Origin: an uncultured Candidatus Saccharibacteria bacterium
GTDB taxonomy: Bacteria; Patescibacteriota; Saccharimonadia; Saccharimonadales; Saccharimonadaceae
Assembly (NCBI GenBank): GCA_945873065.1
Contig: CAMCBN010000001.1
Coordinates: forward strand, 186,001 to 250,000
DNA: 64,000 bases
Direction of reading: 5' to 3'
The position numbers and the translations under genes are program-made. Of the stretch, positions 1-64,000 are shown piece after piece; the stretch's first letter is position 1, and the number at the start of each line of letters is the position of its first letter. Under the pieces are notes generated by a model. It did no database searches. It was not told the DNA's origin and saw only the letters and a list, made by a program, of their open reading frames with translations.

Positions 1-1
1 G

Positions 2-559
2 TCTGATAATGAACATTTACAGCCCAAAGGCAAAAAAACCCTTAACCAATATGACACTGAACTCAAGACTTACAGAGATCAGCTAGTAAGTAGCATAATC
101 TCCGCAGTAGAAGGGTGGCGCACTGGCAATATCGATAGCGCTACATCGTTAGAGCAGAGGTTCTGTCGGCCATGCGCCGCACGCAGTACGGGTATAGGTC
201 CTGAAGGAACTGTTCCTATAAACTATATTGAAGATTACTATCCTGAAGAAAAAACATATACTAAAGGTGAGGGAATACTCACTGCTGCATTATTTCCGCA
301 TGCGATCCAAACCGAGAGGAACCCCTCATCTTCACCACGCTACGGAGATAATGAATCATTCCCTCAAGACAATGGCGTCAACGATCAACCATCCAAATAC
401 ACGATTGATGAAGGTGCCGCCTGGGTACCGGTAATTGTACATATATACGATAGTAACGGCGAAGACACAGCTGTATTCAAGTATGTGCCCTACAACCCAT
501 CAGCTACCAATCTAATCGAGAGAGACGGCCTCGGGAAATACGCTACTTTTAGTATGTAG
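2..559 (+). CDS. Unidentified protein, C-terminal part only
   Basis: One frame is open from the left edge to the TAG at 557-559, about 185 residues, with no internal stop; the true start lies outside the window. The protein is hydrophilic, with no membrane segment. It has a CRPCAARS stretch about 60 residues in, then an acidic Tyr/Glu-rich middle, and a C-terminal part (VIVHIYDSNGEDTAVFKYVP) that reads like a beta-sandwich. I do not recognise a family. It lies upstream of the T4SS-like operon in the same orientation, but 300 bp and a hairpin separate them. Another frame starting at 228 is shorter and lies inside this one. Confidence 0.6.
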   Translation, partial: SDNEHLQPKGKKTLNQYDTELKTYRDQLVSSIISAVEGWRTGNIDSATSLEQRFCRPCAARSTGIGPEGTVPINYIEDYYPEEKTYTKGEGILTAALFPHAIQTERNPSSSPRYGDNESFPQDNGVNDQPSKYTIDEGAAWVPVIVHIYDSNGEDTAVFKYVPYNPSATNLIERDGLGKYATFSM

Positions 560-671
560 TTTTGCCTATGAGTTTGTCTATTAGTAGGCTTCGCTTATTG
601 CGTCGTGTTTCATGCTGTGCTTTCTGATATTTTCTTACATATATTGTTACAATACTTGTAGTTATGATTAG

Positions 672-697
672 AAGAAGACTCTTCTTATCTTTTTAAT
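672..697 (+). terminator. Weak hairpin in the 560-860 intergenic gap
   Basis: A six-base-pair stem (AAGAAG, loop ACT, CTTCTT) is followed by ATCTTTTTAA, which fits a weak rho-independent terminator for the gene ending at 559. The rest of the 300-bp AT-rich gap holds no convincing gene. A TGA-TTAAAT element at 846-854 ends 6 nt before the next start codon and could be its -10. Confidence 0.35.
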
Positions 698-860
698 AGC
701 CGTTGTCAGATATTGTATAACACCCTTTCTTGATGTTAGTTATTTTTCAATCCTAGCCTTCGTTACTTTTGATGTCTTCGTTTAATAATTTCACCAATTT
801 GTGGAAAGTTGCTCACTGTATACTATTTTATTAAGTCTTTATCTGTGATTAAATAAGTAC

Positions 861-3587
861 ATGCAGACCAAATCATCGCTTTTTCAGCGCGTATCGTGCT
901 TAATTCTGTCAGTCGTGGTATTGGCAGGCATGTTTACTTTCATGTCCGGAGGCACTGCATATGCAGACAAGCATGATGATAAAGTCAGAGGATGGACCTT
1001 ATGGACAGCCTTTCGAGGTGATGGTTACTATAGCCATTGTTTTTATCAAGTAGGTTTCATAAGTGATTCAAGTATTGGCGACGGAAGTCATCCTATAGAC
1101 GGGACACTAAATAATGGGGGTAATAGCGGTAAAATAAAGACGGTACTCGACAAGGAAATGACATGTTCTGAAATATTGCACGAGGGCATTCCTCTTTGGG
1201 GTTTTTCTAGTGTAGAAGACTTTCTTAGATCAGCAGGCTGGACACATGTTGACAAAAACCCTTCATGGACTAATGACGACCCTGGATGGACGAATGAACA
1301 CCCACATGTGGGTATATATAATGCTATATACGCTAAGTTAGGTGCAGCAGGTGATTCAGAAGTAGACAAGTACTTAACACCTGCGGAATTGTATTCCTAT
1401 TATTATCAACAGTTCAAGGGTGAACCGTGCAAAGTCAGTTCAGAGGTAGACTACAATTCGGCGAACGAGACGTTACGGTCTTTGGCAGACAATGGCGGAG
1501 ACAATTATATAACATATACCATTATTAATCAAAATAAGCAAGAGCAAAAAGTCATAGGAAAAAAGCGTGCAGGATCAGACGGATCAGACAAAAACACATG
1601 CGACGCTCAAGCCAAGCAAGTCTCAGAACAAGCTAAAAAAGCTGCGGCTTATCTAAAAGATCATCCCGATCAGGGGGTTGGGCAACAAGGCCAAGCTGCC
1701 CCTTCTGCGTCAGGGGGTGATGGTGGTGATGGTTCTGGGGGTGGTGATGGTTCTGGAGGTGGCGGCGGCCAAGACACCAATACTTGTTCTAGCGCTATCG
1801 GTGCCATCGGCTGGCTGCTCTGTCCTATCGTCAACTTCTTGGGGTCCGTTCTTGATGGGTTATTCGATGCTATCAGTACTTTTCTGTCATTTGACCACAG
1901 TATATTCGATAACCAAAAAACACAAGATGCTTGGGAAACTATTCGCTCCGTAGCTAACATTTTACTCATCGCAGCTTTTTTGTTCACTATTTATTCAAAT
2001 ATATCAGGGGTTGGCATCTCAAATTATGGAATCAAACGTCTTTTACCCAAGATGATTATGGTGGCCATACTAATAAACTCCTCTTACTTTGTATGTCGAC
2101 TCCTTGTTGATATATCGAATTTATTCGGTGCCTCTCTATATGGTATGTTTAATGCACTATCCCCATCGGAGAGTGGGTCGGTATGGGGCAATTCGAGCAT
2201 TGCTTCTAACGTCGGAATGATAGTATCTGGAGGAGTTGGTGCTGTTGCAGGGGTAGGGGGTGTCATAGCCAACTTATCGATACTTATTCCTGTAATAGTA
2301 TTTGCTTTTCTTGGCGCTTTATTATCTCTTCTTATTCTTATCGGGCGTTATGCAGGTATTATTATTTTAGCGATTTTTGCTCCTGCAGCGTTTTCTATGA
2401 TTCTCTTTCCAAATGCCGAGAAATTCTTTAAAAAGTGGTGGAGCATGTTTATTGGGCTACTTCTTGTGTATCCGATGGTTTCTGCTGTGTTTGGGTTGTC
2501 TAAATTTGCAGGGTCGGTACTTATGTCAAATTCGGCAATATCTATCCAAATTGCTGGGCTAGGCACTATGTTTATACCTCTTATAGCTACACCATTCTTG
2601 CTTACGAGCGCCATGGGTGCCTTAGGGGCAATAGGGGCAATTGCAAAAACGTGGGGCGCTAGAGCTCGTTCCGGTGTCACGAACAGAGCCATCAAGGGAG
2701 CATATGATACACGTGCTGGGTATATGTGGCGTAACGCAACGGCCTTACGAAAAGGAGCTCTAGAAAGGAAACGGCGGCGACAGCTCGCTAATCCGAACAA
2801 ATTTGAGCGTATGGCTATGGGCGCTATGGCAGGAAAAGAAGGTGCACAGAGGCTCCAACAGCTTTCGAGCCAATACGCCACACAAGAGCGAGAGGAAGAC
2901 ATAAAGCGAGCGACAGACCTACTCCAAGATGGAACCCTGTATGATTTTGCTAGTATTAACGCCGCTATTCACGGTGGCGGTATGATTACGGACAAAAAAG
3001 GCAATACCCGCAAACTGACTAATAACGAGTTTATTGCTGCATCGCAAATAATACAAAGAAAAGGTGACTCTAAGCAGAGTCAAGAAGCGGCTATAGCGGC
3101 CTTTCAATACGCACACACTATGACAGATGAGGAAGACCAAGCTTATCTTCGAAAAAACACAGCTAATATTATGAGAGAAAAAGGAGATGCAGCACTATAC
3201 GGAGCTGGTGCTATATCACAACTAGAGAGTGGTGCTAGTGTAATACAGGCAGAAGATAATAGAGGTAATACAATGACCTTTGATGGAACGAAAGCAGGGA
3301 GTTTGGAGCAATTCCTCAGAGCTAATACTATAAAGAAGATCAATGACGATAAACTATCCCCCGAGGCTGCTTCACGAGATGCCGAGACAGCCAACTACGT
3401 GGCAGATTTGCTGGGTGGCGCAGCAGTAACAGGAACCAACCCGAAAAACGGTGCACCTACTCGTGCTGCGGTTACTAAACAAAAAGCAAAAGATACTCGT
3501 CGTCAATTTAAATATTACTTTGAGCATAACCCAACTGGTCAAACTAAGGTCAAATACATTAGGGATATTTTATCTAAACAACCTTAA
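861..3587 (+). CDS. VirB6/TrbL-like T4SS inner-membrane protein
   Basis: This 908-residue protein looks like the polytopic channel component of a type IV secretion-like system. It begins with a clear signal peptide (about residues 1-35, ending near AYA). An extracytoplasmic region of about 250 residues follows, with several Trp and Cys, then a Gly-rich linker near residues 283-302. Six or more hydrophobic segments lie between about 345 and 620, and a charged cytoplasmic tail of nearly 300 residues rich in Gln, Ala and Arg ends it. The multi-TM block resembles TrbL/VirB6. It heads an operon with PrgI-like and VirB4-like genes, which supports the call. It is far longer than a typical VirB6 (about 300 residues), as is common for CPR versions. 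Confidence 0.72.
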   Translation: MQTKSSLFQRVSCLILSVVVLAGMFTFMSGGTAYADKHDDKVRGWTLWTAFRGDGYYSHCFYQVGFISDSSIGDGSHPIDGTLNNGGNSGKIKTVLDKEMTCSEILHEGIPLWGFSSVEDFLRSAGWTHVDKNPSWTNDDPGWTNEHPHVGIYNAIYAKLGAAGDSEVDKYLTPAELYSYYYQQFKGEPCKVSSEVDYNSANETLRSLADNGGDNYITYTIINQNKQEQKVIGKKRAGSDGSDKNTCDAQAKQVSEQAKKAAAYLKDHPDQGVGQQGQAAPSASGGDGGDGSGGGDGSGGGGGQDTNTCSSAIGAIGWLLCPIVNFLGSVLDGLFDAISTFLSFDHSIFDNQKTQDAWETIRSVANILLIAAFLFTIYSNISGVGISNYGIKRLLPKMIMVAILINSSYFVCRLLVDISNLFGASLYGMFNALSPSESGSVWGNSSIASNVGMIVSGGVGAVAGVGGVIANLSILIPVIVFAFLGALLSLLILIGRYAGIIILAIFAPAAFSMILFPNAEKFFKKWWSMFIGLLLVYPMVSAVFGLSKFAGSVLMSNSAISIQIAGLGTMFIPLIATPFLLTSAMGALGAIGAIAKTWGARARSGVTNRAIKGAYDTRAGYMWRNATALRKGALERKRRRQLANPNKFERMAMGAMAGKEGAQRLQQLSSQYATQEREEDIKRATDLLQDGTLYDFASINAAIHGGGMITDKKGNTRKLTNNEFIAASQIIQRKGDSKQSQEAAIAAFQYAHTMTDEEDQAYLRKNTANIMREKGDAALYGAGAISQLESGASVIQAEDNRGNTMTFDGTKAGSLEQFLRANTIKKINDDKLSPEAASRDAETANYVADLLGGAAVTGTNPKNGAPTRAAVTKQKAKDTRRQFKYYFEHNPTGQTKVKYIRDILSKQP

Positions 3588-3620
3588 TTTGATTGCAATA
3601 AAACGGTTATCTATCGTCCA

Positions 3621-3629
3621 TGCTATAAT
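3621..3629 (+). promoter_or_regulatory. Extended -10 promoter of the PrgI-like gene
   Basis: TGC-TATAAT is an extended -10 box whose last base is 11 nt before the ATG at 3641. A transcript starting about 7 nt downstream would carry only about 5 nt of leader. No good -35 is visible. This suggests that the downstream part of the T4SS operon has its own promoter. Confidence 0.55.
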
Positions 3630-3640
3630 AAACACAGCAT

Positions 3641-5254
3641 ATGTCGAGATACAAAGTTGCGCAGGATGTTGAGGCAGAGGACAAGATTCTTGGGCCGTTT
3701 ACTTTTCGTCAGTTTATCTATCTGATCATCGTAGCGATTTCGATAGCACTGGCGTGGGGGTTGGCTCAAGTGTTTATTTTGTTAGCGATCATACCATTGC
3801 CGATAATCATATTTTTCGGTGCATTAGCACTACCGCTTCGCAAAGATCAGCCGATGGAGGTATACCTAGCGGCAGTCGTAGCATTTTATACCAAGCCACG
3901 CAAGCGAATGTGGCAGCCAGATGGCCTACAATCGCTGATAGAAATCACTGCTCCGCAGACCGTCGAGATCGATCGTGTTAAAAACCTTAGTCAAGACGAA
4001 ACTCAGCGTCGACTAGCTTATTTGGCTAATCTCGCCGATTCGCATGGCTGGTCGATCCGCCACAGTAACATACCCGATAATCAAAGTGCGATGATCAGCG
4101 ATGTATACTTCGAGGCACAGAATTCATCTGATATGTTTGATGATAATGCTACCGAGGTGAGAGCGATCGACCGCCGTATCGAACAATCTAATCAAGAGCG
4201 ACGTCGCGCTGCTATACAACGTATGCAAATCAATCCTACAGCACTACCAGCTGTGGTACCATCATCCGATACAGGTGCGACTCCTCCACAGACACAACGA
4301 CCACCAGCTTACAGCACATCACCATCAGAGCCACATCCCGAACCGAGCTCGACCCCACCGCAACAGTCGTATAACCATAACAGTCTGCCACCAGTAGCTA
4401 TACCGTTCGAACAATACCCAGCGCAACCATCACCAGCTACTACACCAGTCTACGCGGCACCTCAGCCTATTACTCCGCCCCAACCATCGAGCACATCCAC
4501 GCCGCCCCCTGGACCATCCGAGCCAACAGTTTGGCGCTCGACCTATGTTACTGGTGACCCCGAGCCAGCACCGCCTCAGTCAGATCCTCTGACTATAAAA
4601 GACGACAACCTTCAGAAGCTTCCTTCGTCGCTGCCAGCTGTCATCCCACATACACCAGAACTGCCTAATGCACTGACCCAGCCCTATACTCCGCCGAAGC
4701 CAGAGCCTACTGAGGCCGAAGTGACCGCACCAACACCAACACCAACACCAACACCAACAGCATCTCGTGAATCTTCATCGCCAGACGCGTCTTATACACC
4801 GTACAACGATTATCATGATTACGTCGCTACTCTGTTGCAGGGGGTCGATCAGCAACCACCGCAAACTCCACCACCAGTATCATCTCAGCCTACTATGCCT
4901 ACACCGACTCCTTCACCAGTAGTCTACCGTCAGCATGCCGAGAATGATGACAAGTCTATCATTGATGTCGATGTCAAATACAATCCATACCCCAGTATCC
5001 ACCAGTCAGTGATCCAGCCACTCGACAGAGCCTATTACGCCAAGATCACCCCATCTCGCGAAGAACGCGTCGAGCAAGAACGACATGCCCAGGGTACTGG
5101 CGCAAACCAGCCTTCACCTGATATAATTAGATTGGCTAATAATTCTGATTTGTCTGTCGCTACGATTGCCAAAATGGCAAACGAGAGTCGCCAAGCCCAT
5201 GAAGAACAACAATCTAACGACGATGAAGACGATATCGTCATACCGTTGCGTTAA
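3641..5254 (+). CDS. PrgI-family (VirB3-like) protein with long proline-rich tail
   Basis: Residues 1-95 match the PrgI family: a short N-terminus (SRYKVAQDVEAEDKILGPFT), two hydrophobic segments at about 23-66, and the basic Lys-Pro-Arg-Lys-Arg stretch after AAVVAFYTKP. PrgI proteins are VirB3-like partners of VirB4. The remaining 440 residues are low complexity, rich in Pro, Thr, Ser and Gln, with a (Thr-Pro)n run encoded by a CCAACA repeat, and end in an acidic tail. The family is usually about 100-120 residues, so the tail is a large addition, possibly an extended cytoplasmic linker. The GTG of the next gene follows 20 nt after the stop. Confidence 0.8.
   Translation: MSRYKVAQDVEAEDKILGPFTFRQFIYLIIVAISIALAWGLAQVFILLAIIPLPIIIFFGALALPLRKDQPMEVYLAAVVAFYTKPRKRMWQPDGLQSLIEITAPQTVEIDRVKNLSQDETQRRLAYLANLADSHGWSIRHSNIPDNQSAMISDVYFEAQNSSDMFDDNATEVRAIDRRIEQSNQERRRAAIQRMQINPTALPAVVPSSDTGATPPQTQRPPAYSTSPSEPHPEPSSTPPQQSYNHNSLPPVAIPFEQYPAQPSPATTPVYAAPQPITPPQPSSTSTPPPGPSEPTVWRSTYVTGDPEPAPPQSDPLTIKDDNLQKLPSSLPAVIPHTPELPNALTQPYTPPKPEPTEAEVTAPTPTPTPTPTASRESSSPDASYTPYNDYHDYVATLLQGVDQQPPQTPPPVSSQPTMPTPTPSPVVYRQHAENDDKSIIDVDVKYNPYPSIHQSVIQPLDRAYYAKITPSREERVEQERHAQGTGANQPSPDIIRLANNSDLSVATIAKMANESRQAHEEQQSNDDEDDIVIPLR
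4730..4759 (+). repeat. Hexanucleotide repeat (CCAACA)x5 in the PrgI-like gene
   Basis: Five perfect tandem copies of CCAACA encode an alternating Thr-Pro tract. Because the unit is a multiple of three, slippage would change the protein length without breaking the frame. The same unit occurs at the start codon of the gene at 8065. Confidence 0.9.
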
Positions 5255-5274
5255 GAGAGAAGGAGTAAGCCACG

Positions 5275-6213
5275 GTGCCACCATCAAACCAGTATCCACC
5301 AGCACCAACTGAGTATCCGACTCAGCCATCACAGCCATACCCTCAAACCCCTCAAGGCACCAATGGGTATGCGCCGCAGCCGACAGGGCCGATAACAGCT
5401 CCTGCGCCAGTATCCCCGCAAACTCCACCTACTGAGCCACTGCCAGACCGTACAGACAACACCAATGGCAATCCTTCAAACAAAAAATCTCCGCAAAAGC
5501 CAGCCACTACCCAGAATAGTCTACTTATTTCAGAATTACGCGATAATATGGTCATCATGGCCGATGGAAGCTTCCGAGCGATCATCGCCTGTGAATCGAT
5601 CAACTTCGACCTAATGAGTGCTCGCGAGCGTGAGGGGGTCGAGTTCAGTTATCAAAATTTCCTCAATGCTTTATACTTTCCGATCCAGATATGTATCCGA
5701 TCGCAACGGGTCGACATTGGTCCATATATCGATAAGCTGGTCGCTATTCGTCGTTCACAAGACAATATGCTGCTCGGAGTATTGATGGAGGATTATATTA
5801 ATTTCATCGACGATCTATCGCAAGAAGCTAATATTATGGACAAAAGCTTCTACTTGGTCATTCCTTATTATCCTACCGGGGAAGGGTCGCTGATCGACCA
5901 AGGTAAAGGGTTTTTTGCTAAAATCTTCGCGCCCAAGAAAGCTAATGCTGTCACTCAGATCAGTAAAGAGACTTACGAAAAAGCCAAAGAAGAGATCCGT
6001 AACCGTGTCGACTCTGTCCTCAATGGTTTAATGCAGATCGGTGTAAGATCAGCTCAGCTCAAGACAAAAGAGCTCGGTACGTTGTATTATAATATGTATA
6101 ACCCCGATACCGCCGTGCGTGAGCCGCTAGGTGATTTCACCAAGGTGACCTCGACATTTGTCCGTAAAGGGCAGGGGGAAGCGCCACGCGTCGGTGAAGG
6201 AGGATTACAATAA
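5275..6213 (+). CDS. TraC-like / VirB4 N-terminal-domain protein
   Basis: This 312-residue protein has about 85 Pro/Gln/Thr-rich residues followed by a folded domain starting near SLLISELRDNMVIMADGSFR. That domain resembles the N-terminal, non-ATPase part of VirB4/TraC proteins, which in CPR bacteria is often a separate gene. It lies between PrgI and the VirB4 ATPase; its TAA (6211-6213) directly abuts the next ATG at 6214. The start is GTG with a strong Shine-Dalgarno (AAGGAG) about 9 nt upstream. No Walker motif is present, so it is unlikely to be an ATPase by itself. Confidence 0.72.
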   Translation: MPPSNQYPPAPTEYPTQPSQPYPQTPQGTNGYAPQPTGPITAPAPVSPQTPPTEPLPDRTDNTNGNPSNKKSPQKPATTQNSLLISELRDNMVIMADGSFRAIIACESINFDLMSAREREGVEFSYQNFLNALYFPIQICIRSQRVDIGPYIDKLVAIRRSQDNMLLGVLMEDYINFIDDLSQEANIMDKSFYLVIPYYPTGEGSLIDQGKGFFAKIFAPKKANAVTQISKETYEKAKEEIRNRVDSVLNGLMQIGVRSAQLKTKELGTLYYNMYNPDTAVREPLGDFTKVTSTFVRKGQGEAPRVGEGGLQ

Positions 6214-8046
6214 ATGGCACGACGACCGGATCCAATCGATATCGCAGCTCAACAGCGTGAACGCGAACAGATGGAAGTAGAGCAAGCCTTTATCAAAGGT
6301 ATGACTACTCTACGAGATCTGATCGCACCGAGTAGCCTCGAGCTACACAGTAGCTATTTCCGTATCGGTACGAAATACGGTCGGACTTTGTATATTTACG
6401 GTTATCCCCGCGAATTGTATACTGGATGGCTTTCGGGTCTCATTAATATCGACCAAGTGCTCGACATCAGCATGTTTATTTATCCAGTCGAGACAGAAGT
6501 CGTGCTCAATAACCTTCGCAAAAAGGTGACCCAGCTCGAAGCTGATATGGCCATCCAAGCCGAAAAGGGCAAGGTGCGCGACCCAGGCCGTGAAGCTGCT
6601 CTAGCCGACGCCGAAGAATTACGCGACCAGCTACAATTAGGGGCCGAGCGATTCTTCCGTTTTGGTCTTTATATCACCCTGTACGCTGATAGTCTCGAGG
6701 AGCTAAGCTTCGTCCAGCACGTTATCGAAACCATCTTCGGCCAAAATATGGTCTATAGCAAGACTGCCAGTAGTCAACAAGAACAGGGCCTCAATAGCAC
6801 CATTCCACAGATGACTGATCAGCTCCAGGTCCGCCGCAACATGAACACTGGCGCTGTCAGCACCAGCTTCCCGTTCACCAGCGCCGACCTCAGTGATGGC
6901 AAGGGGATTTTGTATGGTGTTAATCAACACAACCAAGGGTTAGTAATCTTCGACCGGTTTAGCCTAGAAAACGCCAACATGGTAGTTTTCGCGAAATCTG
7001 GTGCTGGTAAATCGTTCACCGTCAAACTCGAAGCACTCCGTAGTATGATGATGGGCACCGATGTGCTAGTGATCGACCCTGAAAATGAGTACCAAAAATT
7101 AGCCGATGCCGTTGGTGGGAGTTACATTCGCCTAAGTCTTAGCAGCGAGACGCGGATCAACCCATTTGATCTACCTCGAGTGATCGATAGCGATGAGGCG
7201 ACAGATGCATTGCGCGCCAATCTGATCACCCTGCAGCGATTGTTTAAGCTCATGCTCGGTGGTTCCCTCGTTGGTGGCCAGCAAATCGCCTTACTCAGCC
7301 CAGCAGAAGAGGCTGATCTTGACCAGGCTCTGATCGACACTTACGCTCGTGCCGGTATCACTAGCGACCCACTGACACACAATTCTCAGCCACCGACGAT
7401 TATCGACCTGTACGACACATTGTCACATATGGGTGGAGCGGGCCCATCATTGGCACAGCGTTTGCGCAAGTATACTACAGGTACTTTTGCTGGTATATTT
7501 AGCCAACAAAGCAACGTTGATATTAATAACAGTATGGTCGTCTTTAATATTCGTGACCTCGAGGACGACCTACGCCCAGTGGCTATGTATATTGTACTGA
7601 GCCACATTTGGAATATCGCTCGTACCATCCAGCGTCGTCGTATGCTGATCGTCGACGAAGCGTGGCAATTGATGAAATACGAAGATTCAGCTGAGTTTTT
7701 GCACAGTTTAGCTAAGCGTGCACGTAAATATTCCCTAGGTCTAACCACCATCACTCAGGACGTTGAAGACTTTATGGGTAGCGAGAAAGGTCGAGCAATC
7801 GTAGCGAACAGCTCATTGCAGCTGCTACTGAAACAGTCTACCAGCGCCGTCGACGTATTGGCAGAGGTGTTTAAATTGACCGAAGAAGAGCGCAAACGTC
7901 TATCGAATTTCCCAGTCGGTGATGGGCTATTCTTTGCCGGGCAAAATCACGTCCATATCCGTATTTATGCTAGCGAGACCGAGCAACAGTTTATCACTAC
8001 CAATCCTGTTGGTAATAATAGTTTATATCAGCCACCGGCTCATTAA
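6214..8046 (+). CDS. VirB4-like T4SS ATPase
   Basis: This 610-residue P-loop ATPase would power the secretion or conjugation-like apparatus at the inner membrane. Walker A (KSGAGKSFTV) is near residues 261-270, followed by VLVIDPENEYQKL. Walker B (MLIVDEAW) is at about 477-484, and a TTITQDVEDF segment follows, as in VirB4/TrbE/TraC. The N-terminal 230 residues hold a small coiled-coil-like insert. The preceding gene supplies the part normally fused to its N-terminus, so the pair equals one VirB4. No relaxase, VirD4 or VirB11 gene is visible in the window. Confidence 0.9.
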   Translation: MARRPDPIDIAAQQREREQMEVEQAFIKGMTTLRDLIAPSSLELHSSYFRIGTKYGRTLYIYGYPRELYTGWLSGLINIDQVLDISMFIYPVETEVVLNNLRKKVTQLEADMAIQAEKGKVRDPGREAALADAEELRDQLQLGAERFFRFGLYITLYADSLEELSFVQHVIETIFGQNMVYSKTASSQQEQGLNSTIPQMTDQLQVRRNMNTGAVSTSFPFTSADLSDGKGILYGVNQHNQGLVIFDRFSLENANMVVFAKSGAGKSFTVKLEALRSMMMGTDVLVIDPENEYQKLADAVGGSYIRLSLSSETRINPFDLPRVIDSDEATDALRANLITLQRLFKLMLGGSLVGGQQIALLSPAEEADLDQALIDTYARAGITSDPLTHNSQPPTIIDLYDTLSHMGGAGPSLAQRLRKYTTGTFAGIFSQQSNVDINNSMVVFNIRDLEDDLRPVAMYIVLSHIWNIARTIQRRRMLIVDEAWQLMKYEDSAEFLHSLAKRARKYSLGLTTITQDVEDFMGSEKGRAIVANSSLQLLLKQSTSAVDVLAEVFKLTEEERKRLSNFPVGDGLFFAGQNHVHIRIYASETEQQFITTNPVGNNSLYQPPAH

Positions 8047-8064
8047 TGAGGTAATTAGAGAAAT

Positions 8065-11000
8065 ATGCCAACACCAACACCAACACCAACCCCAGCTCCA
8101 CGACCGCCCAGCCGACCAACTGGCCCGATCCGCAATCCTGGACAGCGTCAATGGAACCAAAGAATCAACCGTTCACGCCCAAGTTACGCAAACCGACTTC
8201 ACGATCAAGAGTCAGCCGGCAGTGCTACTTCATACAATACGAAGCCAGGTGGCGGTGGCGGCTATGATTTCGTCAACTCGATGAATTCATTCGGTAATTC
8301 GAGTGGTAGCTCTGCTGATCCGCTGACGGTGTTTGGTTCAAACCCAAGTCGTGGCGACTCTAACGAAGACATCCCAAATAACACCGTTAATGATGATGCC
8401 GCCGATGATGCCGCCGATGATGCTCGCCAGCAAGAAGAAAACCCATCAGGTAGTTGGGCTGATAACACTACCCCCGGAGAGAAGGTCGCTAATGCCGCCA
8501 AAAACATCAAGGGCGGCAAATTCGGTAAAATTGGAAGATTTGGCCCTGTTGGGTTTATCATTTTCGTTATGTTATCACTAGCCAGCGTCGTTTCGTTCTT
8601 TGGTGGCCCAGGCTTGATGATCGTCCATGTGGTAGAGGCTATTACCTCAAAATACAGTTTGCCACTCGCTTCTGTCATGGAAAGCCGCTCTCACAAAATC
8701 ATCAAAGCCAAGCTCAAAAACTCAACTACTGGTATGTGTACCCCTGTCAAAGTGCGTTGTAAATACGCCACTTTTTCCGAACGAGAGATAAAAAACCTCA
8801 AGAAAGCTGGCATTGAGTTTGAGGGTAAAACGAAAGAGTTCGGTATTGGCAGCCATAAATGGGTCAAGCCAGAAGGCTTGAAATGGACCGACAAATCAGG
8901 CAAGACTACCATTATCACACCTGAAGAATTTAGCAAAAAAGTCAAGAGCATGCCAGAGTTCGCCGAGGCGCTTCATACCGCCTATAACCCTCATTTTAGC
9001 TCAATAAGAAACAATGTTTTTCTCAAATTAAGGGAAAAGTTTCGTATACCCGATGATAAACCAAAACACACTGACGAAAAAGACAAAAATCAAGCAGCAG
9101 AAGGAATTAGCGAAGAATCGAGAAATGGGAGAAAAGCCGACAAGGCAAATGCTCCCACAAATAAAGACGACCCCAACTACCAAGGTAATGACCCCGATGG
9201 TTGTGATAGCGAATGTCAGAAAAAGAATGGCGTTACCAGTGACCTGAACCAAGCGGCCGACGGCACTGACTCGGAAGCTTCCAAGCTAGCCAGAGCGGCT
9301 GGTCATAGCGGACTCGAAACGGTAACTAAGACACTAAAAGTAACTGGTGCTGTCGATGACGCCTGTAGTGTCTATGGCATGTACAAAGCTGTATCACTTG
9401 GTGTCAAGATGGTCCGTAACGTCCAGCTCATGCGCTTCGCGATGCTGACACTGACGACTGGTAGTATGATCAAAGCGATGAATGAATTTGGTAATGGTAA
9501 CAGTAGCGACACACTCACCCCGGAGAACGTTGCTTTCGTCGGCACGTTATGGACGCAGACCATGCGTCATACCGAAAAAGACGACAAAGGTAAAGATGTG
9601 ATCACCACTACAAAATCCGGTATCGAGTCATTCGGTTTTCGCTACGCGGCTTATGGCGATTCTGGCATCGATGACGCTGCATCGCTTTACACGAATGGTG
9701 GAAGTTTCGGTGGCAGCACCTTCGGCAAAGTCAATGACGCTATCACCAAAATAGTCGATGGCATCGGTGGCCGCAAAGCTGCCGACACGACCTGCAAGGT
9801 CAACAACAACATATTTGTTCAAGGCACTGTCTTGATAGGAAGTATCGCTCTCATGCTTATACCTGGAGCAGGAGCTGCCATAAAGGCTAGTACTTTGGTA
9901 GTACAAGCTGGTCTGCAGGTAGCACTTCAAGTAGCCCAAGCAATACTACCGGGCATTCTAGCCGACATATTATCGGGCTATGTCTTACCAAAGACCTTCG
10001 ACGAGCTCGCGGGGGAGGTCACTGGCAACGCGACCGTCTCTGGTGCAGGGGCATTAATGTCGGCAAACAGTCGCCAGAGCATGGCACCATTGACTGCCAG
10101 CCAGGCACAAGCCAACAAGCCGTTTTACGATCAATACCAGCGGCAATACGCCCGCGAGCAGCGTGCTACCCATAGTCCGTTCGACGCTACATCGAAGTAT
10201 ACTTTTCTCGGTAGTATTTATAGTCAGTTTATGCCAACATTTGCCAAAATGCAAACTGGGCGCCTGAGCGATATCTTCTCTGCTTTCGGTAAGCTTGCTG
10301 CCGCACCGAGTCGTATATTTTCTGCCAAAGCAAATGCTGCTGCTGGCGAAACGTACGATACTTGCAAAGACACCGAGTATCGCGATCTAAATCTTGCTAC
10401 CGATCCATTCTGTAACATCGTTTATGGTACAGACAATAACACCGAGCCCGACGAACTCGCTAACTCACTCAGCGACAGCGGTGAAGTCGATGATGAAGGC
10501 AAGCCAACTGGCAAATTCGCTGAGTGGACGAAACGTTGCAACGAAAGCGACACCCCTATAGGCAGCACTGGTGAAGACTCCACCGAAAGCGATGGCAGTG
10601 AGTGTCTCCTTGGTAACGGCAAAAACAGTGGTAAATACGCCACCTACAAAGTCGACCAACTCATCCTTGATAGTATGGAGAATGGTGAAAGCGAAGAGGG
10701 ATCTGGCGGTAGCTCCTCTTCTGGCTCAAGCTCGTCAGTACCAACAGGTGATGCCAAGTCGCTGGCTCAGCAGATTTTAGACAACCCGAATATCACGATA
10801 TCTGATGGCGAATGGAGGAGCGGCGTCTCCCCCAAAGAACAGATCGCCAACACCGCTGCTGGCCAAACGGCTATACCATCACCTATAGCAACACAATACA
10901 GCCGTAACGTCGACCCAAGGATTCTCCAAGTCATTCTTTTGGTTGCTCAAAAACACAAAATAAACATCACCTCCTTGCTTCGCATCAGTAATACAGTCAG

Positions 11001-11268
11001 TGGTGGCCAGTCTCTTCATCCATACGGAAAAGCAGTAGACCTTAGTCCGATAGGTGGATGCGGAGATGGTGCTGGCGAGGAGTGTATCCAGGCCATACAA
11101 GAAGTGATGGATTCTAATATACTGCCACAAGGAGGAGGTTTCGGCCAAAAATCATGCGGTGGGGGCAGAGGATCGATCAATGCTGCCATTACCGCCAAGG
11201 GATTAGTCACATTTGACGATGGTTGTACTCATCTTCATATTGATCTCGGCCACAACTCAGGAGGTTGA
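8065..11268 (+). CDS. Large membrane protein with C-terminal M15-type peptidase-like domain
   Basis: This 1067-residue protein begins with a Thr-Pro run encoded by a CCAACA repeat, then a low-complexity acidic region. A hydrophobic segment lies near residues 160-195 and a second hydrophobic stretch near 585-640. The last ~140 residues look like an M15 (D-Ala-D-Ala carboxypeptidase/VanX-type) fold: SLHPYGKAVDL at 983-993 gives His985 and Asp992, and THLHID at 1055-1060 gives His1058, the classic zinc-ligand spacing. I infer that this end faces the cell wall and trims peptidoglycan at the T4SS channel. The upstream VirB4 gene ends 18 nt before, so they are in one operon. The central 600 residues match nothing I recognise. 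Confidence 0.68.
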   Translation: MPTPTPTPTPAPRPPSRPTGPIRNPGQRQWNQRINRSRPSYANRLHDQESAGSATSYNTKPGGGGGYDFVNSMNSFGNSSGSSADPLTVFGSNPSRGDSNEDIPNNTVNDDAADDAADDARQQEENPSGSWADNTTPGEKVANAAKNIKGGKFGKIGRFGPVGFIIFVMLSLASVVSFFGGPGLMIVHVVEAITSKYSLPLASVMESRSHKIIKAKLKNSTTGMCTPVKVRCKYATFSEREIKNLKKAGIEFEGKTKEFGIGSHKWVKPEGLKWTDKSGKTTIITPEEFSKKVKSMPEFAEALHTAYNPHFSSIRNNVFLKLREKFRIPDDKPKHTDEKDKNQAAEGISEESRNGRKADKANAPTNKDDPNYQGNDPDGCDSECQKKNGVTSDLNQAADGTDSEASKLARAAGHSGLETVTKTLKVTGAVDDACSVYGMYKAVSLGVKMVRNVQLMRFAMLTLTTGSMIKAMNEFGNGNSSDTLTPENVAFVGTLWTQTMRHTEKDDKGKDVITTTKSGIESFGFRYAAYGDSGIDDAASLYTNGGSFGGSTFGKVNDAITKIVDGIGGRKAADTTCKVNNNIFVQGTVLIGSIALMLIPGAGAAIKASTLVVQAGLQVALQVAQAILPGILADILSGYVLPKTFDELAGEVTGNATVSGAGALMSANSRQSMAPLTASQAQANKPFYDQYQRQYAREQRATHSPFDATSKYTFLGSIYSQFMPTFAKMQTGRLSDIFSAFGKLAAAPSRIFSAKANAAAGETYDTCKDTEYRDLNLATDPFCNIVYGTDNNTEPDELANSLSDSGEVDDEGKPTGKFAEWTKRCNESDTPIGSTGEDSTESDGSECLLGNGKNSGKYATYKVDQLILDSMENGESEEGSGGSSSSGSSSSVPTGDAKSLAQQILDNPNITISDGEWRSGVSPKEQIANTAAGQTAIPSPIATQYSRNVDPRILQVILLVAQKHKINITSLLRISNTVSGGQSLHPYGKAVDLSPIGGCGDGAGEECIQAIQEVMDSNILPQGGGFGQKSCGGGRGSINAAITAKGLVTFDDGCTHLHIDLGHNSGG
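8068..8091 (+). repeat. CCAACA repeat directly after a start codon
   Basis: Three perfect and one imperfect CCAACA units follow the ATG at 8065 and encode the Thr-Pro run. It is the same unit as at 4730-4759. Confidence 0.85.
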
Positions 11269-11300
11269 TGTAAATATATAAAGGATAAAATACCAATATC

Positions 11301-12566
11301 ATGATGTGTTACATAATGTTACCCAATAAACAGAAACAGCGATACACGTTTAGCAAGAGCACTTCCATCAGGCGTGGTATCTTGTTTTTGTTGATAGCAG
11401 TAATGACTTTCACTAACAATAGCTTAGTCCATGCTGTCAACATGGAGTTTATGTCACAGATCGATGCACGATGGTACAACGATGAGGGCAAAAACTGTTC
11501 TACAAGCACTACTGGGGGCACAGACGGAACTGGTGCGACTAGTACGGCTGATTTGAAAGAGTTTGTCAAAAAGTATATTAGTATGGCTGTAGAAGTGAAC
11601 AAGAAATACGGCCTCCCCTACGAGGCAATTTTAGCACAGGGTTCTATCGAATCAGCATATGGCCGCTCTGGACTAACAGTCAACGCTAATAATTTCTTCG
11701 GCATCAAGGCAGGGGGTAATTGGTCTGGTGATGTTGTCAATATGTCCACCGAAGAAGAGGTCGGTGGTGGCCGTACTACCATAGTCGATGGGTTCCGTAA
11801 ATACCCAACTGTCGAAGCAGGCTGGCTTGACTACGGGGAGTTCATCACCAAAAATTCTCGCTACAAAGAGGCTCTTAAATATCCAGGCGACCCCCGTAAA
11901 TATATCCAGGAAATCAAAAATGCCGGGTATGCTACTGCTAGCGAGTATGTTGAGATAAACATCAAGCAAATCGCTTCTATTGAACAAATCGTTAAAGAAG
12001 AGAATCTTTCGCCACCGTCATCAGAAATTAAAGTCGAGGGCGGTGGATCGGCATCGACGAGTGGTGCTAGCGGCTCAAACGGTTGTACATCTTCAGGTAT
12101 AGCTGGTGCTTCGGCTAGCAAAATTGTCGAAAAAGCCAAAAGTTTAGCTTGGGAAGATGGAAGAACCGTTGGTGATGGTAGCGAAAAGCCAGAATACCGA
12201 GAAGCTCGGTCGCAGTACAACCCAGGAGGGGGGTCAAATACTGATTGCGGACGTTTCGTCGCAACAGTGATGCGCGCCAGTGGAGCTGACCCTGATTATC
12301 CACCTGTCGGAACTTCTGTGCAATATCCGTATCTTGAGAGTAAAACCGACAAATACTACACCAAGAAGTCTCCTGCCGCTACAGATTTACAGCCAGGTGA
12401 TATATTGATCTTCAATGGGCATACTCTTATCTATACTGGCGACATTGGCAATGGGTTTACTATGACACAAGCATCTCTCGGCGACCATGTACCGAGTTAT
12501 CGGACACAATCTACTGTCGAGTGGATGTTAGGTCAATCAGGAGTAATGTTAGCAAGGTTAAAATAA
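11301..12566 (+). CDS. Secreted wall hydrolase: glucosaminidase + CHAP/NlpC-like domain (VirB1-like role)
   Basis: The 421-residue protein has an N-terminal signal or anchor (about residues 28-48). A glucosaminidase/lysozyme-like domain spans about 85-240; the motif AILAQGSIESAYGRSG holds the likely catalytic Glu117, and NNFFGIKA follows. A Ser/Gly linker leads to a CHAP/NlpC-like domain with the expected Cys316 (NTDCGRF) and His374 (FNGHTLIYTG). Together it could cut both glycan strands and peptide bridges, the job of VirB1-type enzymes that open the wall for a T4SS. The ATG at 11301 is preceded by a weak GGAT; the next in-frame ATG at 11304 is also possible. Confidence 0.8.
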   Translation: MMCYIMLPNKQKQRYTFSKSTSIRRGILFLLIAVMTFTNNSLVHAVNMEFMSQIDARWYNDEGKNCSTSTTGGTDGTGATSTADLKEFVKKYISMAVEVNKKYGLPYEAILAQGSIESAYGRSGLTVNANNFFGIKAGGNWSGDVVNMSTEEEVGGGRTTIVDGFRKYPTVEAGWLDYGEFITKNSRYKEALKYPGDPRKYIQEIKNAGYATASEYVEINIKQIASIEQIVKEENLSPPSSEIKVEGGGSASTSGASGSNGCTSSGIAGASASKIVEKAKSLAWEDGRTVGDGSEKPEYREARSQYNPGGGSNTDCGRFVATVMRASGADPDYPPVGTSVQYPYLESKTDKYYTKKSPAATDLQPGDILIFNGHTLIYTGDIGNGFTMTQASLGDHVPSYRTQSTVEWMLGQSGVMLARLK

Positions 12567-12567
12567 A

Positions 12568-13311
12568 ATGGAAACGTTTGATTATCTCATACAACGATAC
12601 AGGCGAGAGCTAATGCTTGCGGGTATATTCCTTGCTGTAATAGTAGGTGCATTAATTATCAAATGGTACAGCGATACTATCACATATGATGCCACGCTAT
12701 ACGTCTACTCTGTACCAGATAGATTGACAGTATCTTACGATAACGTTAAAAACCAAGGTTTATCCTCGAAAACGAAGCACCCGGTCAAAAGTGGTGAATA
12801 CACGTTCACTTTTAAGGCAGATGGTTTTAGTGAATATTCTACCAAGTTGTCTATCAAAAAAGGGGAGCAAAAGATTTTGGTGTTTGCACTTACACCTCAA
12901 ACAGAGGCAGCTCGTCGAGAATCAGCAAAGGATAAATATCGCGAAGTATACGATGGTGTTGGTAGCAAAAAAGCAAACCAAGGCGCAGCTAAACTAGAGC
13001 AATCTGCTCCATTAGTCAATAAACTACCGTATTACAGTCGCTGGTGGTATGTTATTACGTGTAAACCATATCGCACAGCAGACCGCACCCAAAGACTAGG
13101 TGTCTGTATTGTAACCTCCGACAAAAACAGTAAAGAGCAGGTCGATCAAGCTATGAATTACCTTAAGAAAAATGACACAAACCTCGACCGATACGACCTC
13201 AAGATAAATGGCTATCCATACCCAACATCAAAAGAGATGCGCGAAAATACCTTGATGCCTTGCGGTGGCAGCCAACCTTCGTGGTGTTATATTTATCCTG
13301 AAGAACATTAA
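12568..13311 (+). CDS. Membrane-anchored protein with PEGA-like domain
   Basis: This 247-residue protein has one membrane segment at about residues 16-33, then a PEGA-like beta domain (about 42-112: ATLYVYSVPDRLTVSYDN, then SGEYTFTFKADGFSEY). The C-terminal part has three Cys (ITCKPYR, LGVCIV, MPCGGSQPSWC) and no known domain. PEGA domains usually sit on the outer face of the membrane and may bind surface structures. Its ATG begins one nucleotide after the stop of the wall hydrolase, so it is the last gene of the T4SS-like operon. Confidence 0.6.
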   Translation: METFDYLIQRYRRELMLAGIFLAVIVGALIIKWYSDTITYDATLYVYSVPDRLTVSYDNVKNQGLSSKTKHPVKSGEYTFTFKADGFSEYSTKLSIKKGEQKILVFALTPQTEAARRESAKDKYREVYDGVGSKKANQGAAKLEQSAPLVNKLPYYSRWWYVITCKPYRTADRTQRLGVCIVTSDKNSKEQVDQAMNYLKKNDTNLDRYDLKINGYPYPTSKEMRENTLMPCGGSQPSWCYIYPEEH

Positions 13312-13371
13312 TTGATAATCACGAACTAGTATAAAGTGTCTGTCTGTATACATTTTTAGTTCATTCAATAT

Positions 13372-14406
13372 TTATTTTACAATAGAAACATATTTTGTAT
13401 CAGCAGGCAAGTTAATCACTTTTTCCGTGGTGGTAATTATAACTTGATGCGTGGCAAATGTATATGAGAGATTTTGCTTGCGCTGATCATCTAATTCACC
13501 AAAAACATCATCGAGTAGAAATAACGGTCTCTTACCTGTCTGCTGTTCAATAACTTGTAGTTCAATAAATTTTAATGCTAACACAGCTGTACGGATCTCA
13601 CCTCGCGACATCACTGCTGCCGGCTGATTATTAAATTGCAATTGGAAGTCATGTCTATGCGGGCCAATACTAGTAAAACCAAGAATCTGGTCTCGTGCGA
13701 CTGCTTGCTCTAATTGAGCTAATAATGTCTGACTCGTCAACGGCTCAGTTAGGCTATACTGTATAGATAATATGTCGTTTGTGTGTGAAATAGACTGATA
13801 TATCGATCGTAGTCGCTGTTGTATATCTACTATTATTTGTTGTCGTGCTGATACAATAGCTGCACCATACTGAGCTAGGGAAATATTCCAAGCGAAGAGG
13901 TTTGATAGATCTAGCCCGGATTGCTGTTTTAATATCTCATTTCGCTGTCGTAATATTCGTTCATATCGCCGTACTAAAATACTATATTGCGGATTTATCT
14001 GTTCTATGAGCAGATCAAGATATTGTCGTCGTCTAGCAGGACTGCCGTTGATAATTCGTAAGTCGTCCGGCTCAAATAACACTATCGGCAACCGCTGGTC
14101 TTTAGTTAATATTGCTCGAGTAGTGGCATTTATAGTAAATGATCGCTTACGTTCAAATGACTTATAAATGACAGTGCGCGATTGTCGTTCATATTGTCCA
14201 TCAATACGTAGCCATGGTTGATCATAGCTCACTAATTCTCGCAAACTGCCACGAAATGATTTACCTTGATACAGTAGATTAATAGCCTCTAAAACCGATG
14301 TTTTACCCGCACCATTAATACCGTGCAATACTGTCACGTGTGGCGCAAAGTTAACCGCCGTATCGGCATGACTGCGAACATGTTGCAAACGAATCGATCG
14401 AAGCAT
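13372..14406 (-). CDS. recF: DNA replication and repair protein RecF
   Basis: RecF loads RecA at gapped DNA with RecO and RecR. The 344-residue protein has Walker A GINGAGKT at 29-36, the ABC-type signature MSRGEIRTAVLALK near 270, and Walker B LFLLDDVFGELDD near 300, all in the right order and at family length. It follows dnaN with a 6-bp gap (14407-14412), the classic dnaA-dnaN-recF order. The 3' end faces the T4SS operon, with about 60 bp between the stops. gyrB, which often follows recF, is absent here. Confidence 0.95.
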   Translation of the reverse strand: MLRSIRLQHVRSHADTAVNFAPHVTVLHGINGAGKTSVLEAINLLYQGKSFRGSLRELVSYDQPWLRIDGQYERQSRTVIYKSFERKRSFTINATTRAILTKDQRLPIVLFEPDDLRIINGSPARRRQYLDLLIEQINPQYSILVRRYERILRQRNEILKQQSGLDLSNLFAWNISLAQYGAAIVSARQQIIVDIQQRLRSIYQSISHTNDILSIQYSLTEPLTSQTLLAQLEQAVARDQILGFTSIGPHRHDFQLQFNNQPAAVMSRGEIRTAVLALKFIELQVIEQQTGKRPLFLLDDVFGELDDQRKQNLSYTFATHQVIITTTEKVINLPADTKYVSIVK

Positions 14407-14412
14407 TCCTAG

Positions 14413-15513
14413 TTAGCTCTTTAGCGGCATAATAATATGTACATAATTTGGCTCATCGCCGACTGCCGAGAGGACACATGGCGATAATTTACCACTAAAA
14501 CGAAACTCGACTTGCTCACCGTCTATCACATGCAATGCATCAGTAATATAACGTGAATTAAGTGTGATCACACCATTGCCCGTCACATCGGCATCAGCCG
14601 AGCTGACATTCTCACCGAGCTCACTCGCGATTGAATGAATACTGATATTTTGCTTTTCGTCGTCGATCGTCACTGTCACACTACCACCAGAATCACGTGC
14701 AAATAGCCCAGCCACCTTAACGACACGTGAAAAGTCATTTGCGTGCACTTTAGCAGTAGTCTCCGATTGACGTGGTATAAGCTGACGGTAGTTCGGGTAA
14801 GTACCATCGATCAACCGACTAGTAATCTCTATATCATCGAGCCGAAATCGTACCTGCGTGTCATCAAATAATACATCGACCGCCTCTGTAGTATCGCCAA
14901 GAGAACGCAGTACTTCCTGCAAACTACTTGCTGGTACGATCGCTGCGATATCGCTCTGGCTAGCCATTAATTGCCGCTCAGCCAGACGATATCCATCCGT
15001 GGCGGCGAGATACAATTGTCCTTCGACAGTATGCCAATATACCCCTGTCAAAACCGGACGCGACGTATCATGTCCACACGCTACCAATGTCTGTTGAGCC
15101 GCTTGCTTGAAATCGACGACCGCTACTGAATATTGCACTGCTTGCGACTCATCGATCGTAGGTAGCTCTGGAAAATCATCAGCTACCACTCCATTAATGA
15201 CCGAGGTATAACCACCAGAAGTGATAGTCATTTTCGTGTCATCTGTCGTTAATTCTAACGTACCTTTCGGCAAGCTAGCTACAAATTCACCCACCAACTT
15301 TGCTGGCAGTGTGATCACACCTGGCATTTCGACCTTTGCTCCAACGTAACAGGTCGCGGCTATCTCCAAATTAGTAGCAGCCACTAATAGCCGCGTACCT
15401 TCTGTACGGAACAGGACATTACCTAGGATAGGTAGTCCAGTTTTTCCATCTGCTACTCTACCAACTATGTTTAATGCTCGCGCTAAATTTTCTTGAGTAA
15501 CTGAAAGTCTCAT
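14413..15513 (-). CDS. dnaN: DNA polymerase III beta subunit (sliding clamp)
   Basis: The 366-residue clamp starts MRLSVTQENLARALNIVGRV and ends with the conserved PNYVHIIMPLK, both typical of DnaN. It forms the ring that holds DNA polymerase III on DNA. A good Shine-Dalgarno (AAAAGGAG) sits upstream of the ATG, so this gene has a leadered mRNA, unlike many others here. The upstream 15514-15809 region holds DnaA boxes. Confidence 0.96.
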   Translation of the reverse strand: MRLSVTQENLARALNIVGRVADGKTGLPILGNVLFRTEGTRLLVAATNLEIAATCYVGAKVEMPGVITLPAKLVGEFVASLPKGTLELTTDDTKMTITSGGYTSVINGVVADDFPELPTIDESQAVQYSVAVVDFKQAAQQTLVACGHDTSRPVLTGVYWHTVEGQLYLAATDGYRLAERQLMASQSDIAAIVPASSLQEVLRSLGDTTEAVDVLFDDTQVRFRLDDIEITSRLIDGTYPNYRQLIPRQSETTAKVHANDFSRVVKVAGLFARDSGGSVTVTIDDEKQNISIHSIASELGENVSSADADVTGNGVITLNSRYITDALHVIDGEQVEFRFSGKLSPCVLSAVGDEPNYVHIIMPLKS

Positions 15514-15809
15514 ATATTAAACTCCTTTTCTTTTTTTTAAAGGTGAAGGTAATAATAGGCTTTGTGGATAGTGTGAATAACTGCGCTTCAACAGGGGTGA
15601 GATGCAAAAAACTATGGGGATAATAGTATGATAAATCGGTGTTTAGTTTCGTGGATAAAATAGCTTTGTACACACGGCAAGCAAAAACCCTAATGAAGCT
15701 GCTAGTCGATGTGGATAAAGTCACACAATCTATCCACCAATATATAAGACGTGAAAACACATTTTTTCCACAGCGTGAAATGATAAAAAATAATGAGTAG
15801 TGGCTCGGT
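15514..15809. other. Probable oriC half: DnaA-box cluster between dnaN and dnaA
   Basis: This 296-bp gap has no gene. It contains a perfect DnaA box TGTGGATAA at 15710-15718. Near matches are TGTGGATAG at 15563-15571, TGTGAATAA directly adjacent at 15572-15580, CGTGGATAA at 15650-15658, CTATCCACC at 15730-15738 and TTTTCCACA at 15764-15772. The dnaA-dnaN spacer is the usual origin position in bacteria with this gene order. A frame reading 15458-15850 on the - strand is spurious. Confidence 0.75.
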
Positions 15810-17192
15810 TTACGCATATAACTTGTCTCTAATATCAGCGACTTGCTCACGGATTAGGTAATCTAGCTTGATTGATTTTTCGATTTTTTCGACAGAATGA
15901 ATAGCAGTGGTGTGGTCTTTGCGGCCGAGCTCGTTAGCTATTTGTGGAAAACTAAGATGTAGCTCGCTTCGGAGTAGATACATAGCGATTTGTCGCGGCA
16001 CAACTATATGCTTTGAACGTTTGGCGCTGCAGATTTCCTTGCTGTCTAGCTGGAAGTGGCGGGCTGTTTTGTCGATGATTTGCTTGGCAGTTAGGTGCTG
16101 TGGCCGAGTACGTCGAACATTACCTAGTAGGCCCTCTGCGGTAGTTACATCAGGGGCAACACCGCGCATCTCGGCGTAAGCAAGGAGTTGATTTAGTGCA
16201 CCTTCAAGCTCACGGACATTGGTTTTGATATTTTGTGCTAAGTATTCGACTGTCTCACGTTCGAGTGTGACCCCCGAAAAGTTCGCTTTGGTCTCTACTA
16301 TAGCACAGCGAGTCTCAAAGTCAGGCATCTGAATATCGATCGCCATCCCCCACTCGAATCGACTTCGTAAACGTTCGGTGAGGGTCGGGATGCTGTGTGG
16401 TGGCTTGTCGCTGCCAATGATGATTTGTTTGTTCGCTTGATGGAGAACATTGAAGGTATGAAAAAACTCTTCTTGGGTTTTTTCTTTGCCAGCAATGAAC
16501 TGCATGTCATCGACTATCAAGACGTCAACGTTGCGATACTTGTCGGAGAAACCAGTTTTCTTGAAGCGAATAGAGTCGAGAAATTCTTTGACGAAAGTCT
16601 CAGAGCTAAGATAAACGACTCGCGTCTCAGGGTTATTTTTGACGATTTCATTGCCGACTGCTTGAAGGAGATGTGTCTTACCGAGGCCGACACCACCATA
16701 AATAAATAGCGGATTATACTTCACACCGGGGTGGGCCGCGACAGCTTGGCAGGCGGTATAAGCTAAATCATTGCTCGAACCAACAATAAAATTCTGGAAT
16801 GTATAGCGCGTGTTGAGATTAGTGGTGGATGATTTGGTCGATGAATTGTGTGATGGTGCGATAAGGTCGACAGCACGCTGTTGTTTGTTGGCTGCCGACT
16901 GATCGAGTTGCCCAGTTGTTTCGCGGCTAATGATACGCTTTTTATTATTGTCTTTGCGGACTACGTAGGTAATGTGTGATGCGTCGATGCCATTATGTTG
17001 AAGTGTTTCGCGGATCATATCATCGAAACGAACCTCGAACTGTCGTATAGCGAAAATATTAGCCACGCCGATAGTGACACGACCATCTTTGTGGCTGATG
17101 AGTTCGGTGTTTTTGAACCATGTCGAAAAATTACCATCAGAAACCTGCAGTTCGATTTCACCGAGGACACTTTGCCACAGCGTGTGATTCAC
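15810..17192 (-). CDS. dnaA: Chromosomal replication initiator DnaA
   Basis: The 460-residue protein has all DnaA domains: N-terminal domain I (LWQSVLGEIELQVSDGNFSTW), a linker, the AAA+ core with Walker A GGVGLGKTH at 166-174 and Walker B VLIVDDMQF at 224-232, and the DNA-binding domain IV with GRKDHTTAIHSVEKI (DHTTAIHS about 426-433). The start is GTG at 17192, with Shine-Dalgarno GGAGG at 17198-17202. Its promoter (-35 TTGTGG, -10 TATACT on the - strand) overlaps a DnaA box, which suggests autoregulation. Confidence 0.97.
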   Translation of the reverse strand: MNHTLWQSVLGEIELQVSDGNFSTWFKNTELISHKDGRVTIGVANIFAIRQFEVRFDDMIRETLQHNGIDASHITYVVRKDNNKKRIISRETTGQLDQSAANKQQRAVDLIAPSHNSSTKSSTTNLNTRYTFQNFIVGSSNDLAYTACQAVAAHPGVKYNPLFIYGGVGLGKTHLLQAVGNEIVKNNPETRVVYLSSETFVKEFLDSIRFKKTGFSDKYRNVDVLIVDDMQFIAGKEKTQEEFFHTFNVLHQANKQIIIGSDKPPHSIPTLTERLRSRFEWGMAIDIQMPDFETRCAIVETKANFSGVTLERETVEYLAQNIKTNVRELEGALNQLLAYAEMRGVAPDVTTAEGLLGNVRRTRPQHLTAKQIIDKTARHFQLDSKEICSAKRSKHIVVPRQIAMYLLRSELHLSFPQIANELGRKDHTTAIHSVEKIEKSIKLDYLIREQVADIRDKLYA

Positions 17193-17231
17193 GATAACCT
17201 CCGTATGTTAGATGATATAGATACTCTTCTT

Positions 17232-17260
17232 AGTATACGGAACTACAGAGTTTTCCACAA
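17232..17260 (-). promoter_or_regulatory. dnaA promoter with embedded DnaA box
   Basis: On the - strand TTGTGG (17255-17260) and TATACT (17232-17237) are separated by 17 bp. The -35 overlaps the DnaA-box-like TTTTCCACA (read on +) at 17251-17259. Bound DnaA would block RNA polymerase. The predicted leader is about 33 nt and contains GGAGG. Confidence 0.65.
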
Positions 17261-17313
17261 TCGTGAGAAATACAACGCATCAAAAAATACACGAAAGGTG
17301 ACGGGGGTGGTCG

Positions 17314-17354
17314 TTTTCCACAGTTTAGCACTACATCTGTTAAACTGTGGAAAA
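17314..17354. promoter_or_regulatory. Perfect 14-bp dyad made of two DnaA-like boxes
   Basis: TTTTCCACAGTTTA (17314-17327) and its exact reverse complement (17341-17354) flank a 13-nt spacer. Each arm carries one TTTTCCACA box in opposite orientation. A further box-like AGTGGATAA lies at 17367-17375. The dyad is in the dnaA-rpmH divergent gap and is likely part of the origin or a DnaA operator. Confidence 0.75.
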
Positions 17355-17402
17355 ATTACAAGATAAAGTGGATAATCTTAATGGGGATCATGAATAGAAC
17401 GG

Positions 17403-17431
17403 TTGAAAATATCGGTAATAACCAGTATAAT
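17403..17431 (+). promoter_or_regulatory. rpmH promoter (near-consensus)
   Basis: TTGAAA (17403-17408) and TATAAT (17426-17431) have the ideal 17-bp spacing. The start codon at 17441 is only 9 nt after the -10, so the mRNA should be leaderless or have 1-3 nt of leader. An in-frame ATG at 17381 lies upstream of the promoter and cannot be the start of this transcript. Confidence 0.8.
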
Positions 17432-17440
17432 GCAGCCTAT

Positions 17441-17578
17441 ATGCCAAAGCGAACATATCAACCACATACACGTCATCGTGCACGAACACATGGGTTTCGG
17501 GCTCGGATAGCTAGCAAGGCTGGCCGAGCGGTTTTGAAGCGTCGTCGTGCAAAAGGTCGCGCAAAGATTGCGCTATAG
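17441..17578 (+). CDS. rpmH: 50S ribosomal protein L34
   Basis: The 45-residue product begins [20 protein letters not shown] and ends with the basic [12 protein letters not shown], a textbook L34. I choose the ATG at 17441 over the one 60 nt upstream because the family starts with [15 protein letters not shown] and the promoter lies between the two. It stands just upstream of rnpA, in the usual order, and divergent from dnaA. Confidence 0.96.
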
Positions 17579-17599
17579 GAAAGGACGATTTTATCGTAG

Positions 17600-17629
17600 A
17601 TCCGCCATAGTAGGCGGATTTGCTATAAT
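17600..17629 (+). promoter_or_regulatory. rpmH-rnpA hairpin and rnpA extended -10
   Basis: ATCCGCC-N6-GGCGGAT (17600-17619) forms a seven-base-pair hairpin directly upstream of TGC-TATAAT (17621-17629), an extended -10. A smaller hairpin (ACGAT-TTT-ATCGT) is at 17585-17597. The arrangement may end or attenuate rpmH transcripts while a separate promoter drives rnpA. The -10 ends 12 nt before the rnpA ATG. Confidence 0.5.
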
Positions 17630-17641
17630 GAGATACCACAT

Positions 17642-17986
17642 ATGTTGCAGTATCGTTATAGATTCCATGGGTATGGCGGGCTTCGCTATCTTTATCGTCA
17701 TGCTCGGGCTGAGCGGTCACGTTTGATGACTATGAAATATATAGCCAATCGCCATCGCCGGTCATCGCGGATAGCTATCGTGGTGAGTAAAAAAATCCAC
17801 AAATCGGCAGTGGGACGAAACAGAATTCGTCGTCGATTATACGAAATTATGCGACAAGAGCTACCACAGATAATAGGTGTATATGACATTGCTTTGATCG
17901 TGACATCTAGTGAGGTGATGGCTATCCCTCATGATGAGTTGGTCTCATCGGTACGAGCACTGTTAGACCGTGCCGAGTTACATTAG
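17642..17986 (+). CDS. rnpA: Ribonuclease P protein component
   Basis: The 114-residue basic protein has the RNase P protein pattern: YRFHGYGGLRYLYRHAR near the N-terminus and the signature RIAIVVSKKIHKSAVGRNRIRR at about 42-63. It binds the RNase P RNA and helps process tRNA 5' ends. It lies between rpmH and yidC, the conserved order. The start is the ATG at 17642. Confidence 0.93.
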   Translation: MLQYRYRFHGYGGLRYLYRHARAERSRLMTMKYIANRHRRSSRIAIVVSKKIHKSAVGRNRIRRRLYEIMRQELPQIIGVYDIALIVTSSEVMAIPHDELVSSVRALLDRAELH

Positions 17987-18023
17987 GTAAATATGATACA
18001 ATAGACACAGTATTGGAGAGCGT

Positions 18024-18938
18024 ATGTTTGAAGAAATTATTATGAAGCCGATTTTTAATGCCCTTTTACTGCTGTATAGCTTGATTCCGGGTGGTGATTT
18101 CGGTATAGCGGTAATATTGTTTACTATTATCATCCGTATGTTGCTGTATCCTTTAGTAAAAGGACAGCTACATCAGGGTAGATTGATGCGTAAATTGCAG
18201 CCAGAGCTGGTGAAAATTAAAAAAGCCGCCAAAGGCAACCGTCAAGTTGAGGCGATGCAGCAGATGGAATTATACAAGCGATACGGTGTGAAACCGCTTC
18301 GTTCGATGGGCACGATTGTCATTCAGTTGCCTGTTATGATCGGGCTATACCAGGTGATCATGATCATCACACTGCAGCGCGATCAGGTGGCGCGATATAT
18401 ATACGAGCCATTGCGCAATATCGACGCGATTAAATCGATCATCGATAACCCAGCAAATTTCAATCATACTATGCTTGGTTTCATTGATATTACCAAGTCG
18501 GCTGTCAGCTCATCTGGAGTGGTGCCAGCATTAGTGCTATTAGCCGTAGTTTCAGCGATCACTCAGTATATTATATCCAAACAGGTCGCGCCTACTAGCA
18601 AAAATACTAAGCGGGTTCGTGACATAATGAAAGAGACGGCTGCAGGCAAAGAGGCTGATCCAAATGAAATGTCTGCCGCTATGATGCGTAACATGATGAA
18701 TTTCATGCCAGTGATGATGTTCTTTATCATGATGGGATTGCCAGGAGCACTAGCGTTGTACTATACCGTGTCAAACCTGGTGGCTGTAGCTCAGCAACAT
18801 TATATTTTGCGAAAAGATATCGACGAACTTGACGAGATAGCTAGTGAAGTCAAACCAGCAGCGCGTGTACATAAAAAGTCATCACGAGTCGCATCGGCTA
18901 AAGAAGCACGAATTACACGAATAAAAGCCAAAGAGTAG
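18024..18938 (+). CDS. yidC: Membrane protein insertase YidC/Oxa1
   Basis: The 304-residue protein is the short, Gram-positive-like form of YidC without the large periplasmic domain. Hydrophobic segments lie near residues 8-40, 95-120, 165-190 and 220-255. The cytoplasmic loop LRPxL-like region (RLMRKLQPELVKIKKAAKGN) and GTIVIQLPVMIGLYQ are typical. It inserts and folds inner-membrane proteins. A Shine-Dalgarno TGGAGAG is present, and the tail is highly basic. It follows rnpA, as in most bacteria. Confidence 0.94.
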   Translation: MFEEIIMKPIFNALLLLYSLIPGGDFGIAVILFTIIIRMLLYPLVKGQLHQGRLMRKLQPELVKIKKAAKGNRQVEAMQQMELYKRYGVKPLRSMGTIVIQLPVMIGLYQVIMIITLQRDQVARYIYEPLRNIDAIKSIIDNPANFNHTMLGFIDITKSAVSSSGVVPALVLLAVVSAITQYIISKQVAPTSKNTKRVRDIMKETAAGKEADPNEMSAAMMRNMMNFMPVMMFFIMMGLPGALALYYTVSNLVAVAQQHYILRKDIDELDEIASEVKPAARVHKKSSRVASAKEARITRIKAKE

Positions 18939-18953
18939 GGGAGGTATGTATCT

Positions 18954-19415
18954 ATGGATCGGCAACAGTCAGTAGCATTTGCACGGGAGTATTTGCAGAA
19001 TATCATATCGTTTTTTGGCGAGAATATTGATGTAATGGCGACTGATAATGGTGAAGTTATTAGTTTGCGAGTAGCATCCTCAGACATTAATAGTATTTTG
19101 ATCGGTCGTGGAGCTGATACGTTACGGAGTTTGCAGTATATAGTGGCATCGGCGTTGCGTACACAACAAGCAGCTATTGTGCGCGTAAATGTTGACATAG
19201 CTGAATACAAAAAACAACACGAAGAAAAACTTGCCCAAAAAGCACAAGGATGGATCGAGCGTGTCAAGGCAACAGGCGAGCCTTATACGGCACATCTGAA
19301 CCCAGCTGATCGTCGTGTAGTACATCAAGTGGTGGCCGACACAGACGGTGTTATGTCAGCTTCAGAAGGTGAAGGACGTGAGCGCCATATCATAATTAGC
19401 CCTGCAGAGAGTTGA
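18954..19415 (+). CDS. khpB: KH/R3H RNA-binding protein (Jag/KhpB/EloR)
   Basis: The 153-residue protein has a KH domain with the GxxG-like loop IGRGADTLRSLQYIVASAL at about 49-68, and a C-terminal R3H domain with LNPADRRVVHQVVAD and the end GEGRERHIIISP. KhpB/Jag proteins bind RNA and affect cell elongation and division in Gram-positive bacteria. It follows yidC by 15 bp with a strong GGGGAGG Shine-Dalgarno, the usual rpmH-rnpA-yidC-jag operon. The N-terminal Jag domain is not present as a separate block. Confidence 0.9.
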   Translation: MDRQQSVAFAREYLQNIISFFGENIDVMATDNGEVISLRVASSDINSILIGRGADTLRSLQYIVASALRTQQAAIVRVNVDIAEYKKQHEEKLAQKAQGWIERVKATGEPYTAHLNPADRRVVHQVVADTDGVMSASEGEGRERHIIISPAES

Positions 19416-19484
19416 TATTTTAACCAGGAAAAACATACGTTTTCCAAGTGGTTGAGTTTATAGTATACTCCGGTTTCGAAGTTA

Positions 19485-20612
19485 TCAGTTAATTCGTGAA
19501 ATTTTATTGTGATGTGTCAAAACATCCATATAAACAGCATGTGTTTGCTGAGCACAGCGTTCCCACGAGTATTTTTTTGCTTGTTGAAGTCCTTTAGCGA
19601 TGAGATTACGTCGTAGACCGGGTTGACTGAGTACGCGGTCGATGGCAGCAGCGATATCGTCGATATCCAACGGATCAAAATACTCAGCAGCATCACCCAA
19701 GATCTCTGGCATACATGAGGCATTACTTGATATGACAGGGGTGGTGCCATAGGCCATTGTTTCAAGTGGAGGTAAGCCGAACCCTTCCATTAGCGATGGA
19801 AAGACATATGCTGCTGCTTTGTTGAGAAGCCAATCGCGTTGTCCATCGGGCAAGAAGCCGGTGAAATGAATTTGTCGATAACCTTGTTGTTGGTAATAAG
19901 CTTGATTACGCTTCGCGTCTTCGCCTAGTCGACCCACAAAGACTAATCCCAGGTCTGGATAGCGGGTGAGTAGTGATTGATGTGCTGCTGCCAAGCGACG
20001 TAAATTTTTGTAATCTGGCTGTTGCCCAACGTATAAAATAAACCGTTTGAATGGTAGATCTAAATATGGTGTAAGTGATGAATGTGGTTGTGCCTCGCCA
20101 GCCTCATAGATGACTGAAATCTTTTCGTCTGGTATGCGACTATGGACTTGATACTCACGTTTCGTATTGTGTGAAATTGCGATAATATGATCGCTAGTTT
20201 GCCCGATACGACGAAATACCCAACGGCCGACTAGCTGTTTTAGATGAAAAACTAGCCAATTTTTGTCGGAATTATATGTATTAAGTAAGGTCATGTCATG
20301 AACGGTCGTGATATGCGGTCCTTTATAGAATACAGGTTGTTGTGGCATGCAAAAATGAACTAAGTCAGGATTGAGTCGTTCCAGATAGTGCTTGAAACCG
20401 ATCTGTTCGCCGAAAGAATAGTTGGCAAAATCAACAGTTCGTATAGTAAAGTTGGGATTTGTAGGCCGCCAGTAGGTGGCATCTTTTGTCGGGACGAGTA
20501 CGCTATATTGATTGACTGTATCTATTTGTTGTAAATATTCCAACAATTTAACAGCGTAAGTACCAGTTCCAGAATTAATAAATCGGACGTCGAGTGCAAT
20601 ATGATAAGCCAT
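19485..20612 (-). CDS. Glycosyltransferase family 4
   Basis: The 375-residue protein has a GT-B fold pattern: an N-terminal INSGTGTYAVKLLEYL, LILYVGQQPDYKNLRRL at the nucleotide-sugar domain, and the C-terminal PSLMEGFGLPPLETMAYG, the GT4 E-x7-E motif. It would transfer a sugar from an activated donor to an envelope glycan. The -10 TATAAT ends 7 nt before its ATG, predicting a leaderless mRNA. Donor and acceptor cannot be told from sequence. Confidence 0.85.
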   Translation of the reverse strand: MAYHIALDVRFINSGTGTYAVKLLEYLQQIDTVNQYSVLVPTKDATYWRPTNPNFTIRTVDFANYSFGEQIGFKHYLERLNPDLVHFCMPQQPVFYKGPHITTVHDMTLLNTYNSDKNWLVFHLKQLVGRWVFRRIGQTSDHIIAISHNTKREYQVHSRIPDEKISVIYEAGEAQPHSSLTPYLDLPFKRFILYVGQQPDYKNLRRLAAAHQSLLTRYPDLGLVFVGRLGEDAKRNQAYYQQQGYRQIHFTGFLPDGQRDWLLNKAAAYVFPSLMEGFGLPPLETMAYGTTPVISSNASCMPEILGDAAEYFDPLDIDDIAAAIDRVLSQPGLRRNLIAKGLQQAKKYSWERCAQQTHAVYMDVLTHHNKISRIN

Positions 20613-20619
20613 ACCAATT

Positions 20620-20645
20620 ATTATACACTATCATTATACACTATC
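20620..20645 (-). repeat. Tandem 13-bp duplication carrying two -10 boxes
   Basis: Read on the - strand, GATAGTGTATAAT occurs twice in direct tandem. Each copy carries TGTATAAT. The proximal copy gives the -10 of the GT4 gene, and the distal copy contains the stop codon of the GtrA gene. This looks like a recent duplication of a promoter element. Confidence 0.8.
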
Positions 20646-21050
20646 GCTTGGTCGCACAAAAACTATTCGTGCGTAAAGAATGTAATTCCAAGCCAATGAA
20701 AAACCTGTAGCGATAAGCTTGGTGATAAACAACGCGGAAGCGTGATGAGGTAAAAACAGTTCGACGACTGGTTGTAAAATATATATGACACCATTTTGCA
20801 ATACCCATAAGCCAAATAGCGTCACGATGATGAACAAAATTATCTGCCGGTGGATCGTTGTGTTATTTGCTTTGAAAGTATAATTACGATTCGCGAAGAA
20901 ACTAAAAACAAAGGCTACGCCAGTCGAAATTGTGTTGGCGGTTAACTTTGGTAATCCGATAGCGACAAGCCCAAACAATAGACCTATGTCAATCATGGTA
21001 TTGATACCACCGACTAGTGCAAAGCGAATAAATTGTCGTTTATTTTTCAT
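20634..21050 (-). CDS. GtrA family membrane protein
   Basis: The 138-residue product (from the ATG at 21050) has four hydrophobic segments and the GtrA pattern: FIRFALVGGINTMIDIGLLF at the start and VAFVFSFFANRNYTF after the second helix. GtrA proteins are thought to flip lipid-linked sugars made by a partner GT2 enzyme. The longer frame to 21128 overlaps the upstream gene deeply and lacks family similarity, so I use the inner start. It overlaps the preceding GT2 by 11 bp, so they are translationally coupled. Confidence 0.85.
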   Translation of the reverse strand: MKNKRQFIRFALVGGINTMIDIGLLFGLVAIGLPKLTANTISTGVAFVFSFFANRNYTFKANNTTIHRQIILFIIVTLFGLWVLQNGVIYILQPVVELFLPHHASALFITKLIATGFSLAWNYILYARIVFVRPSDSV

Positions 21051-21990
21051 GTTTTTTGCGGTCAGCTCGATGATGTTCTGCGATAAGATATGGCGGTCGC
21101 TGTTTCGTCTCGGCGAAAATGCGAGCAATATATTCTCCGATAATACCTAGACTAAGCAGTTGGATGCCACCCAGGAATAAAATCACTGCCATAAGTGATG
21201 AATAACCAGCGCCGGTCGGCACACCAAATATTGGTCGGATAAGCAAATAAAGAATATAGATAAAGGCACAGACAGAAATAACTACTCCCAAAACAGACGA
21301 CAAGCGTAGTGGGGCAGTAGTAAAACTAGTAATACCATCGACCGCGAGGTTAAGCAATTTACGATAATTCCATTTAGTCTCACCAGCGACCCGCGGGTCG
21401 CGGTCGTAGAGTAACTCTTTTTTACGATAACCAATCCAACTGAACAGAGCTTTGGTGTTGCGCTGTGACTCACGAAGCGAACGAAGCGATTCGACACAAC
21501 GTCGATCAAGTAAACGAAAATCGCCAGTGTCGCGCTGTATAGGGATACGTGTTGATTTTTGTAAAATCTTGTAATACCATTCGCTAGTCTTCTTTTTTAA
21601 CCAAGTCTCGCCAGTGCGACTCCGTCGGCGAGCATAGACATCATCATATCCTTCTTGCCAAAATGTAATCATTTGAGGGATTAACTCTGGTGGGTCTTGC
21701 AGGTCGGCATCGATGATCACCACAGCATCACCTGTCGCGTGATCAAATCCAGCTAACATCGCTGCTTCTTTACCGAAGTTACGTGATAAACCAATATATT
21801 GTATAGATTTGTTTTGTGTCTGCTCAATGGCGATAAGCTCTCGAGTGCGGTCGGTGCTGCCATCGTCGACAAACAAGAATTCGAAGTGGCAGGTTGATAC
21901 ATCTGACTGTAATGTAGCCAAACGCTCAAATAAGCGTGGCAGCACAGCCTCTTCATTATACGCAGGAATGATGAGAGTGATCTTTTTCAT
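21040..21990 (-). CDS. GtrB/DPM1-like glycosyltransferase family 2 with two C-terminal membrane helices
   Basis: The 316-residue protein begins KITLIIPAYNEEAVLPRLF, has the DGSTD motif near 44-48 and DADLQDPPELI (DXD-type) near 95, and ends with two membrane segments (about 230-255 and 263-290). This is the architecture of bactoprenol-phosphate glycosyltransferases, which load a sugar on undecaprenyl phosphate. Its GtrA neighbour fits the flippase. The promoter TGA-TATAAT ends 9 nt before the ATG. Confidence 0.9.
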   Translation of the reverse strand: MKKITLIIPAYNEEAVLPRLFERLATLQSDVSTCHFEFLFVDDGSTDRTRELIAIEQTQNKSIQYIGLSRNFGKEAAMLAGFDHATGDAVVIIDADLQDPPELIPQMITFWQEGYDDVYARRRSRTGETWLKKKTSEWYYKILQKSTRIPIQRDTGDFRLLDRRCVESLRSLRESQRNTKALFSWIGYRKKELLYDRDPRVAGETKWNYRKLLNLAVDGITSFTTAPLRLSSVLGVVISVCAFIYILYLLIRPIFGVPTGAGYSSLMAVILFLGGIQLLSLGIIGEYIARIFAETKQRPPYLIAEHHRADRKKHEK

Positions 21991-22000
21991 AATGCCACTA

Positions 22001-22016
22001 TTATATCATGATATAA
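22001..22016. promoter_or_regulatory. 16-bp perfect palindrome overlapping a -10 box
   Basis: TTATATCATGATATAA is a perfect palindrome. On the - strand it contains most of the extended -10 (TGA-TATAAT) of the GT2 gene at 21990, and it also covers the stop codon of sucD. It could be an operator, or just a by-product of back-to-back TATA-like sequence. Confidence 0.45.
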
Positions 22017-22863
22017 GAGATACGAGCCTAGAGATTGACTCCGCAGTGTGAGCACCAGCTTTCTCGAGAGCTTGTCGTTTCGCGTTGGCGTATTCGAGTG
22101 TGTTCGTGCCGAGAATAGCCCCCGCGTGTCCCATTTGAACACCGGTAGGTGCGCTGAGACCAGCGATGTATGCGTAAACAGGCTTATTAATATTTTGTTT
22201 AATGTAAGTGGCAGCGGTGGTTTCGCCCGTGCCGCCAATCTCACCTATCATGACTATTCTTTTTACAGTGGGGTCGTTTTGGAAAAGCTGAAGACAGTCG
22301 ATAAAACTACTGCCCCTCACCATATCACCACCTATACCGATGATGTATCTTTGCCCAAACCCTGCTGCACTTAGAAGGTTCATCGCTTCGTATGTCAATG
22401 TACCGCTACGGCTAACGATAGCAGTGTCGCCAGGAGTGGATAAGTTGGCGGGTATGATGCCTAGATTGTGGACACCTGGTATGAGCACACCGGGGCAATT
22501 TGGGCCGATCAATATAGATGAGCTAGTAGCTAATCGCTGCTTTATCTTGAGCATGTCATGAACGGGCACACCCTCGGTGATACAGACAATCAATGGGATT
22601 CGAGCATCGATTGCTTCGAAAATAGCTGTTTTGGCGTGCGGAGCTGGTACGAAAATAACAGATATGTCGATAGAGTACGTTTGTTGAATTTGTTTGATTG
22701 TCTTATAGACAGGTACATTGCCAAATTTTGTTACATCACGTCGCGATGTACCAGCGATGATATTTGTGCCGTATGACAACATATTTTGAGTGTGAAACGA
22801 ACCATTTTTGCCAGTAATGCCCTGAACGATAATATTCTTAGCGAGGAAATGTTGTGGTGTCAT
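22006..22863 (-). CDS. sucD: Succinyl-CoA synthetase alpha subunit
   Basis: The 285-residue protein has the CoA-binding Rossmann domain (IIVQGITGKNGSFHTQNML at the start, SRRDVTKFG) and the ligase domain with IGPNCPGVLIPG and GHAGAILG. His246 in GHAGAI is the phosphohistidine, at the same number as in E. coli SucD. With SucC it makes or uses succinyl-CoA coupled to ADP or GDP. The ATG overlaps the sucC stop by 4 bp (ATGA). No other TCA-cycle gene is in the window. Confidence 0.92.
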   Translation of the reverse strand: MTPQHFLAKNIIVQGITGKNGSFHTQNMLSYGTNIIAGTSRRDVTKFGNVPVYKTIKQIQQTYSIDISVIFVPAPHAKTAIFEAIDARIPLIVCITEGVPVHDMLKIKQRLATSSSILIGPNCPGVLIPGVHNLGIIPANLSTPGDTAIVSRSGTLTYEAMNLLSAAGFGQRYIIGIGGDMVRGSSFIDCLQLFQNDPTVKRIVMIGEIGGTGETTAATYIKQNINKPVYAYIAGLSAPTGVQMGHAGAILGTNTLEYANAKRQALEKAGAHTAESISRLVSLIS

Positions 22864-23918
22864 GAAATATCTCCTAAAATAGCTTCGAGGTTTTGTTGGA
22901 GGGTGATGTCGTGTTTGGCTAGAAGGTGTCGCGCTTCAGCTTCGCGGTTACCGGTCAGACGCACTGCCAGTCGAGGTAGATGCGGAATTTGCTGTTGTGC
23001 TGTGATGATTGCCGTTGCAACATCATCACAGCGTACGATACCGCCAAAGATATTGATAATAATAACCTTGATATTTGGCAATTTCATGATAGATTGAAAA
23101 CAACTAAGGATTTTTTCTGGCGTCGCGGTACCACCGATATCAAGGAAGTTAGCGGGTATTAGGCCTTTAGCAGTGATAGCATCTACTGTAGCCATTGCTA
23201 AACCTGCACCGTTAGCGATCGTTGCGACTGTACCTTCGTGATCGAGTACGACGAAATTATGATCGGCTGAATTATCTTCGAATTGCCAATCGGGATGACG
23301 AAAAATAGCCGTGTCATCGACAGTGATCTTGGCATCACCAGCGACGATCGAGCCTTGTTTTGTCAAAATAAGCGGATTGATTTCAAGTAATAGACAATCG
23401 TTGTTAATAAAACAACGGTAAAGTTGCGAAACAACATCTTGAAGAAGAAAAGATTTTTCATTGAGTTTGAGGTGTTCAGCTAGATCAATACATAATGCAT
23501 CGAATGATCGCGGATCGACGACTTGTCGGAAAAATGTCGTATTATCTTGTTCTTCTATTTCGACACCACCATCTTTGCTAGCCAAGAGTTCGATCTGGCC
23601 TTGCTCGCGATTAATATTAAACGAGATGTAAAACTCGCGGTCTATATCGATTACCTCTTCGGCGAGGAGTTTGCTGGGTAAAAAACCTTTGATGTCAAGT
23701 GAGAACAACTTACCGATGGTCGTTTTCAGTTTTTTAGGATCGCGTACTATTTGTACGCCACCGAGTTTACCTCGTCCACCAATAGGCACCTGTGACTTCA
23801 AAATGACTGGTGTAATGACAGAAGATAATGGATCGCCAAGCTCAAGCAACTGACTATGTGGTATCGTGAGGCCAGCTTTGGTGAGAAGTTGTTTTGCCTC
23901 ATATTCGAGTAAACGCAT
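22860..23918 (-). CDS. sucC: Succinyl-CoA synthetase beta subunit
   Basis: The 352-residue protein has an ATP-grasp N-terminal half (MRLLEYEAKQLLTKAGLTIP, then GGRGKLGGV) and the C-terminal ligase half with LLLEINPLILT and NIFGGIVRCDDVA. I start at the ATG at 23918: a good promoter (TTGCAT-17-TAGAAT) ends 7 nt upstream, and the family begins with M-x-L-x-E-Y-x-A-K. The in-frame ATG at 23954 lies inside the -35. It is slightly shorter than E. coli SucC (388). Confidence 0.92.
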   Translation of the reverse strand: MRLLEYEAKQLLTKAGLTIPHSQLLELGDPLSSVITPVILKSQVPIGGRGKLGGVQIVRDPKKLKTTIGKLFSLDIKGFLPSKLLAEEVIDIDREFYISFNINREQGQIELLASKDGGVEIEEQDNTTFFRQVVDPRSFDALCIDLAEHLKLNEKSFLLQDVVSQLYRCFINNDCLLLEINPLILTKQGSIVAGDAKITVDDTAIFRHPDWQFEDNSADHNFVVLDHEGTVATIANGAGLAMATVDAITAKGLIPANFLDIGGTATPEKILSCFQSIMKLPNIKVIIINIFGGIVRCDDVATAIITAQQQIPHLPRLAVRLTGNREAEARHLLAKHDITLQQNLEAILGDIS

Positions 23919-23925
23919 ATACACT

Positions 23926-23954
23926 ATTCTAGCGTTCGTAGGAGTTTTATGCAA
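23926..23954 (-). promoter_or_regulatory. sucCD promoter
   Basis: On the - strand TTGCAT (23949-23954) and TAGAAT (23926-23931) are 17 bp apart. The -10 ends 7 nt from the sucC ATG at 23918. The divergent cupin gene has its own TGA-TATGAT at 23968-23976. Confidence 0.65.
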
Positions 23955-23984
23955 AATTAAATTTTGATGATATGATTAAGTAAA

Positions 23985-24512
23985 ATGAAGAATGATATAA
24001 GAAAATGTTTGGCGAACATAGTGAAAGTAGCCAAAGACAAAGTTTCTCTGACTGAGGATATAGTACAATTATTAGAGGTGAATTCATTCTCGACTGTAGA
24101 AGTAAACACGAAAAAACCATGGGGTACATATATACGGCTTGACAATCATGACGCGAAACGATTTATGGATGTATTCTTTTCGGGCCCAAGAAATGGATTC
24201 GTTGGTGAGTTGAGCCCAAAATTTCTAATAGTAGAACCAGATAAGCGTTTGAGTTGGCAATACCATCATCGGCGTTCTGAGCTGTGGTATTTTGTAACGG
24301 ATGGCTACTATTATCGTAGTGATAATGATATACCAGGTGAAAAGAAACGCGCGCTAGCAGGTGACAGTGTGCGATTCCAGCAAGGTGAACGGCATCGCTT
24401 GGTTGGTGATGATCAGGTGACGATTGTCGCTGAAATTTGGCAACACACGGACTTAAACAACCTTTCCGACGAAAACGATATCGTGCGAATTCAAGATGAC
24501 TTCCAGCGCTGA
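23985..24512 (+). CDS. Cupin protein of the type II mannose-6-phosphate isomerase family
   Basis: The 175-residue protein has the PMI type II cupin pattern: VNTKKPWGTYIRL near residue 40, SPKFLIVEPDKRLSWQYHHRRSE, ELWYFVTDGYYY and GDSVRFQQGERHRL. In bifunctional ManC-type proteins this domain makes mannose-6-phosphate; here it is alone with an extra N-terminal helical part of about 35 residues. It may serve sugar-nucleotide supply. TGA-TATGAT ends 8 nt before the ATG. It runs tail-to-tail with the next - strand gene, with no gap. Confidence 0.75.
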   Translation: MKNDIRKCLANIVKVAKDKVSLTEDIVQLLEVNSFSTVEVNTKKPWGTYIRLDNHDAKRFMDVFFSGPRNGFVGELSPKFLIVEPDKRLSWQYHHRRSELWYFVTDGYYYRSDNDIPGEKKRALAGDSVRFQQGERHRLVGDDQVTIVAEIWQHTDLNNLSDENDIVRIQDDFQR

Positions 24513-25535
24513 TTATCGGCGCAAAAGTAATTTACGAAATTTTAGTAGGCCTGTCTGATTTGGTAATGGTCCCTTGTGGATAATGCTATAAATATAGTTA
24601 ACGGAAACTTTACGATTTTTTTGGATCGTGAAGCGCTTGATGTAGGCGGTAGGTTTGTGGGTGATCGAGGCAAAAATTCCTTTGAATGCTGGCCAGCCAT
24701 TACCATGACGGAGAGCACTGAAAAATAGTAGCCAATAAGTAACGAAAAAACGTATGCCGATCGACCAAAATAATCTACCAGGAACATTTTTAACAAAAAC
24801 AAGAGGTAGATTCTTGAATGTGTTAAAAACAGCTAGCCCAGGAACTTTGCCGCTGCTTGCACCGACCTTATGGTAGGCTATAGCTCTTGGAGTGAATCTG
24901 ACTTTCCAGCCAGCGAGTTGTGCTCGAAAACTGAGATCAACATCCTCATAATACATGAAGAATGCTTCGTCGAACATATCGATGTCGTCAAAAATTGTCA
25001 TGCGATACAATGCACCACCTCCCGTCGCACCGAAAACTTCATCAGGTCTGTTGGGGGCGTTTTTTGTAGGTTCGTCACGGTTACGTGGCCCAGGTAACCC
25101 CCAAGTAGTATAAAAATCACCCGTTGTATCGAGCGTTTTGCCATCTCGGCGTCGCATGATACCTGTCGTGATGCCAGCCTCGGGGTGGGCTAACAATTCT
25201 TCAACGAGAGATTGGCACCAATTTTTATCAGCGATCGCGTCAGGGTTAAGCACACCAACGTACTTATAGCTGCATTTCTGAGCATAATGTAGCCCGGTAT
25301 TAATACCGCCGGCAAAACCAAGATTGCGATCGTTTTGTAGAATGATAACATCGTCGGCTACTTGATGATTCGCCTGGTATGCCTTAAAACGTTTTATTGA
25401 ATCATCGTGTGAGTCATTATCGACAATCACAATGATTGGTACCAATGTTTGTCGTCGTAATGAATCTACACATTCGATCGTATCGTCGGCACTATTCCAG
25501 TTGAGGATAATGATAACAGGTCTGTCTTTTGTCAC
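24513..25535 (-). CDS. Glycosyltransferase family 2 (rhamnosyltransferase-like)
   Basis: The 340-residue protein begins VIIILNWNSADDTIECVDSL, has VIVDNDSHDDS and VGVLNPDAIADKNW (DXD position replaced by NPDA, as in WbbL-type enzymes), and GATGGGALYRMTIF, MYYEDVDLSFRAQLAGW. It likely adds a sugar such as rhamnose to an envelope glycan. The start is GTG at 25535, 6 nt after a TATAAT, so it is a predicted leaderless GTG start. Confidence 0.87.
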   Translation of the reverse strand: MTKDRPVIIILNWNSADDTIECVDSLRRQTLVPIIVIVDNDSHDDSIKRFKAYQANHQVADDVIILQNDRNLGFAGGINTGLHYAQKCSYKYVGVLNPDAIADKNWCQSLVEELLAHPEAGITTGIMRRRDGKTLDTTGDFYTTWGLPGPRNRDEPTKNAPNRPDEVFGATGGGALYRMTIFDDIDMFDEAFFMYYEDVDLSFRAQLAGWKVRFTPRAIAYHKVGASSGKVPGLAVFNTFKNLPLVFVKNVPGRLFWSIGIRFFVTYWLLFFSALRHGNGWPAFKGIFASITHKPTAYIKRFTIQKNRKVSVNYIYSIIHKGPLPNQTGLLKFRKLLLRR

Positions 25536-25541
25536 AATTGT

Positions 25542-25551
25542 ATTATATAAT
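25542..25551. promoter_or_regulatory. Palindromic bidirectional -10 (ATTATATAAT)
   Basis: The perfect palindrome ATTATATAAT provides TATAAT on both strands: - strand at 25547-25542, 6 nt before the GTG of the GT2 gene, and + strand at 25546-25551, 13 nt before the ABC permease ATG. One sequence therefore appears to drive two divergent, nearly leaderless mRNAs. Confidence 0.6.
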
Positions 25552-25564
25552 GGTACGCGAAACT

Positions 25565-26377
25565 ATGAAACTGTCAAATATATTTAGTCGCAAGAATCGG
25601 ATATTGTTGCGCGAGTTGGTTGTTACTGATTTCAAATTGCGTTACCAAGGGTCGACGTTAGGCTATGCTTGGAGTGTTTTAAAGCCGCTTTTATTGTTCG
25701 CGATATTATACATAGTGTTTGATCGGTTCATGAACTTTGGACGAGATATTGAGCATTTCCCGGTCTATTTATTACTCGGTATTGTGTTGTGGAATTTCTT
25801 TGCTGAAGCAACCAACCTTGGTATGCAATCAATCACTAGTAGAGGGGATTTGCTGCGTAAAGTAAACTTCCCACGCTATATTATCGTGATATCGGGAACG
25901 ATTTCGTCGCTCATCAATCTAGCCTTCAATATGATGGTAGTTTTGGTGTTTATTTTGATTAATGGAGTTCATGTATCTTGGCAGTCTCTTTTGTTCATAC
26001 CATTGATAATTGAGTTATATGTATTTGCTCTTGGCGTGGCATTCTTTTTGGCGGCATTCAATGTAAAATTCCGCGATGTCAGCCACCTATGGGAGATTTT
26101 CATGCAGGCAGCTTTTTACGCCACCCCTGTTATTTACCCAGTTTCAATGGTTATTCAGCGTAGTCAGCGAGCGGCCGAGGCGCTGTTATTATTTAATCCT
26201 GTAGCACAGGTGATTCAAGATATTCGCTATGTGCTTGTGACTCCGCAGAGTGTGACGACGTGGCAAATGACGACGGGATGGTTGCGAATAGTGCCATTTT
26301 TAATGATCGCCGTCGTAGTATGTGCAGCCAGTATATACTTCAGTAAGAAATCAAAAATGTTCGCAGAGGATATTTAA
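25565..26377 (+). CDS. wzm: ABC-2 polysaccharide exporter permease (Wzm-like)
   Basis: The 270-residue permease has six hydrophobic segments, starting after the amphipathic LLRELVVTDFKLRYQGSTLG (typical of Wzm/TagG) and WSVLKPLL. It would carry a lipid-linked polysaccharide across the inner membrane with the next gene's ATPase. I start at the ATG at 25565, because the earlier in-frame ATG at 25550 and TTG at 25529 lie in or before the predicted -10. Two nucleotides separate its stop from the Wzt start. Confidence 0.9.
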   Translation: MKLSNIFSRKNRILLRELVVTDFKLRYQGSTLGYAWSVLKPLLLFAILYIVFDRFMNFGRDIEHFPVYLLLGIVLWNFFAEATNLGMQSITSRGDLLRKVNFPRYIIVISGTISSLINLAFNMMVVLVFILINGVHVSWQSLLFIPLIIELYVFALGVAFFLAAFNVKFRDVSHLWEIFMQAAFYATPVIYPVSMVIQRSQRAAEALLLFNPVAQVIQDIRYVLVTPQSVTTWQMTTGWLRIVPFLMIAVVVCAASIYFSKKSKMFAEDI

Positions 26378-26379
26378 AT

Positions 26380-27570
26380 ATGGATAATCATGAGACGATC
26401 GCCGTTTCGGTGCACGATGTACAAAAAACTTTCAAAATTCCGACCGAAGCAAGTAGTGGTATAAAGCAAAAAATGATCAATTTTCTAAAAGGTAAGCGTG
26501 GATATCGCGAATTTACACCATTACGAAACATCACCGTTGATATCAAAAAAGGCGAATTCTTTGGTATAGTTGGGCGAAACGGTTCAGGTAAAAGCACTTT
26601 ACTCAAGACTATGGCTGGTATCTACGTACCGACCAAGGGCTCAGTGACAGTACAAGGTTCATTAGTCCCGTTTATTGAACTTGGAGTCGGATTCAACCCA
26701 GAACTAACTGGTCGGGAAAACGTTTATCTTAATGGAGCACTACTCGGATTTAGTCATGCAGAGGTCGATGCTATGTACGACGAGATAGTGGCTTTTGCTG
26801 AATTGGCTGATTTTATGGACGAAAAGCTCAAAAATTATTCGTCTGGTATGCAGGTGCGGTTGGCGTTTTCGGTGGCGATCCAGGCCAAGGGTGATATTTT
26901 GTTGTTAGATGAGGTATTAGCAGTGGGCGATGAGGCTTTCCAGCGAAAATGTTATGATTATTTTGCTCAACTTAAGCGCGAAAAACGAACAGTTATTTTG
27001 GTGACACATGACATGGCATCGGTGCAGAGATTTTGCACGCGAGCGATGTTGATCGAAGATGGTGAAGTGACGGTTATTGGCGATACGCTAGAGGTGACCG
27101 ACCGCTATCAAGAGATTAATATGCCACAGGACGAGCAATTATCACACGATGATACCGGCACGCAATTAACACAGTATGGCTCGATCGATACTACACTAGA
27201 TCGTACCTTGTTGCGCGGTAATAAAGACACAAGGTTGGTGGTAAAAAATATAGTTACGACTGAAAAGGATATCACTGATGCGTTCTTCGGTTTTACGATT
27301 CGTAAGGAAGATGGTACTCCGGTTTATTGGTATACGACCGAGGCGCCACATACGCAGATTAAAAAATTTACGGCAGGCGAGCCAGTCACAGTTGAATTTG
27401 ACATTCAAAACATCTTTGGCGATGGCATGTATTTCATCGATGTTTCGGTAAAGAGCAATGATCGGTCGAAGGAATATATTATTCAAAATCAAATAGTTGA
27501 ATTTCGCGTCGCTGGGTGGGGTCAAAATGGCTGGATGCTTCACCCGGACGCACATGTGACAATACGATGA
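26380..27570 (+). CDS. wzt: ABC polysaccharide exporter ATPase (Wzt-like)
   Basis: The 396-residue protein has Walker A GRNGSGKST at 65-73, signature YSSGMQ at 153-158, Walker B ILLLDE at 173-178 and the switch His in VTHDM. Beyond residue ~260 there is a C-terminal beta-rich domain like the Wzt carbohydrate-binding domain, which recognises the end of the polymer before export. It pairs with the Wzm permease. Its stop overlaps the next start (ATGA at 27567-27570). Confidence 0.92.
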   Translation: MDNHETIAVSVHDVQKTFKIPTEASSGIKQKMINFLKGKRGYREFTPLRNITVDIKKGEFFGIVGRNGSGKSTLLKTMAGIYVPTKGSVTVQGSLVPFIELGVGFNPELTGRENVYLNGALLGFSHAEVDAMYDEIVAFAELADFMDEKLKNYSSGMQVRLAFSVAIQAKGDILLLDEVLAVGDEAFQRKCYDYFAQLKREKRTVILVTHDMASVQRFCTRAMLIEDGEVTVIGDTLEVTDRYQEINMPQDEQLSHDDTGTQLTQYGSIDTTLDRTLLRGNKDTRLVVKNIVTTEKDITDAFFGFTIRKEDGTPVYWYTTEAPHTQIKKFTAGEPVTVEFDIQNIFGDGMYFIDVSVKSNDRSKEYIIQNQIVEFRVAGWGQNGWMLHPDAHVTIR

Positions 27571-28967
27571 CGAAAAAAAATCGGACTATCCTTGCTGTTG
27601 GTGCTTATGAGCGAGACAATTTTGGTGATTATTTGTTTTACGAAGTTTTACGACGGTATTGCCCAGACGATTGTATAATACCTGGCTCGGTGATATATGG
27701 TGATATGATAGATAGCTACGGTATGGTGGTTTTACCATACGATTATGTACTAAGGCATTATCCAGTCGATGCTGTATGGGTAGTTGGTGGCGAGGTCGGT
27801 GGTGTTGATATCAAAGATGCTATGATAATGTCGCTTGATGAAACGAAGGTACCTTATCAGATAGTTCCGCGTGATCAACAGGTTGAGCTTGAGCAACTGT
27901 ATGGTGCAGATAATGCAAATTGTCAGGCATATATACCAGACATGTCGTTATATTCCGAAAAGAATGATAAAGTACCATTGATAGTTAATTCTGTTGGGCT
28001 GACGCGTTTATTTAGTAGATATCAAAAAGAAGCACCATCAGTATTGAGCCAGGCGTCTCAGATAGTTGTGCGAGACAAAGTGTCGCAACAGGCTGTAAAA
28101 GATATTGGATATGAGGCGAAATTAGAGCCAGATATTGTGCACAGTTTGCCAGCATTGTACACGCCAAATCATCACGATGGTGTAGGTATCATAGTGCAAG
28201 CAAATGTTCGTTATATCGAACAGATCGGCATGGGTAAGCTAGAGAATGCACTTTGCTCGGTCGCCCATCATCTTAAGCAGCCGATTACTTTTCTGGCAGC
28301 TGGGACGGCTTATAGCCATGATTCGTTAGACTTATATCGAGAGATGAGCGACCATCTGGCGCATCGTCAAGTAAAAAGCCGTGTCATAACGACGCGTCGC
28401 CCATTAGAATTAGTCGATTACATTGCTTCAGCACGGATGACGATTAGCACGTCACTGCATGTGCGGATTATTTCGGCAAGTTATGGTATACCACGTATTT
28501 CGCTTGAAAACGATAAAGTCAAACAATATGCTGTGCAATGGGATGCAGTGTGGCCGACACACATTACATTGGATAAACTCACTGAGGCAGTAGAGGCAAC
28601 AAAAAATATAGATGACAGATATCTGCAGCGGAGTGATTTGACAAAACGCGCACATAAGACTTTACGTAGTTTGATGTCGCATATCCCTGGAGATACCAGA
28701 GCACTACAGGTTGATTTATCGCAAATATACCATGGTTGGCAGCGACAAAATTTCGATCACATGTTGTCATTGATCGTTGGTTACCAAAGAGAATGTCGTG
28801 AAGTAGCAGCTTACCGTGAATCGATACAGATGAAATTACAAGAGCTTGACGTAGAGAAAGACGCTGCTCGCTACTACAAGAATCAGCTAGATCAAATCCT
28901 CGAGTCACGGAGCTGGCGTCTTCTACGGCGTATTAAGAATTTAACGGCTTTTCTTAAGCGTCGCTAA
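27567..28967 (+). CDS. Polysaccharide pyruvyl transferase family protein
   Basis: The 466-residue protein starts MTKKNRTILAVGAYERDNFG and has the pyruvyltransferase family pattern: NFGDYLFYEVLRRY near residue 20, VWVVGGEVGG, and a C-terminal STSLHVRIISASYGIPRI where the His/Arg typical of the family lie. The last 90 residues are a coiled-coil-like tail ending ILESRSWRLLRRIK, a tail seen on glycan-processing proteins. It may add ketal pyruvate to a sugar. The ATG overlaps the Wzt stop by 4 bp; a frame reaching back to 27516 overlaps Wzt and is not used. Its 3' end overlaps the convergent next gene by 27 bp. Confidence 0.8.
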   Translation: MTKKNRTILAVGAYERDNFGDYLFYEVLRRYCPDDCIIPGSVIYGDMIDSYGMVVLPYDYVLRHYPVDAVWVVGGEVGGVDIKDAMIMSLDETKVPYQIVPRDQQVELEQLYGADNANCQAYIPDMSLYSEKNDKVPLIVNSVGLTRLFSRYQKEAPSVLSQASQIVVRDKVSQQAVKDIGYEAKLEPDIVHSLPALYTPNHHDGVGIIVQANVRYIEQIGMGKLENALCSVAHHLKQPITFLAAGTAYSHDSLDLYREMSDHLAHRQVKSRVITTRRPLELVDYIASARMTISTSLHVRIISASYGIPRISLENDKVKQYAVQWDAVWPTHITLDKLTEAVEATKNIDDRYLQRSDLTKRAHKTLRSLMSHIPGDTRALQVDLSQIYHGWQRQNFDHMLSLIVGYQRECREVAAYRESIQMKLQELDVEKDAARYYKNQLDQILESRSWRLLRRIKNLTAFLKRR

Positions 28968-30275
28968 AGCCTTTTTGATCGGAGTGTCTAGACTATCACC
29001 CCATTCGCTATTGATCTTGGTCGTTTTGAGATTGGCGTCTCGCTGTGTGTCTGGCATCTTTGCTGCTAGGTTGATTGCGCCAGCCATAGACTCGACGTCT
29101 AGATCAGACATGATGATATTTTTTGAATATTTAGTAAGGCGTTGTTTGTTGGCATATTTTGTAGTTACGACAGTGGAACCGATTGAGGCGAATTCTAAGG
29201 TTGGATAGTTTGGGTGAGGTGCCATCATAGGAGATATAGCAATGTCGACAGTCTTACTAAATGCCACATAGTCATCCATCGACATCTTGCCTTTATTATG
29301 TACGACCGCACCTGACGAGAGAGTAATGTCAGGAATATTATCTTGCCCCGCCATATAACATTCCCATTCGTTCGGTTCGATAAAACCAGCCTTGAAAGCG
29401 TGATCGATCGCTTGGAGTGCGGTGAAGAACATGTTACGGTGAACATTTGGTCGACCATAGAGAAAGAGTACTTTTTTCTCTCCGGCTGATTTTTTCTGCA
29501 CTTTACCGCTCTTGACCCGGGATACAGCTGGCTCAAACGATAATGGCTTCGCAAAAGCCGGATAACCACGCTCTACCATGAAGTCCGCCATTAGTTTGGT
29601 ATTGCAAAGTGGAATAAACTTATCAGTCTTGTAAGTACTTTCGGCCAAAACATACATGTCACTGTTATTATAAAAAATCGGTTCGAAATCTTGTACTAAG
29701 TAAATAAACTTTTGTTGCAGCGGCATACGTGATAAATTGTAAGCATCCCACCAAGCCGAGGCAATGAATAGGTCTTCTTTGTGAGTACTTATATAGCCGT
29801 AGCGATCATAAGCACGGTCAGCAACACTGATGACCTGAATATCGTCATCAGTAATCGTGATCCCTTCGCGGTCAAAAAATGATACTAGGCTTTCTGGAGT
29901 GCCAGTTTTAAGGGTTTGAATAATACGTAATTTGCGATCCATTGCCTGAGCAAACTTTGCTGCTACCACCAACGCTGTAGCTGTCCCCCCAAAGAACGAA
30001 CCGCCATCAAGTGAGGGTATGAGTAGTGTTACAGTTGGTTTTGACCCAACTGCTGGCATCGAGGCATGGATAGGTAAAGTATAGGGTATCGATCCGTAGT
30101 AGATTTTTTCGAGCGGTAAGGTGTCGTTGACTTTCATTGAATAGTCGACACCATCTAGCATGCGAGTAGCTTTATCTTCGACTTTGCTAGTAAAGTTAAC
30201 TCCCTTACGTAATGCTCGGTTACTTAAATAAGCGGTTTTGCGCGCTGCGCGAATTGAGAATTGAAGGATACTCAT
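28941..30275 (-). CDS. WsaF-like glycosyltransferase (GT4 type)
   Basis: The 444-residue protein has IPSLDGGSFFGGTATALVVA, FIYLVQDFEPIFYNNSDMYVLAESTY, LFLYGRPNVHRNMFFTALQAI and APHPNYPTLEFASIGSTVVTT. These match the N- and C-terminal halves of WsaF, the Geobacillus beta-1,2-rhamnosyltransferase of S-layer glycan synthesis. A rhamnose transferase fits the rml genes downstream. It follows the next GT2 gene by 3 bp. Confidence 0.8.
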   Translation of the reverse strand: MSILQFSIRAARKTAYLSNRALRKGVNFTSKVEDKATRMLDGVDYSMKVNDTLPLEKIYYGSIPYTLPIHASMPAVGSKPTVTLLIPSLDGGSFFGGTATALVVAAKFAQAMDRKLRIIQTLKTGTPESLVSFFDREGITITDDDIQVISVADRAYDRYGYISTHKEDLFIASAWWDAYNLSRMPLQQKFIYLVQDFEPIFYNNSDMYVLAESTYKTDKFIPLCNTKLMADFMVERGYPAFAKPLSFEPAVSRVKSGKVQKKSAGEKKVLFLYGRPNVHRNMFFTALQAIDHAFKAGFIEPNEWECYMAGQDNIPDITLSSGAVVHNKGKMSMDDYVAFSKTVDIAISPMMAPHPNYPTLEFASIGSTVVTTKYANKQRLTKYSKNIIMSDLDVESMAGAINLAAKMPDTQRDANLKTTKINSEWGDSLDTPIKKALATLKKSR

Positions 30276-30278
30276 GAT

Positions 30279-31124
30279 TTAAGCTGCTCCATGAATTTTG
30301 ATTGATTTGGTAATTTCTGGAAGGAACGGGTCGCCCACTTCTGGGTCGTAGCCACGGATATAGGAAAGGTAGCTATTGTAAAAGTCTTCAGCCGGTATCG
30401 GAGTAAATTTGCGTGAAACGCTTTCTTTGTGTAGCATATAACCACCGCCAACAAACCAAGTTTGATAGCCAGCTTCGTTCATGCGTATACAAAAATCGAC
30501 ATCACCACCACAGATGATGAATTTTTCGTTCAGGCCTTTGACTTTTTTGAATTTTGATCGCTTAACCATCTGCGCTGCACCTGTTACAGCGGTCATCGGC
30601 ATATCAGTAGTAATGTCGTAAGGGAATTTTTCGGTGCCTTTTTCGGCTAGGGCGGTCGCATACTTTTCGCGGACGTACATGTGATCAGCGAGCCCTTCTG
30701 GCATCAAATAGATACCAGCGTGCTGAATTTGTTTTTCGTCGCCATAGAGTAATGTACAGCCGACGACGCCAACGTCTTTTTGACTAGCTTTTTTATACAT
30801 CCGTTCGATTAGACCACGCGAATTTTCGCGCAACTCTATGTCGTTATTGAGCATCAGAATGTATTTACCAGTCGTTTGTGCCACACCCCAGTTGTACTCT
30901 TTGTGATAGTTGAAGGGATGGTCCCAGGTGCGAAGTTGAGCATTTTGGGTAGTTCGTACATATTCCTCGACTTTGGTGACTTCCTCGGGTTTGGAATTAT
31001 TGCTGATGAGAAGGATTTCTTTGACGGCGGGGCCGTATTTGTAAAGTGATCGAACACAATCAATGGTCATCTTGGCATGATTGTGAAACGCGATCACTAT
31101 TGATAAATCAAGAACGTTACTCAT
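30279..31124 (-). CDS. Glycosyltransferase family 2
   Basis: The 281-residue protein begins LDLSIVIAFHNHAKMTIDCVRSLY and has YILMLNNDIELRENSRGLIERM, GVVGCTLLYGD and FIICGGDVDFCIRMNEAGYQTWF, the usual GT2 (WsbD/rhamnosyl-like) pattern with a DXD-like NND. TGG-TATAAT ends 6 nt before the ATG, so the mRNA is probably leaderless. It is the first gene of a pair with the WsaF-like gene. Confidence 0.88.
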   Translation of the reverse strand: MSNVLDLSIVIAFHNHAKMTIDCVRSLYKYGPAVKEILLISNNSKPEEVTKVEEYVRTTQNAQLRTWDHPFNYHKEYNWGVAQTTGKYILMLNNDIELRENSRGLIERMYKKASQKDVGVVGCTLLYGDEKQIQHAGIYLMPEGLADHMYVREKYATALAEKGTEKFPYDITTDMPMTAVTGAAQMVKRSKFKKVKGLNEKFIICGGDVDFCIRMNEAGYQTWFVGGGYMLHKESVSRKFTPIPAEDFYNSYLSYIRGYDPEVGDPFLPEITKSIKIHGAA

Positions 31125-31171
31125 AAGGTTATTATACCATACTTATTAATATTATAACAGAGGAGACTAGA

Positions 31172-33433
31172 TTACTGTGTAATAGCCGAACCATTGGGCA
31201 TCGCTACAAGAAGGCTGTCGGGGATATCAATGGTGTTTATCGATGATCCACCCATGCGTAAGAAGGCGTTGTACGAAAAGATAGGGTGTTTTTGACCGTT
31301 ATTGCCAGTGTATATGACGCCAGTTGTTGCGCTGCGTGCGAAGCGAAAAGTCCCTGCTAGTGGTATCTGACTGAGGAAGCTACGACGGAATGTACATCCG
31401 GAGATTTTTTGTTTAATACCCCAGGTGGTAGCGAGGTCGGTCGCTGGTACTACGACATGATAGTTGCTGCCAACGAGATGGAGTGAGCCAGTTTCGTCGT
31501 AAGTAGCTGATGATAGGGTAGTGGTATTTCCTGTGACTGATAGACGTTGTACAGGTGATGTACGTAGGCGATATTCACCTAGCTGGTTGAGCGACGAGAG
31601 TTGGCAGGTCGAACCATCAGTAGATGTTGTATAAATGAGTGATTGTTTAGCTGGATCATTTGATTGATATAGTGAGCCATGACCTGGTGCGATAACGAAT
31701 GGGCCTTTGGCGAGTGAATTGATGAGTGTAGCGTTCACCGGGATCGGTGTGGTGTGTCCTAGTGCGAAATAATCGGTTAGGCTATAAAAATCGCGATGAT
31801 GTTTGTTTTCTATGCTGGTGATTGTACCGGCAGGCGTCCGGTAGGTGGAATTGTTTGTCGCAACAAAATCGTCTTTACGATTTTGAAGAATTGGTTGCAA
31901 AGCGTCTAATGTTTGACCAGCGGGCCAATGATGGCGTACGTTTGTGACGTTGACCTTCTTGCCATCGACGAAATGGTAAAGCGAACCATCACTTAACTGC
32001 ACAGTGTCTTTGATAAGAATTTGTGAAGTTGGTGGAGTTTTGGTATACACTGAAAATGTATCGACGAAGGTCGGTGTTGTCGATGACAAACTGCGGAATG
32101 CATCATAGCTCAGGCGATAGAAAGTATTGTTACTATAGTAGTAAATAGTTGGTGTATTTTTGAATGAAACAAAACTATTGTTTTGCGGGAGAGACTCAGC
32201 ATAAGGCTGTGTGGTGTTCATTGGGTTGGTAATAGGGGTATGAGGTATTGTACCATAACCACGCTCCATCCGAGATTTACCGGATAAGAACGTACGCTTT
32301 CTGCCATTCTGCATGAGGTGGACCGATGAGCCATTAAGCATTAGAGGACTAAGCGCTCCATATTCATACATGCGGTCGAATACCGATGGCTCTAGAGCCT
32401 TAGCATACGATGGGTCACCGCACCGAGGAAATCCCCAATCAATACATTGTTGCTCGCTAGCAAACCCGAAGCGGTAACCGTTATCAGCAAGATATATTGG
32501 TCCAGGTTTGGCCTTGTTAGAAAAGACTGTACTGAGTGTCCCTCCGTCATGGAGAGAATTCATATATGCATCGGAAACGGGTGTGACACCAAAACGACCA
32601 AAGCCATAAGCATCAATGACATTCCAGTTGGGGATGAAATATTTGATGTTACCACTTTGTAGGTATACTGCTTGGTTTTGTGGTGACTGGATAAGAATTG
32701 AGCTAGTCGAGCTACCAAACCAGGTATTAAAATACAACCAAAAGTTACGATTGCCGTACGAACTACAACTATCACCCGTACCGAATCCAGCAGCTAATGC
32801 AGCAGCATTTGGTCGATACGGTGTGTAGCTATACAAAGCGACAGTTGCACGATTCGTAATATTGACGTCGCTGCGTCCACATGCGCTATTGGGGTGCCAA
32901 AGGATAGAATTAATACCAATATGGTAGGGGGTATACCAAGTCGGTGAATCGTTCATAATGGCACGAAACATAGTTGCTGCCCAACGAATTTGGTTTGTGA
33001 AGCCATAATATTCGGAGTTGCATACGCCTGGTGTAGAATCGGGACATCCATATCCCATGGCGGTTCGATATCGCCATGAGCCAGGCTGATTCATAGTTAG
33101 GAGACCGACTTCTTTTTGTAAGGTGACAAGGAGTACCTGTGGGTTGATTGCATAGCGCTGGGCGATCTCAGCAATAATCGTACCAGCGCTTTTGCCATTT
33201 TCGCGGTAATTTTTTAGACATGGCGCAGTACCATCGATACAATCAGCTCCCTTTGCGACGATAAATCGTTGAATATCATCAGCCGACATAGCAGTGCTAT
33301 TGGTAAAAATTGAATCGCTGATGATAGTGCCAGGATCAAATACATTAGCGTAGGCGCGATTGTTAAAAAGAAAAGGTGAGATGATAGCAGCTAACATAGT
33401 CGCGATAGTAGCACTAATCATATAACGTCTCAT
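31172..33433 (-). CDS. Secreted wall-associated protein with lysozyme-like N-terminal domain and beta repeats
   Basis: The 753-residue protein has a signal peptide (about residues 1-30, ending AYA). A helical domain at about 35-230 contains ADDIQRFIVAKGADCIDG, ISPxVLL-like YAINPQVLLVTLQKEVGLLT (possible catalytic Glu) and FTNQIRWAATMFRAI, with paired Cys, resembling lysozyme/transglycosylase-like domains of actinobacterial and CPR secreted proteins. From about 250 on there are repeated beta units with patterns such as YLQSGNIKYFIPNW, GPIYLADNGYRFGF and LYHFVDGKKVNV. It may bind or remodel a host or self cell wall. It is coupled to the upstream small gene by an ATGA overlap. Confidence 0.65.
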   Translation of the reverse strand: MRRYMISATIATMLAAIISPFLFNNRAYANVFDPGTIISDSIFTNSTAMSADDIQRFIVAKGADCIDGTAPCLKNYRENGKSAGTIIAEIAQRYAINPQVLLVTLQKEVGLLTMNQPGSWRYRTAMGYGCPDSTPGVCNSEYYGFTNQIRWAATMFRAIMNDSPTWYTPYHIGINSILWHPNSACGRSDVNITNRATVALYSYTPYRPNAAALAAGFGTGDSCSSYGNRNFWLYFNTWFGSSTSSILIQSPQNQAVYLQSGNIKYFIPNWNVIDAYGFGRFGVTPVSDAYMNSLHDGGTLSTVFSNKAKPGPIYLADNGYRFGFASEQQCIDWGFPRCGDPSYAKALEPSVFDRMYEYGALSPLMLNGSSVHLMQNGRKRTFLSGKSRMERGYGTIPHTPITNPMNTTQPYAESLPQNNSFVSFKNTPTIYYYSNNTFYRLSYDAFRSLSSTTPTFVDTFSVYTKTPPTSQILIKDTVQLSDGSLYHFVDGKKVNVTNVRHHWPAGQTLDALQPILQNRKDDFVATNNSTYRTPAGTITSIENKHHRDFYSLTDYFALGHTTPIPVNATLINSLAKGPFVIAPGHGSLYQSNDPAKQSLIYTTSTDGSTCQLSSLNQLGEYRLRTSPVQRLSVTGNTTTLSSATYDETGSLHLVGSNYHVVVPATDLATTWGIKQKISGCTFRRSFLSQIPLAGTFRFARSATTGVIYTGNNGQKHPIFSYNAFLRMGGSSINTIDIPDSLLVAMPNGSAITQ

Positions 33434-33984
33434 AAGGTTATCTCCTGTTTCGCTGTGCCTGATCGGTCACCAGATCGTATATTGACAGTGAGTTGCCAGG
33501 TACCACCTGTTATCTCAGTGATAGTAAATCCTTTGCACGTAGTGTAGTGGGGGCCATTAAAAATATCCACAGTTTGCATTATTGGGGCAGTATCTTTTTT
33601 AGTCATATTTAGTGTACAGGTGCCATTTGGTAACAACTCGTTAACCATCACACCGACACGTAAGGGGACACCGCTTGCGTGAGTAATAACGACGCTGATC
33701 GGCTTTGATGATTGCGTAGTAGTATTGTTATGTTGGGGTTGCTGAGGCTCACTTGGTCGATCAAGCTTTGGATTCTTTTCATCGTTGTTAGGTTTGGAAT
33801 AATTGGTTTCACCAACGGGCCGATTTGGCGTTGATAAACCCTCGGAAGGATTGACTGATTTATGGTGTTGGGTGATATACCAATACAAACCGATACCTGC
33901 TGTAATGATCAGAATAATCCCACCGACCAATAACGAAAGACGGCGTATTCTAGTGAAGTTAAATGTGTGTTTTTTCTTTTTCAT
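33430..33984 (-). CDS. Small membrane-anchored protein, unknown function
   Basis: The 184-residue protein has a basic N-terminus (KKKKHTFNFTRIRRLS), one membrane helix at about 16-36, and a Pro/Asn/Gln-rich spacer. A C-terminal beta domain of about 85 residues contains two Cys (NGTCTLNMTKK, HYTTCKGFTI), probably a disulfide. It ends at the start codon of the 753-residue wall protein (ATGA overlap), so the two are likely made together and may work together at the surface. I do not recognise its family. Confidence 0.6.
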   Translation of the reverse strand: MKKKKHTFNFTRIRRLSLLVGGIILIITAGIGLYWYITQHHKSVNPSEGLSTPNRPVGETNYSKPNNDEKNPKLDRPSEPQQPQHNNTTTQSSKPISVVITHASGVPLRVGVMVNELLPNGTCTLNMTKKDTAPIMQTVDIFNGPHYTTCKGFTITEITGGTWQLTVNIRSGDRSGTAKQEITL

Positions 33985-34394
33985 AGTATGATAAGATTTG
34001 TTCTAATATTGTTTTATATGTATACTACCGCAGAATAGCTTGGTATACAATAGCCATAACCAATATAAACCAAACAAATCATTTATCTAACTGTACTGGA
34101 AATATGTCATGGCGGTGGTGGGCCGTGGAGCGCCAGCTTGGGGTCAGTCCGGCGACGGTGCGGCAGGTGGTTCGATTCGATGTTGATAAATTTCCAATTG
34201 AAATTCAGACGGCTCTCGTCCGACGGGCGTTGTCTTGTGGGGTGGAGAGATGCTGCTTCGGGGCATGACGCTCGGGGTGCGAGGCGTCCGAGTCCTCCAG
34301 CGAGTCCATCTGCGCTGCGGCACCCTCGCCGGGGAGTGTCCAGACGAAGACCAGGCCGACTTCAGAGATACATCACCAAACCTTACAATAGTGA
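33985..34394. other. GC-rich islet of foreign appearance between two envelope genes
   Basis: This 410-bp gap is AT-rich at both ends, but 34104-34370 is clearly GC-rich (about 60% by eye), unlike the rest of the window. Codon-like GC-rich reading is seen in several frames. The sharp base-composition break suggests acquired DNA, perhaps from a high-GC actinobacterial host, or a structured RNA. No tRNA, RNase P RNA, tmRNA or SRP RNA motif was seen. Confidence 0.5.
34104..34268 (+). CDS. Possible 54-residue helix-turn-helix fragment in the GC-rich islet
   Basis: An ATG-started frame encodes a protein with VERQLGVSPATVRQVVRFD, which reads as a helix-turn-helix of the kind found in transposase or regulator N-termini, then FPIEIQTALVRRAL. 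It stops at 34266-34268, and the GC-rich DNA continues in other frames (a frame from ATG 34265 runs to 34399). It may be a decayed transposase or regulator remnant. No promoter is obvious. Low confidence that it is expressed. Confidence 0.3.
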   Translation: MSWRWWAVERQLGVSPATVRQVVRFDVDKFPIEIQTALVRRALSCGVERCCFGA

Positions 34395-36353
34395 TTAGTT
34401 AATAGTGTAAATATGCAGTAATTTTTTCTCGAAGGTTATATGCTCTTGTGAGCTAAAACATGGGGCAGACAATGGTTTTTCGGATACAATATGACGTATG
34501 TTAAGCTCTTTAAACATTGTGTCGCAGGGTGATATATCGACAAAAAATGAATCTGATTGGATGAGTGAAAGCGAACGTGTCTTTATAGCTGGATTAAGGC
34601 GAAACCGAACGTGAGCATAACGATTAAAAATCTTGTCTTTACCAGGAAAATAACGTTGCCATATATGTAGCTGAGGGTAAGTATTGACGCCGCCGTAAAC
34701 TTCTGCACCATTAGCAACTAACATTGAAGAAATTTGCGGGCTATCTTGTGCGATCCAAAAAGCATCATCGCGAGCTTCAACTTTTTGGATATATCGCCCA
34801 AAATCATTTGTAGTAATATTTATACCACGATATAGTGGGTGGACTGAATACGACGAAAACACCCCAATTAGCACGACACCAATCAGCCCAGCTAAACGGA
34901 CTATACGATATGATGATAATAAACAGGTCGAGACAAAACTAAACAACAAAACTATAGCAGCTGCCTCTTTTATACCTACAACATTAATCGCGTAATGTCG
35001 GATAGTCGCATATACCAACAATCCATAAATCAGCGATAAGGAACAGAAATACGCAAGATGGCGCAGATTTATCAGTGATTTCCATGAAGATGAATGATCT
35101 CCTGGCCGGCCAACAGCAACGGCTAATAGAGCTATATTGATAATACCAAGTCCTTCAAACAACCTTACATGAGGAACTTTTGATAGCCCAATCAAACTGA
35201 ATAATTCACTCCCAAGAGGGATAAACATCCGTATAGCAATAATGATGGTTATAATACTACAGGCTACTAGTATACTCTTTTCTAAGCGACCCATTGATGA
35301 TCGTTTTTTGAAAGTAGCGTAAAGAAGAAAAGGTAGTATTACGAATCCGATGAGAATAAAATTCGATGATTCACTCTGGTTGGCATTGAAAATTGTCGCA
35401 AAAGAGTCATCAAGCATAAGATAACTAAGTGGCCAACTCATCAGACGGAAAATATCAAAACCACCCGACATGACCTTACGTGACCCGGGGTAAACAGTGT
35501 GCAAAACAGCCTGTATATCAGTGAAGTTTTGCCAGAGGAAGACACCTACAATAATCGCTGTTGCTACAAAAACAGTACATAGAGTGATGAGATTACGCCG
35601 CTGCCACAAAAGGTGGAATTCTTTGCGTGCCCATAATATAGCTATAATAAGCCCAACGACAACTAGTCCAACGATAATTTGGAAGGCGGGATACATTAAA
35701 AGCGCAAAACAAGTCGCGATATAGGTAAGAAGTACCCCCCATAGAATGGTGTGTGCTAAACGTTTGCTATGGAGTAATTTATCTAATATTACCGCGCCTA
35801 ATAATCCATAGGTAATTGGCAAAATAGTGATAGCCTGATACCACCATTGGATAAATGGACTAAACAACATAATGAAACCAAGTAGTGAGGCCATCACATA
35901 TCGTTTAGGATACAGGTGTAATACAAAGACATAAACAGCAAGTGCTAAGCCTGCGGCAATAAGCCACCACTTTAGTGCGAGTGCAGTCTCAAGTGGTAAG
36001 ATGAAAAAACCAAGGTTTTGTGGTTTGAATAAAGCACTCCAATCGGCATAAGGCACATCGACGACAAGGCTCATATTTTGTCCGCCGCTAATATCGTGAT
36101 TATGAGTCGGAAAATGATCTATAAATTGGGCAGCAGTGAATGGTGTTGTTACAGCCCACTCATCTGAGCGAACTGGACGAGGCTGGCCGTGGATTTGTCG
36201 TGGATTTTGTTCGCCAAAGAAAACGTCATAAACACCTAATGATGTGCCAGAAACTTGCAATGTAGACAAAATAGCGACACTCACTAGTAACATCACAGGA
36301 AATATCCAAGCTTTGTAATGTTGCTGAGCGTAAGTGACAAGAGAAAAACGCAT
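34395..36353 (-). CDS. Polytopic membrane protein, GT-C-like (DUF7657-type)
   Basis: The 652-residue protein has about 12 hydrophobic segments between residues 15 and 520. A first extracytoplasmic loop contains RQIHGQPRPVRSDEWAVTTPF and NMSLVVDVPYADWSALFKP; Arg-Ser-Asp-Glu-Trp is a hallmark of the DUF7657/YfhO-like envelope GT-C group. The C-terminal ~130 residues are soluble. Such proteins decorate glycans from lipid-linked donors on the outer face. TGG-TATAAT ends 10 nt before its ATG. The exact function is unknown. Confidence 0.68.
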   Translation of the reverse strand: MRFSLVTYAQQHYKAWIFPVMLLVSVAILSTLQVSGTSLGVYDVFFGEQNPRQIHGQPRPVRSDEWAVTTPFTAAQFIDHFPTHNHDISGGQNMSLVVDVPYADWSALFKPQNLGFFILPLETALALKWWLIAAGLALAVYVFVLHLYPKRYVMASLLGFIMLFSPFIQWWYQAITILPITYGLLGAVILDKLLHSKRLAHTILWGVLLTYIATCFALLMYPAFQIIVGLVVVGLIIAILWARKEFHLLWQRRNLITLCTVFVATAIIVGVFLWQNFTDIQAVLHTVYPGSRKVMSGGFDIFRLMSWPLSYLMLDDSFATIFNANQSESSNFILIGFVILPFLLYATFKKRSSMGRLEKSILVACSIITIIIAIRMFIPLGSELFSLIGLSKVPHVRLFEGLGIINIALLAVAVGRPGDHSSSWKSLINLRHLAYFCSLSLIYGLLVYATIRHYAINVVGIKEAAAIVLLFSFVSTCLLSSYRIVRLAGLIGVVLIGVFSSYSVHPLYRGINITTNDFGRYIQKVEARDDAFWIAQDSPQISSMLVANGAEVYGGVNTYPQLHIWQRYFPGKDKIFNRYAHVRFRLNPAIKTRSLSLIQSDSFFVDISPCDTMFKELNIRHIVSEKPLSAPCFSSQEHITFEKKLLHIYTIN

Positions 36354-36416
36354 GATTAATAATATTATACCAAACTACCACAAAAATAATTAGCTGCTAG
36401 TATAATAGTAAGTATC

Positions 36417-36818
36417 ATGACAATTCAAAACAACTCTTTACCGCATCGACTTATCAAATTTCTTATTACCGGTGGGATGGCTGCCATGGTTGAATATGGG
36501 GTGTTTTTATTGCTTACTATAACATTAGGTAGGTCGTCGATGAGTTTGGCTATTGCTCAGTCAGTTAGTTTTCTGATGGGTATGTTTGTTAGTTTCTTTT
36601 TGAATAAGTATTGGTCATTCCGTAGTGATGGCCCGGCAAAACGTGAGTTTGCTCGCTACGCTATGTTAGCTGTAGTTAATTTATTGTTGAGTAATCTGAT
36701 GTTGTGGGGGTTGGTGTCGGGATTTGGTATGGTAGCATGGTTGGCTAAACTCGTAGTAATGGCATTAATCGCCTGCTGGAATTTTGTCATATTCCAGCGA
36801 CTTGTATTTAAAGTTTGA
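36417..36818 (+). CDS. GtrA family membrane protein
   Basis: The 133-residue protein has four hydrophobic segments and the GtrA motif LIKFLITGGMAAMVEYGVFLL and GMFVSFFLNKYWSF. It probably flips a polyprenyl-phosphate sugar. The convergent DUF2304 and DPM1-like genes next door form the commonly seen GtrA/DUF2304/GT2 set. TATAAT (36401-36406) ends 10 nt before the ATG. It diverges from the GT-C-like gene. Confidence 0.85.
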   Translation: MTIQNNSLPHRLIKFLITGGMAAMVEYGVFLLLTITLGRSSMSLAIAQSVSFLMGMFVSFFLNKYWSFRSDGPAKREFARYAMLAVVNLLLSNLMLWGLVSGFGMVAWLAKLVVMALIACWNFVIFQRLVFKV

Positions 36819-36865
36819 TACAAATTGGTCGACCTACCGGAACTAGGAACAGTGAAGGGAGGCAA

Positions 36866-37219
36866 CTACTTTTTCATACTCATCCTGATCGATACTTCTT
36901 GATGAAGGTCGCGCAGGCGGCGTTCGAGTTGATCTATTTGTTGCCGAGCAGAGTTAGTGGTATAGAAGAGTAGAACGATTGCTGTTATTTGAACAATATC
37001 AAATGAACTGAGCTCTGATGAGTCAAGTGGTGCTCGACCCACCGAAAGATTGTAAAGTGGAAATGATCCGACCAGCACCACTAAAACAACAACCCACAAA
37101 ATAAGTTGATGACGGAAACGATTCTTACTGACTTTGTTGAGTTTGTATTGGGTAATAATAGTCGCTAAAGCTAGTAAAATTATCGGTGTATTAAGTAATA
37201 CAAGGATGATGTATCTCAT
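36866..37219 (-). CDS. DUF2304 family membrane protein
   Basis: The 117-residue protein has two or three hydrophobic segments, the conserved FPLYNLSVGRAPLDSSELSSF-type middle (the FP...GR loop of DUF2304), and a coiled-coil C-terminus (ARQQIDQLERRLRDLHQEV). DUF2304 proteins nearly always sit beside a GT2 and GtrA gene and may be accessory to lipid-linked sugar transfer. Its start overlaps the GT2 stop by 4 bp (ATGA). Confidence 0.8.
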   Translation of the reverse strand: MRYIILVLLNTPIILLALATIITQYKLNKVSKNRFRHQLILWVVVLVVLVGSFPLYNLSVGRAPLDSSELSSFDIVQITAIVLLFYTTNSARQQIDQLERRLRDLHQEVSIRMSMKK

Positions 37220-37917
37220 TCAAATAACTCCGTGATGCGCTGTTTAAATAGTCGTCGGACGATGTTGATAGCGTTCCAGTTGTTTTGTCCCTTTGATCGG
37301 GAATAGTCAGTATAGATAGCCTTGATAGGGTATTCGCCGATCTTCATACCAGCCTGTTTCGCGCGCCAAATCATCTCAGAACAAAATTCGTAGCCAGTCG
37401 ATTTCCAATCAAGCTTGTCTATAGCATGGCGCGAATAAATCCTCAGACCAGACTGTGAGTCTGTAACGTTAATACCAAAAAGGATCCGAGTGATGAGACT
37501 AAGGCCTTTATTGCCTAACACCTTGACTCGCGACATACCTTCACTGTTGATTAAACGGCTGCCAATAAGTAGATCTGCTTGCTGGATGTCGATTTGTTTT
37601 ATACCCTCGAGGACATCCTCTGGAGCATGCTGACCATCGGCGTCCATTGTTGCTGCAATATCATAATCGTGCTGGCGTGCGTACGATAAGCCCGTGAGAG
37701 TCGCTCCACCTGCACCAGAGTTGAGGATGTGATCGATAGTGATGGCACCACCTTTACGAGCTTGCTCAAGAGTGTCGTCTTTTGAACCATCGTTTACTAG
37801 GACTATGTCAATAGTATAGTTTTTTGCTCGGGAAAAAACTTTTTTGGCAGATTTAATAACGTCTTTGATGACAGTCGCCTCATTGTAGGCGGGAACTATA
37901 ACGCAGACTTTTTTCAT
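37216..37917 (-). CDS. DPM1-like glycosyltransferase family 2
   Basis: The 233-residue enzyme (from the ATG at 37917) begins MKKVCVIVPAYNEATVIKDV and has LVNDGSKDDT and ATMDADGQHAPEDV, the DPM1 (polyprenyl-phosphate mannosyl/glucosyl transferase) pattern, without C-terminal membrane helices. I prefer 37917 over the ATG at 37926 because the -10 TATAAT covers 37925-37930 and ends 7 nt before 37917. It probably loads a sugar onto undecaprenyl phosphate for the GtrA/GT-C pathway. Confidence 0.87.
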   Translation of the reverse strand: MKKVCVIVPAYNEATVIKDVIKSAKKVFSRAKNYTIDIVLVNDGSKDDTLEQARKGGAITIDHILNSGAGGATLTGLSYARQHDYDIAATMDADGQHAPEDVLEGIKQIDIQQADLLIGSRLINSEGMSRVKVLGNKGLSLITRILFGINVTDSQSGLRIYSRHAIDKLDWKSTGYEFCSEMIWRAKQAGMKIGEYPIKAIYTDYSRSKGQNNWNAINIVRRLFKQRITELFE

Positions 37918-37934
37918 GATCTTCATTATATCAC

Positions 37935-38780
37935 CTAAAGATAATTACCGTAGCCAGATTTTTTTAGCGGAGCAGCGATTTCGTCGAGTTGTTCACGACT
38001 AATCCAGCCATTCTGAAAAGCGATTTTTTCGGGTGATCCAACTATTTGACCGGTCCGAGTTTGGACGACACGAACAAAGTCTTCAGCGTCGGTCAGGCTG
38101 CTAATTGTACCAGTGTCCAACCAGACATCACCATTATCAAGAGTCTGGACTTTGAGCCTTTTACGACGTAAATATTCAGCATTAACAGAGGTGATTTCTA
38201 GTTCACCGCGCGCTGAAGGTTGGACGTTTTTAGCGATCTCGACTACGTCATTATCATAAAAGTAGAGACCGACTACAGCGAAATTTGATTTCGGCTGGGC
38301 TGGCTTTTCTTCAATAGAAACAGCTTGATTATTATTATCAAACTCGACTACACCGTATCGCTTAGGATCGGATACTTCATATGCAAAAACCACACCACCA
38401 TCAGGGTCGGTACAGGAACGTAATGATTCATCGAGTGCTGCACCATAAAAAATATTATCGCCCAATACCAATGCCACTTTATCGTCGCCAATAAACTCTT
38501 CGCCGATAATAAAGGCTTGTGCTAGGCCATCAGGACTTGGCTGAATGGCGTATTGTAAATTTATACCCCATTGTGTACCATTATCTAGCAAACGTTGAAA
38601 ACTTACTTGATCTTCGGGTGTGGTAATGATCAAAATATCACGTATACCTGCCTGCATCAGCGTGGTGAGCGGGTAATAAATCATTGGCTTGTCATAAATC
38701 GGCATTAGCTGCTTGCTAATAGCCTTGGTGATAGGCCACAACCGGGTGCCTGACCCACCAGCTAAAATTATCCCTTTCAT
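37935..38780 (-). CDS. rmlA: Glucose-1-phosphate thymidylyltransferase
   Basis: The 281-residue protein starts [20 protein letters not shown] and has [16 protein letters not shown] and GDNIFYG, the RmlA nucleotidyltransferase signature. It makes dTDP-glucose from dTTP and glucose-1-phosphate, the first step toward dTDP-rhamnose. The mRNA is leadered: a Shine-Dalgarno (AAGGAG) lies 7 nt before the ATG. rmlB, rmlC and rmlD lie upstream on the same strand. Confidence 0.95.
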
Positions 38781-38865
38781 TCAAAACTCCTTCATTATGT
38801 AACTATCATAACAGATATGACGAATAAGCCAAGAGTTGGTGTGCACATGATAGTATTCTGAATGA

Positions 38866-39717
38866 TCAATAATTTTTCTCTAAATATTCTCGTAATTCAT
38901 CTTGCCAGTCGCGACTAATAAACCCTGTATTATGTAATTTATCTAAATCCATATCGCTATTTAGTGGGCGTGGGGCAATGCCATCTTTGCCAGCAAAATA
39001 ATCAGCGGTAGTGGTATCAGTCACGGTGAGATCAGTGTAGTCGCAGAGTTTGAAAATTTGGCGAGTAATGTCAGCCCAGCTAGCCAGTGGGCCACTATTT
39101 GTAACATTATAAATGCCGTACGGGGCTGATTGTCCTAAAAGGTGATCGATCGCTCGAACAATCTCGTCTGTAAATGTGAGTCGCCCGACTTGATCAGCAA
39201 CGACCATCGGTGATACACCGCGTTCTGCCAAATTGCGCATTGTATTGACGAAGTTTTTTCCTTGACCGATGACCCAACTGGTACGGATGATATAGTGTTG
39301 CGGTGTAGTTTGTGCAGCTATATCACCAGCTGCTTTCGACGCACCATAGACGCTAAGTGGACTGAGCGGTTCATTTTCGGTGTGAGGTGTAACTTCGCCA
39401 TCAAATACGTAATCACTAGAAATATGGACTAATGTTATCTGGTGCTTAGTGCAAATACTGGATAGCTGACCGACGGCGCTGGCATTGATACGCCATGCTG
39501 CGATACGACCATCGTTTATCTCAGCTCCATCGACATTGGTATAGGCAGCGGCATTGATTATGATTTTAATACCAGACCAGTCAAACGAACTAATGACAGC
39601 TGGATCACTCACGTCAAGTGTATCGTGCCCAGCGAAACGCGCTTGAGGGTACTGTTGACGCAATGCCCGGGCAAGCTGGCCATTGGCGCCGATGATGAAG
39701 ATTTCATTTTCTTGCAC
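38866..39717 (-). CDS. rmlD: dTDP-4-dehydrorhamnose reductase
   Basis: The 283-residue SDR protein has EIFIIGANGQLARAL (dinucleotide site), ISSDYVFDGEVTPHTENEPLSPLSVYGASKAAGD with the catalytic Tyr-x3-Lys, and a typical RmlD C-terminus (ADYFAGKDGIAPRPLNSDMDL). It reduces dTDP-4-dehydrorhamnose to dTDP-L-rhamnose. The start is GTG at 39717, with GGAGG within the end of rmlC. 85 bp separate it from rmlA. Confidence 0.94.
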   Translation of the reverse strand: MQENEIFIIGANGQLARALRQQYPQARFAGHDTLDVSDPAVISSFDWSGIKIIINAAAYTNVDGAEINDGRIAAWRINASAVGQLSSICTKHQITLVHISSDYVFDGEVTPHTENEPLSPLSVYGASKAAGDIAAQTTPQHYIIRTSWVIGQGKNFVNTMRNLAERGVSPMVVADQVGRLTFTDEIVRAIDHLLGQSAPYGIYNVTNSGPLASWADITRQIFKLCDYTDLTVTDTTTADYFAGKDGIAPRPLNSDMDLDKLHNTGFISRDWQDELREYLEKNY

Positions 39718-39722
39718 GCTAG

Positions 39723-40292
39723 CTAAGCCTCCATAGGGATGACATCAACTAGTAGCGGGTGGGCGGCGTCTTTATCTGAGATAATCGCTTGCGATTGATC
39801 AATCGGCCAGTCAATTTCGAGCGCCGGGTCAAATAAATTCACAAACGTGTATTTAGCATCCGGCGACCAATGCGCGTCAACGAGGTATGTATAAGTAACA
39901 TTATCATCCAGCGTTTGGTAGCCGTTTGCGACGCCTTTTGGTACGAAAATTGCTGTGCCAGGATTGATCTCGCAGGTAAAAGTCGTGCCAAAACTGTCGC
40001 CCTTACGCAAATCACACCAAGCGCCAAACACCCGGCCGTTGGCGGTAGAGATAAACTTATTCCACGGTTCGGCGTGCAGGCCGCGAGTGGCGCCGGCTTT
40101 GTCGTTAAAGCTGATATTATTTTGCACAATATCGAAGGCCGGCAAGCCCAGCGCTTCCATTTTTTCCTTTTGGTAATTTTCTTTAAACCAGCCGCGGTTG
40201 TCGCCGTGCACCGGCAGTTTCACCACGAAAAGACCGGGGATCGGCGATTCGGTGATGGTTAGTTCGTTATAGCTATTTGGATCGAAATTCAT
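39723..40292 (-). CDS. rmlC: dTDP-4-dehydrorhamnose 3,5-epimerase
   Basis: The 189-residue cupin has GLFVVKLPVHGDNRGWFKENYQ, NNISFNDKAGATRGLHAEPWNKF (catalytic His) and DPALEIDWPI. It epimerises carbons 3 and 5 of the 4-keto sugar. Its DNA is visibly richer in G and C than its neighbours rmlA and rmlD. It is 2 bp from the end of rmlB. E. coli RmlC is about 185 residues. Confidence 0.93.
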   Translation of the reverse strand: MNFDPNSYNELTITESPIPGLFVVKLPVHGDNRGWFKENYQKEKMEALGLPAFDIVQNNISFNDKAGATRGLHAEPWNKFISTANGRVFGAWCDLRKGDSFGTTFTCEINPGTAIFVPKGVANGYQTLDDNVTYTYLVDAHWSPDAKYTFVNLFDPALEIDWPIDQSQAIISDKDAAHPLLVDVIPMEA

Positions 40293-40294
40293 AC

Positions 40295-41331
<1,037 letters not shown>

Positions 41332-41366
41332 GGGGAAGTTACAAAAGAGAAAACAAGGAACAAATA

Positions 41367-41798
41367 ATGAGAGTAATCATTGTTAGTGGTTATTTTAATC
41401 CGCTTCATGGTGGACATTTAGACATGATCGAAGCCGCTGCGGCGATGGGCGACAAGTTGATAGTTATCGTCAACAATGATAAACAGCAATTACTAAAGAA
41501 AGGTAAAATTATCCTTGATGAGAGCACCCGTTTGCGTTTGATGCGGGCGCTCAAGGTTGTCGATCAAGTGGTATTGTCGATTGATGAAGATCCGACTATT
41601 GTTAAAACGCTTGAGATGGTAGCGGGCCAATACCCAGGCGATGAATTGGTATTCGCAAACGGTGGTGACCGTAATTCTACCGCAGCCATACCAGAAGCCG
41701 GAGTGTGTGAAAAATACGGCATTGAGATGCGTTTCGATGCTGGTCAAGGCAAGCCAGATTCCTCGACACGAATTAATCGAGCAACTGGCAACGAATAG
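41367..41798 (+). CDS. Cytidylyltransferase-like nucleotidyltransferase
   Basis: The 143-residue protein has the HxGH motif in VSGYFNPLHGGHLDMIEAA, the NDKQQLLKKGK loop and the C-terminal PDSSTRIN that replaces the ISSTxI motif. This is the glycerol-3-phosphate cytidylyltransferase / RfaE-like adenylyltransferase superfamily. The substrate cannot be told; a sugar-phosphate or glycerol-phosphate nucleotide for the envelope is likely from context. Confidence 0.8.
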   Translation: MRVIIVSGYFNPLHGGHLDMIEAAAAMGDKLIVIVNNDKQQLLKKGKIILDESTRLRLMRALKVVDQVVLSIDEDPTIVKTLEMVAGQYPGDELVFANGGDRNSTAAIPEAGVCEKYGIEMRFDAGQGKPDSSTRINRATGNE

Positions 41799-41820
41799 GG
41801 TTTATTTTCTATTTTTGAAA

Positions 41821-41845
41821 CTAGTGTCTCACTAGGCTAGTAGCC
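41821..41845. terminator. Paired hairpins between convergent genes
   Basis: CTAGTG-TCT-CACTAG (41821-41835) and GGCTA-G-TAGCC (41835-41845) sit between the convergent nucleotidyltransferase and galE stops. They may terminate transcription from either side, though T-runs are short. Confidence 0.4.
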
Positions 41846-42861
41846 TTATTCGTTATATCCATTGGGGTTATTTGATTGCCAGCGCCAACTGTCAGCACAG
41901 GCTTCTGCGATAGTATATTCGGCATGCCACCCCAATAGGTTTGCTGCTTTGTTGCAATCTGCATAGCAAATAGCGATGTCACCTTCGCGGCGTGGTTTAA
42001 TCTGGTATGGAATATCTTTGCCGCAGGCTTGTCCGAAAGCTTGGATAACTTCTAATACCGAGGTACCATTACCAGTGCCCAGATTATATACTTCAACACC
42101 TGGTTTCATATTTTGTAAAGCAGCTACATGCCCACGCGCTAGGTCTACTACATGGATGTAATCACGTACTCCCGTACCATCTGGCGTGTCGTAATCATTG
42201 CCAAACACACCAACACTCGGTAATTTACCAACAGCCACCTGTGCTACGTATGGTAATAGATTATTCGGGATACCATTTGGGTCCTCGCCGATTTTACCAG
42301 AGGGATGAGCGCCAATAGGGTTGAAATAGCGCAAAATAGTCGCCTGGAAGTTTGGATTGGCTACACAATAATCCTTGATAATTTGCTCGATCATGTATTT
42401 TGTCCAACCGTATGGATTGGTGATGCCAGATCCTACTTGGGCATTTTCGGTCAGCGGTAGCTCGCTTGGCGTACCATAAACAGTAGCAGAACTGGAAAAT
42501 ACCAAATTATTCACGCTATGTGCTCGCATAACTTCTAATAGCACTAAGGTTGAAGAAAGGTTGTTATCATAATACTCTAGCGGTTTTTTCACTGATTCAC
42601 CGACTGCTTTTAATCCCGCAAAATGAATCACTGCATCGATAGAATGTTCAGCGAAAATTGCATCCATAGCCTGGTGATCACGTAAATCTGCTCGAATAAG
42701 CGGGATAGTTGTGTCAGTATTTTTTCTACGCGTCGTAAGCTTTCTTGGCTGGAATTTACCATGTTGTCTACTACGACTACATCATGATTAGCGTTGATAA
42801 GCTCGATAATGGTGTGGCTACCGATATATCCAGCCCCACCTGTGACTAAAATTACGCTCAT
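41846..42861 (-). pseudogene. galE: UDP-glucose 4-epimerase, broken by one missing base in an A6 run
   Basis: Two overlapping frames together give a full GalE. The first starts [20 protein letters not shown] at 42861 and reads through [12 protein letters not shown]; the second continues [20 protein letters not shown] and runs to the end, with catalytic SSATVYG and YGWTKYM. The total of 1016 nt is one short of 339 codons including the stop, exactly E. coli length (338). The switch is at the six-A run (+ strand TTTTTT at 42720-42725); seven A would restore the frame. It may be a real mutation, a phase switch or a sequencing error. TATACT ends 6 nt before the ATG. Confidence 0.88.
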
Positions 42862-42990
42862 ACCTTTAGTATACATTAAATATAAAAACGGATTGCACAC
42901 AAAAAATGATCCAAGTAAATCCTTTATTTTGTAATCAGGTGGTGTACACTGAAGGCAGACAAGATAATCATGTATTGCAGAAAGGAAGCT

Positions 42991-44817
42991 ATGTGTGGAA
43001 TTGTAGGGTATATTGGCGAGAAAACAGCACAAGATGTGCTTATTACAGAGCTGAAACGGCTTGAATATCGAGGATATGATAGTGCTGGTATTATGACTTT
43101 ATCACCACAGCATAGTGCGACTCTGTTACGTGCGAAAGGAAAAGTGTCAGCCCTGGTGGATATTGCGAGTGCGCACACGACTACTGATACGATGGGGATC
43201 GGTCATACACGCTGGGCTACGCATGGTGCTCCAAGCGAACGAAATGCTCATCCGCACCAAGTGGGGAATATCTATGTGGTCCATAATGGTATTATCGAGA
43301 ATTATCAAGAATTAAAAACAATGCTCGCATATCATGACTACACATTCAAGAGCGATACAGACACAGAGGTTTTGACGGCACTGATCGACTATATGTATCG
43401 TGAAACACACGATACTCTTGCGGCAGTTACAGCAGCACTAAAGATGGTGGTAGGTGCTTATGGTATCGCGGTAGTTCACACGGACAATCCTGATGAGATA
43501 ATCGTAGCCCGCAAGGGTAGCCCGCTTATTGTTGGGCTCGGTGAGGGAGAGACGTATATTGCTAGTGATGCATCAGCGCTGGTCGGTTATACAAAGCAAG
43601 TTGTTTATCTTCACGATGGAGAAATCGGGCGATGTACCAAATCGGGGCTGACACTTCAGACGATCCAATCAAAAGCAGTTGATGTACACGTCGAAACACT
43701 TGAAATGGATCTGCAAGCTATCCAAAAACAAGGCTTCGATCATTTTTTACTTAAAGAAATTTTTGATCAGCCACGTACAGTCCAAGCGACACTAGCTGGT
43801 CGTGTTATCCCCGATCAGGGGTACGCACGTTTAGGTGGTATAAACTTAAGTGATGACCAACTGCGGGCGATAAAACACGTGATGATCGTTGGTTGTGGTA
43901 CGGCATATTTCGCTGGCATGCAAGCTAGCTATTTTATTGAACAAATGACAGATGATGTTACAGTAAGTGTTGAAATAGCGAGTGAGTTACGATATCGTTC
44001 GTACAATATCCCCGACCATACGGTCGCATTAATTGTTAGTCAAAGCGGAGAAACAGCTGATACGTTAGCGTGTTTGATGGAATTAAAGCGCCGCGGTGTA
44101 TTGTGTCTTGGTGTTGTGAATGCGGTCGGTAGTACGATCGCCCGTGAAGTCGATAGTGGAGTGTATGTTCATGTAGGTGCAGAAATCAGTGTAGCGAGCA
44201 CCAAGGCTTTCACTTCACAGGTAGCAGCGATGACGATTTTTGGCGTGATGTTGGCAGCAGCTAAAGGATCAAGTCCGCAATTGATTAGCGAATTTGTCAA
44301 TGAGTTAGGTGCGCTTCCTGGTGAGATCAAAAATGTACTTGATACACAAAATCAGCACATTCAGTCTGTTGCGCAACAATATGCATCATATGATCATGCA
44401 CTATATATCGGTCGTGATACGCTCTATCCAGCAGCAATGGAGGGGGCTCTAAAATTGAAAGAAGTGAGCTATATCCACGCTGAGGCTTATGCAGCTGGTG
44501 AGTTAAAGCATGGCCCGATTGCACTTATTGATGACAGGTTTTTCGAGATTTGTTATTTGCAGGATAATTGGTTATATGAAAAATCTCAAAGCAATTTAAT
44601 AGAAATGAATGCACGTGGAGCACATGCAATCGTTATTACTGACACGATCAAGGATATTCCTGCTGAAACAATGGTGCGTATCACGACCAAATTTGAACAT
44701 CTCACACCGCTATTGTTTAATGTAGTCTCGCAGCTCTTTGCTTATTATATGGCCTTGGCGCGTGGTAACGATGTCGATCAACCGCGTAATTTGGCCAAAA
44801 GTGTTACTGTTGAATAA
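42991..44817 (+). CDS. glmS: Glutamine-fructose-6-phosphate aminotransferase
   Basis: The 608-residue enzyme makes glucosamine-6-phosphate for peptidoglycan and amino-sugar glycans. The start must be the ATG at 42991, because Cys2 (MCGIVGYIG) is the glutaminase nucleophile; an in-frame ATG at 42970 would bury it. The N-terminal amidotransferase domain has GHTRWATHG and the C-terminal SIS domains have [18 protein letters not shown] and [16 protein letters not shown], ending AKSVTVE. An AAAGGAAG Shine-Dalgarno precedes the start. No glmS ribozyme was recognised in the 129-bp leader/intergenic region. Confidence 0.96.
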
Positions 44818-44859
44818 AATGTTGTAGATAAAACGCACCATCTGAGGTACACTGGTGGT

Positions 44860-45981
44860 ATGAGCAAACAACCGAGGTTGGCGATCGTCTGTGATTTTTT
44901 GACTACTATGGGTGGTGCCGAAAATGTCGTGTTGGCGATGCACGAGGTGTTCCCTGATGCACCAATTTATACAGCAGTATACAAGCCAGAAGCTGTGCCA
45001 CAATTTGCAGAGCTCGATGTCCGTCCATCTTATCTACAGCGGTTGCCAAGAGCTATTCGCAAATATCACAAGCTCTTACCGACTTTGGCGGTGAAGGCAA
45101 TGCGTCGGATTAACCTTTCAGAATTTGATATTATTCTGACTGGCTCGTACCTTCACGGACATCAGGTCAGAAAGACTCGTCCCGACCAGGTCATCATTAA
45201 TTATTGTCATACCCCACCAAGATATTATTGGAGCCATTATGATGAGTACAGACGTGACCCCGGCTATGGTTCGTTAAACCCGTTGATTCGTACGCTAATG
45301 CCCCTGATGGTGCCACATCAGCGCAAACTTGATTTACGGGCAGCACGTCAAGTCGATGTGTTTATCGCTAATTCGACAGAAACGCAACGACGTATAGCAA
45401 AATATTATGATCGAAAGAGTGTAGTTATTCATCCACCAGTAGAAACGACTCGCTTTCAACCATTACTACAGCGGGGCGATCACTATGTGACGATTGGTCG
45501 CCAGCTACCGTATAAACGTTACGATTTAGCGGTGATGGCTGCTACGAAATTAGGTAAAAAATTAATAGTATTTGGTAGTGGGCCATCGCACGAAAAATTA
45601 GTCGAAATCGCTGGACCTACCATAGAGTTTCGTACAGATCGTTTCGGTGATGCTAGCGACACTGAGTATGAAAAAATAATAAATACAGCCAAGGGGTTTA
45701 TTTATCCAGCTGAGGAGGACTTTGGTATAGTGAGCGTCGAAGCGCTTGCAGCGGGGGCGCCTGTGATTGGGCTTGGTCGTGGTGGGACGCTAGACATAGT
45801 ATCTTCACCAGAAGTAGGAGTATTGTTTGATCGTCAAACGACGATCAGTGTTGCTCGAGCTATTGAACAAGCTGAACAGCGACAATTTAATCCGTTGACA
45901 CTTCATCGAGTAGCGCAGCGTTTTGACAAAACTTTATTTATGACAAAATTGCGCAAAATAGTCAATGATCACGCGCCGTAA
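44860..45981 (+). CDS. Glycosyltransferase family 4 (WbaZ-like)
   Basis: The 373-residue protein begins RLAIVCDFLTTMGGAENVVL and has INYCHTPPRYYWSHYDEYRR, FIANSTETQRRIAKYY, YVTIGRQLPYKRYDLAV and PAEEDFGIVSVEALAAG (GT4 E-x7-E). This pattern is that of WbaZ-like mannosyltransferases. TACACT ends 6 nt before the ATG, predicting a leaderless mRNA. It lies just downstream of glmS. Confidence 0.88.
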   Translation: MSKQPRLAIVCDFLTTMGGAENVVLAMHEVFPDAPIYTAVYKPEAVPQFAELDVRPSYLQRLPRAIRKYHKLLPTLAVKAMRRINLSEFDIILTGSYLHGHQVRKTRPDQVIINYCHTPPRYYWSHYDEYRRDPGYGSLNPLIRTLMPLMVPHQRKLDLRAARQVDVFIANSTETQRRIAKYYDRKSVVIHPPVETTRFQPLLQRGDHYVTIGRQLPYKRYDLAVMAATKLGKKLIVFGSGPSHEKLVEIAGPTIEFRTDRFGDASDTEYEKIINTAKGFIYPAEEDFGIVSVEALAAGAPVIGLGRGGTLDIVSSPEVGVLFDRQTTISVARAIEQAEQRQFNPLTLHRVAQRFDKTLFMTKLRKIVNDHAP

Positions 45982-46058
45982 AATTTAAGTCAGCAAGACT
46001 AGTTTGTGTACGAAAATGTCTAGCATATTTATAGTTATTGATGGCCGCGACCCGTGGT

Positions 46059-47495
46059 TTATTTAGCGCCAGTTTTGCGTAGTACTACACCGATAGTTTT
46101 GAATAATATTTTGATGTCAAGCCAAAAGCTCCAGTTCTGTGCATAAAATAACTCTAGCTCTATACGCTCATCAAAGCTAAGATTAGATCGTCCTGAAACT
46201 TGCCACAACCCTGTCACACCAGACTTTACACTGTGAAGTAAAGCTGTCCGTGTCGAGCTAAATTTCACTTCTTGAGGCAGGATCGGCCGTGGTCCTACCA
46301 AACTCAGATCACCGCGCAAAACGTTAATAATCTGTGGTAGTTCGTCGAGTGAGGTCGCACGCAAGAAATTACCAAAGCGTGTGATACGAGGATCACGTTC
46401 AACCTTACGGTGTTCTTCATATTCCTGTGCTAGATCTTCTCGCCCCATGTCGCGAAATTCGTCGGCGGCATCACGTTTGCCATATTGGGGGCCCATGCTA
46501 CGAAATTTGATCAAATTAATCGGTTCGGAGTAGCGACTGAGTCGTTTTGAGATGTAAAACACTGGCCCTGGATTGGCGATTTTTTGCAGGATGATGAGGA
46601 TTAGAAAAACAGGCGACAACAAAATGAGTAGTACCGCAGACACTAACACATCAAAGATTCGTTTTGCGATTTCCCCCCAACCTATAAGAGGCGTCTGGCT
46701 GACGGTGATCATAGGATACCCAAGAAAAACATCGATCGTATTTTTACCAGTGTAAAATTCTGGTTCACCGGGGATAAAATTGTATTGAATATGGTTTATT
46801 TGTGAAGCACCTAATACTTTCTGGTTTTTTTCTTCATCTTCATATAGATTGGTCTGGATGATGGTGTCGATTCGTAGTTTTTTGATTTGTTTCAACGCTG
46901 GATCAAGTGTAGCAAAATGGACAACATCTAGTCCTGGCGGAACATATCGCTTCGGTCCAGCTAGCGCGACTACTTGGAAGCCAGATTTGTAAGTCGTCGA
47001 GATCGACTTGGCTATATCGCGTGTGGCTGGTGATGTACCAATGATCATGACACGGTTTACGCCATGGTTGTACTGGAACAGCCAGCTGCGAACGAGCCGA
47101 AATATCTCACGTACAATACCTATTGTCAAAAACGAACCAACTGTTACATACATAGCGACCAGGCGTGCTGGGAAGATATAGATACGCGTCCCGTACTCCC
47201 ACCCAATTATTAGCAATATACCCATGAAAGTGCCCAATATCAATCGCCCCCATTCAACTAGTCGTCGGTTATAGACGTTCGCACTATACAGGCCGAGTGA
47301 CGCAAACAAAATAATCCAGATAGGCGCGATGACAGCGAACCCGAGTAGGTAATCTGTCGCATACACTGTGTGAAGTAGATCACGATGGTCGATTTGTGTA
47401 CGAACATAGTATGCGATAAAAAACACAGCCATCAAAACAACAAAGTCGAGACCAATAAGAATAAGGCTATAAAATTTCGTATTTTTGGAAGGCAT
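46059..47495 (-). CDS. Polyprenyl-phosphate sugar-1-phosphate transferase (WbaP/WcaJ family)
   Basis: The 478-residue protein has about five N-terminal membrane helices, a Rossmann-like middle (VNRVMIIGTSPATRDIAKSI), and a C-terminal catalytic domain starting RIFDVLVSAVLLILLSPVFL with KFRSMGPQYG, RFGNFLRATSLDELPQIINV and LSLVGPRPILP. This starts polysaccharide repeat units by moving a sugar-1-phosphate to undecaprenyl phosphate. TGA-TATAGT ends 10 nt before the ATG. It faces away from the ligase gene at 47546. Confidence 0.92.
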   Translation of the reverse strand: MPSKNTKFYSLILIGLDFVVLMAVFFIAYYVRTQIDHRDLLHTVYATDYLLGFAVIAPIWIILFASLGLYSANVYNRRLVEWGRLILGTFMGILLIIGWEYGTRIYIFPARLVAMYVTVGSFLTIGIVREIFRLVRSWLFQYNHGVNRVMIIGTSPATRDIAKSISTTYKSGFQVVALAGPKRYVPPGLDVVHFATLDPALKQIKKLRIDTIIQTNLYEDEEKNQKVLGASQINHIQYNFIPGEPEFYTGKNTIDVFLGYPMITVSQTPLIGWGEIAKRIFDVLVSAVLLILLSPVFLILIILQKIANPGPVFYISKRLSRYSEPINLIKFRSMGPQYGKRDAADEFRDMGREDLAQEYEEHRKVERDPRITRFGNFLRATSLDELPQIINVLRGDLSLVGPRPILPQEVKFSSTRTALLHSVKSGVTGLWQVSGRSNLSFDERIELELFYAQNWSFWLDIKILFKTIGVVLRKTGAK

Positions 47496-47545
47496 AACAA
47501 CTGTTACTATATCATTTTTTGCTAGATATTTGCTACACTAAATAC

Positions 47546-48868
47546 GTGAAGCGATTATTTCTTGAAAAGATTCCCGCTTGGTTGCTTATTGTTATATTTT
47601 TTGGGCTTGTTTTGCACACCCCAGTAACGGTATGGTTGTCATCGCAATGGCCGGGTGTGGGGTTATTTGCTAAGTCATGGAAAGAGGTTTTACTCATTGT
47701 CGTGTATACTATGCTGGCTGTCGATGTGACATACCGTCATCAGTGGCATCGTTGGTTATCAGATCGGCTAGTCTGGCTGCCTCTATTGTTTGCGATGTGG
47801 CATGTGGCGGTTATGATTATTGCGCCACAATCATTGCTGGCTACAGTCGTGGGGTTGATGGTTGATTTACGATTTGTAGCGTTTTTTGTAGCAATTTATA
47901 TCTTCACTCATAATTATCCGTATTATCGAAAGTATTTTTTGCGTGCATTATTAGCTGGTGTAGTTGTTGTTATTGGGTTCGCTATGTTGCAACTCATATT
48001 GCCACGAGACATCTTAGCTACGATTGGTTACAGTCAGCAGACAATTTTACCATACCAGACAGTTGATTCTAATGAGTCGTTTGTTCGTATCAACAGTACA
48101 CTACGTGGGCCCAACCCGCTAGGGGCATATGCGAGTGTGGTCGTAGTAAGTATCATCGTTTATGCTGTTGTGTATTGGCGAGCGCTATCACGCAAACAGC
48201 AATGTGGTATAGTAGGGTGCTTGGTAGCTGTCATGTTGACTCTCGTGCAAAGTTATTCTCGGTCAGCATGGTTAGCGACGGGTGTTGGAGTGGCTGTGAT
48301 TATTATGACAATTAGTCGTGCTCGATATAACTTTTTTATACGAAGTTCTCGGAAACTATGGGCTGTCATTGGGGTTTTGGTTGTTTCTGTATTATGCATG
48401 GTATTATTGTTTCAGACGAACACTTTCAAGACGGTTATTTTTCATGATGATGTCGAACACGGTCCTATACAGACGTCTGATAGCGATAGAATAATATCAT
48501 TACAGAATGGTCTGCGTCGAGTTGTAGAGCAGCCATTTGGTGCTGGTGTCGGTAGTACTGGTTCGGCATCGGTTCGTGATGGGCACCCAATGATTATCGA
48601 AAATCAATATTTGTTCGTTGCGCATGAGGTTGGTATTATCGGATTATTGATTTTTGTTGCATTAACAGCATCTGTACTGGTAAAATTATGGTGTCGGCAG
48701 TCTGATTGGCTGTCGATAGCTATTTTTGCTAGCGGAACTGGGCTAAGTGTGATAGGATTATTCTTACCAGTTTTTGTTGACGACGTTGTGTCGATGCTTT
48801 GGTGGGGGCTGGCAGGATTAGTGATAACGGAGAATATAGATGACAAGCCCAACGCGAAAACAGCGTGA
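47546..48868 (+). CDS. O-antigen ligase / Wzy-like polymerase family protein
   Basis: The 440-residue protein has 10-12 hydrophobic segments and the family loop RINSTLRGPNPLGAYASVVVV and the long outer loop with DSDRIISLQNGLRRVVEQPFGAGVGS, as in WaaL and Wzy. It would join or polymerise lipid-linked glycans on the outer face. I choose the GTG at 47546 because TGC-TACACT (47531-47539) ends 6 nt before it; a TTG at 47519 lies upstream of this promoter. Its C-terminal end overlaps the next gene by 29 bp. Confidence 0.85.
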   Translation: MKRLFLEKIPAWLLIVIFFGLVLHTPVTVWLSSQWPGVGLFAKSWKEVLLIVVYTMLAVDVTYRHQWHRWLSDRLVWLPLLFAMWHVAVMIIAPQSLLATVVGLMVDLRFVAFFVAIYIFTHNYPYYRKYFLRALLAGVVVVIGFAMLQLILPRDILATIGYSQQTILPYQTVDSNESFVRINSTLRGPNPLGAYASVVVVSIIVYAVVYWRALSRKQQCGIVGCLVAVMLTLVQSYSRSAWLATGVGVAVIIMTISRARYNFFIRSSRKLWAVIGVLVVSVLCMVLLFQTNTFKTVIFHDDVEHGPIQTSDSDRIISLQNGLRRVVEQPFGAGVGSTGSASVRDGHPMIIENQYLFVAHEVGIIGLLIFVALTASVLVKLWCRQSDWLSIAIFASGTGLSVIGLFLPVFVDDVVSMLWWGLAGLVITENIDDKPNAKTA

Positions 48869-49205
48869 TTTACTCACATTTATTGATACTTTCATTAAAA
48901 GCAACGGTTATGGCCCGAGCTACAGGGAAATAATGCGTGCATTCGACTATAAGTCTGTGAGTACAGTAGCTGCTCATGTCAATGGTCTGATAGTGCGTGG
49001 TTTTTTGGTAAAAAAAGATAATTCAGCACGAAGCCTTCAGGTAGTGGCACCAAAATCAGCGGGAGACCCTGAAGTCGTTGTTGCGCCAGTTGAGCAGGTC
49101 ATACAGGCAAAGATCGCTGCTCTTGAGCAGCAACCAGATACAGAGCAGGATATAAAAATATTACAAAAGGCTCTTGAAATTCTAACTAATAACTCCCCTG
49201 CGTAG
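48840..49205 (+). CDS. LexA-type DNA-binding protein without the protease domain
   Basis: The 121-residue protein begins TPRQREL-like TSPTRKQRDLLTFIDTFIKSNGYGPSYREIMRAFDYKSVSTVAAHVNGLIVRGFL: the complete LexA winged-helix domain (about 1-65), including the SVSTV recognition helix. The S24 autoprotease (about 120 residues) with its Ser/Lys pair is absent; a coiled-coil-like tail (VEQVIQAKIAALEQQ) ends the protein instead. So it could bind SOS-like or other operators but would not be cleaved by RecA. It overlaps the O-antigen ligase gene by 29 bp and has GGAG upstream. Confidence 0.78.
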   Translation: MTSPTRKQRDLLTFIDTFIKSNGYGPSYREIMRAFDYKSVSTVAAHVNGLIVRGFLVKKDNSARSLQVVAPKSAGDPEVVVAPVEQVIQAKIAALEQQPDTEQDIKILQKALEILTNNSPA

Positions 49206-49232
49206 GGTTATAAAGATGTTATACTGATACTT

Positions 49233-50984
49233 ATGATGCAACAACCTCCGCAGCGGAGATATCAACAGATACGCAAGAAAAAAGTCATTGACATTTCGGC
49301 CTGGCGATTGCCGTTGGTGCGTTTTCGCTGGAATCGTCGCAAGACATTCATCACAATCGGTGTGGTGTTTGGTTTGAGTATACTATTTCAAGTTATATAT
49401 CCAGGTGATATGTTGCCAATAAATGCCCATATCGACGGTGTAGCAGTTGGTGGTAAAACACGAGCTGATGCGGCGAAAAAGCTTGATGAAGCTTATAAAC
49501 AATATTCTGTACAACTTGTCGGTGATGGTAAGACTATAGCGACACCAACTCTGGAAAAGCTTGCTATGCAAGTGCACAACACAGAGCGAGTAGAAAATGT
49601 TCAATATCCGTGGTATTGGCGGATTATTCCTCTATCATCCTTGTGGTGGCAACCAAGCGTGTCAGAATCGCCTCGTGTAGTTATGACTGATCAAACAAAA
49701 CAGTATATTGATTCGGTAATTATGCCAGTATGCAAACGGGCCCCAGTCAATGCCACCCTCAAAGTAGCGAGTGGTAAGCTCAGCGTAGTCCCGTCGCAGC
49801 GTGGTGGTGAGTGTGAACGTTCAGCAGTAGAGCACAGCATTGGGGCGATTAACCCGATATTAACGATTAAAACATCGGTTGACATACCAATGAAGGGTAT
49901 TGAGCCAACTATCAGCACCAAAGAGGCTGAGATGTTACAAAAAGACCTTACCAAAACAATAGGCCGAGGGGTTTCTTTACAAGTCAAAGATGAAACCGTG
50001 ATTATTCCGGCAAATGAGATTATTCAATGGATAACAACAGCAGTACAAGATAAAAAAATAGAAGCTTCTATAGGTGTTACGCAGGCGCAGCCATATCTTG
50101 CTAAAAACGTAGCACCTAAGGTTGCTGTCGCACCAGGAGTGACACGAGTCACGACCTTTGATTTTAGTGAGACATCGCGCAGCAATGGGTCGCCAGGACG
50201 CGCATTAGACCTTGAGGCAACTACTCAACAGTTAACGAAAGTGATTCGTGGTAATCAAGCTAAAGCAGCAGCGGTGACAAAAGTGATTCAACCAACGGTC
50301 GAGTATTCCCGCAAGTATAGTTCGACAGATAGCGGTCTTAACGCTCTTCTGAAGCAGTACGCCGATGATCATCCGGGTACTTATGGCGTTTCTATGATAG
50401 AGTTGGACGGCCAGAAGCGATCTGCTAATTACAATGGTGATAAACAGTTCGTGACGGCTAGTACATACAAGCTGTACGTTGGTTACAGCGTACTGAAGAG
50501 AGTAGAATCAAGTGGTTGGCGTTGGGAGGATAACCAGTCATGTTTTAATAAAATGATCAGTCTGAGTGATAATGCTTGCGCCGAAAATTTCTTGCGAGTG
50601 ATTGGCTTATCTGAAGTCACAAAAGATGCTAAAGGAGCGGGGTTTAATAGTACAACTTTCATGAAATCGGGGGGGCCATTTACTACGCCAAATGACTTAG
50701 CACGTTTCATGGGGATGCTCGAATCGGGCCAAGGGCTTAATAACAATAGTCGTGAACGATTTCTGTCAGCATTAAAGGCTAACGTATATCGTAAGGGTAT
50801 ACCAGCTGGAGCTAATGGTACTGTAGCTGATAAAGTTGGATTTTTGAATGGATTATTGCACGACTCCGCTATTGTTTATAGCCCGCACGGTAGGTATACG
50901 CTTGCTATTATGACCGATGGTAGTAGCTGGGCGAACATTGCTGAGCTAACAAAAAAAATAGAAGAAGTGCGCAATCAGTCGTAG
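49233..50984 (+). CDS. Class A beta-lactamase-like serine hydrolase with peptidoglycan-binding domains
   Basis: The 583-residue protein has a basic N-terminus, one membrane helix (about residues 44-66) and PG_binding_4 / VanW-like domains at about 80-330. From about 370 a penicillin-recognising hydrolase domain follows: S410-T-Y-K413 (SxxK), S445-D-N447 (SDN) and K534-V-G536 (in place of KTG). It is membrane-bound and faces the wall, so it may be a D,D-peptidase or beta-lactamase. TGT-TATACT ends 7 nt before the ATG at 49233. The next in-frame ATG at 49236 is also possible. Confidence 0.85.
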   Translation: MMQQPPQRRYQQIRKKKVIDISAWRLPLVRFRWNRRKTFITIGVVFGLSILFQVIYPGDMLPINAHIDGVAVGGKTRADAAKKLDEAYKQYSVQLVGDGKTIATPTLEKLAMQVHNTERVENVQYPWYWRIIPLSSLWWQPSVSESPRVVMTDQTKQYIDSVIMPVCKRAPVNATLKVASGKLSVVPSQRGGECERSAVEHSIGAINPILTIKTSVDIPMKGIEPTISTKEAEMLQKDLTKTIGRGVSLQVKDETVIIPANEIIQWITTAVQDKKIEASIGVTQAQPYLAKNVAPKVAVAPGVTRVTTFDFSETSRSNGSPGRALDLEATTQQLTKVIRGNQAKAAAVTKVIQPTVEYSRKYSSTDSGLNALLKQYADDHPGTYGVSMIELDGQKRSANYNGDKQFVTASTYKLYVGYSVLKRVESSGWRWEDNQSCFNKMISLSDNACAENFLRVIGLSEVTKDAKGAGFNSTTFMKSGGPFTTPNDLARFMGMLESGQGLNNNSRERFLSALKANVYRKGIPAGANGTVADKVGFLNGLLHDSAIVYSPHGRYTLAIMTDGSSWANIAELTKKIEEVRNQS

Positions 50985-51008
50985 TTGTTTGTTTTATTAA
51001 AGTACCTC

Positions 51009-51038
51009 TTGACGAACAGCCTGTATTACCGCTATACT
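51009..51038 (+). promoter_or_regulatory. tRNA-Asn promoter
   Basis: TTGACG (51009-51014) and TATACT (51033-51038) are 18 bp apart, just upstream of the tRNA. It gives an independent view of the sigma-70-type consensus used in this genome. Confidence 0.7.
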
Positions 51039-51048
51039 TACAGAGTAG

Positions 51049-51123
51049 TCCGGAGTAGCTCAGTGGTAGAGCGGGTCGCTGTTAACGATTAGGTCGCTGG
51101 TTCGAGCCCAGTCTCCGGAGCCA
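51049..51123 (+). tRNA. tRNA-Asn (anticodon GTT)
   Basis: A complete 75-nt cloverleaf: acceptor TCCGGAG/CTCCGGA, D-stem GCTC/GAGC, anticodon loop CTGTTAA with GTT, T-arm GCTGG-TTCGAGC-CCAGT, discriminator G and an encoded CCA at 51121-51123. Its 3' half is overlapped by the C-terminus of a serine-recombinase remnant on the opposite strand, so this tRNA has served as an integration target. Confidence 0.95.
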
Positions 51124-51419
51124 ATTTTGAGAATTAGAGCTGTCTAGCACACTTGCGAAAGGCTTCAACAGAGGTAGTTGAAGCCTTTTTGCTTTCAAAG
51201 TAGGGTTCGCAAGTAGCATACGCAGAATTTTGTTCTTTTGCTCTGGTTGCGAACGCTCAAAGATATTTTTAGCTTTTGACGCCAGTTCTAACAGATAAGC
51301 AGAGGTGAGTTGGAAGGACGTATCGTTATTTGTGTACTCAACCAACTTACGGTCAAGGTCTTCCATTTCGGTCTTATACTTCATTACGTATTTGTCATAC
51401 TCATCGACAGTAATCCCCC
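51082..51419 (-). pseudogene. C-terminal remnant of a large serine recombinase overlapping tRNA-Asn
   Basis: The frame reads GGITVDEYDKYVMKYKTEME..., then LLELASKAKNIFERSQPEQK and KRLQLPLLKPFASVL, as in the C-terminal coiled-coil end of large serine recombinases. It ends WLRRLGSNQRPNR, the antisense of the tRNA 3' half, as in many integrases that overlap their tRNA target. The catalytic N-terminal ~400 residues are missing, and similarity begins right after the stop of the DUF4238 gene. It is thus the scar of an integrated element. Confidence 0.78.
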
Positions 51420-52370
51420 CTATGTTACTGACGCTGGCTTGCCTGTATAAAACTGAAGCAAATCTTCAAGGTATTCTTTACTGCTGGCGTAAGCGTAGTC
51501 TTTTGAGTAAATGACTAGCAGTCGGTTTATTTCAATCATCGCCCTATCGTCCGCTAGGGCGTGTCGTTTCTGCTTCTTACCAGATATTAGAGGGTCAACA
51601 AGTTCAATGAGTATTTCAGGTGTCAGTGCAAGGTAGTGTCGTCTTTGTGCGATGTGGTTGCTGTACATTTTTTCAATCATTGTTTTGCCAGTATTATTGA
51701 AGACCTCAATAACGGGCGTATCAGTCGTAATGAACTTTTTCGACCCTTTAGCAAGGTAGAACCGCCATTTCTTTATAACGAACCATCTATAAAATTCTTC
51801 GCAGTGGGCAATTAGGTTCAGGTGGTTGATGTTGTTCTCAAAAGTTAGTTCGTATTCGCCACTTTCAAGCGTCTTTCTGGCGTCTTCAATCTGTTCAGCG
51901 GTTACTTTATGACCCTCTTTTTCCAAAGCCTCTTTAGCCCCATCAGTAAAGTTCGGGTGCGACGCCATTAGTGTAATCATCTGCTTCATACCATCAGCCA
52001 TAGTCTTGTTTACTTGGTTACGCATATGAGGGCTTCTTATCCAAAGCGAAGCCATAAACCACGCCAGAATGTCTAACTGCTTGTCTGTCAGCGGTCGGTA
52101 GTTCCATATTGCGTCAACGATGTTGTCGTATTCTTTGGCAAACTTATCCTCAATTTTGCCAAAGAACAGTTCAAATACTTGGCTTGTTTCGTCTTCTTTG
52201 CCAGTTTCAACGGCGTAGTAAAAATCAGCGTAGCAAACACCACTGTACGGTTGTGCTTTTATAATTTTGCCATTTTGAATATCTAGGGTCTGCAATAAAT
52301 TATCAACCGCAAATCGCTTGAAGTAAAAGCGGGGTGCGAAGTGCTGTTTCTTTGTTATTTGCTTTGTCAT
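51420..52370 (-). CDS. DUF4238 family protein
   Basis: The 316-residue protein starts MTKQITKKQHFAPRFYFKRFA, the DUF4238 signature (QHxxPRFYLxxFA), with WFMASLWIRSPHMRNQV in the middle and FITTDTPVIEVF and RHYLALTPEI toward the end. The function of DUF4238 is not established; members are often in accessory or mobile regions. Its DNA looks different from its neighbours and it lies in a tRNA-integrated element scar. TAAAAT (- strand, 52377-52382) ends 6 nt before the ATG. Confidence 0.82.
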   Translation of the reverse strand: MTKQITKKQHFAPRFYFKRFAVDNLLQTLDIQNGKIIKAQPYSGVCYADFYYAVETGKEDETSQVFELFFGKIEDKFAKEYDNIVDAIWNYRPLTDKQLDILAWFMASLWIRSPHMRNQVNKTMADGMKQMITLMASHPNFTDGAKEALEKEGHKVTAEQIEDARKTLESGEYELTFENNINHLNLIAHCEEFYRWFVIKKWRFYLAKGSKKFITTDTPVIEVFNNTGKTMIEKMYSNHIAQRRHYLALTPEILIELVDPLISGKKQKRHALADDRAMIEINRLLVIYSKDYAYASSKEYLEDLLQFYTGKPASVT

Positions 52371-52418
52371 ACTGCTATTTTACAACCGTACGAGCGTATG
52401 GTGAACCTAACAAACTTT

Positions 52419-52459
52419 CCCAACAATCTGACCACTGTTGAGCGTATATGATTGTTGGG
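52419..52459. repeat. 10-bp inverted repeat upstream of the DUF4238 gene
   Basis: CCCAACAATC (52419-52428) and its reverse complement GATTGTTGGG (52450-52459) flank a 21-nt loop. A GAGCGTAT direct repeat lies nearby. It may be an operator of the DUF4238 gene or a recombination site. Confidence 0.55.
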
Positions 52460-52570
52460 CTAAACGGAAAGCATACTAATTTTTGTTAGCCACGATAATC
52501 TAGCTAGGTAGTGCGTTTACAGTTTTTTGAAAAAGCGAAGGATTGGACATAGGGGGGTGGGTCTAAAGTC

Positions 52571-52744
52571 CTATACGGTAGGTAGTTCAACGGCTTCTAA
52601 TACGGGCAGTTCAACGTCAAGTGTTGGAAAGCCCGTAGTCAAGTCAGGCAACTGAACGTCAAGCGGCTCACATTCAAGCACAAAATCTTCCACTATGAGA
52701 AGCTCAAAGTCGTATAAGGTTAGTTCTGCTTTGGGCAGTTCCAT
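52571..52744 (-). CDS. Small acidic protein with repeated LDV-x-LP units
   Basis: A 57-residue frame from ATG 52744 reads MELPKAELTLYDFELLIVED, then CEPLDVQLPDL, TLDVELPVLE and AVELPTV. It is very acidic, with almost no basic residues, and has internal repeats. Its frame is well kept, although the gene is short. It lies between the recombinase-element scar and the upstream tiny ORF, the place where small helper genes of recombinase elements are found. Function unknown; an acidic binding partner or antitoxin is a guess. Confidence 0.45.
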   Translation of the reverse strand: MELPKAELTLYDFELLIVEDFVLECEPLDVQLPDLTTGFPTLDVELPVLEAVELPTV

Positions 52745-52752
52745 AGTCCGTC

Positions 52753-52860
52753 TTACGCTATCGCTAATACTTCCTTTATTTTATCAACTTCACGCTCATC
52801 ATAACCAGCACTTAAAGTTCGCAACGTGTCGGCTAATGCGAGCCACGGTAGATTAGTCAA
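52753..52860 (-). CDS. Tiny ORF (35 residues, TTG start) upstream of the acidic protein
   Basis: From TTG 52860 the frame reads TNLPWLALADTLRTLSAGYD and then EREVDKIKEVLAIA, a helical-looking peptide, and stops 8 nt before the acidic-protein ATG. The start codon overlaps the hairpin at 52860-52884. No Shine-Dalgarno is visible. It may be a leader or simply chance. Confidence 0.25.
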   Translation of the reverse strand: MTNLPWLALADTLRTLSAGYDEREVDKIKEVLAIA

Positions 52861-52884
52861 AGACTCAACAGTTTGTTGAGTCTT
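52860..52884 (-). terminator. 11-bp hairpin downstream of the HD/DUF1152 gene
   Basis: AAGACTCAACA-GTT-TGTTGAGTCTT forms a perfect 11-bp stem with a 3-nt loop. On the - strand it lies about 70 nt after the stop at 52953, followed by a short T-run, so it probably ends that transcript. A second hairpin (52903-52930, TGTAGTCTGTA / TACAG-T-ACTACA with one bulged T) lies between it and the stop. Confidence 0.5.
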
Positions 52885-52952
52885 ATTTTAGTTATACAGA
52901 GTTGTAGTCTGTAAGTGCTACAGTACTACATACTTTTGTGATTTTCGGACTA

Positions 52953-55133
52953 CTAGGCCTTACTTACTACTTTATATAATCTATCGGCTTTCGCCACGAC
53001 TATACTGGCAGTCGATGGACGGATACTCATGAAGATACGCCATGGATTATGTGTCGAAACGGCGTTAGATTTCGGTAGGGCTAGCGATTGTAAGCCGTAT
53101 CGGCCATTTAATGCAGCGAGCCACGCTAGAGGGGTTTTGCCGTATAGACCTTCTTCACTAGCAGAGCCGTCCATGCGCCAATGAGCGTAAGTTTTGTTGA
53201 TAGTATAAATGTCATCAGGAGTGACACCTATTCGTTGTGCTCGACTAGACTCTAATATTTCATTGGCATAATCAGGTGTATCAACACCGGGTGCGACGAT
53301 AGCTGTATAGATATCTAGTGAGCTATTTCCTGTTGATTTATTCAATTCATGCAGGGCCGTCAGCACAGCGTAGTCTTGATCTGGTGTGGACGTTACACTG
53401 TCTACCTCTGTGTTTGCCCTATAAAGTACGTCGCCACCAGTGTCGACACCAATAATCGTGTTGGCTCGTGTTTCATCAATGAGCGCTTGTATATCGTGAG
53501 CGATCATCTCAGGGTTGGTGCTGTTTAGAAGATAAACAGGGGCTACGGAGTCATCTTTGGCTATGATATCTTCTAAGAAACGCCAATTGCCGATTTTCGT
53601 TGTTTGTGGCGTGATTTCTACTATAGCCTGCCCGATGGACCGGCCAGTATGTGCGAGAGGTTTTGTATCAGCGCGTACAGAGACGATAGCTACAGGAGTA
53701 GCGCCAGTATTTTGTTGTAATTTACTCAGCATTGCTGCTTGTATGCCGTCGGAGCCTCCACCCATACCGATATACAATACGCGCTTACCATAGAATTTAT
53801 CACGGTCAAAAGTAGGCAGATGGTTTACTTGAATCGATGGTATTTGTCGACGTTCAGCTATAAGCATTTCACCGCTATGGTGAAATCTTAATTCGTCTTG
53901 ACGCGGGTCGAGCTTCCCCTGATTAGCAGCTTGAGCAATAGACGAGAGGTCTGCCGTTATTACCCCAGTTTCACCAGCTTTACGGGCGTCTTTATCGGCT
54001 ATCAGTGCTTCCTGTAATACATGAGCAAAGTACGTTAAGGTAGTTGGCAGATCATTATAATCTGTCAGACCTTTTAATAAAGCTGGCCCGTAATATGGCA
54101 GTGTAGCTCTGTCGTGATAACCAGTGCGGGTGAGTTCGGCGTGAAGTATTTCTTGTACAGGCTCAGGTAGGCCTCGAAAAGCATTCATTAGGGTCTGAAA
54201 TTCCTCTGGTGTGTCATAACGTAGCATGCAGGCAAGTCGTACGCAAGGTTCTTCGCAATAAAGTTTATTATGTATTAAGTCGTCTATATCGGCACTGGCA
54301 ATACCGAAACGAGACGCTCGTTTGCCTAGATAGTGTTGATAAACCTCCTCTGGCGTGAGAGATGGGTTAGTCAGCGTGCTTATGGCGGCTATCATCTGAT
54401 TGTACATAGATGATGTTAGGATCAGTGAACTTTCAGGATTAACCTGGCCAGCTGCACCAGCGATATCTAATAGGGCGTGCATAATATACAACGATCGAGT
54501 CGGCTCTTGTATTTCTAAAGATTCTTTTAATGCACCGGCTGGTGCCTCTGCTTGGATAAATTGACCAAGATTTAATTTTATATTTAGTACGTCGCAAATA
54601 GCCTGTTGATTGGTTGGGTCAAATAAATCAAATGATGGTAAAAGCTCGGCTCGCTGTCTTTTATAAGCGGGACTAAGCAGCCTACGCATTACTTCATCAT
54701 GATCAATAGAGTCACATTCTTCCTGTTCGTGTATAACAGCGCTAACTACACACTGATTTTTGCCGATATCGTGTATTAACATAATGTAACGCATGAGGTT
54801 AATGCTGTGCTCGTCGGGTAGTGTTTTAGTGAACCAGTTGTGAAAATCGTCGAATTCTTGGCGAGTGAGTTTTATTGCGTCGTTCTGTGCAGCGGTTAAT
54901 TTAGCGTAGTTTGTGTCGCCACCTTGGCGCAAGTAATTTAGAATGTTGATTGAGCATAGTGTTCGCTTGCGTTCTGTATATAAATTGTGAGTGTGATTTT
55001 CTGGTGAAGCCTTGATATCGCTCCCTACTAACAACTTAGCTTCGGGTAGGGCAAAAACATCGATCGGCTCTTCTAGGTTGACGTGTGATTCTGGGTTGTG
55101 GCGCTGTGGGTGGGAATAGGATCCTATACTCAT
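52953..55133 (-). CDS. HD-like domain fused to DUF1152
   Basis: The 726-residue protein has an N-terminal helical region with an HD-type motif, MLIHDIGKNQ, at about 118-127, as in metal-dependent phosphohydrolases. From about residue 448, KRVLYIGMGGGSDGIQAA and later IIGVDTGGDVLYR, STPDQDYAVL and VAPGVDTPDYANEILES match DUF1152. I know of no function for DUF1152. The N-terminal part resembles DUF6829-type proteins. No membrane segments. TATACT (- strand, 55140-55145) ends 6 nt before the ATG, so it is likely leaderless. Confidence 0.68.
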   Translation of the reverse strand: MSIGSYSHPQRHNPESHVNLEEPIDVFALPEAKLLVGSDIKASPENHTHNLYTERKRTLCSINILNYLRQGGDTNYAKLTAAQNDAIKLTRQEFDDFHNWFTKTLPDEHSINLMRYIMLIHDIGKNQCVVSAVIHEQEECDSIDHDEVMRRLLSPAYKRQRAELLPSFDLFDPTNQQAICDVLNIKLNLGQFIQAEAPAGALKESLEIQEPTRSLYIMHALLDIAGAAGQVNPESSLILTSSMYNQMIAAISTLTNPSLTPEEVYQHYLGKRASRFGIASADIDDLIHNKLYCEEPCVRLACMLRYDTPEEFQTLMNAFRGLPEPVQEILHAELTRTGYHDRATLPYYGPALLKGLTDYNDLPTTLTYFAHVLQEALIADKDARKAGETGVITADLSSIAQAANQGKLDPRQDELRFHHSGEMLIAERRQIPSIQVNHLPTFDRDKFYGKRVLYIGMGGGSDGIQAAMLSKLQQNTGATPVAIVSVRADTKPLAHTGRSIGQAIVEITPQTTKIGNWRFLEDIIAKDDSVAPVYLLNSTNPEMIAHDIQALIDETRANTIIGVDTGGDVLYRANTEVDSVTSTPDQDYAVLTALHELNKSTGNSSLDIYTAIVAPGVDTPDYANEILESSRAQRIGVTPDDIYTINKTYAHWRMDGSASEEGLYGKTPLAWLAALNGRYGLQSLALPKSNAVSTHNPWRIFMSIRPSTASIVVAKADRLYKVVSKA

Positions 55134-55234
55134 ATTACCAGTATAGCTAATTTGTCAGATTAGCGATAGCATGAGTAGATTAGTAAAAATTAATCGGTTA
55201 GATTGTCTACGAAGTTGGATGTATGTGGTAATGG

Positions 55235-56764
55235 TTATTTTTTGAAGTAGCCGATACCCGGCTGGAGGGGTTGTCTAAGTAGGTTGTTGATCGTCACAAA
55301 TTGATACCCTTGCTTGTGGAGTGTGCTAAGTATACATGGAACAGCTTCTACGGTGGTTCTGTGGATATCGTGCATGAGAATGATTGCGCCAGGCTGAGCA
55401 CTAGCAACAGCTCGTTGGCAAACTATAGATGAGTCACGATTTGCCCAGTCCCTAGTATCGATCGACCATAGAATAGCCGATAAACTCATGGTGCGTAACT
55501 CGTTATACACTTTATCGTCGACAGCTCCGTAAGGAGGCCGAACGATAGTTGGTGGAGTGCCTGTTGTGGCGGCAATCATGTCGCTAGTTTGCTGTATTTC
55601 TTTTCGGATCTGGTCGGGGTTAAGTTTTGGGAGCTCGGGGTGATTCCATGTGTGATTTCCTATCTGATGCCCTTCCTGAGTCGCTCTTTGTAGTGTTGAG
55701 TTGAATCGTCTTATATTTTTACCTATGACAAAAAAGGTTGCCTTAGCTTCATGATTTTGCAGAGTAGATAGGAGTGTGTCAGTATATTGCCCTGGTCCAT
55801 CATCAAAGGTTAATGCTATGCACCGCTGGCAAAGTTGTTTTGTAGAACGTAATCGTGCAGTATGAGCGTCGAGTGGTGGAATCGAAAAGAAGCGTCGAGC
55901 AGTTTGGTTCTGAAGGTAGTGAGAAAAATTTTTAATCGGGACAGTAACCGATACATCGCCCGATAGGCCAATACCTAAAGCTTTTTTGTCAAAAATAAAG
56001 CCTATTGTGTGCCGATCTTTCACTATAAAATTATGTAAAGTCATCGGCGTGATTTGCTGTTGTAGTTTATCTTCAGACACAGAATACTTGTTTTTTAAAA
56101 CTAACCTTACTACTTTTACTAGGTCATCCATTCCGGCAGATAATGTATCAAATAGACTATTGGTGGATATTCGCTGACCACTCTGTGTATCGAATGTGAA
56201 GTACTCTACATAGTCAGAGTTAGCGTAGTGGTTATTGTATAAAAAATTTGTTCCGTAGCTTCGTAGTGTAATAGAAAGTGATGTCTGATCTCTATATACT
56301 AACGTAGAGTGTAATTCTGATGAATATATCTGGGCGCTATCATTATAAAGATAGGTATAGCTGGGAAGCCGTGATGAAGTATCTATAAGGGAGATTCTTT
56401 GTTTTATATAATTGTCAATTGGCTCAATTCCCGTTGATGGATACGCAGTCAAGTGATAACCATAAGGAGACACTTCTCTTGTAACAACTGATTTAGTAAG
56501 ATGATCATTCGTGTCGAGAATTAAATTATGATGTAGAGTTGTTGCAGAAATAGTTGTCGAATATGATTTTTTTGCTGATTGTTGTTGATAAAACCACGTA
56601 GCTGTTATGGCAAAATAAACCCCACCAACTAACAATATAGATAAAAATGGTTTAACAATTTTAGTAACAAAAAAGGATAATTTTGAGTGGGGTGCTTCAT
56701 GATCTCCTAAAAAACAATCGTCACGACTAACCGATGACGACGTGTCCGTATCTGTTTTTTGCAT
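55235..56764 (-). CDS. Membrane-bound polysaccharide deacetylase (NodB domain)
   Basis: The 509-residue protein (from ATG 56764) has one membrane helix at about residues 37-58, then a beta-rich domain like RsiV/DUF3298 (EYFTFDTQSGQRISTNSLFD). The C-terminal NodB domain has TFDDGPG at about 319-325 (metal Asp), HTWNHP at about 371-376 (H-x3-H) and RPPYGA. It probably removes N-acetyl groups from peptidoglycan or a surface polysaccharide. The start is set by the promoter TTGCTA-18-TACAAT, whose -10 ends 6 nt before 56764; the frame extending to 56836 begins upstream of this promoter. Confidence 0.9.
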   Translation of the reverse strand: MQKTDTDTSSSVSRDDCFLGDHEAPHSKLSFFVTKIVKPFLSILLVGGVYFAITATWFYQQQSAKKSYSTTISATTLHHNLILDTNDHLTKSVVTREVSPYGYHLTAYPSTGIEPIDNYIKQRISLIDTSSRLPSYTYLYNDSAQIYSSELHSTLVYRDQTSLSITLRSYGTNFLYNNHYANSDYVEYFTFDTQSGQRISTNSLFDTLSAGMDDLVKVVRLVLKNKYSVSEDKLQQQITPMTLHNFIVKDRHTIGFIFDKKALGIGLSGDVSVTVPIKNFSHYLQNQTARRFFSIPPLDAHTARLRSTKQLCQRCIALTFDDGPGQYTDTLLSTLQNHEAKATFFVIGKNIRRFNSTLQRATQEGHQIGNHTWNHPELPKLNPDQIRKEIQQTSDMIAATTGTPPTIVRPPYGAVDDKVYNELRTMSLSAILWSIDTRDWANRDSSIVCQRAVASAQPGAIILMHDIHRTTVEAVPCILSTLHKQGYQFVTINNLLRQPLQPGIGYFKK

Positions 56765-56770
56765 AATACC

Positions 56771-56800
56771 ATTGTAGCTCCAGAGATGTGGAAATAGCAA
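56771..56800 (-). promoter_or_regulatory. Deacetylase promoter
   Basis: On the - strand TTGCTA (56795-56800) and TACAAT (56771-56776) are 18 bp apart. Six nucleotides separate the -10 from the ATG, which predicts a leaderless mRNA. Confidence 0.65.
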
Positions 56801-56888
56801 ATTTTTGAAAACTGTTGATAAAGTTAGTTGATCCAAGTATCTATTGTAATAGTAAAAGGAAGGATATTAATGAATGTATTCATGTGTA

Positions 56889-56928
56889 GTTCATTGTAAA
56901 ATACCCCATAAGGTATTTTACAATGAAC
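56889..56928. repeat. Perfect 17-bp inverted repeat in a divergent intergenic region
   Basis: GTTCATTGTAAAATACC (56889-56905), loop CCATAA, then its exact reverse complement (56912-56928). Nearby is ATGAAT-GT-ATTCAT (56870-56883), and CAAGTAT/ATACTTG arms lie further out (56834 and 56932 regions). No T-run follows, so it is not a classic terminator. It lies between the deacetylase and the metal-permease-like pair, and may be a regulator site or a small mobile-element relic. Confidence 0.85.
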
Positions 56929-57055
56929 CAAATACTTGATATATTCAAGAATCTTATAATAATCAATAAATACATTCTGCGTATGATAGACCTAGGTAAC
57001 GCTAGTAAGCAAGATAGAATAGCTCAGTGGGACAAAAGACGATACAATAGTAAGT

Positions 57056-58048
57056 GTGAATATATCGAAAAAACAATTGATTTATAGAAGTGCTATCGTA
57101 TCAGGGATAGTTGGGGCTTTAATCGCGCTTCGGGTTGGATCGGCTCAGACTTCGTGGCAACAGGTTTTGCCGAATTGGCTGCAAGACCTTGTTACGATAA
57201 GTCTCAGCATTATAATAGAAGCACTACCGTTTGTCTTGCTCGGTATTGGTGTCGCAGTGTTGATTAGAGTGTGGTTGCCATCTGGTGTAATTTTTAAGTA
57301 TTTACCACATCGGCCGCTTTTACGCAGAGCCTGTGTCTCGCTATATGGTATGTTTCTGCCGGTGTGTGAGTGCGGTAATGTGCCAGTGGCACGCACGTTA
57401 TTAAGTAAGGGGTTAGATAAGAGCGACTCGCTAGTTTTTCTACTTTCGGCTCCCATTCTTAATCCGATCACTATATTGACGACACAACAAGCCTTTGTAA
57501 ACGATCCGGCTATAGTTGTAGCGCGAGTCATTGGTGGTTTTATTATTGCTAATACTATTGGGTGGATTTTTGCTCGGCATAGTGATAAACAACTGTTACG
57601 CTCGGAGTTTATCGCCTATTGTCACACCGAGCACAATCATACGACGAATAAGTGTATGGCGAGTCTTTTGTTTGTTAAACAAGAAGTGATAGCTATGATG
57701 CCAGCACTGTTATTTGGTGCATTTTGTGCTGGTATAATACAGACAGTAGTTCCTCGTGATATCTTATTGGGACTGGGGAGTGATCCAGTATTGTCGGTGG
57801 TAGCTATGGTTGTGCTGGCGTTTGTAGTATCAATTTGCTCAAATGTTGACTCGTTTTTTGCTCTTGCCTTTCGTAATACTTTCACGACTGGATCACTAGT
57901 AAGTTTTTTGACTTTTGGGCCAATGATAGATGTTAAAATGCTTAGTTTGATGCGCACAACGTATCGACCTATTGTTCTTTGGCAGATAAGTCTTTGTGTA
58001 GCTTTGATGTCTGTAACGCTCGGATTGGTGGTAAATTATGTATTTTAA
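57056..58048 (+). CDS. DUF318-family permease (ArsP/SO_0444-like)
   Basis: The 330-residue protein has about eight membrane segments and the family motif GMFLPVCECGNVPVARTLLSKG, with two Cys, and LSAPILNPITI. Members are linked to efflux of metal(loid)s or organoarsenicals. A hydrophilic loop has HTEHNHTTNKC, a possible metal-binding His/Cys cluster. The start is GTG at 57056, 7 nt after TACAAT (57043-57048). Its end overlaps the TIGR03943 gene by 11 bp. Confidence 0.82.
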   Translation: MNISKKQLIYRSAIVSGIVGALIALRVGSAQTSWQQVLPNWLQDLVTISLSIIIEALPFVLLGIGVAVLIRVWLPSGVIFKYLPHRPLLRRACVSLYGMFLPVCECGNVPVARTLLSKGLDKSDSLVFLLSAPILNPITILTTQQAFVNDPAIVVARVIGGFIIANTIGWIFARHSDKQLLRSEFIAYCHTEHNHTTNKCMASLLFVKQEVIAMMPALLFGAFCAGIIQTVVPRDILLGLGSDPVLSVVAMVVLAFVVSICSNVDSFFALAFRNTFTTGSLVSFLTFGPMIDVKMLSLMRTTYRPIVLWQISLCVALMSVTLGLVVNYVF

Positions 58049-58787
58049 GCAGTGGTGGCAATATATTGTTAGTAGGCAAAGTGAATTAATTATTTTGGCT
58101 GTAGCTATAGCAACACTATGGCTTGGTGCTACGGAACAGCTACAACTCTATATCCATCCAAGGTATATAATTTTTACGATAATCATGATGAGTTTTGGTC
58201 TATGTGCTGTTGTCGCTGAAATGATATTGCTCCCCTCATCAAAAAAGCAAACCGCAAGCCCTTCAAAGTATCGTAGCTGTATGTCGTTAGTAGTGGCCAT
58301 TATTATGATAATAGCGCTATTGGTATTACGTCCAGCTGTATTGACTACGAATACTATAGCGCGACGTGGTATTAATACTGGGGCTAGCACCGAGGTGATG
58401 TCATCTAGCGATATGGCCAACATACAAAACTCCAGCCAATTGACTGTTAAAGAATGGTCTAGCTTGTTGGGGCAAACACGCAATACGAATTTTTTTGTTC
58501 ACAAACCAATTGAAGTGACTGGTTTTGTCTCCACTTATGGTACTAACCGTCATATATTTTATATATCACGTTTTGTGGTGACGTGTTGTGCTGTTGACGC
58601 ACGAGCTGTCGGTGTGCCAGTATATGTAAAAGATTGGCAAAGCCAATATAAGTCTGGTGAATGGATAACGATACGAGGTTCGTTTATGAAAGTACCGACA
58701 GAAGCTGGACAGTTGTCGACACCAGTTGTTGTTTCGCCGCATTCTATTACAAAAATATCGCAACCAAAGGATCCATATGAACAGTAG
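58038..58787 (+). CDS. TIGR03943/DUF1980 family partner of the DUF318 permease
   Basis: The 249-residue protein has three membrane helices in its first ~110 residues, then a domain with FYISRFVVTCCAVDARAVGVPVYV, the ITCC-x-DA hallmark of TIGR03943. This family is always next to a DUF318 permease, which is the case here (11-bp overlap). The CC pair may bind a metal. Its end overlaps the next gene's start region by 11 bp. Confidence 0.85.
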   Translation: MYFKQWWQYIVSRQSELIILAVAIATLWLGATEQLQLYIHPRYIIFTIIMMSFGLCAVVAEMILLPSSKKQTASPSKYRSCMSLVVAIIMIIALLVLRPAVLTTNTIARRGINTGASTEVMSSSDMANIQNSSQLTVKEWSSLLGQTRNTNFFVHKPIEVTGFVSTYGTNRHIFYISRFVVTCCAVDARAVGVPVYVKDWQSQYKSGEWITIRGSFMKVPTEAGQLSTPVVVSPHSITKISQPKDPYEQ

Positions 58788-60123
58788 TAAACGATGGATA
58801 CGCCATAACGTACGATTTTGTATAGTTGTGGTAAGTTTGTTGGTAGTATCTACGATACTTATTTACGCAGTATTACACCAAGGACTACGGATTAGATTGG
58901 CCTACATAGATGCGACAAGGGCGATGGCATCACATCAAGCGCTACAACTACAAATGAACTACCCCGTGCATAAATTTGCAGCACAAAAACTAGAAATCAC
59001 GCCGCGGGTGGATGCTTCTGTTGCAGTAAATGGCTCCTCCATTGTGGTGCAGTTCCATCAAAAATTACGCTACAGTACAACGTATACTGTTACCCTACAT
59101 GATATTAAAAGTACACACGGTGGTTCATTTGTTGGTACTGTACAGTATTCATTTACGACTCCATCGGAGCACTTTTATTATATTAAACGCAATGAAGAAA
59201 ACACATTAGGGTTTTATTCGATGACAAGCGATAAATTGATCTACGCTGGAGGTAGATACGACAAAGAGGTGTTTCAGGCACCGCACATAGAGGAATATAT
59301 TGTATTTGGCAAATCAATTATTGCAGCGACGAGTTCAAGTGATCACAAAACGTATAAGTTAAAGCAAATTAGCACACAAGATGGCGCAGCAGCTGATATA
59401 GTTACCCCGCGCTTTGATACAATACATAAGCTGCGATCGGCTGGTGATGGTACTAGATATGGTTTTATTGGTACGACGATGTCAGATAAAAAGTTGCTAC
59501 AGAGTAATTTGTATTTATGTAACACTGCTACACACGAAAAAAAGGTCGTCAAAGATCCTGATGGTAAACCAATGCAAATTTATGATTGGCAGTATGTTTT
59601 AGGCGGAAATGCGATTGTTGTTAGTAGTAATGATACGTTTTTCTTGATTTTTATCACTCAAGAAGAGTCAACAATACAACCGCTCGGTCAGATGGCTCCG
59701 CTTAATGGGGTGTCTTATGATGGTCAGAAAATTCTGGTAACGTATTTAAATAAAGGTCGAGAAGTGATCGACATACGAAGCGGCAAACGCACATCGCTCA
59801 ACGATGTGACACTGCAAGCATATTCACCTGTGTTGAAATTTCTCCGAAATTCACCTGGGTTTGTCGCGGAAATATCACCAGATATAGCAAGTGGTTCTCG
59901 TACAGCGATTGCACGATCAATGAATGCAGGTTATAAATTACAGACTTTACATCATACTAAATCTCCAGATTATACGACTTATCTCGATACATCGCCAAAT
60001 GACCAGTATGTAGTGATTGGTCAGACAAATTTTGCTAAAAGTATAAAGAAAACAATTATCGTTGACACCCAAAACGGTGCTGTTTGGCGTGAACTTGATG
60101 GTGATACAGTCACCTGGCTATAA
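58777..60123 (+). CDS. Membrane-anchored Big-like + beta-propeller-like protein
   Basis: The 448-residue protein (ATG 58777) has one membrane helix at about 13-35. An Ig-like Big_5 domain covers about 60-135 (LEITPRVDASVAVNGSSIVV and YSTTYTVTLHDIKS). The rest reads as repeated beta strands with LRSAGDGTRYGFIGT and LDTSPNDQYVVIG, typical of TolB/WD40-like propellers. It may bind a surface ligand. It overlaps the TIGR03943 gene by 11 bp, so it could be part of the same unit. Confidence 0.6.
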   Translation: MNSSKRWIRHNVRFCIVVVSLLVVSTILIYAVLHQGLRIRLAYIDATRAMASHQALQLQMNYPVHKFAAQKLEITPRVDASVAVNGSSIVVQFHQKLRYSTTYTVTLHDIKSTHGGSFVGTVQYSFTTPSEHFYYIKRNEENTLGFYSMTSDKLIYAGGRYDKEVFQAPHIEEYIVFGKSIIAATSSSDHKTYKLKQISTQDGAAADIVTPRFDTIHKLRSAGDGTRYGFIGTTMSDKKLLQSNLYLCNTATHEKKVVKDPDGKPMQIYDWQYVLGGNAIVVSSNDTFFLIFITQEESTIQPLGQMAPLNGVSYDGQKILVTYLNKGREVIDIRSGKRTSLNDVTLQAYSPVLKFLRNSPGFVAEISPDIASGSRTAIARSMNAGYKLQTLHHTKSPDYTTYLDTSPNDQYVVIGQTNFAKSIKKTIIVDTQNGAVWRELDGDTVTWL

Positions 60124-60141
60124 TATCGATGGAGGTATGAT

Positions 60142-60798
60142 ATGAAGAAAATGCAAGATCGCCACCCACTTGATAGGCCGCGTGAAAAATTAGCACGAAA
60201 GGGTGTAGCGAGCTTAAGTGATTTAGAACTATTGATGGCGATTATTGGTAGTGGCAACGCTCAAGCAGACGTTGGTCAAATTTCGAAACGAGTTTTAAAA
60301 TTAATACGTACACATGGTGCAGACCTCAGATATAGTGATTTGGCTGCTATCACTGGGCTTGGAGCTGCAAAAATCACTGTTATCTTGGCAAACCTAGAGT
60401 TAGCTCGGCGGTATCTTATTGAGAGTGACCGACCAATTATTGATTGTTTGGATAAAGCTGCTCAACAATGTGACAATATCCGTGATAAAAAACAAGAACA
60501 TGTCGTTTGCCTAACACTTGATGGTGCTAATCGGCTTATTGCTAAGCGAATCATCACTGTTGGCACACTCACAGCCAGTTTGGTGCACCCGCGCGAGATA
60601 TTCACCGATGCTATCACCGACAGAGCAGCAAGTGTTATAGTAGCACACAACCACCCAAGTGGTCAGCTAAAAGCTAGTACAGCGGATCGTGAGGTAACGA
60701 GGCGACTAAGTGAGGCTGGTAATTTGATAGGTATTTCATTGATCGACCATTTGATTGTTACAAAGCATGGTGCGGTATCTATCATTAATGAACGTTAA
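60142..60798 (+). CDS. radC: RadC family JAB/MPN-domain protein
   Basis: The 218-residue protein starts with a UPF0758-type helix-hairpin-helix part ([27 protein letters not shown]), then the JAB domain with [16 protein letters not shown] and [10 protein letters not shown]. The metal site His169-x-His171 ... Asp182 has the JAMM spacing. RadC's role is unresolved despite the name. A Shine-Dalgarno (GGAGG) precedes the ATG; the upstream gene stop is 18 bp away. Confidence 0.92.
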
Positions 60799-60801
60799 CG
60801 A

Positions 60802-60839
60802 TTAGCACTCTTGTAAATAGAGTGCTAATTCGCTATACT
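60802..60839 (+). promoter_or_regulatory. CIRCE operator and dnaJ promoter
   Basis: TTAGCACTC (60802-60810), a 9-nt spacer, and GAGTGCTAA (60820-60828) form a perfect CIRCE element, the HrcA repressor site. TTGTAA (60811-60816), inside the CIRCE spacer, and TATACT (60834-60839) make a promoter with 17-bp spacing, so HrcA would cover the -35. The gene start at 60849 is 9 nt after the -10. Confidence 0.92.
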
Positions 60840-60848
60840 AGAGCGGAT

Positions 60849-61967
60849 ATGGCGAAACGTGATTATTATGATGTACTTGGTGTTGCAAAAGGAGCAACAA
60901 ACGACGAAATTAAGCGGGCTTTCCGTAAGTTGGCAGTGAAATATCACCCTGATAAATCGACTGGTGATGAAGCGAAATTTAAAGAGATTAATGAAGCATA
61001 CGAAGTGCTCAAAGACGACCAGAAAAGACAACGATACGATCAGTTCGGTCACGCTGGAGTTGACGGATCGTCAGGTGGCTCGACGGGCGGTAATCCGTTT
61101 TCGGGGTTTGGTGGCTTTGGTCAAGATCAAAATATTCATTTTGATTTTGGTGACGGTGGTTTCGGTGATATATTTGGGCAATTTTTTGGCGGAGCTGCTG
61201 GTGGACAGACACAAAATACTGCACGTGGTCGTGACGTTGAGACGAATGTGACGCTTGATTTTGAAGAGGCAGTGTTCGGTAAGGAAGTTGCATTAGCCTT
61301 AACTCTCGACGATGAATGCGAACATTGCCATGGCAGTACAGTCGAGCCGGGTTCAAAGCTAAAGTCTTGCCCAGACTGTCATGGTTCTGGCAAGCGTGTT
61401 CGAACGATGAATACTATGTTTGGTCCAATCCAACAGGCAGTCACTTGTGAAACATGCCAGGGCCGAGGGAAGATACCGGAGCGTCCTTGTACGGTATGCC
61501 ATGGCACAGGGGTTCAGTGTCGTGAACAAACGATTACGGTGAAAATTCCTGCTGGTATCGATAATGGTTCGACAATTCGTTTGCGAGGCCGTGGCGAAGC
61601 GGTTGGGGGTGGCAATAAAGGTGATTTGTACGTACAAGTACGTGTCCGGCCGCACAAGACGTTTAAGCGTGAAGGTGATGTTATTACTAGTGAAGAGCAT
61701 ATAAATATGGTTGATGCTGCACTTGGTGCAGAACTTGACGTAAAAACAGTTGATGGTGTTATTACTATGAAGGTGCCAGCTGGGACCCAGTCGGGCACTG
61801 ATTTTAAACTGTCTGGGCACGGCGTACCGCGTTTGCGTAGCGATAAGCGTGGACCACATATTGTAACAGTTATCGTTGATACACCAACGAAGCTGAACCG
61901 TCGCCAGAAAGAGATCATGAAAGAGCTCAGTGAGGCAATGGGACATCGAGGACTGTTTGGGTTGTGA
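60849..61967 (+). CDS. dnaJ: Chaperone protein DnaJ
   Basis: The 372-residue co-chaperone has a J domain ([23 protein letters not shown] in KYHPDKS), a Gly/Phe-rich region, and four zinc motifs ([31 protein letters not shown]) followed by the two substrate-binding domains. It stimulates DnaK ATPase. The ATG at 60849 gives the family N-terminus; an in-frame GTG at 60822 lies inside the CIRCE element and upstream of the -10. dnaK and grpE are not beside it. Confidence 0.97.
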
Positions 61968-61992
61968 TTTCATCACTTTAGCCAATGCCTAG

Positions 61993-62013
61993 ATATCATG
62001 AATGATATATAAT
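61993..62013 (+). promoter_or_regulatory. Palindrome plus -10 upstream of the 62021 gene
   Basis: ATATCAT-GA-ATGATAT (61993-62008) is a perfect inverted repeat whose right arm shares a base with TATAAT (62008-62013), which ends 7 nt before the ATG. It could be a repressor site. Confidence 0.45.
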
Positions 62014-62020
62014 AAAAGTC

Positions 62021-62500
62021 ATGGCTTACATAGTAGTTTTGTTGGCTCTGATGACACTTTCGTTTGTGGTGGTTTATCTCATGAAACGACGCAGTGGGCT
62101 TTTAATATTAGCTTTGACTGCTGGTAGTGTTCTATCTAACCAGTGGAGCGAGCAAATCTCACAGTATATTATCCTTTTGGGCATGAATGTCACCCAGGTG
62201 GTGACAATAGGTGTCGTGACGATTATTTTGACTATTCTACCTATGTTGCTAATTATGAAAAGTGCAAAGGTAAGTAGTGGTCGACTTCAATATGTCCTAC
62301 ATGCTGCGTTGTGTGCGTTAGTGATGGTTTTATATGCAGAGAAATCTCTACGCCCCGTATTGGCTACTGATACGCTTGCAAATCAGATAATAAGTGGCGT
62401 TGAAATATACAAAATGCCTATATTGACATTTTGTCTTATCATAGCGATTATTGATGTTACGAGTTATTCTTTTCGGACAGGTAAAAAACGTAATAATTAG
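62021..62500 (+). CDS. Small four-helix membrane protein, CvpA-like topology
   Basis: The 159-residue protein has four hydrophobic segments (about 3-20, 25-45, 58-78, 90-107, and a weaker one at 130-148), short loops and a basic end (FRTGKKRNN). Topology resembles CvpA family proteins, but I see no decisive motif. It follows dnaJ by about 50 bp with its own promoter. Function unknown. Confidence 0.55.
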   Translation: MAYIVVLLALMTLSFVVVYLMKRRSGLLILALTAGSVLSNQWSEQISQYIILLGMNVTQVVTIGVVTIILTILPMLLIMKSAKVSSGRLQYVLHAALCALVMVLYAEKSLRPVLATDTLANQIISGVEIYKMPILTFCLIIAIIDVTSYSFRTGKKRNN

Positions 62501-62614
62501 GTGTGGTTTCGGTATCTAAAGAATTTCTAGTTAGATGATTAACCTAACTTGTTATTTTATGGTGAATTATAAAAAATAACAACCCCCCGAGTGGAGAGTT
62601 TAGATATCCATTTA

Positions 62615-62691
62615 TGGAGGGCCCACCGAGGCTTGAACTCGGGACACCCTGCTTAAAAGGCAGGTGCTCTAACCAACTGAGCTATGGGCCC
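62615..62691 (-). tRNA. tRNA-Lys (anticodon TTT)
   Basis: A complete 77-nt cloverleaf with encoded CCA: acceptor GGGCCCA/TGGGCCC, D-stem GCTC/GAGC, anticodon stem CCTGC/GCAGG with loop CTTTTAA, and T-arm CCGAG-TTCAAGC-CTCGG. The discriminator base is T73, while bacterial tRNA-Lys usually has A73. The remaining 62501-62614 gap shows no gene. Confidence 0.95.
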
Positions 62692-62703
62692 ACAGCCTCT
62701 GCA

Positions 62704-62733
62704 AGTATAGCACTGCATATACGATAATGTCAA
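62704..62733 (-). promoter_or_regulatory. tRNA-Lys promoter
   Basis: On the - strand consensus TTGACA (62728-62733) is 18 bp from TATACT (62704-62709), which is preceded by TGC (extended -10). It supports the consensus used for the other promoters here. Confidence 0.8.
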
Positions 62734-62806
62734 GAAAAGCAATAAGGGTAAAGTTAACGACAGTTTAGTATTAGACAGACCTGCTGTGGGGTGGTTTAAT
62801 ATAATT

Positions 62807-64000
62807 ATGATATGGTGGCGTACGCCAGTTCATGCGACCTGGCATTTCACGGTGCTTTGTTTCGGTGTGATTGGTGGTGTAGCGTTCGCTAGATGGTGCC
62901 CGAATGTGGCTTGGGAGTGGCTAATCATTGCGTTAGCGATGGTGGGGTTTGTCGTGTATCTACCATGGCGAATTTGTCTTGTCGTTATGATCATAGCTGG
63001 TAGTATAATTGGCTTAGTGCGTGGTGGAGTAGAGCAGCGTCAGCAGCTTATATATAAAGACTTTTTCGGAAAATCTTTGCAGATAACAGGAGTAGTCCAA
63101 GATGATCCCGAACAGCAAAGTTCAAGCCGTACGACTGTGCAGTTAAGAGACGTTGTATTAGCAGAAAAGTCTATGCCCGGTGTTGTGTGGGCAAGTATTA
63201 TAGGACGTATACACGATGCTCGGCGCGGTGATCGAATAACGATTGTTGGCAAAATGGATGCCGGTTTTGGAAGTTTTGCGGCGGTACTGCGTAGTGGAAA
63301 AATTAAGCGAATAGAGCACCCACAACCTGGTGATGTGGCTCTGCAGATGCGGGATTGGTTTGCTGCAAATATTAGTCAAGTAGTGGATGGACAAGCAGCT
63401 AGTTTGGGAAGCGGTTTTTTGTTGGGTCAAAAACGCGCGTTGCCTCATGATACGCAAGAGGCACTCAGAACTGTAGGTCTTACTCATATAATAGTAGCTA
63501 GTGGGTATAATTTAACGATTTTAGTGCGATTAACTCGTAGGCTATTTGCAAAAATATCGCGATACACTGCGGTGGTGAGTGGGGTGGCACTAGTGCTTGG
63601 GTTTATTGCAATTACCGGGTTGAGCCCCAGTATGGTACGAGCAGGTATGGTGAGCTTATTGAGTTTATGGGCATGGATGTACGGTAGATCCTTCCATCCA
63701 GTGACCTTACTTAGCTTTGTTGGCGCAGCGACGGTGTTGTACGCTCCGTACTATGTTTGGGGAGATGTTGGTTGGATGCTGAGTTTTGCGTCATTTGCGG
63801 GAGTGATGATTTTGGCGCCACTTTTACAGCGGTATTTTTTCGGTGAAGTAAAACCCTCAACAATACGGCAGGTTGTGGGTGAGACTCTTGCAGCGCAGAT
63901 GATGACGTTACCGATAAGTATACTAGTGTTTGGCCAAATGTCACTTATAGCGTTAGTGGCTAATGTATTGATCGTACCATTTGTGCCATTTGCAATGGTG
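62807..64000 (+). CDS. comEC: ComEC/Rec2 competence protein, 5' part
   Basis: The frame is open from ATG 62807 to the window edge (398 codons). After two or three N-terminal membrane helices and a DUF4131-like soluble part, the ComEC core appears: LTHIIVASGYNLTILVRLTR, TGLSPSMVRAGMVSLLSLWAWM and DVGWMLSFASFAGVMIL. ComEC forms the channel for single-stranded DNA uptake. TGG-TTTAAT (62792-62800) with TTAGAC 18 bp upstream ends 6 nt before the ATG. The C-terminal metallo-beta-lactamase part is outside the window. Confidence 0.9.
   Translation, partial: MIWWRTPVHATWHFTVLCFGVIGGVAFARWCPNVAWEWLIIALAMVGFVVYLPWRICLVVMIIAGSIIGLVRGGVEQRQQLIYKDFFGKSLQITGVVQDDPEQQSSSRTTVQLRDVVLAEKSMPGVVWASIIGRIHDARRGDRITIVGKMDAGFGSFAAVLRSGKIKRIEHPQPGDVALQMRDWFAANISQVVDGQAASLGSGFLLGQKRALPHDTQEALRTVGLTHIIVASGYNLTILVRLTRRLFAKISRYTAVVSGVALVLGFIAITGLSPSMVRAGMVSLLSLWAWMYGRSFHPVTLLSFVGAATVLYAPYYVWGDVGWMLSFASFAGVMILAPLLQRYFFGEVKPSTIRQVVGETLAAQMMTLPISILVFGQMSLIALVANVLIVPFVPFAMV

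What the first reader, a model, noticed from the sequence alone, without database searches (positions are those of the whole stretch)
861..13311. T4SS-like operon with two wall-cutting enzymes next to the origin
VirB6/TrbL-like, PrgI-like, split VirB4, a membrane protein ending in an M15-type zinc peptidase, a glucosaminidase+CHAP enzyme and a PEGA protein form one tight + strand unit. No relaxase, VirD4 or pilin is seen in the window, so the machine may export proteins, take up DNA or act on the host wall rather than conjugate. Early position near oriC gives high gene dosage. T4SS-like genes are known in CPR genomes, but the muralytic pairing and function are unclear.
Basis: partly seen in the sequence, partly recalled or inferred. 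Interest (0 to 1): 0.6.

Follow-up and report, generated by a model that had tools for sequence, protein, structure and literature searches.

The report
Conserved secretion motor, exchangeable wall-cutting tips
Tiny bacteria that live on other bacteria keep a nearly unchanging secretion motor beside their replication origin, but swap the wall-cutting proteins encoded next to it even between near-identical relatives, which points to these enzymes as tools fitted to different host cell walls.

Summary
The operon is real: seven tightly packed + strand genes (861-13311), convergent with recF-dnaN-dnaA. It is the Saccharibacteria (Patescibacteria) monoderm-type T4SS, already published: PrgI/VirB3, VirB6, a genuinely split VirB4, wall hydrolases, near dnaA. 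Related genes are essential in Southlakia epibionticum. Missing parts lie elsewhere in the genome: seven VirB2-like pilins plus a second VirB6 20-28 kb upstream, and VirD4/TraD-like ATPases. No relaxase was found (three families tested).

The new element is evolutionary. Across relatives, VirB4 averages 83% identity (dnaN 62%), but VirB6 33% and the 1067-aa protein 29%. In sisters with 99% identical dnaN, DNA similarity stops about 8 bases into the 1067-aa gene and resumes at recF. That protein is a membrane stem of no known fold with an interchangeable C-terminal tip: M23, VanY/M15, an M15/Hedgehog-like type (this window), CHAP/NlpC, amidase, BSP protease, DNase I-like, or none. The next enzyme also varies. 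In this window the stem is closest to M23-tipped stems, while the tip is closest to other genomes' tips.

Best reading: a fixed motor with exchangeable, probably host-facing wall-cutting tools. The transported cargo remains unknown.

The parts
861..3587 (+). VirB6/TrbL-like translocon protein, 908 aa: N-terminal signal-like segment, variable region, conserved transmembrane core (about residues 310-580), variable tail
   Evidence: PF04610 in 18 of 40 orthologs
3641..5254 (+). PrgI/VirB3 protein, 537 aa; PrgI domain at residues 5-90, then a long proline-rich tail
   Evidence: PF12666 E 3e-12
5275..6213 (+). VirB4 N-terminal part as its own gene (TrsD-like), 312 aa, GTG start
   Evidence: NF041427 8e-6; precedes VirB4-C in 88 of 96 loci
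6214..8046 (+). VirB4 C-terminal ATPase part, 610 aa, the most conserved gene of the locus
   Evidence: NF045971 8e-114 above cut-off; mean identity 83%
8065..11268 (+). Stem-and-tip membrane protein, 1067 aa: proline-rich cytoplasmic start, membrane segment 162-180, hydrophobic stretch 583-637, conserved cysteines; hypervariable
   Evidence: no PDB fold match for the full model
10726..11265 (+). Exchangeable tip: M15/Hedgehog-like putative zinc peptidase domain
   Evidence: invariant H, G, D, G, H, H columns; fold hits Hedgehog N and MepA; other classes at the same place in relatives
11301..12566 (+). Secreted VirB1-like wall hydrolase, 421 aa: glucosaminidase plus weak NlpC/P60-CHAP-like domain
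   Evidence: PF01832 4e-28; NlpC/P60 0.0014 alone, below cut-off; signal-like segment 27-45
12568..13311 (+). Membrane-anchored PEGA-like protein, 247 aa
   Evidence: PF08308 8e-4, just below cut-off; membrane segment 15-33
15514..15809 (.). dnaN-dnaA gap, probable oriC: two perfect DnaA boxes (15572-15580, 15710-15718), about 2.2 kb from the operon's end
   Evidence: about 0.02 boxes expected in a gap of this size at the window's shuffled rate

Best explanation
This is the chromosomal Saccharibacteria type IV secretion system. A conserved motor (PrgI/VirB3, split VirB4) and translocon core (VirB6 transmembrane part) work with exchangeable surface parts: the VirB6 regions outside the core, a membrane stem protein with a swappable hydrolase tip, and a secreted VirB1-like hydrolase. 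The tip and the hydrolase most likely open cell wall where the epibiont touches its host, cutting peptide bonds (tip, NlpC/P60-like domain) and glycan (glucosaminidase); with pilins encoded elsewhere, macromolecules could then cross. Shown: gene order, families, the conservation contrast, allele replacement, tip swapping, absence of the tested relaxases. Inferred: that the enzymes act on the host wall, that variation follows host identity, that the distant pilins and ATPases belong to this machine, and what is transported.
For: Family matches and conserved synteny. Mean identity over 150 random pairs: VirB4-C 83, dnaA 69, VirB4-N 63, dnaN 62, PrgI 53, VirB6 33, stem protein 29%. In 18 close pairs (dnaN at least 85%): dnaN 90, VirB4-C 94, but VirB6 38, stem 37, hydrolase 37%; alignable DNA fraction 0.98 for VirB4-C, 0.02 for the stem gene. 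L097 against L038: about 84% DNA identity to 8 bases into the stem gene, nothing for 4.6 kb, then 91% from recF on. Tips of 73 orthologs by Pfam, final classes; 34 class changes on the VirB4 tree, shuffled labels 36-46, mean 41.3. Best neighbours of stem and tip agree with dnaN's top five in 25 and 24 of 45 genomes, VirB4-N in 42; the window stem is nearest M23-tipped L032, its tip nearest L039 and L033. Own wall chemistry should hardly differ between sisters with 99% identical dnaN, hosts can. Published: the T4SS is essential for S. epibionticum growing on its host (PMC10633639); peptidase and lysozyme genes just downstream of virB4 are essential (PMC12102498, citing that work).
Against: No host is known for these genomes, so variation cannot be tied to host identity. 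No activity is shown. VirB1-like hydrolases of conjugation systems open the donor's own wall. 14 of 73 stem proteins have no recognised tip. The tip fold match is moderate (TM about 0.4, best E 0.02). Phage or competitor pressure on exposed proteins could give the same pattern. Most loci are from metagenome-assembled genomes.
Confidence: 0.55

Rival explanations
1. Ordinary VirB1 function: both enzymes only open the epibiont's own peptidoglycan so that the T4SS channel or pilus can be built. The variation is loosely constrained drift and domain turnover.
For: VirB1-like proteins of monoderm T4SSs (PrgK, TraG, Orf14) are multidomain and differ between systems (PMC12857230); stem protein is membrane-anchored; 14 of 73 lack a recognised tip.
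Against: DNA of the block is unalignable between sisters whose dnaN is 99% identical, with sharp edges: replacement, not drift. Own wall should be constant between such sisters.
Confidence: 0.25
2. The variation is escape from phages or competitors that use VirB6 and the stem protein as receptors; hydrolase specificity is secondary.
For: Hypervariability falls on proteins with predicted exposed parts; pilins of Patescibacteria also vary (PMC12102498).
Against: Escape needs no change of catalytic class, yet classes change 34 times on the tree, and the secreted hydrolase varies too.
Confidence: 0.12
3. A degenerate or cryptic conjugative element (ICE) whose relaxase is lost or unrecognised.
For: MPF-FATA-like parts; TraD/VirD4-like ATPases in the genome.
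Against: No relaxase of three families; same chromosomal place in 61 of 67 loci; VirB4 more conserved than dnaN; essential in a studied relative (PMC10633639).
Confidence: 0.04
4. DNA or nucleotide uptake machine: the enzymes breach the host wall and the T4SS imports host nucleic acid.
For: Proposed in PMC11665869 for the Saccharibacteria T4SS; two orthologous tips and two neighbouring hydrolases carry an Exo_endo_phos domain, which in principle could be a nuclease.
Against: No direct evidence of direction or cargo; the nuclease-like tip is rare and its substrate is unknown. Compatible with the main explanation as its cargo side.
Confidence: 0.2

Closest known systems
T4SS of Patescibacteria/Saccharibacteria, MPF-FATA-related (PMC12102498; Southlakia epibionticum SEML1_0006-0019, PMC10633639)
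   Same: PrgI/VirB3, TrsD-like protein plus VirB4, VirB6, wall hydrolases downstream of virB4, pilin arrays, coupling proteins away from virB4, usually no relaxase, place near dnaA
   Different: Here the pilins lie 20-28 kb from the operon beside a second VirB6. Tip exchange and hypervariable VirB6 and stem protein were not found described in the papers read
pCF10 PrgK / pIP501 TraG / Tn916 Orf14, VirB1-like multidomain hydrolases (PMC12857230)
   Same: Membrane-linked or secreted proteins with several wall-cutting domains in a monoderm T4SS operon
   Different: Functions sit on two proteins; the 1067-aa stem matches no solved structure, and the catalytic class changes between close relatives
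Staphylococcal pGO1 TrsD/TrsE
   Same: N-terminal VirB4 part encoded as a separate gene
   Different: Chromosomal at the origin, no relaxase found
Phage tail lysins (PF18013 phage tail lysozyme)
   Same: 47 of 66 hydrolases at this position carry that domain with varied second domains
   Different: The operon is a T4SS with no phage structural genes seen; the window member has a glucosaminidase instead
M15 (LAS) metallopeptidases and Hedgehog N-domain
   Same: Zinc-ligand motifs HxxGxAxD and HxH; top fold hits
   Different: Window tip matches no Pfam model; fold E only 0.02; activity untested

Membership tests
Monoderm (MPF-FATA-like) T4SS, Patescibacteria clade | VirB4 ATPase of the CD1110/FATA kind | tested here: met
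   NF045971 8e-114, above cut-off
Monoderm (MPF-FATA-like) T4SS, Patescibacteria clade | VirB3/PrgI next to VirB4 | tested here: met
   PF12666 3e-12; PrgI in 62 of 62 loci
Monoderm (MPF-FATA-like) T4SS, Patescibacteria clade | VirB6 polytopic translocon protein | tested here: met
   18 of 40 orthologs match PF04610, the window copy alone does not; several membrane segments
Monoderm (MPF-FATA-like) T4SS, Patescibacteria clade | VirB1-like wall hydrolase | tested here: met
   PF01832 4e-28 inside the operon
Monoderm (MPF-FATA-like) T4SS, Patescibacteria clade | VirB8 (NTF2-like) subunit | tested here: inconclusive
   No PDB fold match for the stem protein; the other proteins were not folded
Monoderm (MPF-FATA-like) T4SS, Patescibacteria clade | Coupling protein (VirD4-like) in the genome | tested here: met
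   C3:99986-102811 and C1:51366-53966, C2:713-2299; none in the operon, link to this machine not shown
Monoderm (MPF-FATA-like) T4SS, Patescibacteria clade | VirB2-like pilins (feature of the Patescibacteria systems) | tested here: met
   7 PF18895 matches at C1:161.5-165.9 kb
Conjugative element (ICE) | Relaxase | tested here: not met
   PF03432, PF03389, PF08751 absent from the 97% complete genome; other relaxase families not searched
Conjugative element (ICE) | Mobile, scattered location | tested here: not met
   recF/dnaN/dnaA beside it in 61 of 67 loci
M15 / LAS zinc metallopeptidase (tip domain) | Zinc-ligand motifs HxxGxAxD and HxH | tested here: met
   His, Asp and HxH columns invariant in 10 relatives
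M15 / LAS zinc metallopeptidase (tip domain) | LAS/Hedgehog fold | tested here: inconclusive
   Top 22 hits are Hedgehog N or MepA, but best E 0.02 and TM about 0.4; model pLDDT 72
M15 / LAS zinc metallopeptidase (tip domain) | Cuts peptidoglycan peptides | not testable with these tools
   needs an enzyme assay

The most novel reading that the evidence does not exclude
Saccharibacteria carry a host-range cassette system: an essential T4SS with a near-invariant motor, onto which VirB6 surface regions and a stem-tip hydrolase block are exchanged horizontally, with stems and catalytic tips recombining separately, so that each lineage carries wall-cutting tools fitted to its host. The stem is a new class of T4SS surface subunit with no known fold.
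Probability: 0.4. Interest if true: 0.85.

Novelty: new variant of a known kind. Interest (0 to 1): 0.6.

Why it matters
The role of the Saccharibacteria T4SS is described as completely unknown (PMC11665869) although it is essential for growth on the host (PMC10633639), and what fixes the strain-level host specificity of these epibionts is open. A fixed motor flanked by two blocks that are replaced between near-identical relatives gives a direct, testable candidate: cassette type should predict host wall type and swaps should shift host range between laboratory strains. It also supplies a set of natural wall-cutting modules built on one scaffold.

Tried and rejected
Conjugative element: rejected as first choice (no relaxase of three families, fixed chromosomal place). 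VirB4 split as a sequencing error: rejected, same split in 88 of 96 loci. Stem protein as VirB8: no NTF2-like or any PDB fold match, nor a PDB sequence match outside the tip region with a 40-sequence profile; that profile's hits are nearly all M23 enzymes because M23 tips dominate the alignment. Window tip by sequence: no significant PDB match, Hedgehog proteins at E 0.12 on the motifs only; no Pfam match. VirB6 against PDB: only low-complexity glycine-rich matches to antibody linkers. VirB11: four strong T2SSE matches lie elsewhere; their lengths fit pilus ATPases but contexts were not worked through. Promoter and terminator scans were near shuffled expectation or only moderately above it and decide nothing. 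The CHAP profile built in-house included stem sequence and cross-matched other classes, so it was not used for classification; classes were set from Pfam counts, in-house M15-like/VanY/M23/EEP profiles and reading of tails.
Full report
What is there. The reported unit exists exactly as described: seven + strand genes from 861 to 13311 with gaps of 0 to 53 bases, then recF, dnaN and dnaA on the other strand. Two perfect DnaA boxes lie in the dnaN-dnaA gap (15572 and 15710), about 2.2 kb from the end of the operon. Families: PrgI, VirB4 of the CD1110 family with its N-terminal part as a separate TrsD-like gene, glucosaminidase, a weak NlpC/P60-like domain, a marginal PEGA match. VirB6 is supported through its orthologs, 18 of 40 of which match TrbL/VirB6. 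Relatives are named Saccharibacteria or Saccharimonadia in most public records.

How general it is. In 96 loci holding the VirB4 C-part, the split is present in 88. Where enough sequence is held, PrgI and VirB6 precede it in 62 of 62 loci, and recF/dnaN/dnaA follow, convergent, in 61 of 67. So this is a fixed chromosomal fixture, not a passing element. It matches the published Patescibacteria T4SS (PMC12102498), including TrsD, PrgI, nearness to dnaA and the usual lack of a relaxase. Wang and co-workers found the T4SS essential for S. epibionticum on its host (PMC10633639), and PMC12102498 states that peptidase and lysozyme genes just downstream of virB4 are among the essential genes.

What lies outside the window. 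Seven VirB2-like pilins sit at C1:161.5-165.9 kb with a second VirB6 at C1:158.4-161.3 kb, 20-28 kb upstream of the operon. Two TraD/VirD4-like ATPases are at C3:99986-102811 and C1:51366-53966. A third VirD4-like gene (C2:713-2299) lies in a GC-rich 9 kb block at a contig end and among 25 relatives a close copy was found only in G012 (93% identity; the same genome holds a second, 30% identical one), so it looks like accessory DNA. Relaxases PF03432, PF03389 and PF08751 were not found.

The 1067-aa protein. It begins with a proline-rich stretch, has a membrane segment at 162-180 and a hydrophobic stretch at 583-637, and conserved cysteines. Its AlphaFold model (mean pLDDT 68) has no PDB match at E below 0.6. 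Its last 180 residues hold invariant His, Asp and HxH motifs; the model of this part (pLDDT 72) retrieves Hedgehog N-domains and the M15-clan enzyme MepA as the first 22 hits, best E 0.02. The M15-type claim is therefore supported by motif and by consistent but moderate fold evidence.

Tips are exchanged. Pfam on the last 260 residues of 73 orthologs gives Peptidase_M23 in 27, VanY in 12, M15_4 in 3, CHAP 2, NlpC/P60 2, Exo_endo_phos 2, and one each of Amidase_2, BSP and Hedgehog-signal. With the in-house profile for the window-like type, the classes used were M23 26, VanY 12, M15-like 13, CHAP/NlpC 4, DNase I-like 2, amidase 1, BSP 1, none 14. These assignments were partly made by reading the tails. 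On the VirB4 tree the class changes 34 times; shuffled labels need 36-46, mean 41.3, so only weak inheritance remains. The enzyme encoded next varies too: phage tail lysozyme in 47 of 66, glucosaminidase in 5, with C39, CHAP, GDSL, Amidase_3, NlpC and other second domains.

A fixed motor between two variable blocks. Over random pairs mean identity is 83% for VirB4-C, 62% for dnaN, 33% for VirB6 and 29% for the stem protein. In 18 pairs with dnaN at least 85% identical, VirB4-C is 94% but VirB6 38%, stem 37% and hydrolase 37%; the alignable DNA fraction is 0.98 for VirB4-C, 0.09 for VirB6, 0.02 for the stem and 0.10 for the hydrolase. In L097 and L038 (dnaN 99%, dnaA 100%) the DNA aligns through PrgI and VirB4 to about 8 bases into the stem gene, not at all for 4.6 kb, and again from the end of recF. 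Drift cannot give such edges; replacement by divergent alleles can. These pairs are not independent (several share genomes), so the counts illustrate rather than test. Nearest neighbours also part company: for VirB4-N the best neighbour is in the dnaN top five in 42 of 45 genomes, for the stem in 25 and for the tip in 24; the window's stem is nearest L032, which has an M23 tip, while its tip is nearest L039 and L033. Its closest relative by VirB4 (L034, 96%) has a VanY-type tip and a stem about 27% identical.

Reading. The most economical account is a conserved T4SS motor whose wall-cutting and exposed parts are matched to something that differs between close relatives. The epibiont's own wall should not differ much between such sisters; the host's can. 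I therefore favour host-wall cutting at the contact site, at about 0.55. Direction and cargo remain unknown: effector export and nucleic-acid uptake have both been proposed by others (PMC10633639, PMC11665869). Own-wall remodelling and phage escape are the main rivals.

What is new and what is not. The operon, its origin-side place, split VirB4, pilins and essential hydrolases are known. I did not find tip exchange or the contrast between motor and surface parts described in the open papers searched; subscription papers and supplements were not available. [quoted passage not shown]

Noticed in passing
Own genome C1:158396-165995 (L135), outside the window: A second VirB6 (958 aa, - strand) beside seven VirB2-like pilin genes, six on + and one on -, 20-28 kb upstream of the operon.
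   Followed up: partly
Own genome C2:1-9000 (L028): GC-rich block (about 0.55 against 0.42-0.45 next to it) at a contig end with a lone VirD4-like gene; a 93% identical copy of that gene lies on a 6.4 kb contig of relative G012. Possibly a mobile element or plasmid.
   Followed up: partly
L045 (relative G021), 8703-19949: Two tandem copies of the stem, hydrolase and PEGA-like genes without VirB4 beside them, suggesting that the block can be duplicated as a unit. Extra stem genes also occur in L099, L106 and L107.
   Followed up: no
L065 and L069, C-terminal 260 residues of the stem protein: Tip is a DNase I-like Exo_endo_phos domain instead of a wall hydrolase; substrate unknown.
   Followed up: no
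window 3641-6213 and 8065-8500: PrgI tail, VirB4-N start and stem start are all proline-rich and low in complexity; the PrgI protein here (537 aa) is longer than in most relatives (about 270-430 aa).
   Followed up: no
window 19485-47495: Large cluster that by eye holds glycosyltransferases, an ABC-2 type exporter and nucleotide-sugar genes, i.e. surface polysaccharide synthesis.
   Followed up: no
window 22006-23954: By eye a SucC/SucD-like (succinyl-CoA ligase) gene pair, odd for a genome of a group said to lack the TCA cycle.
   Followed up: no
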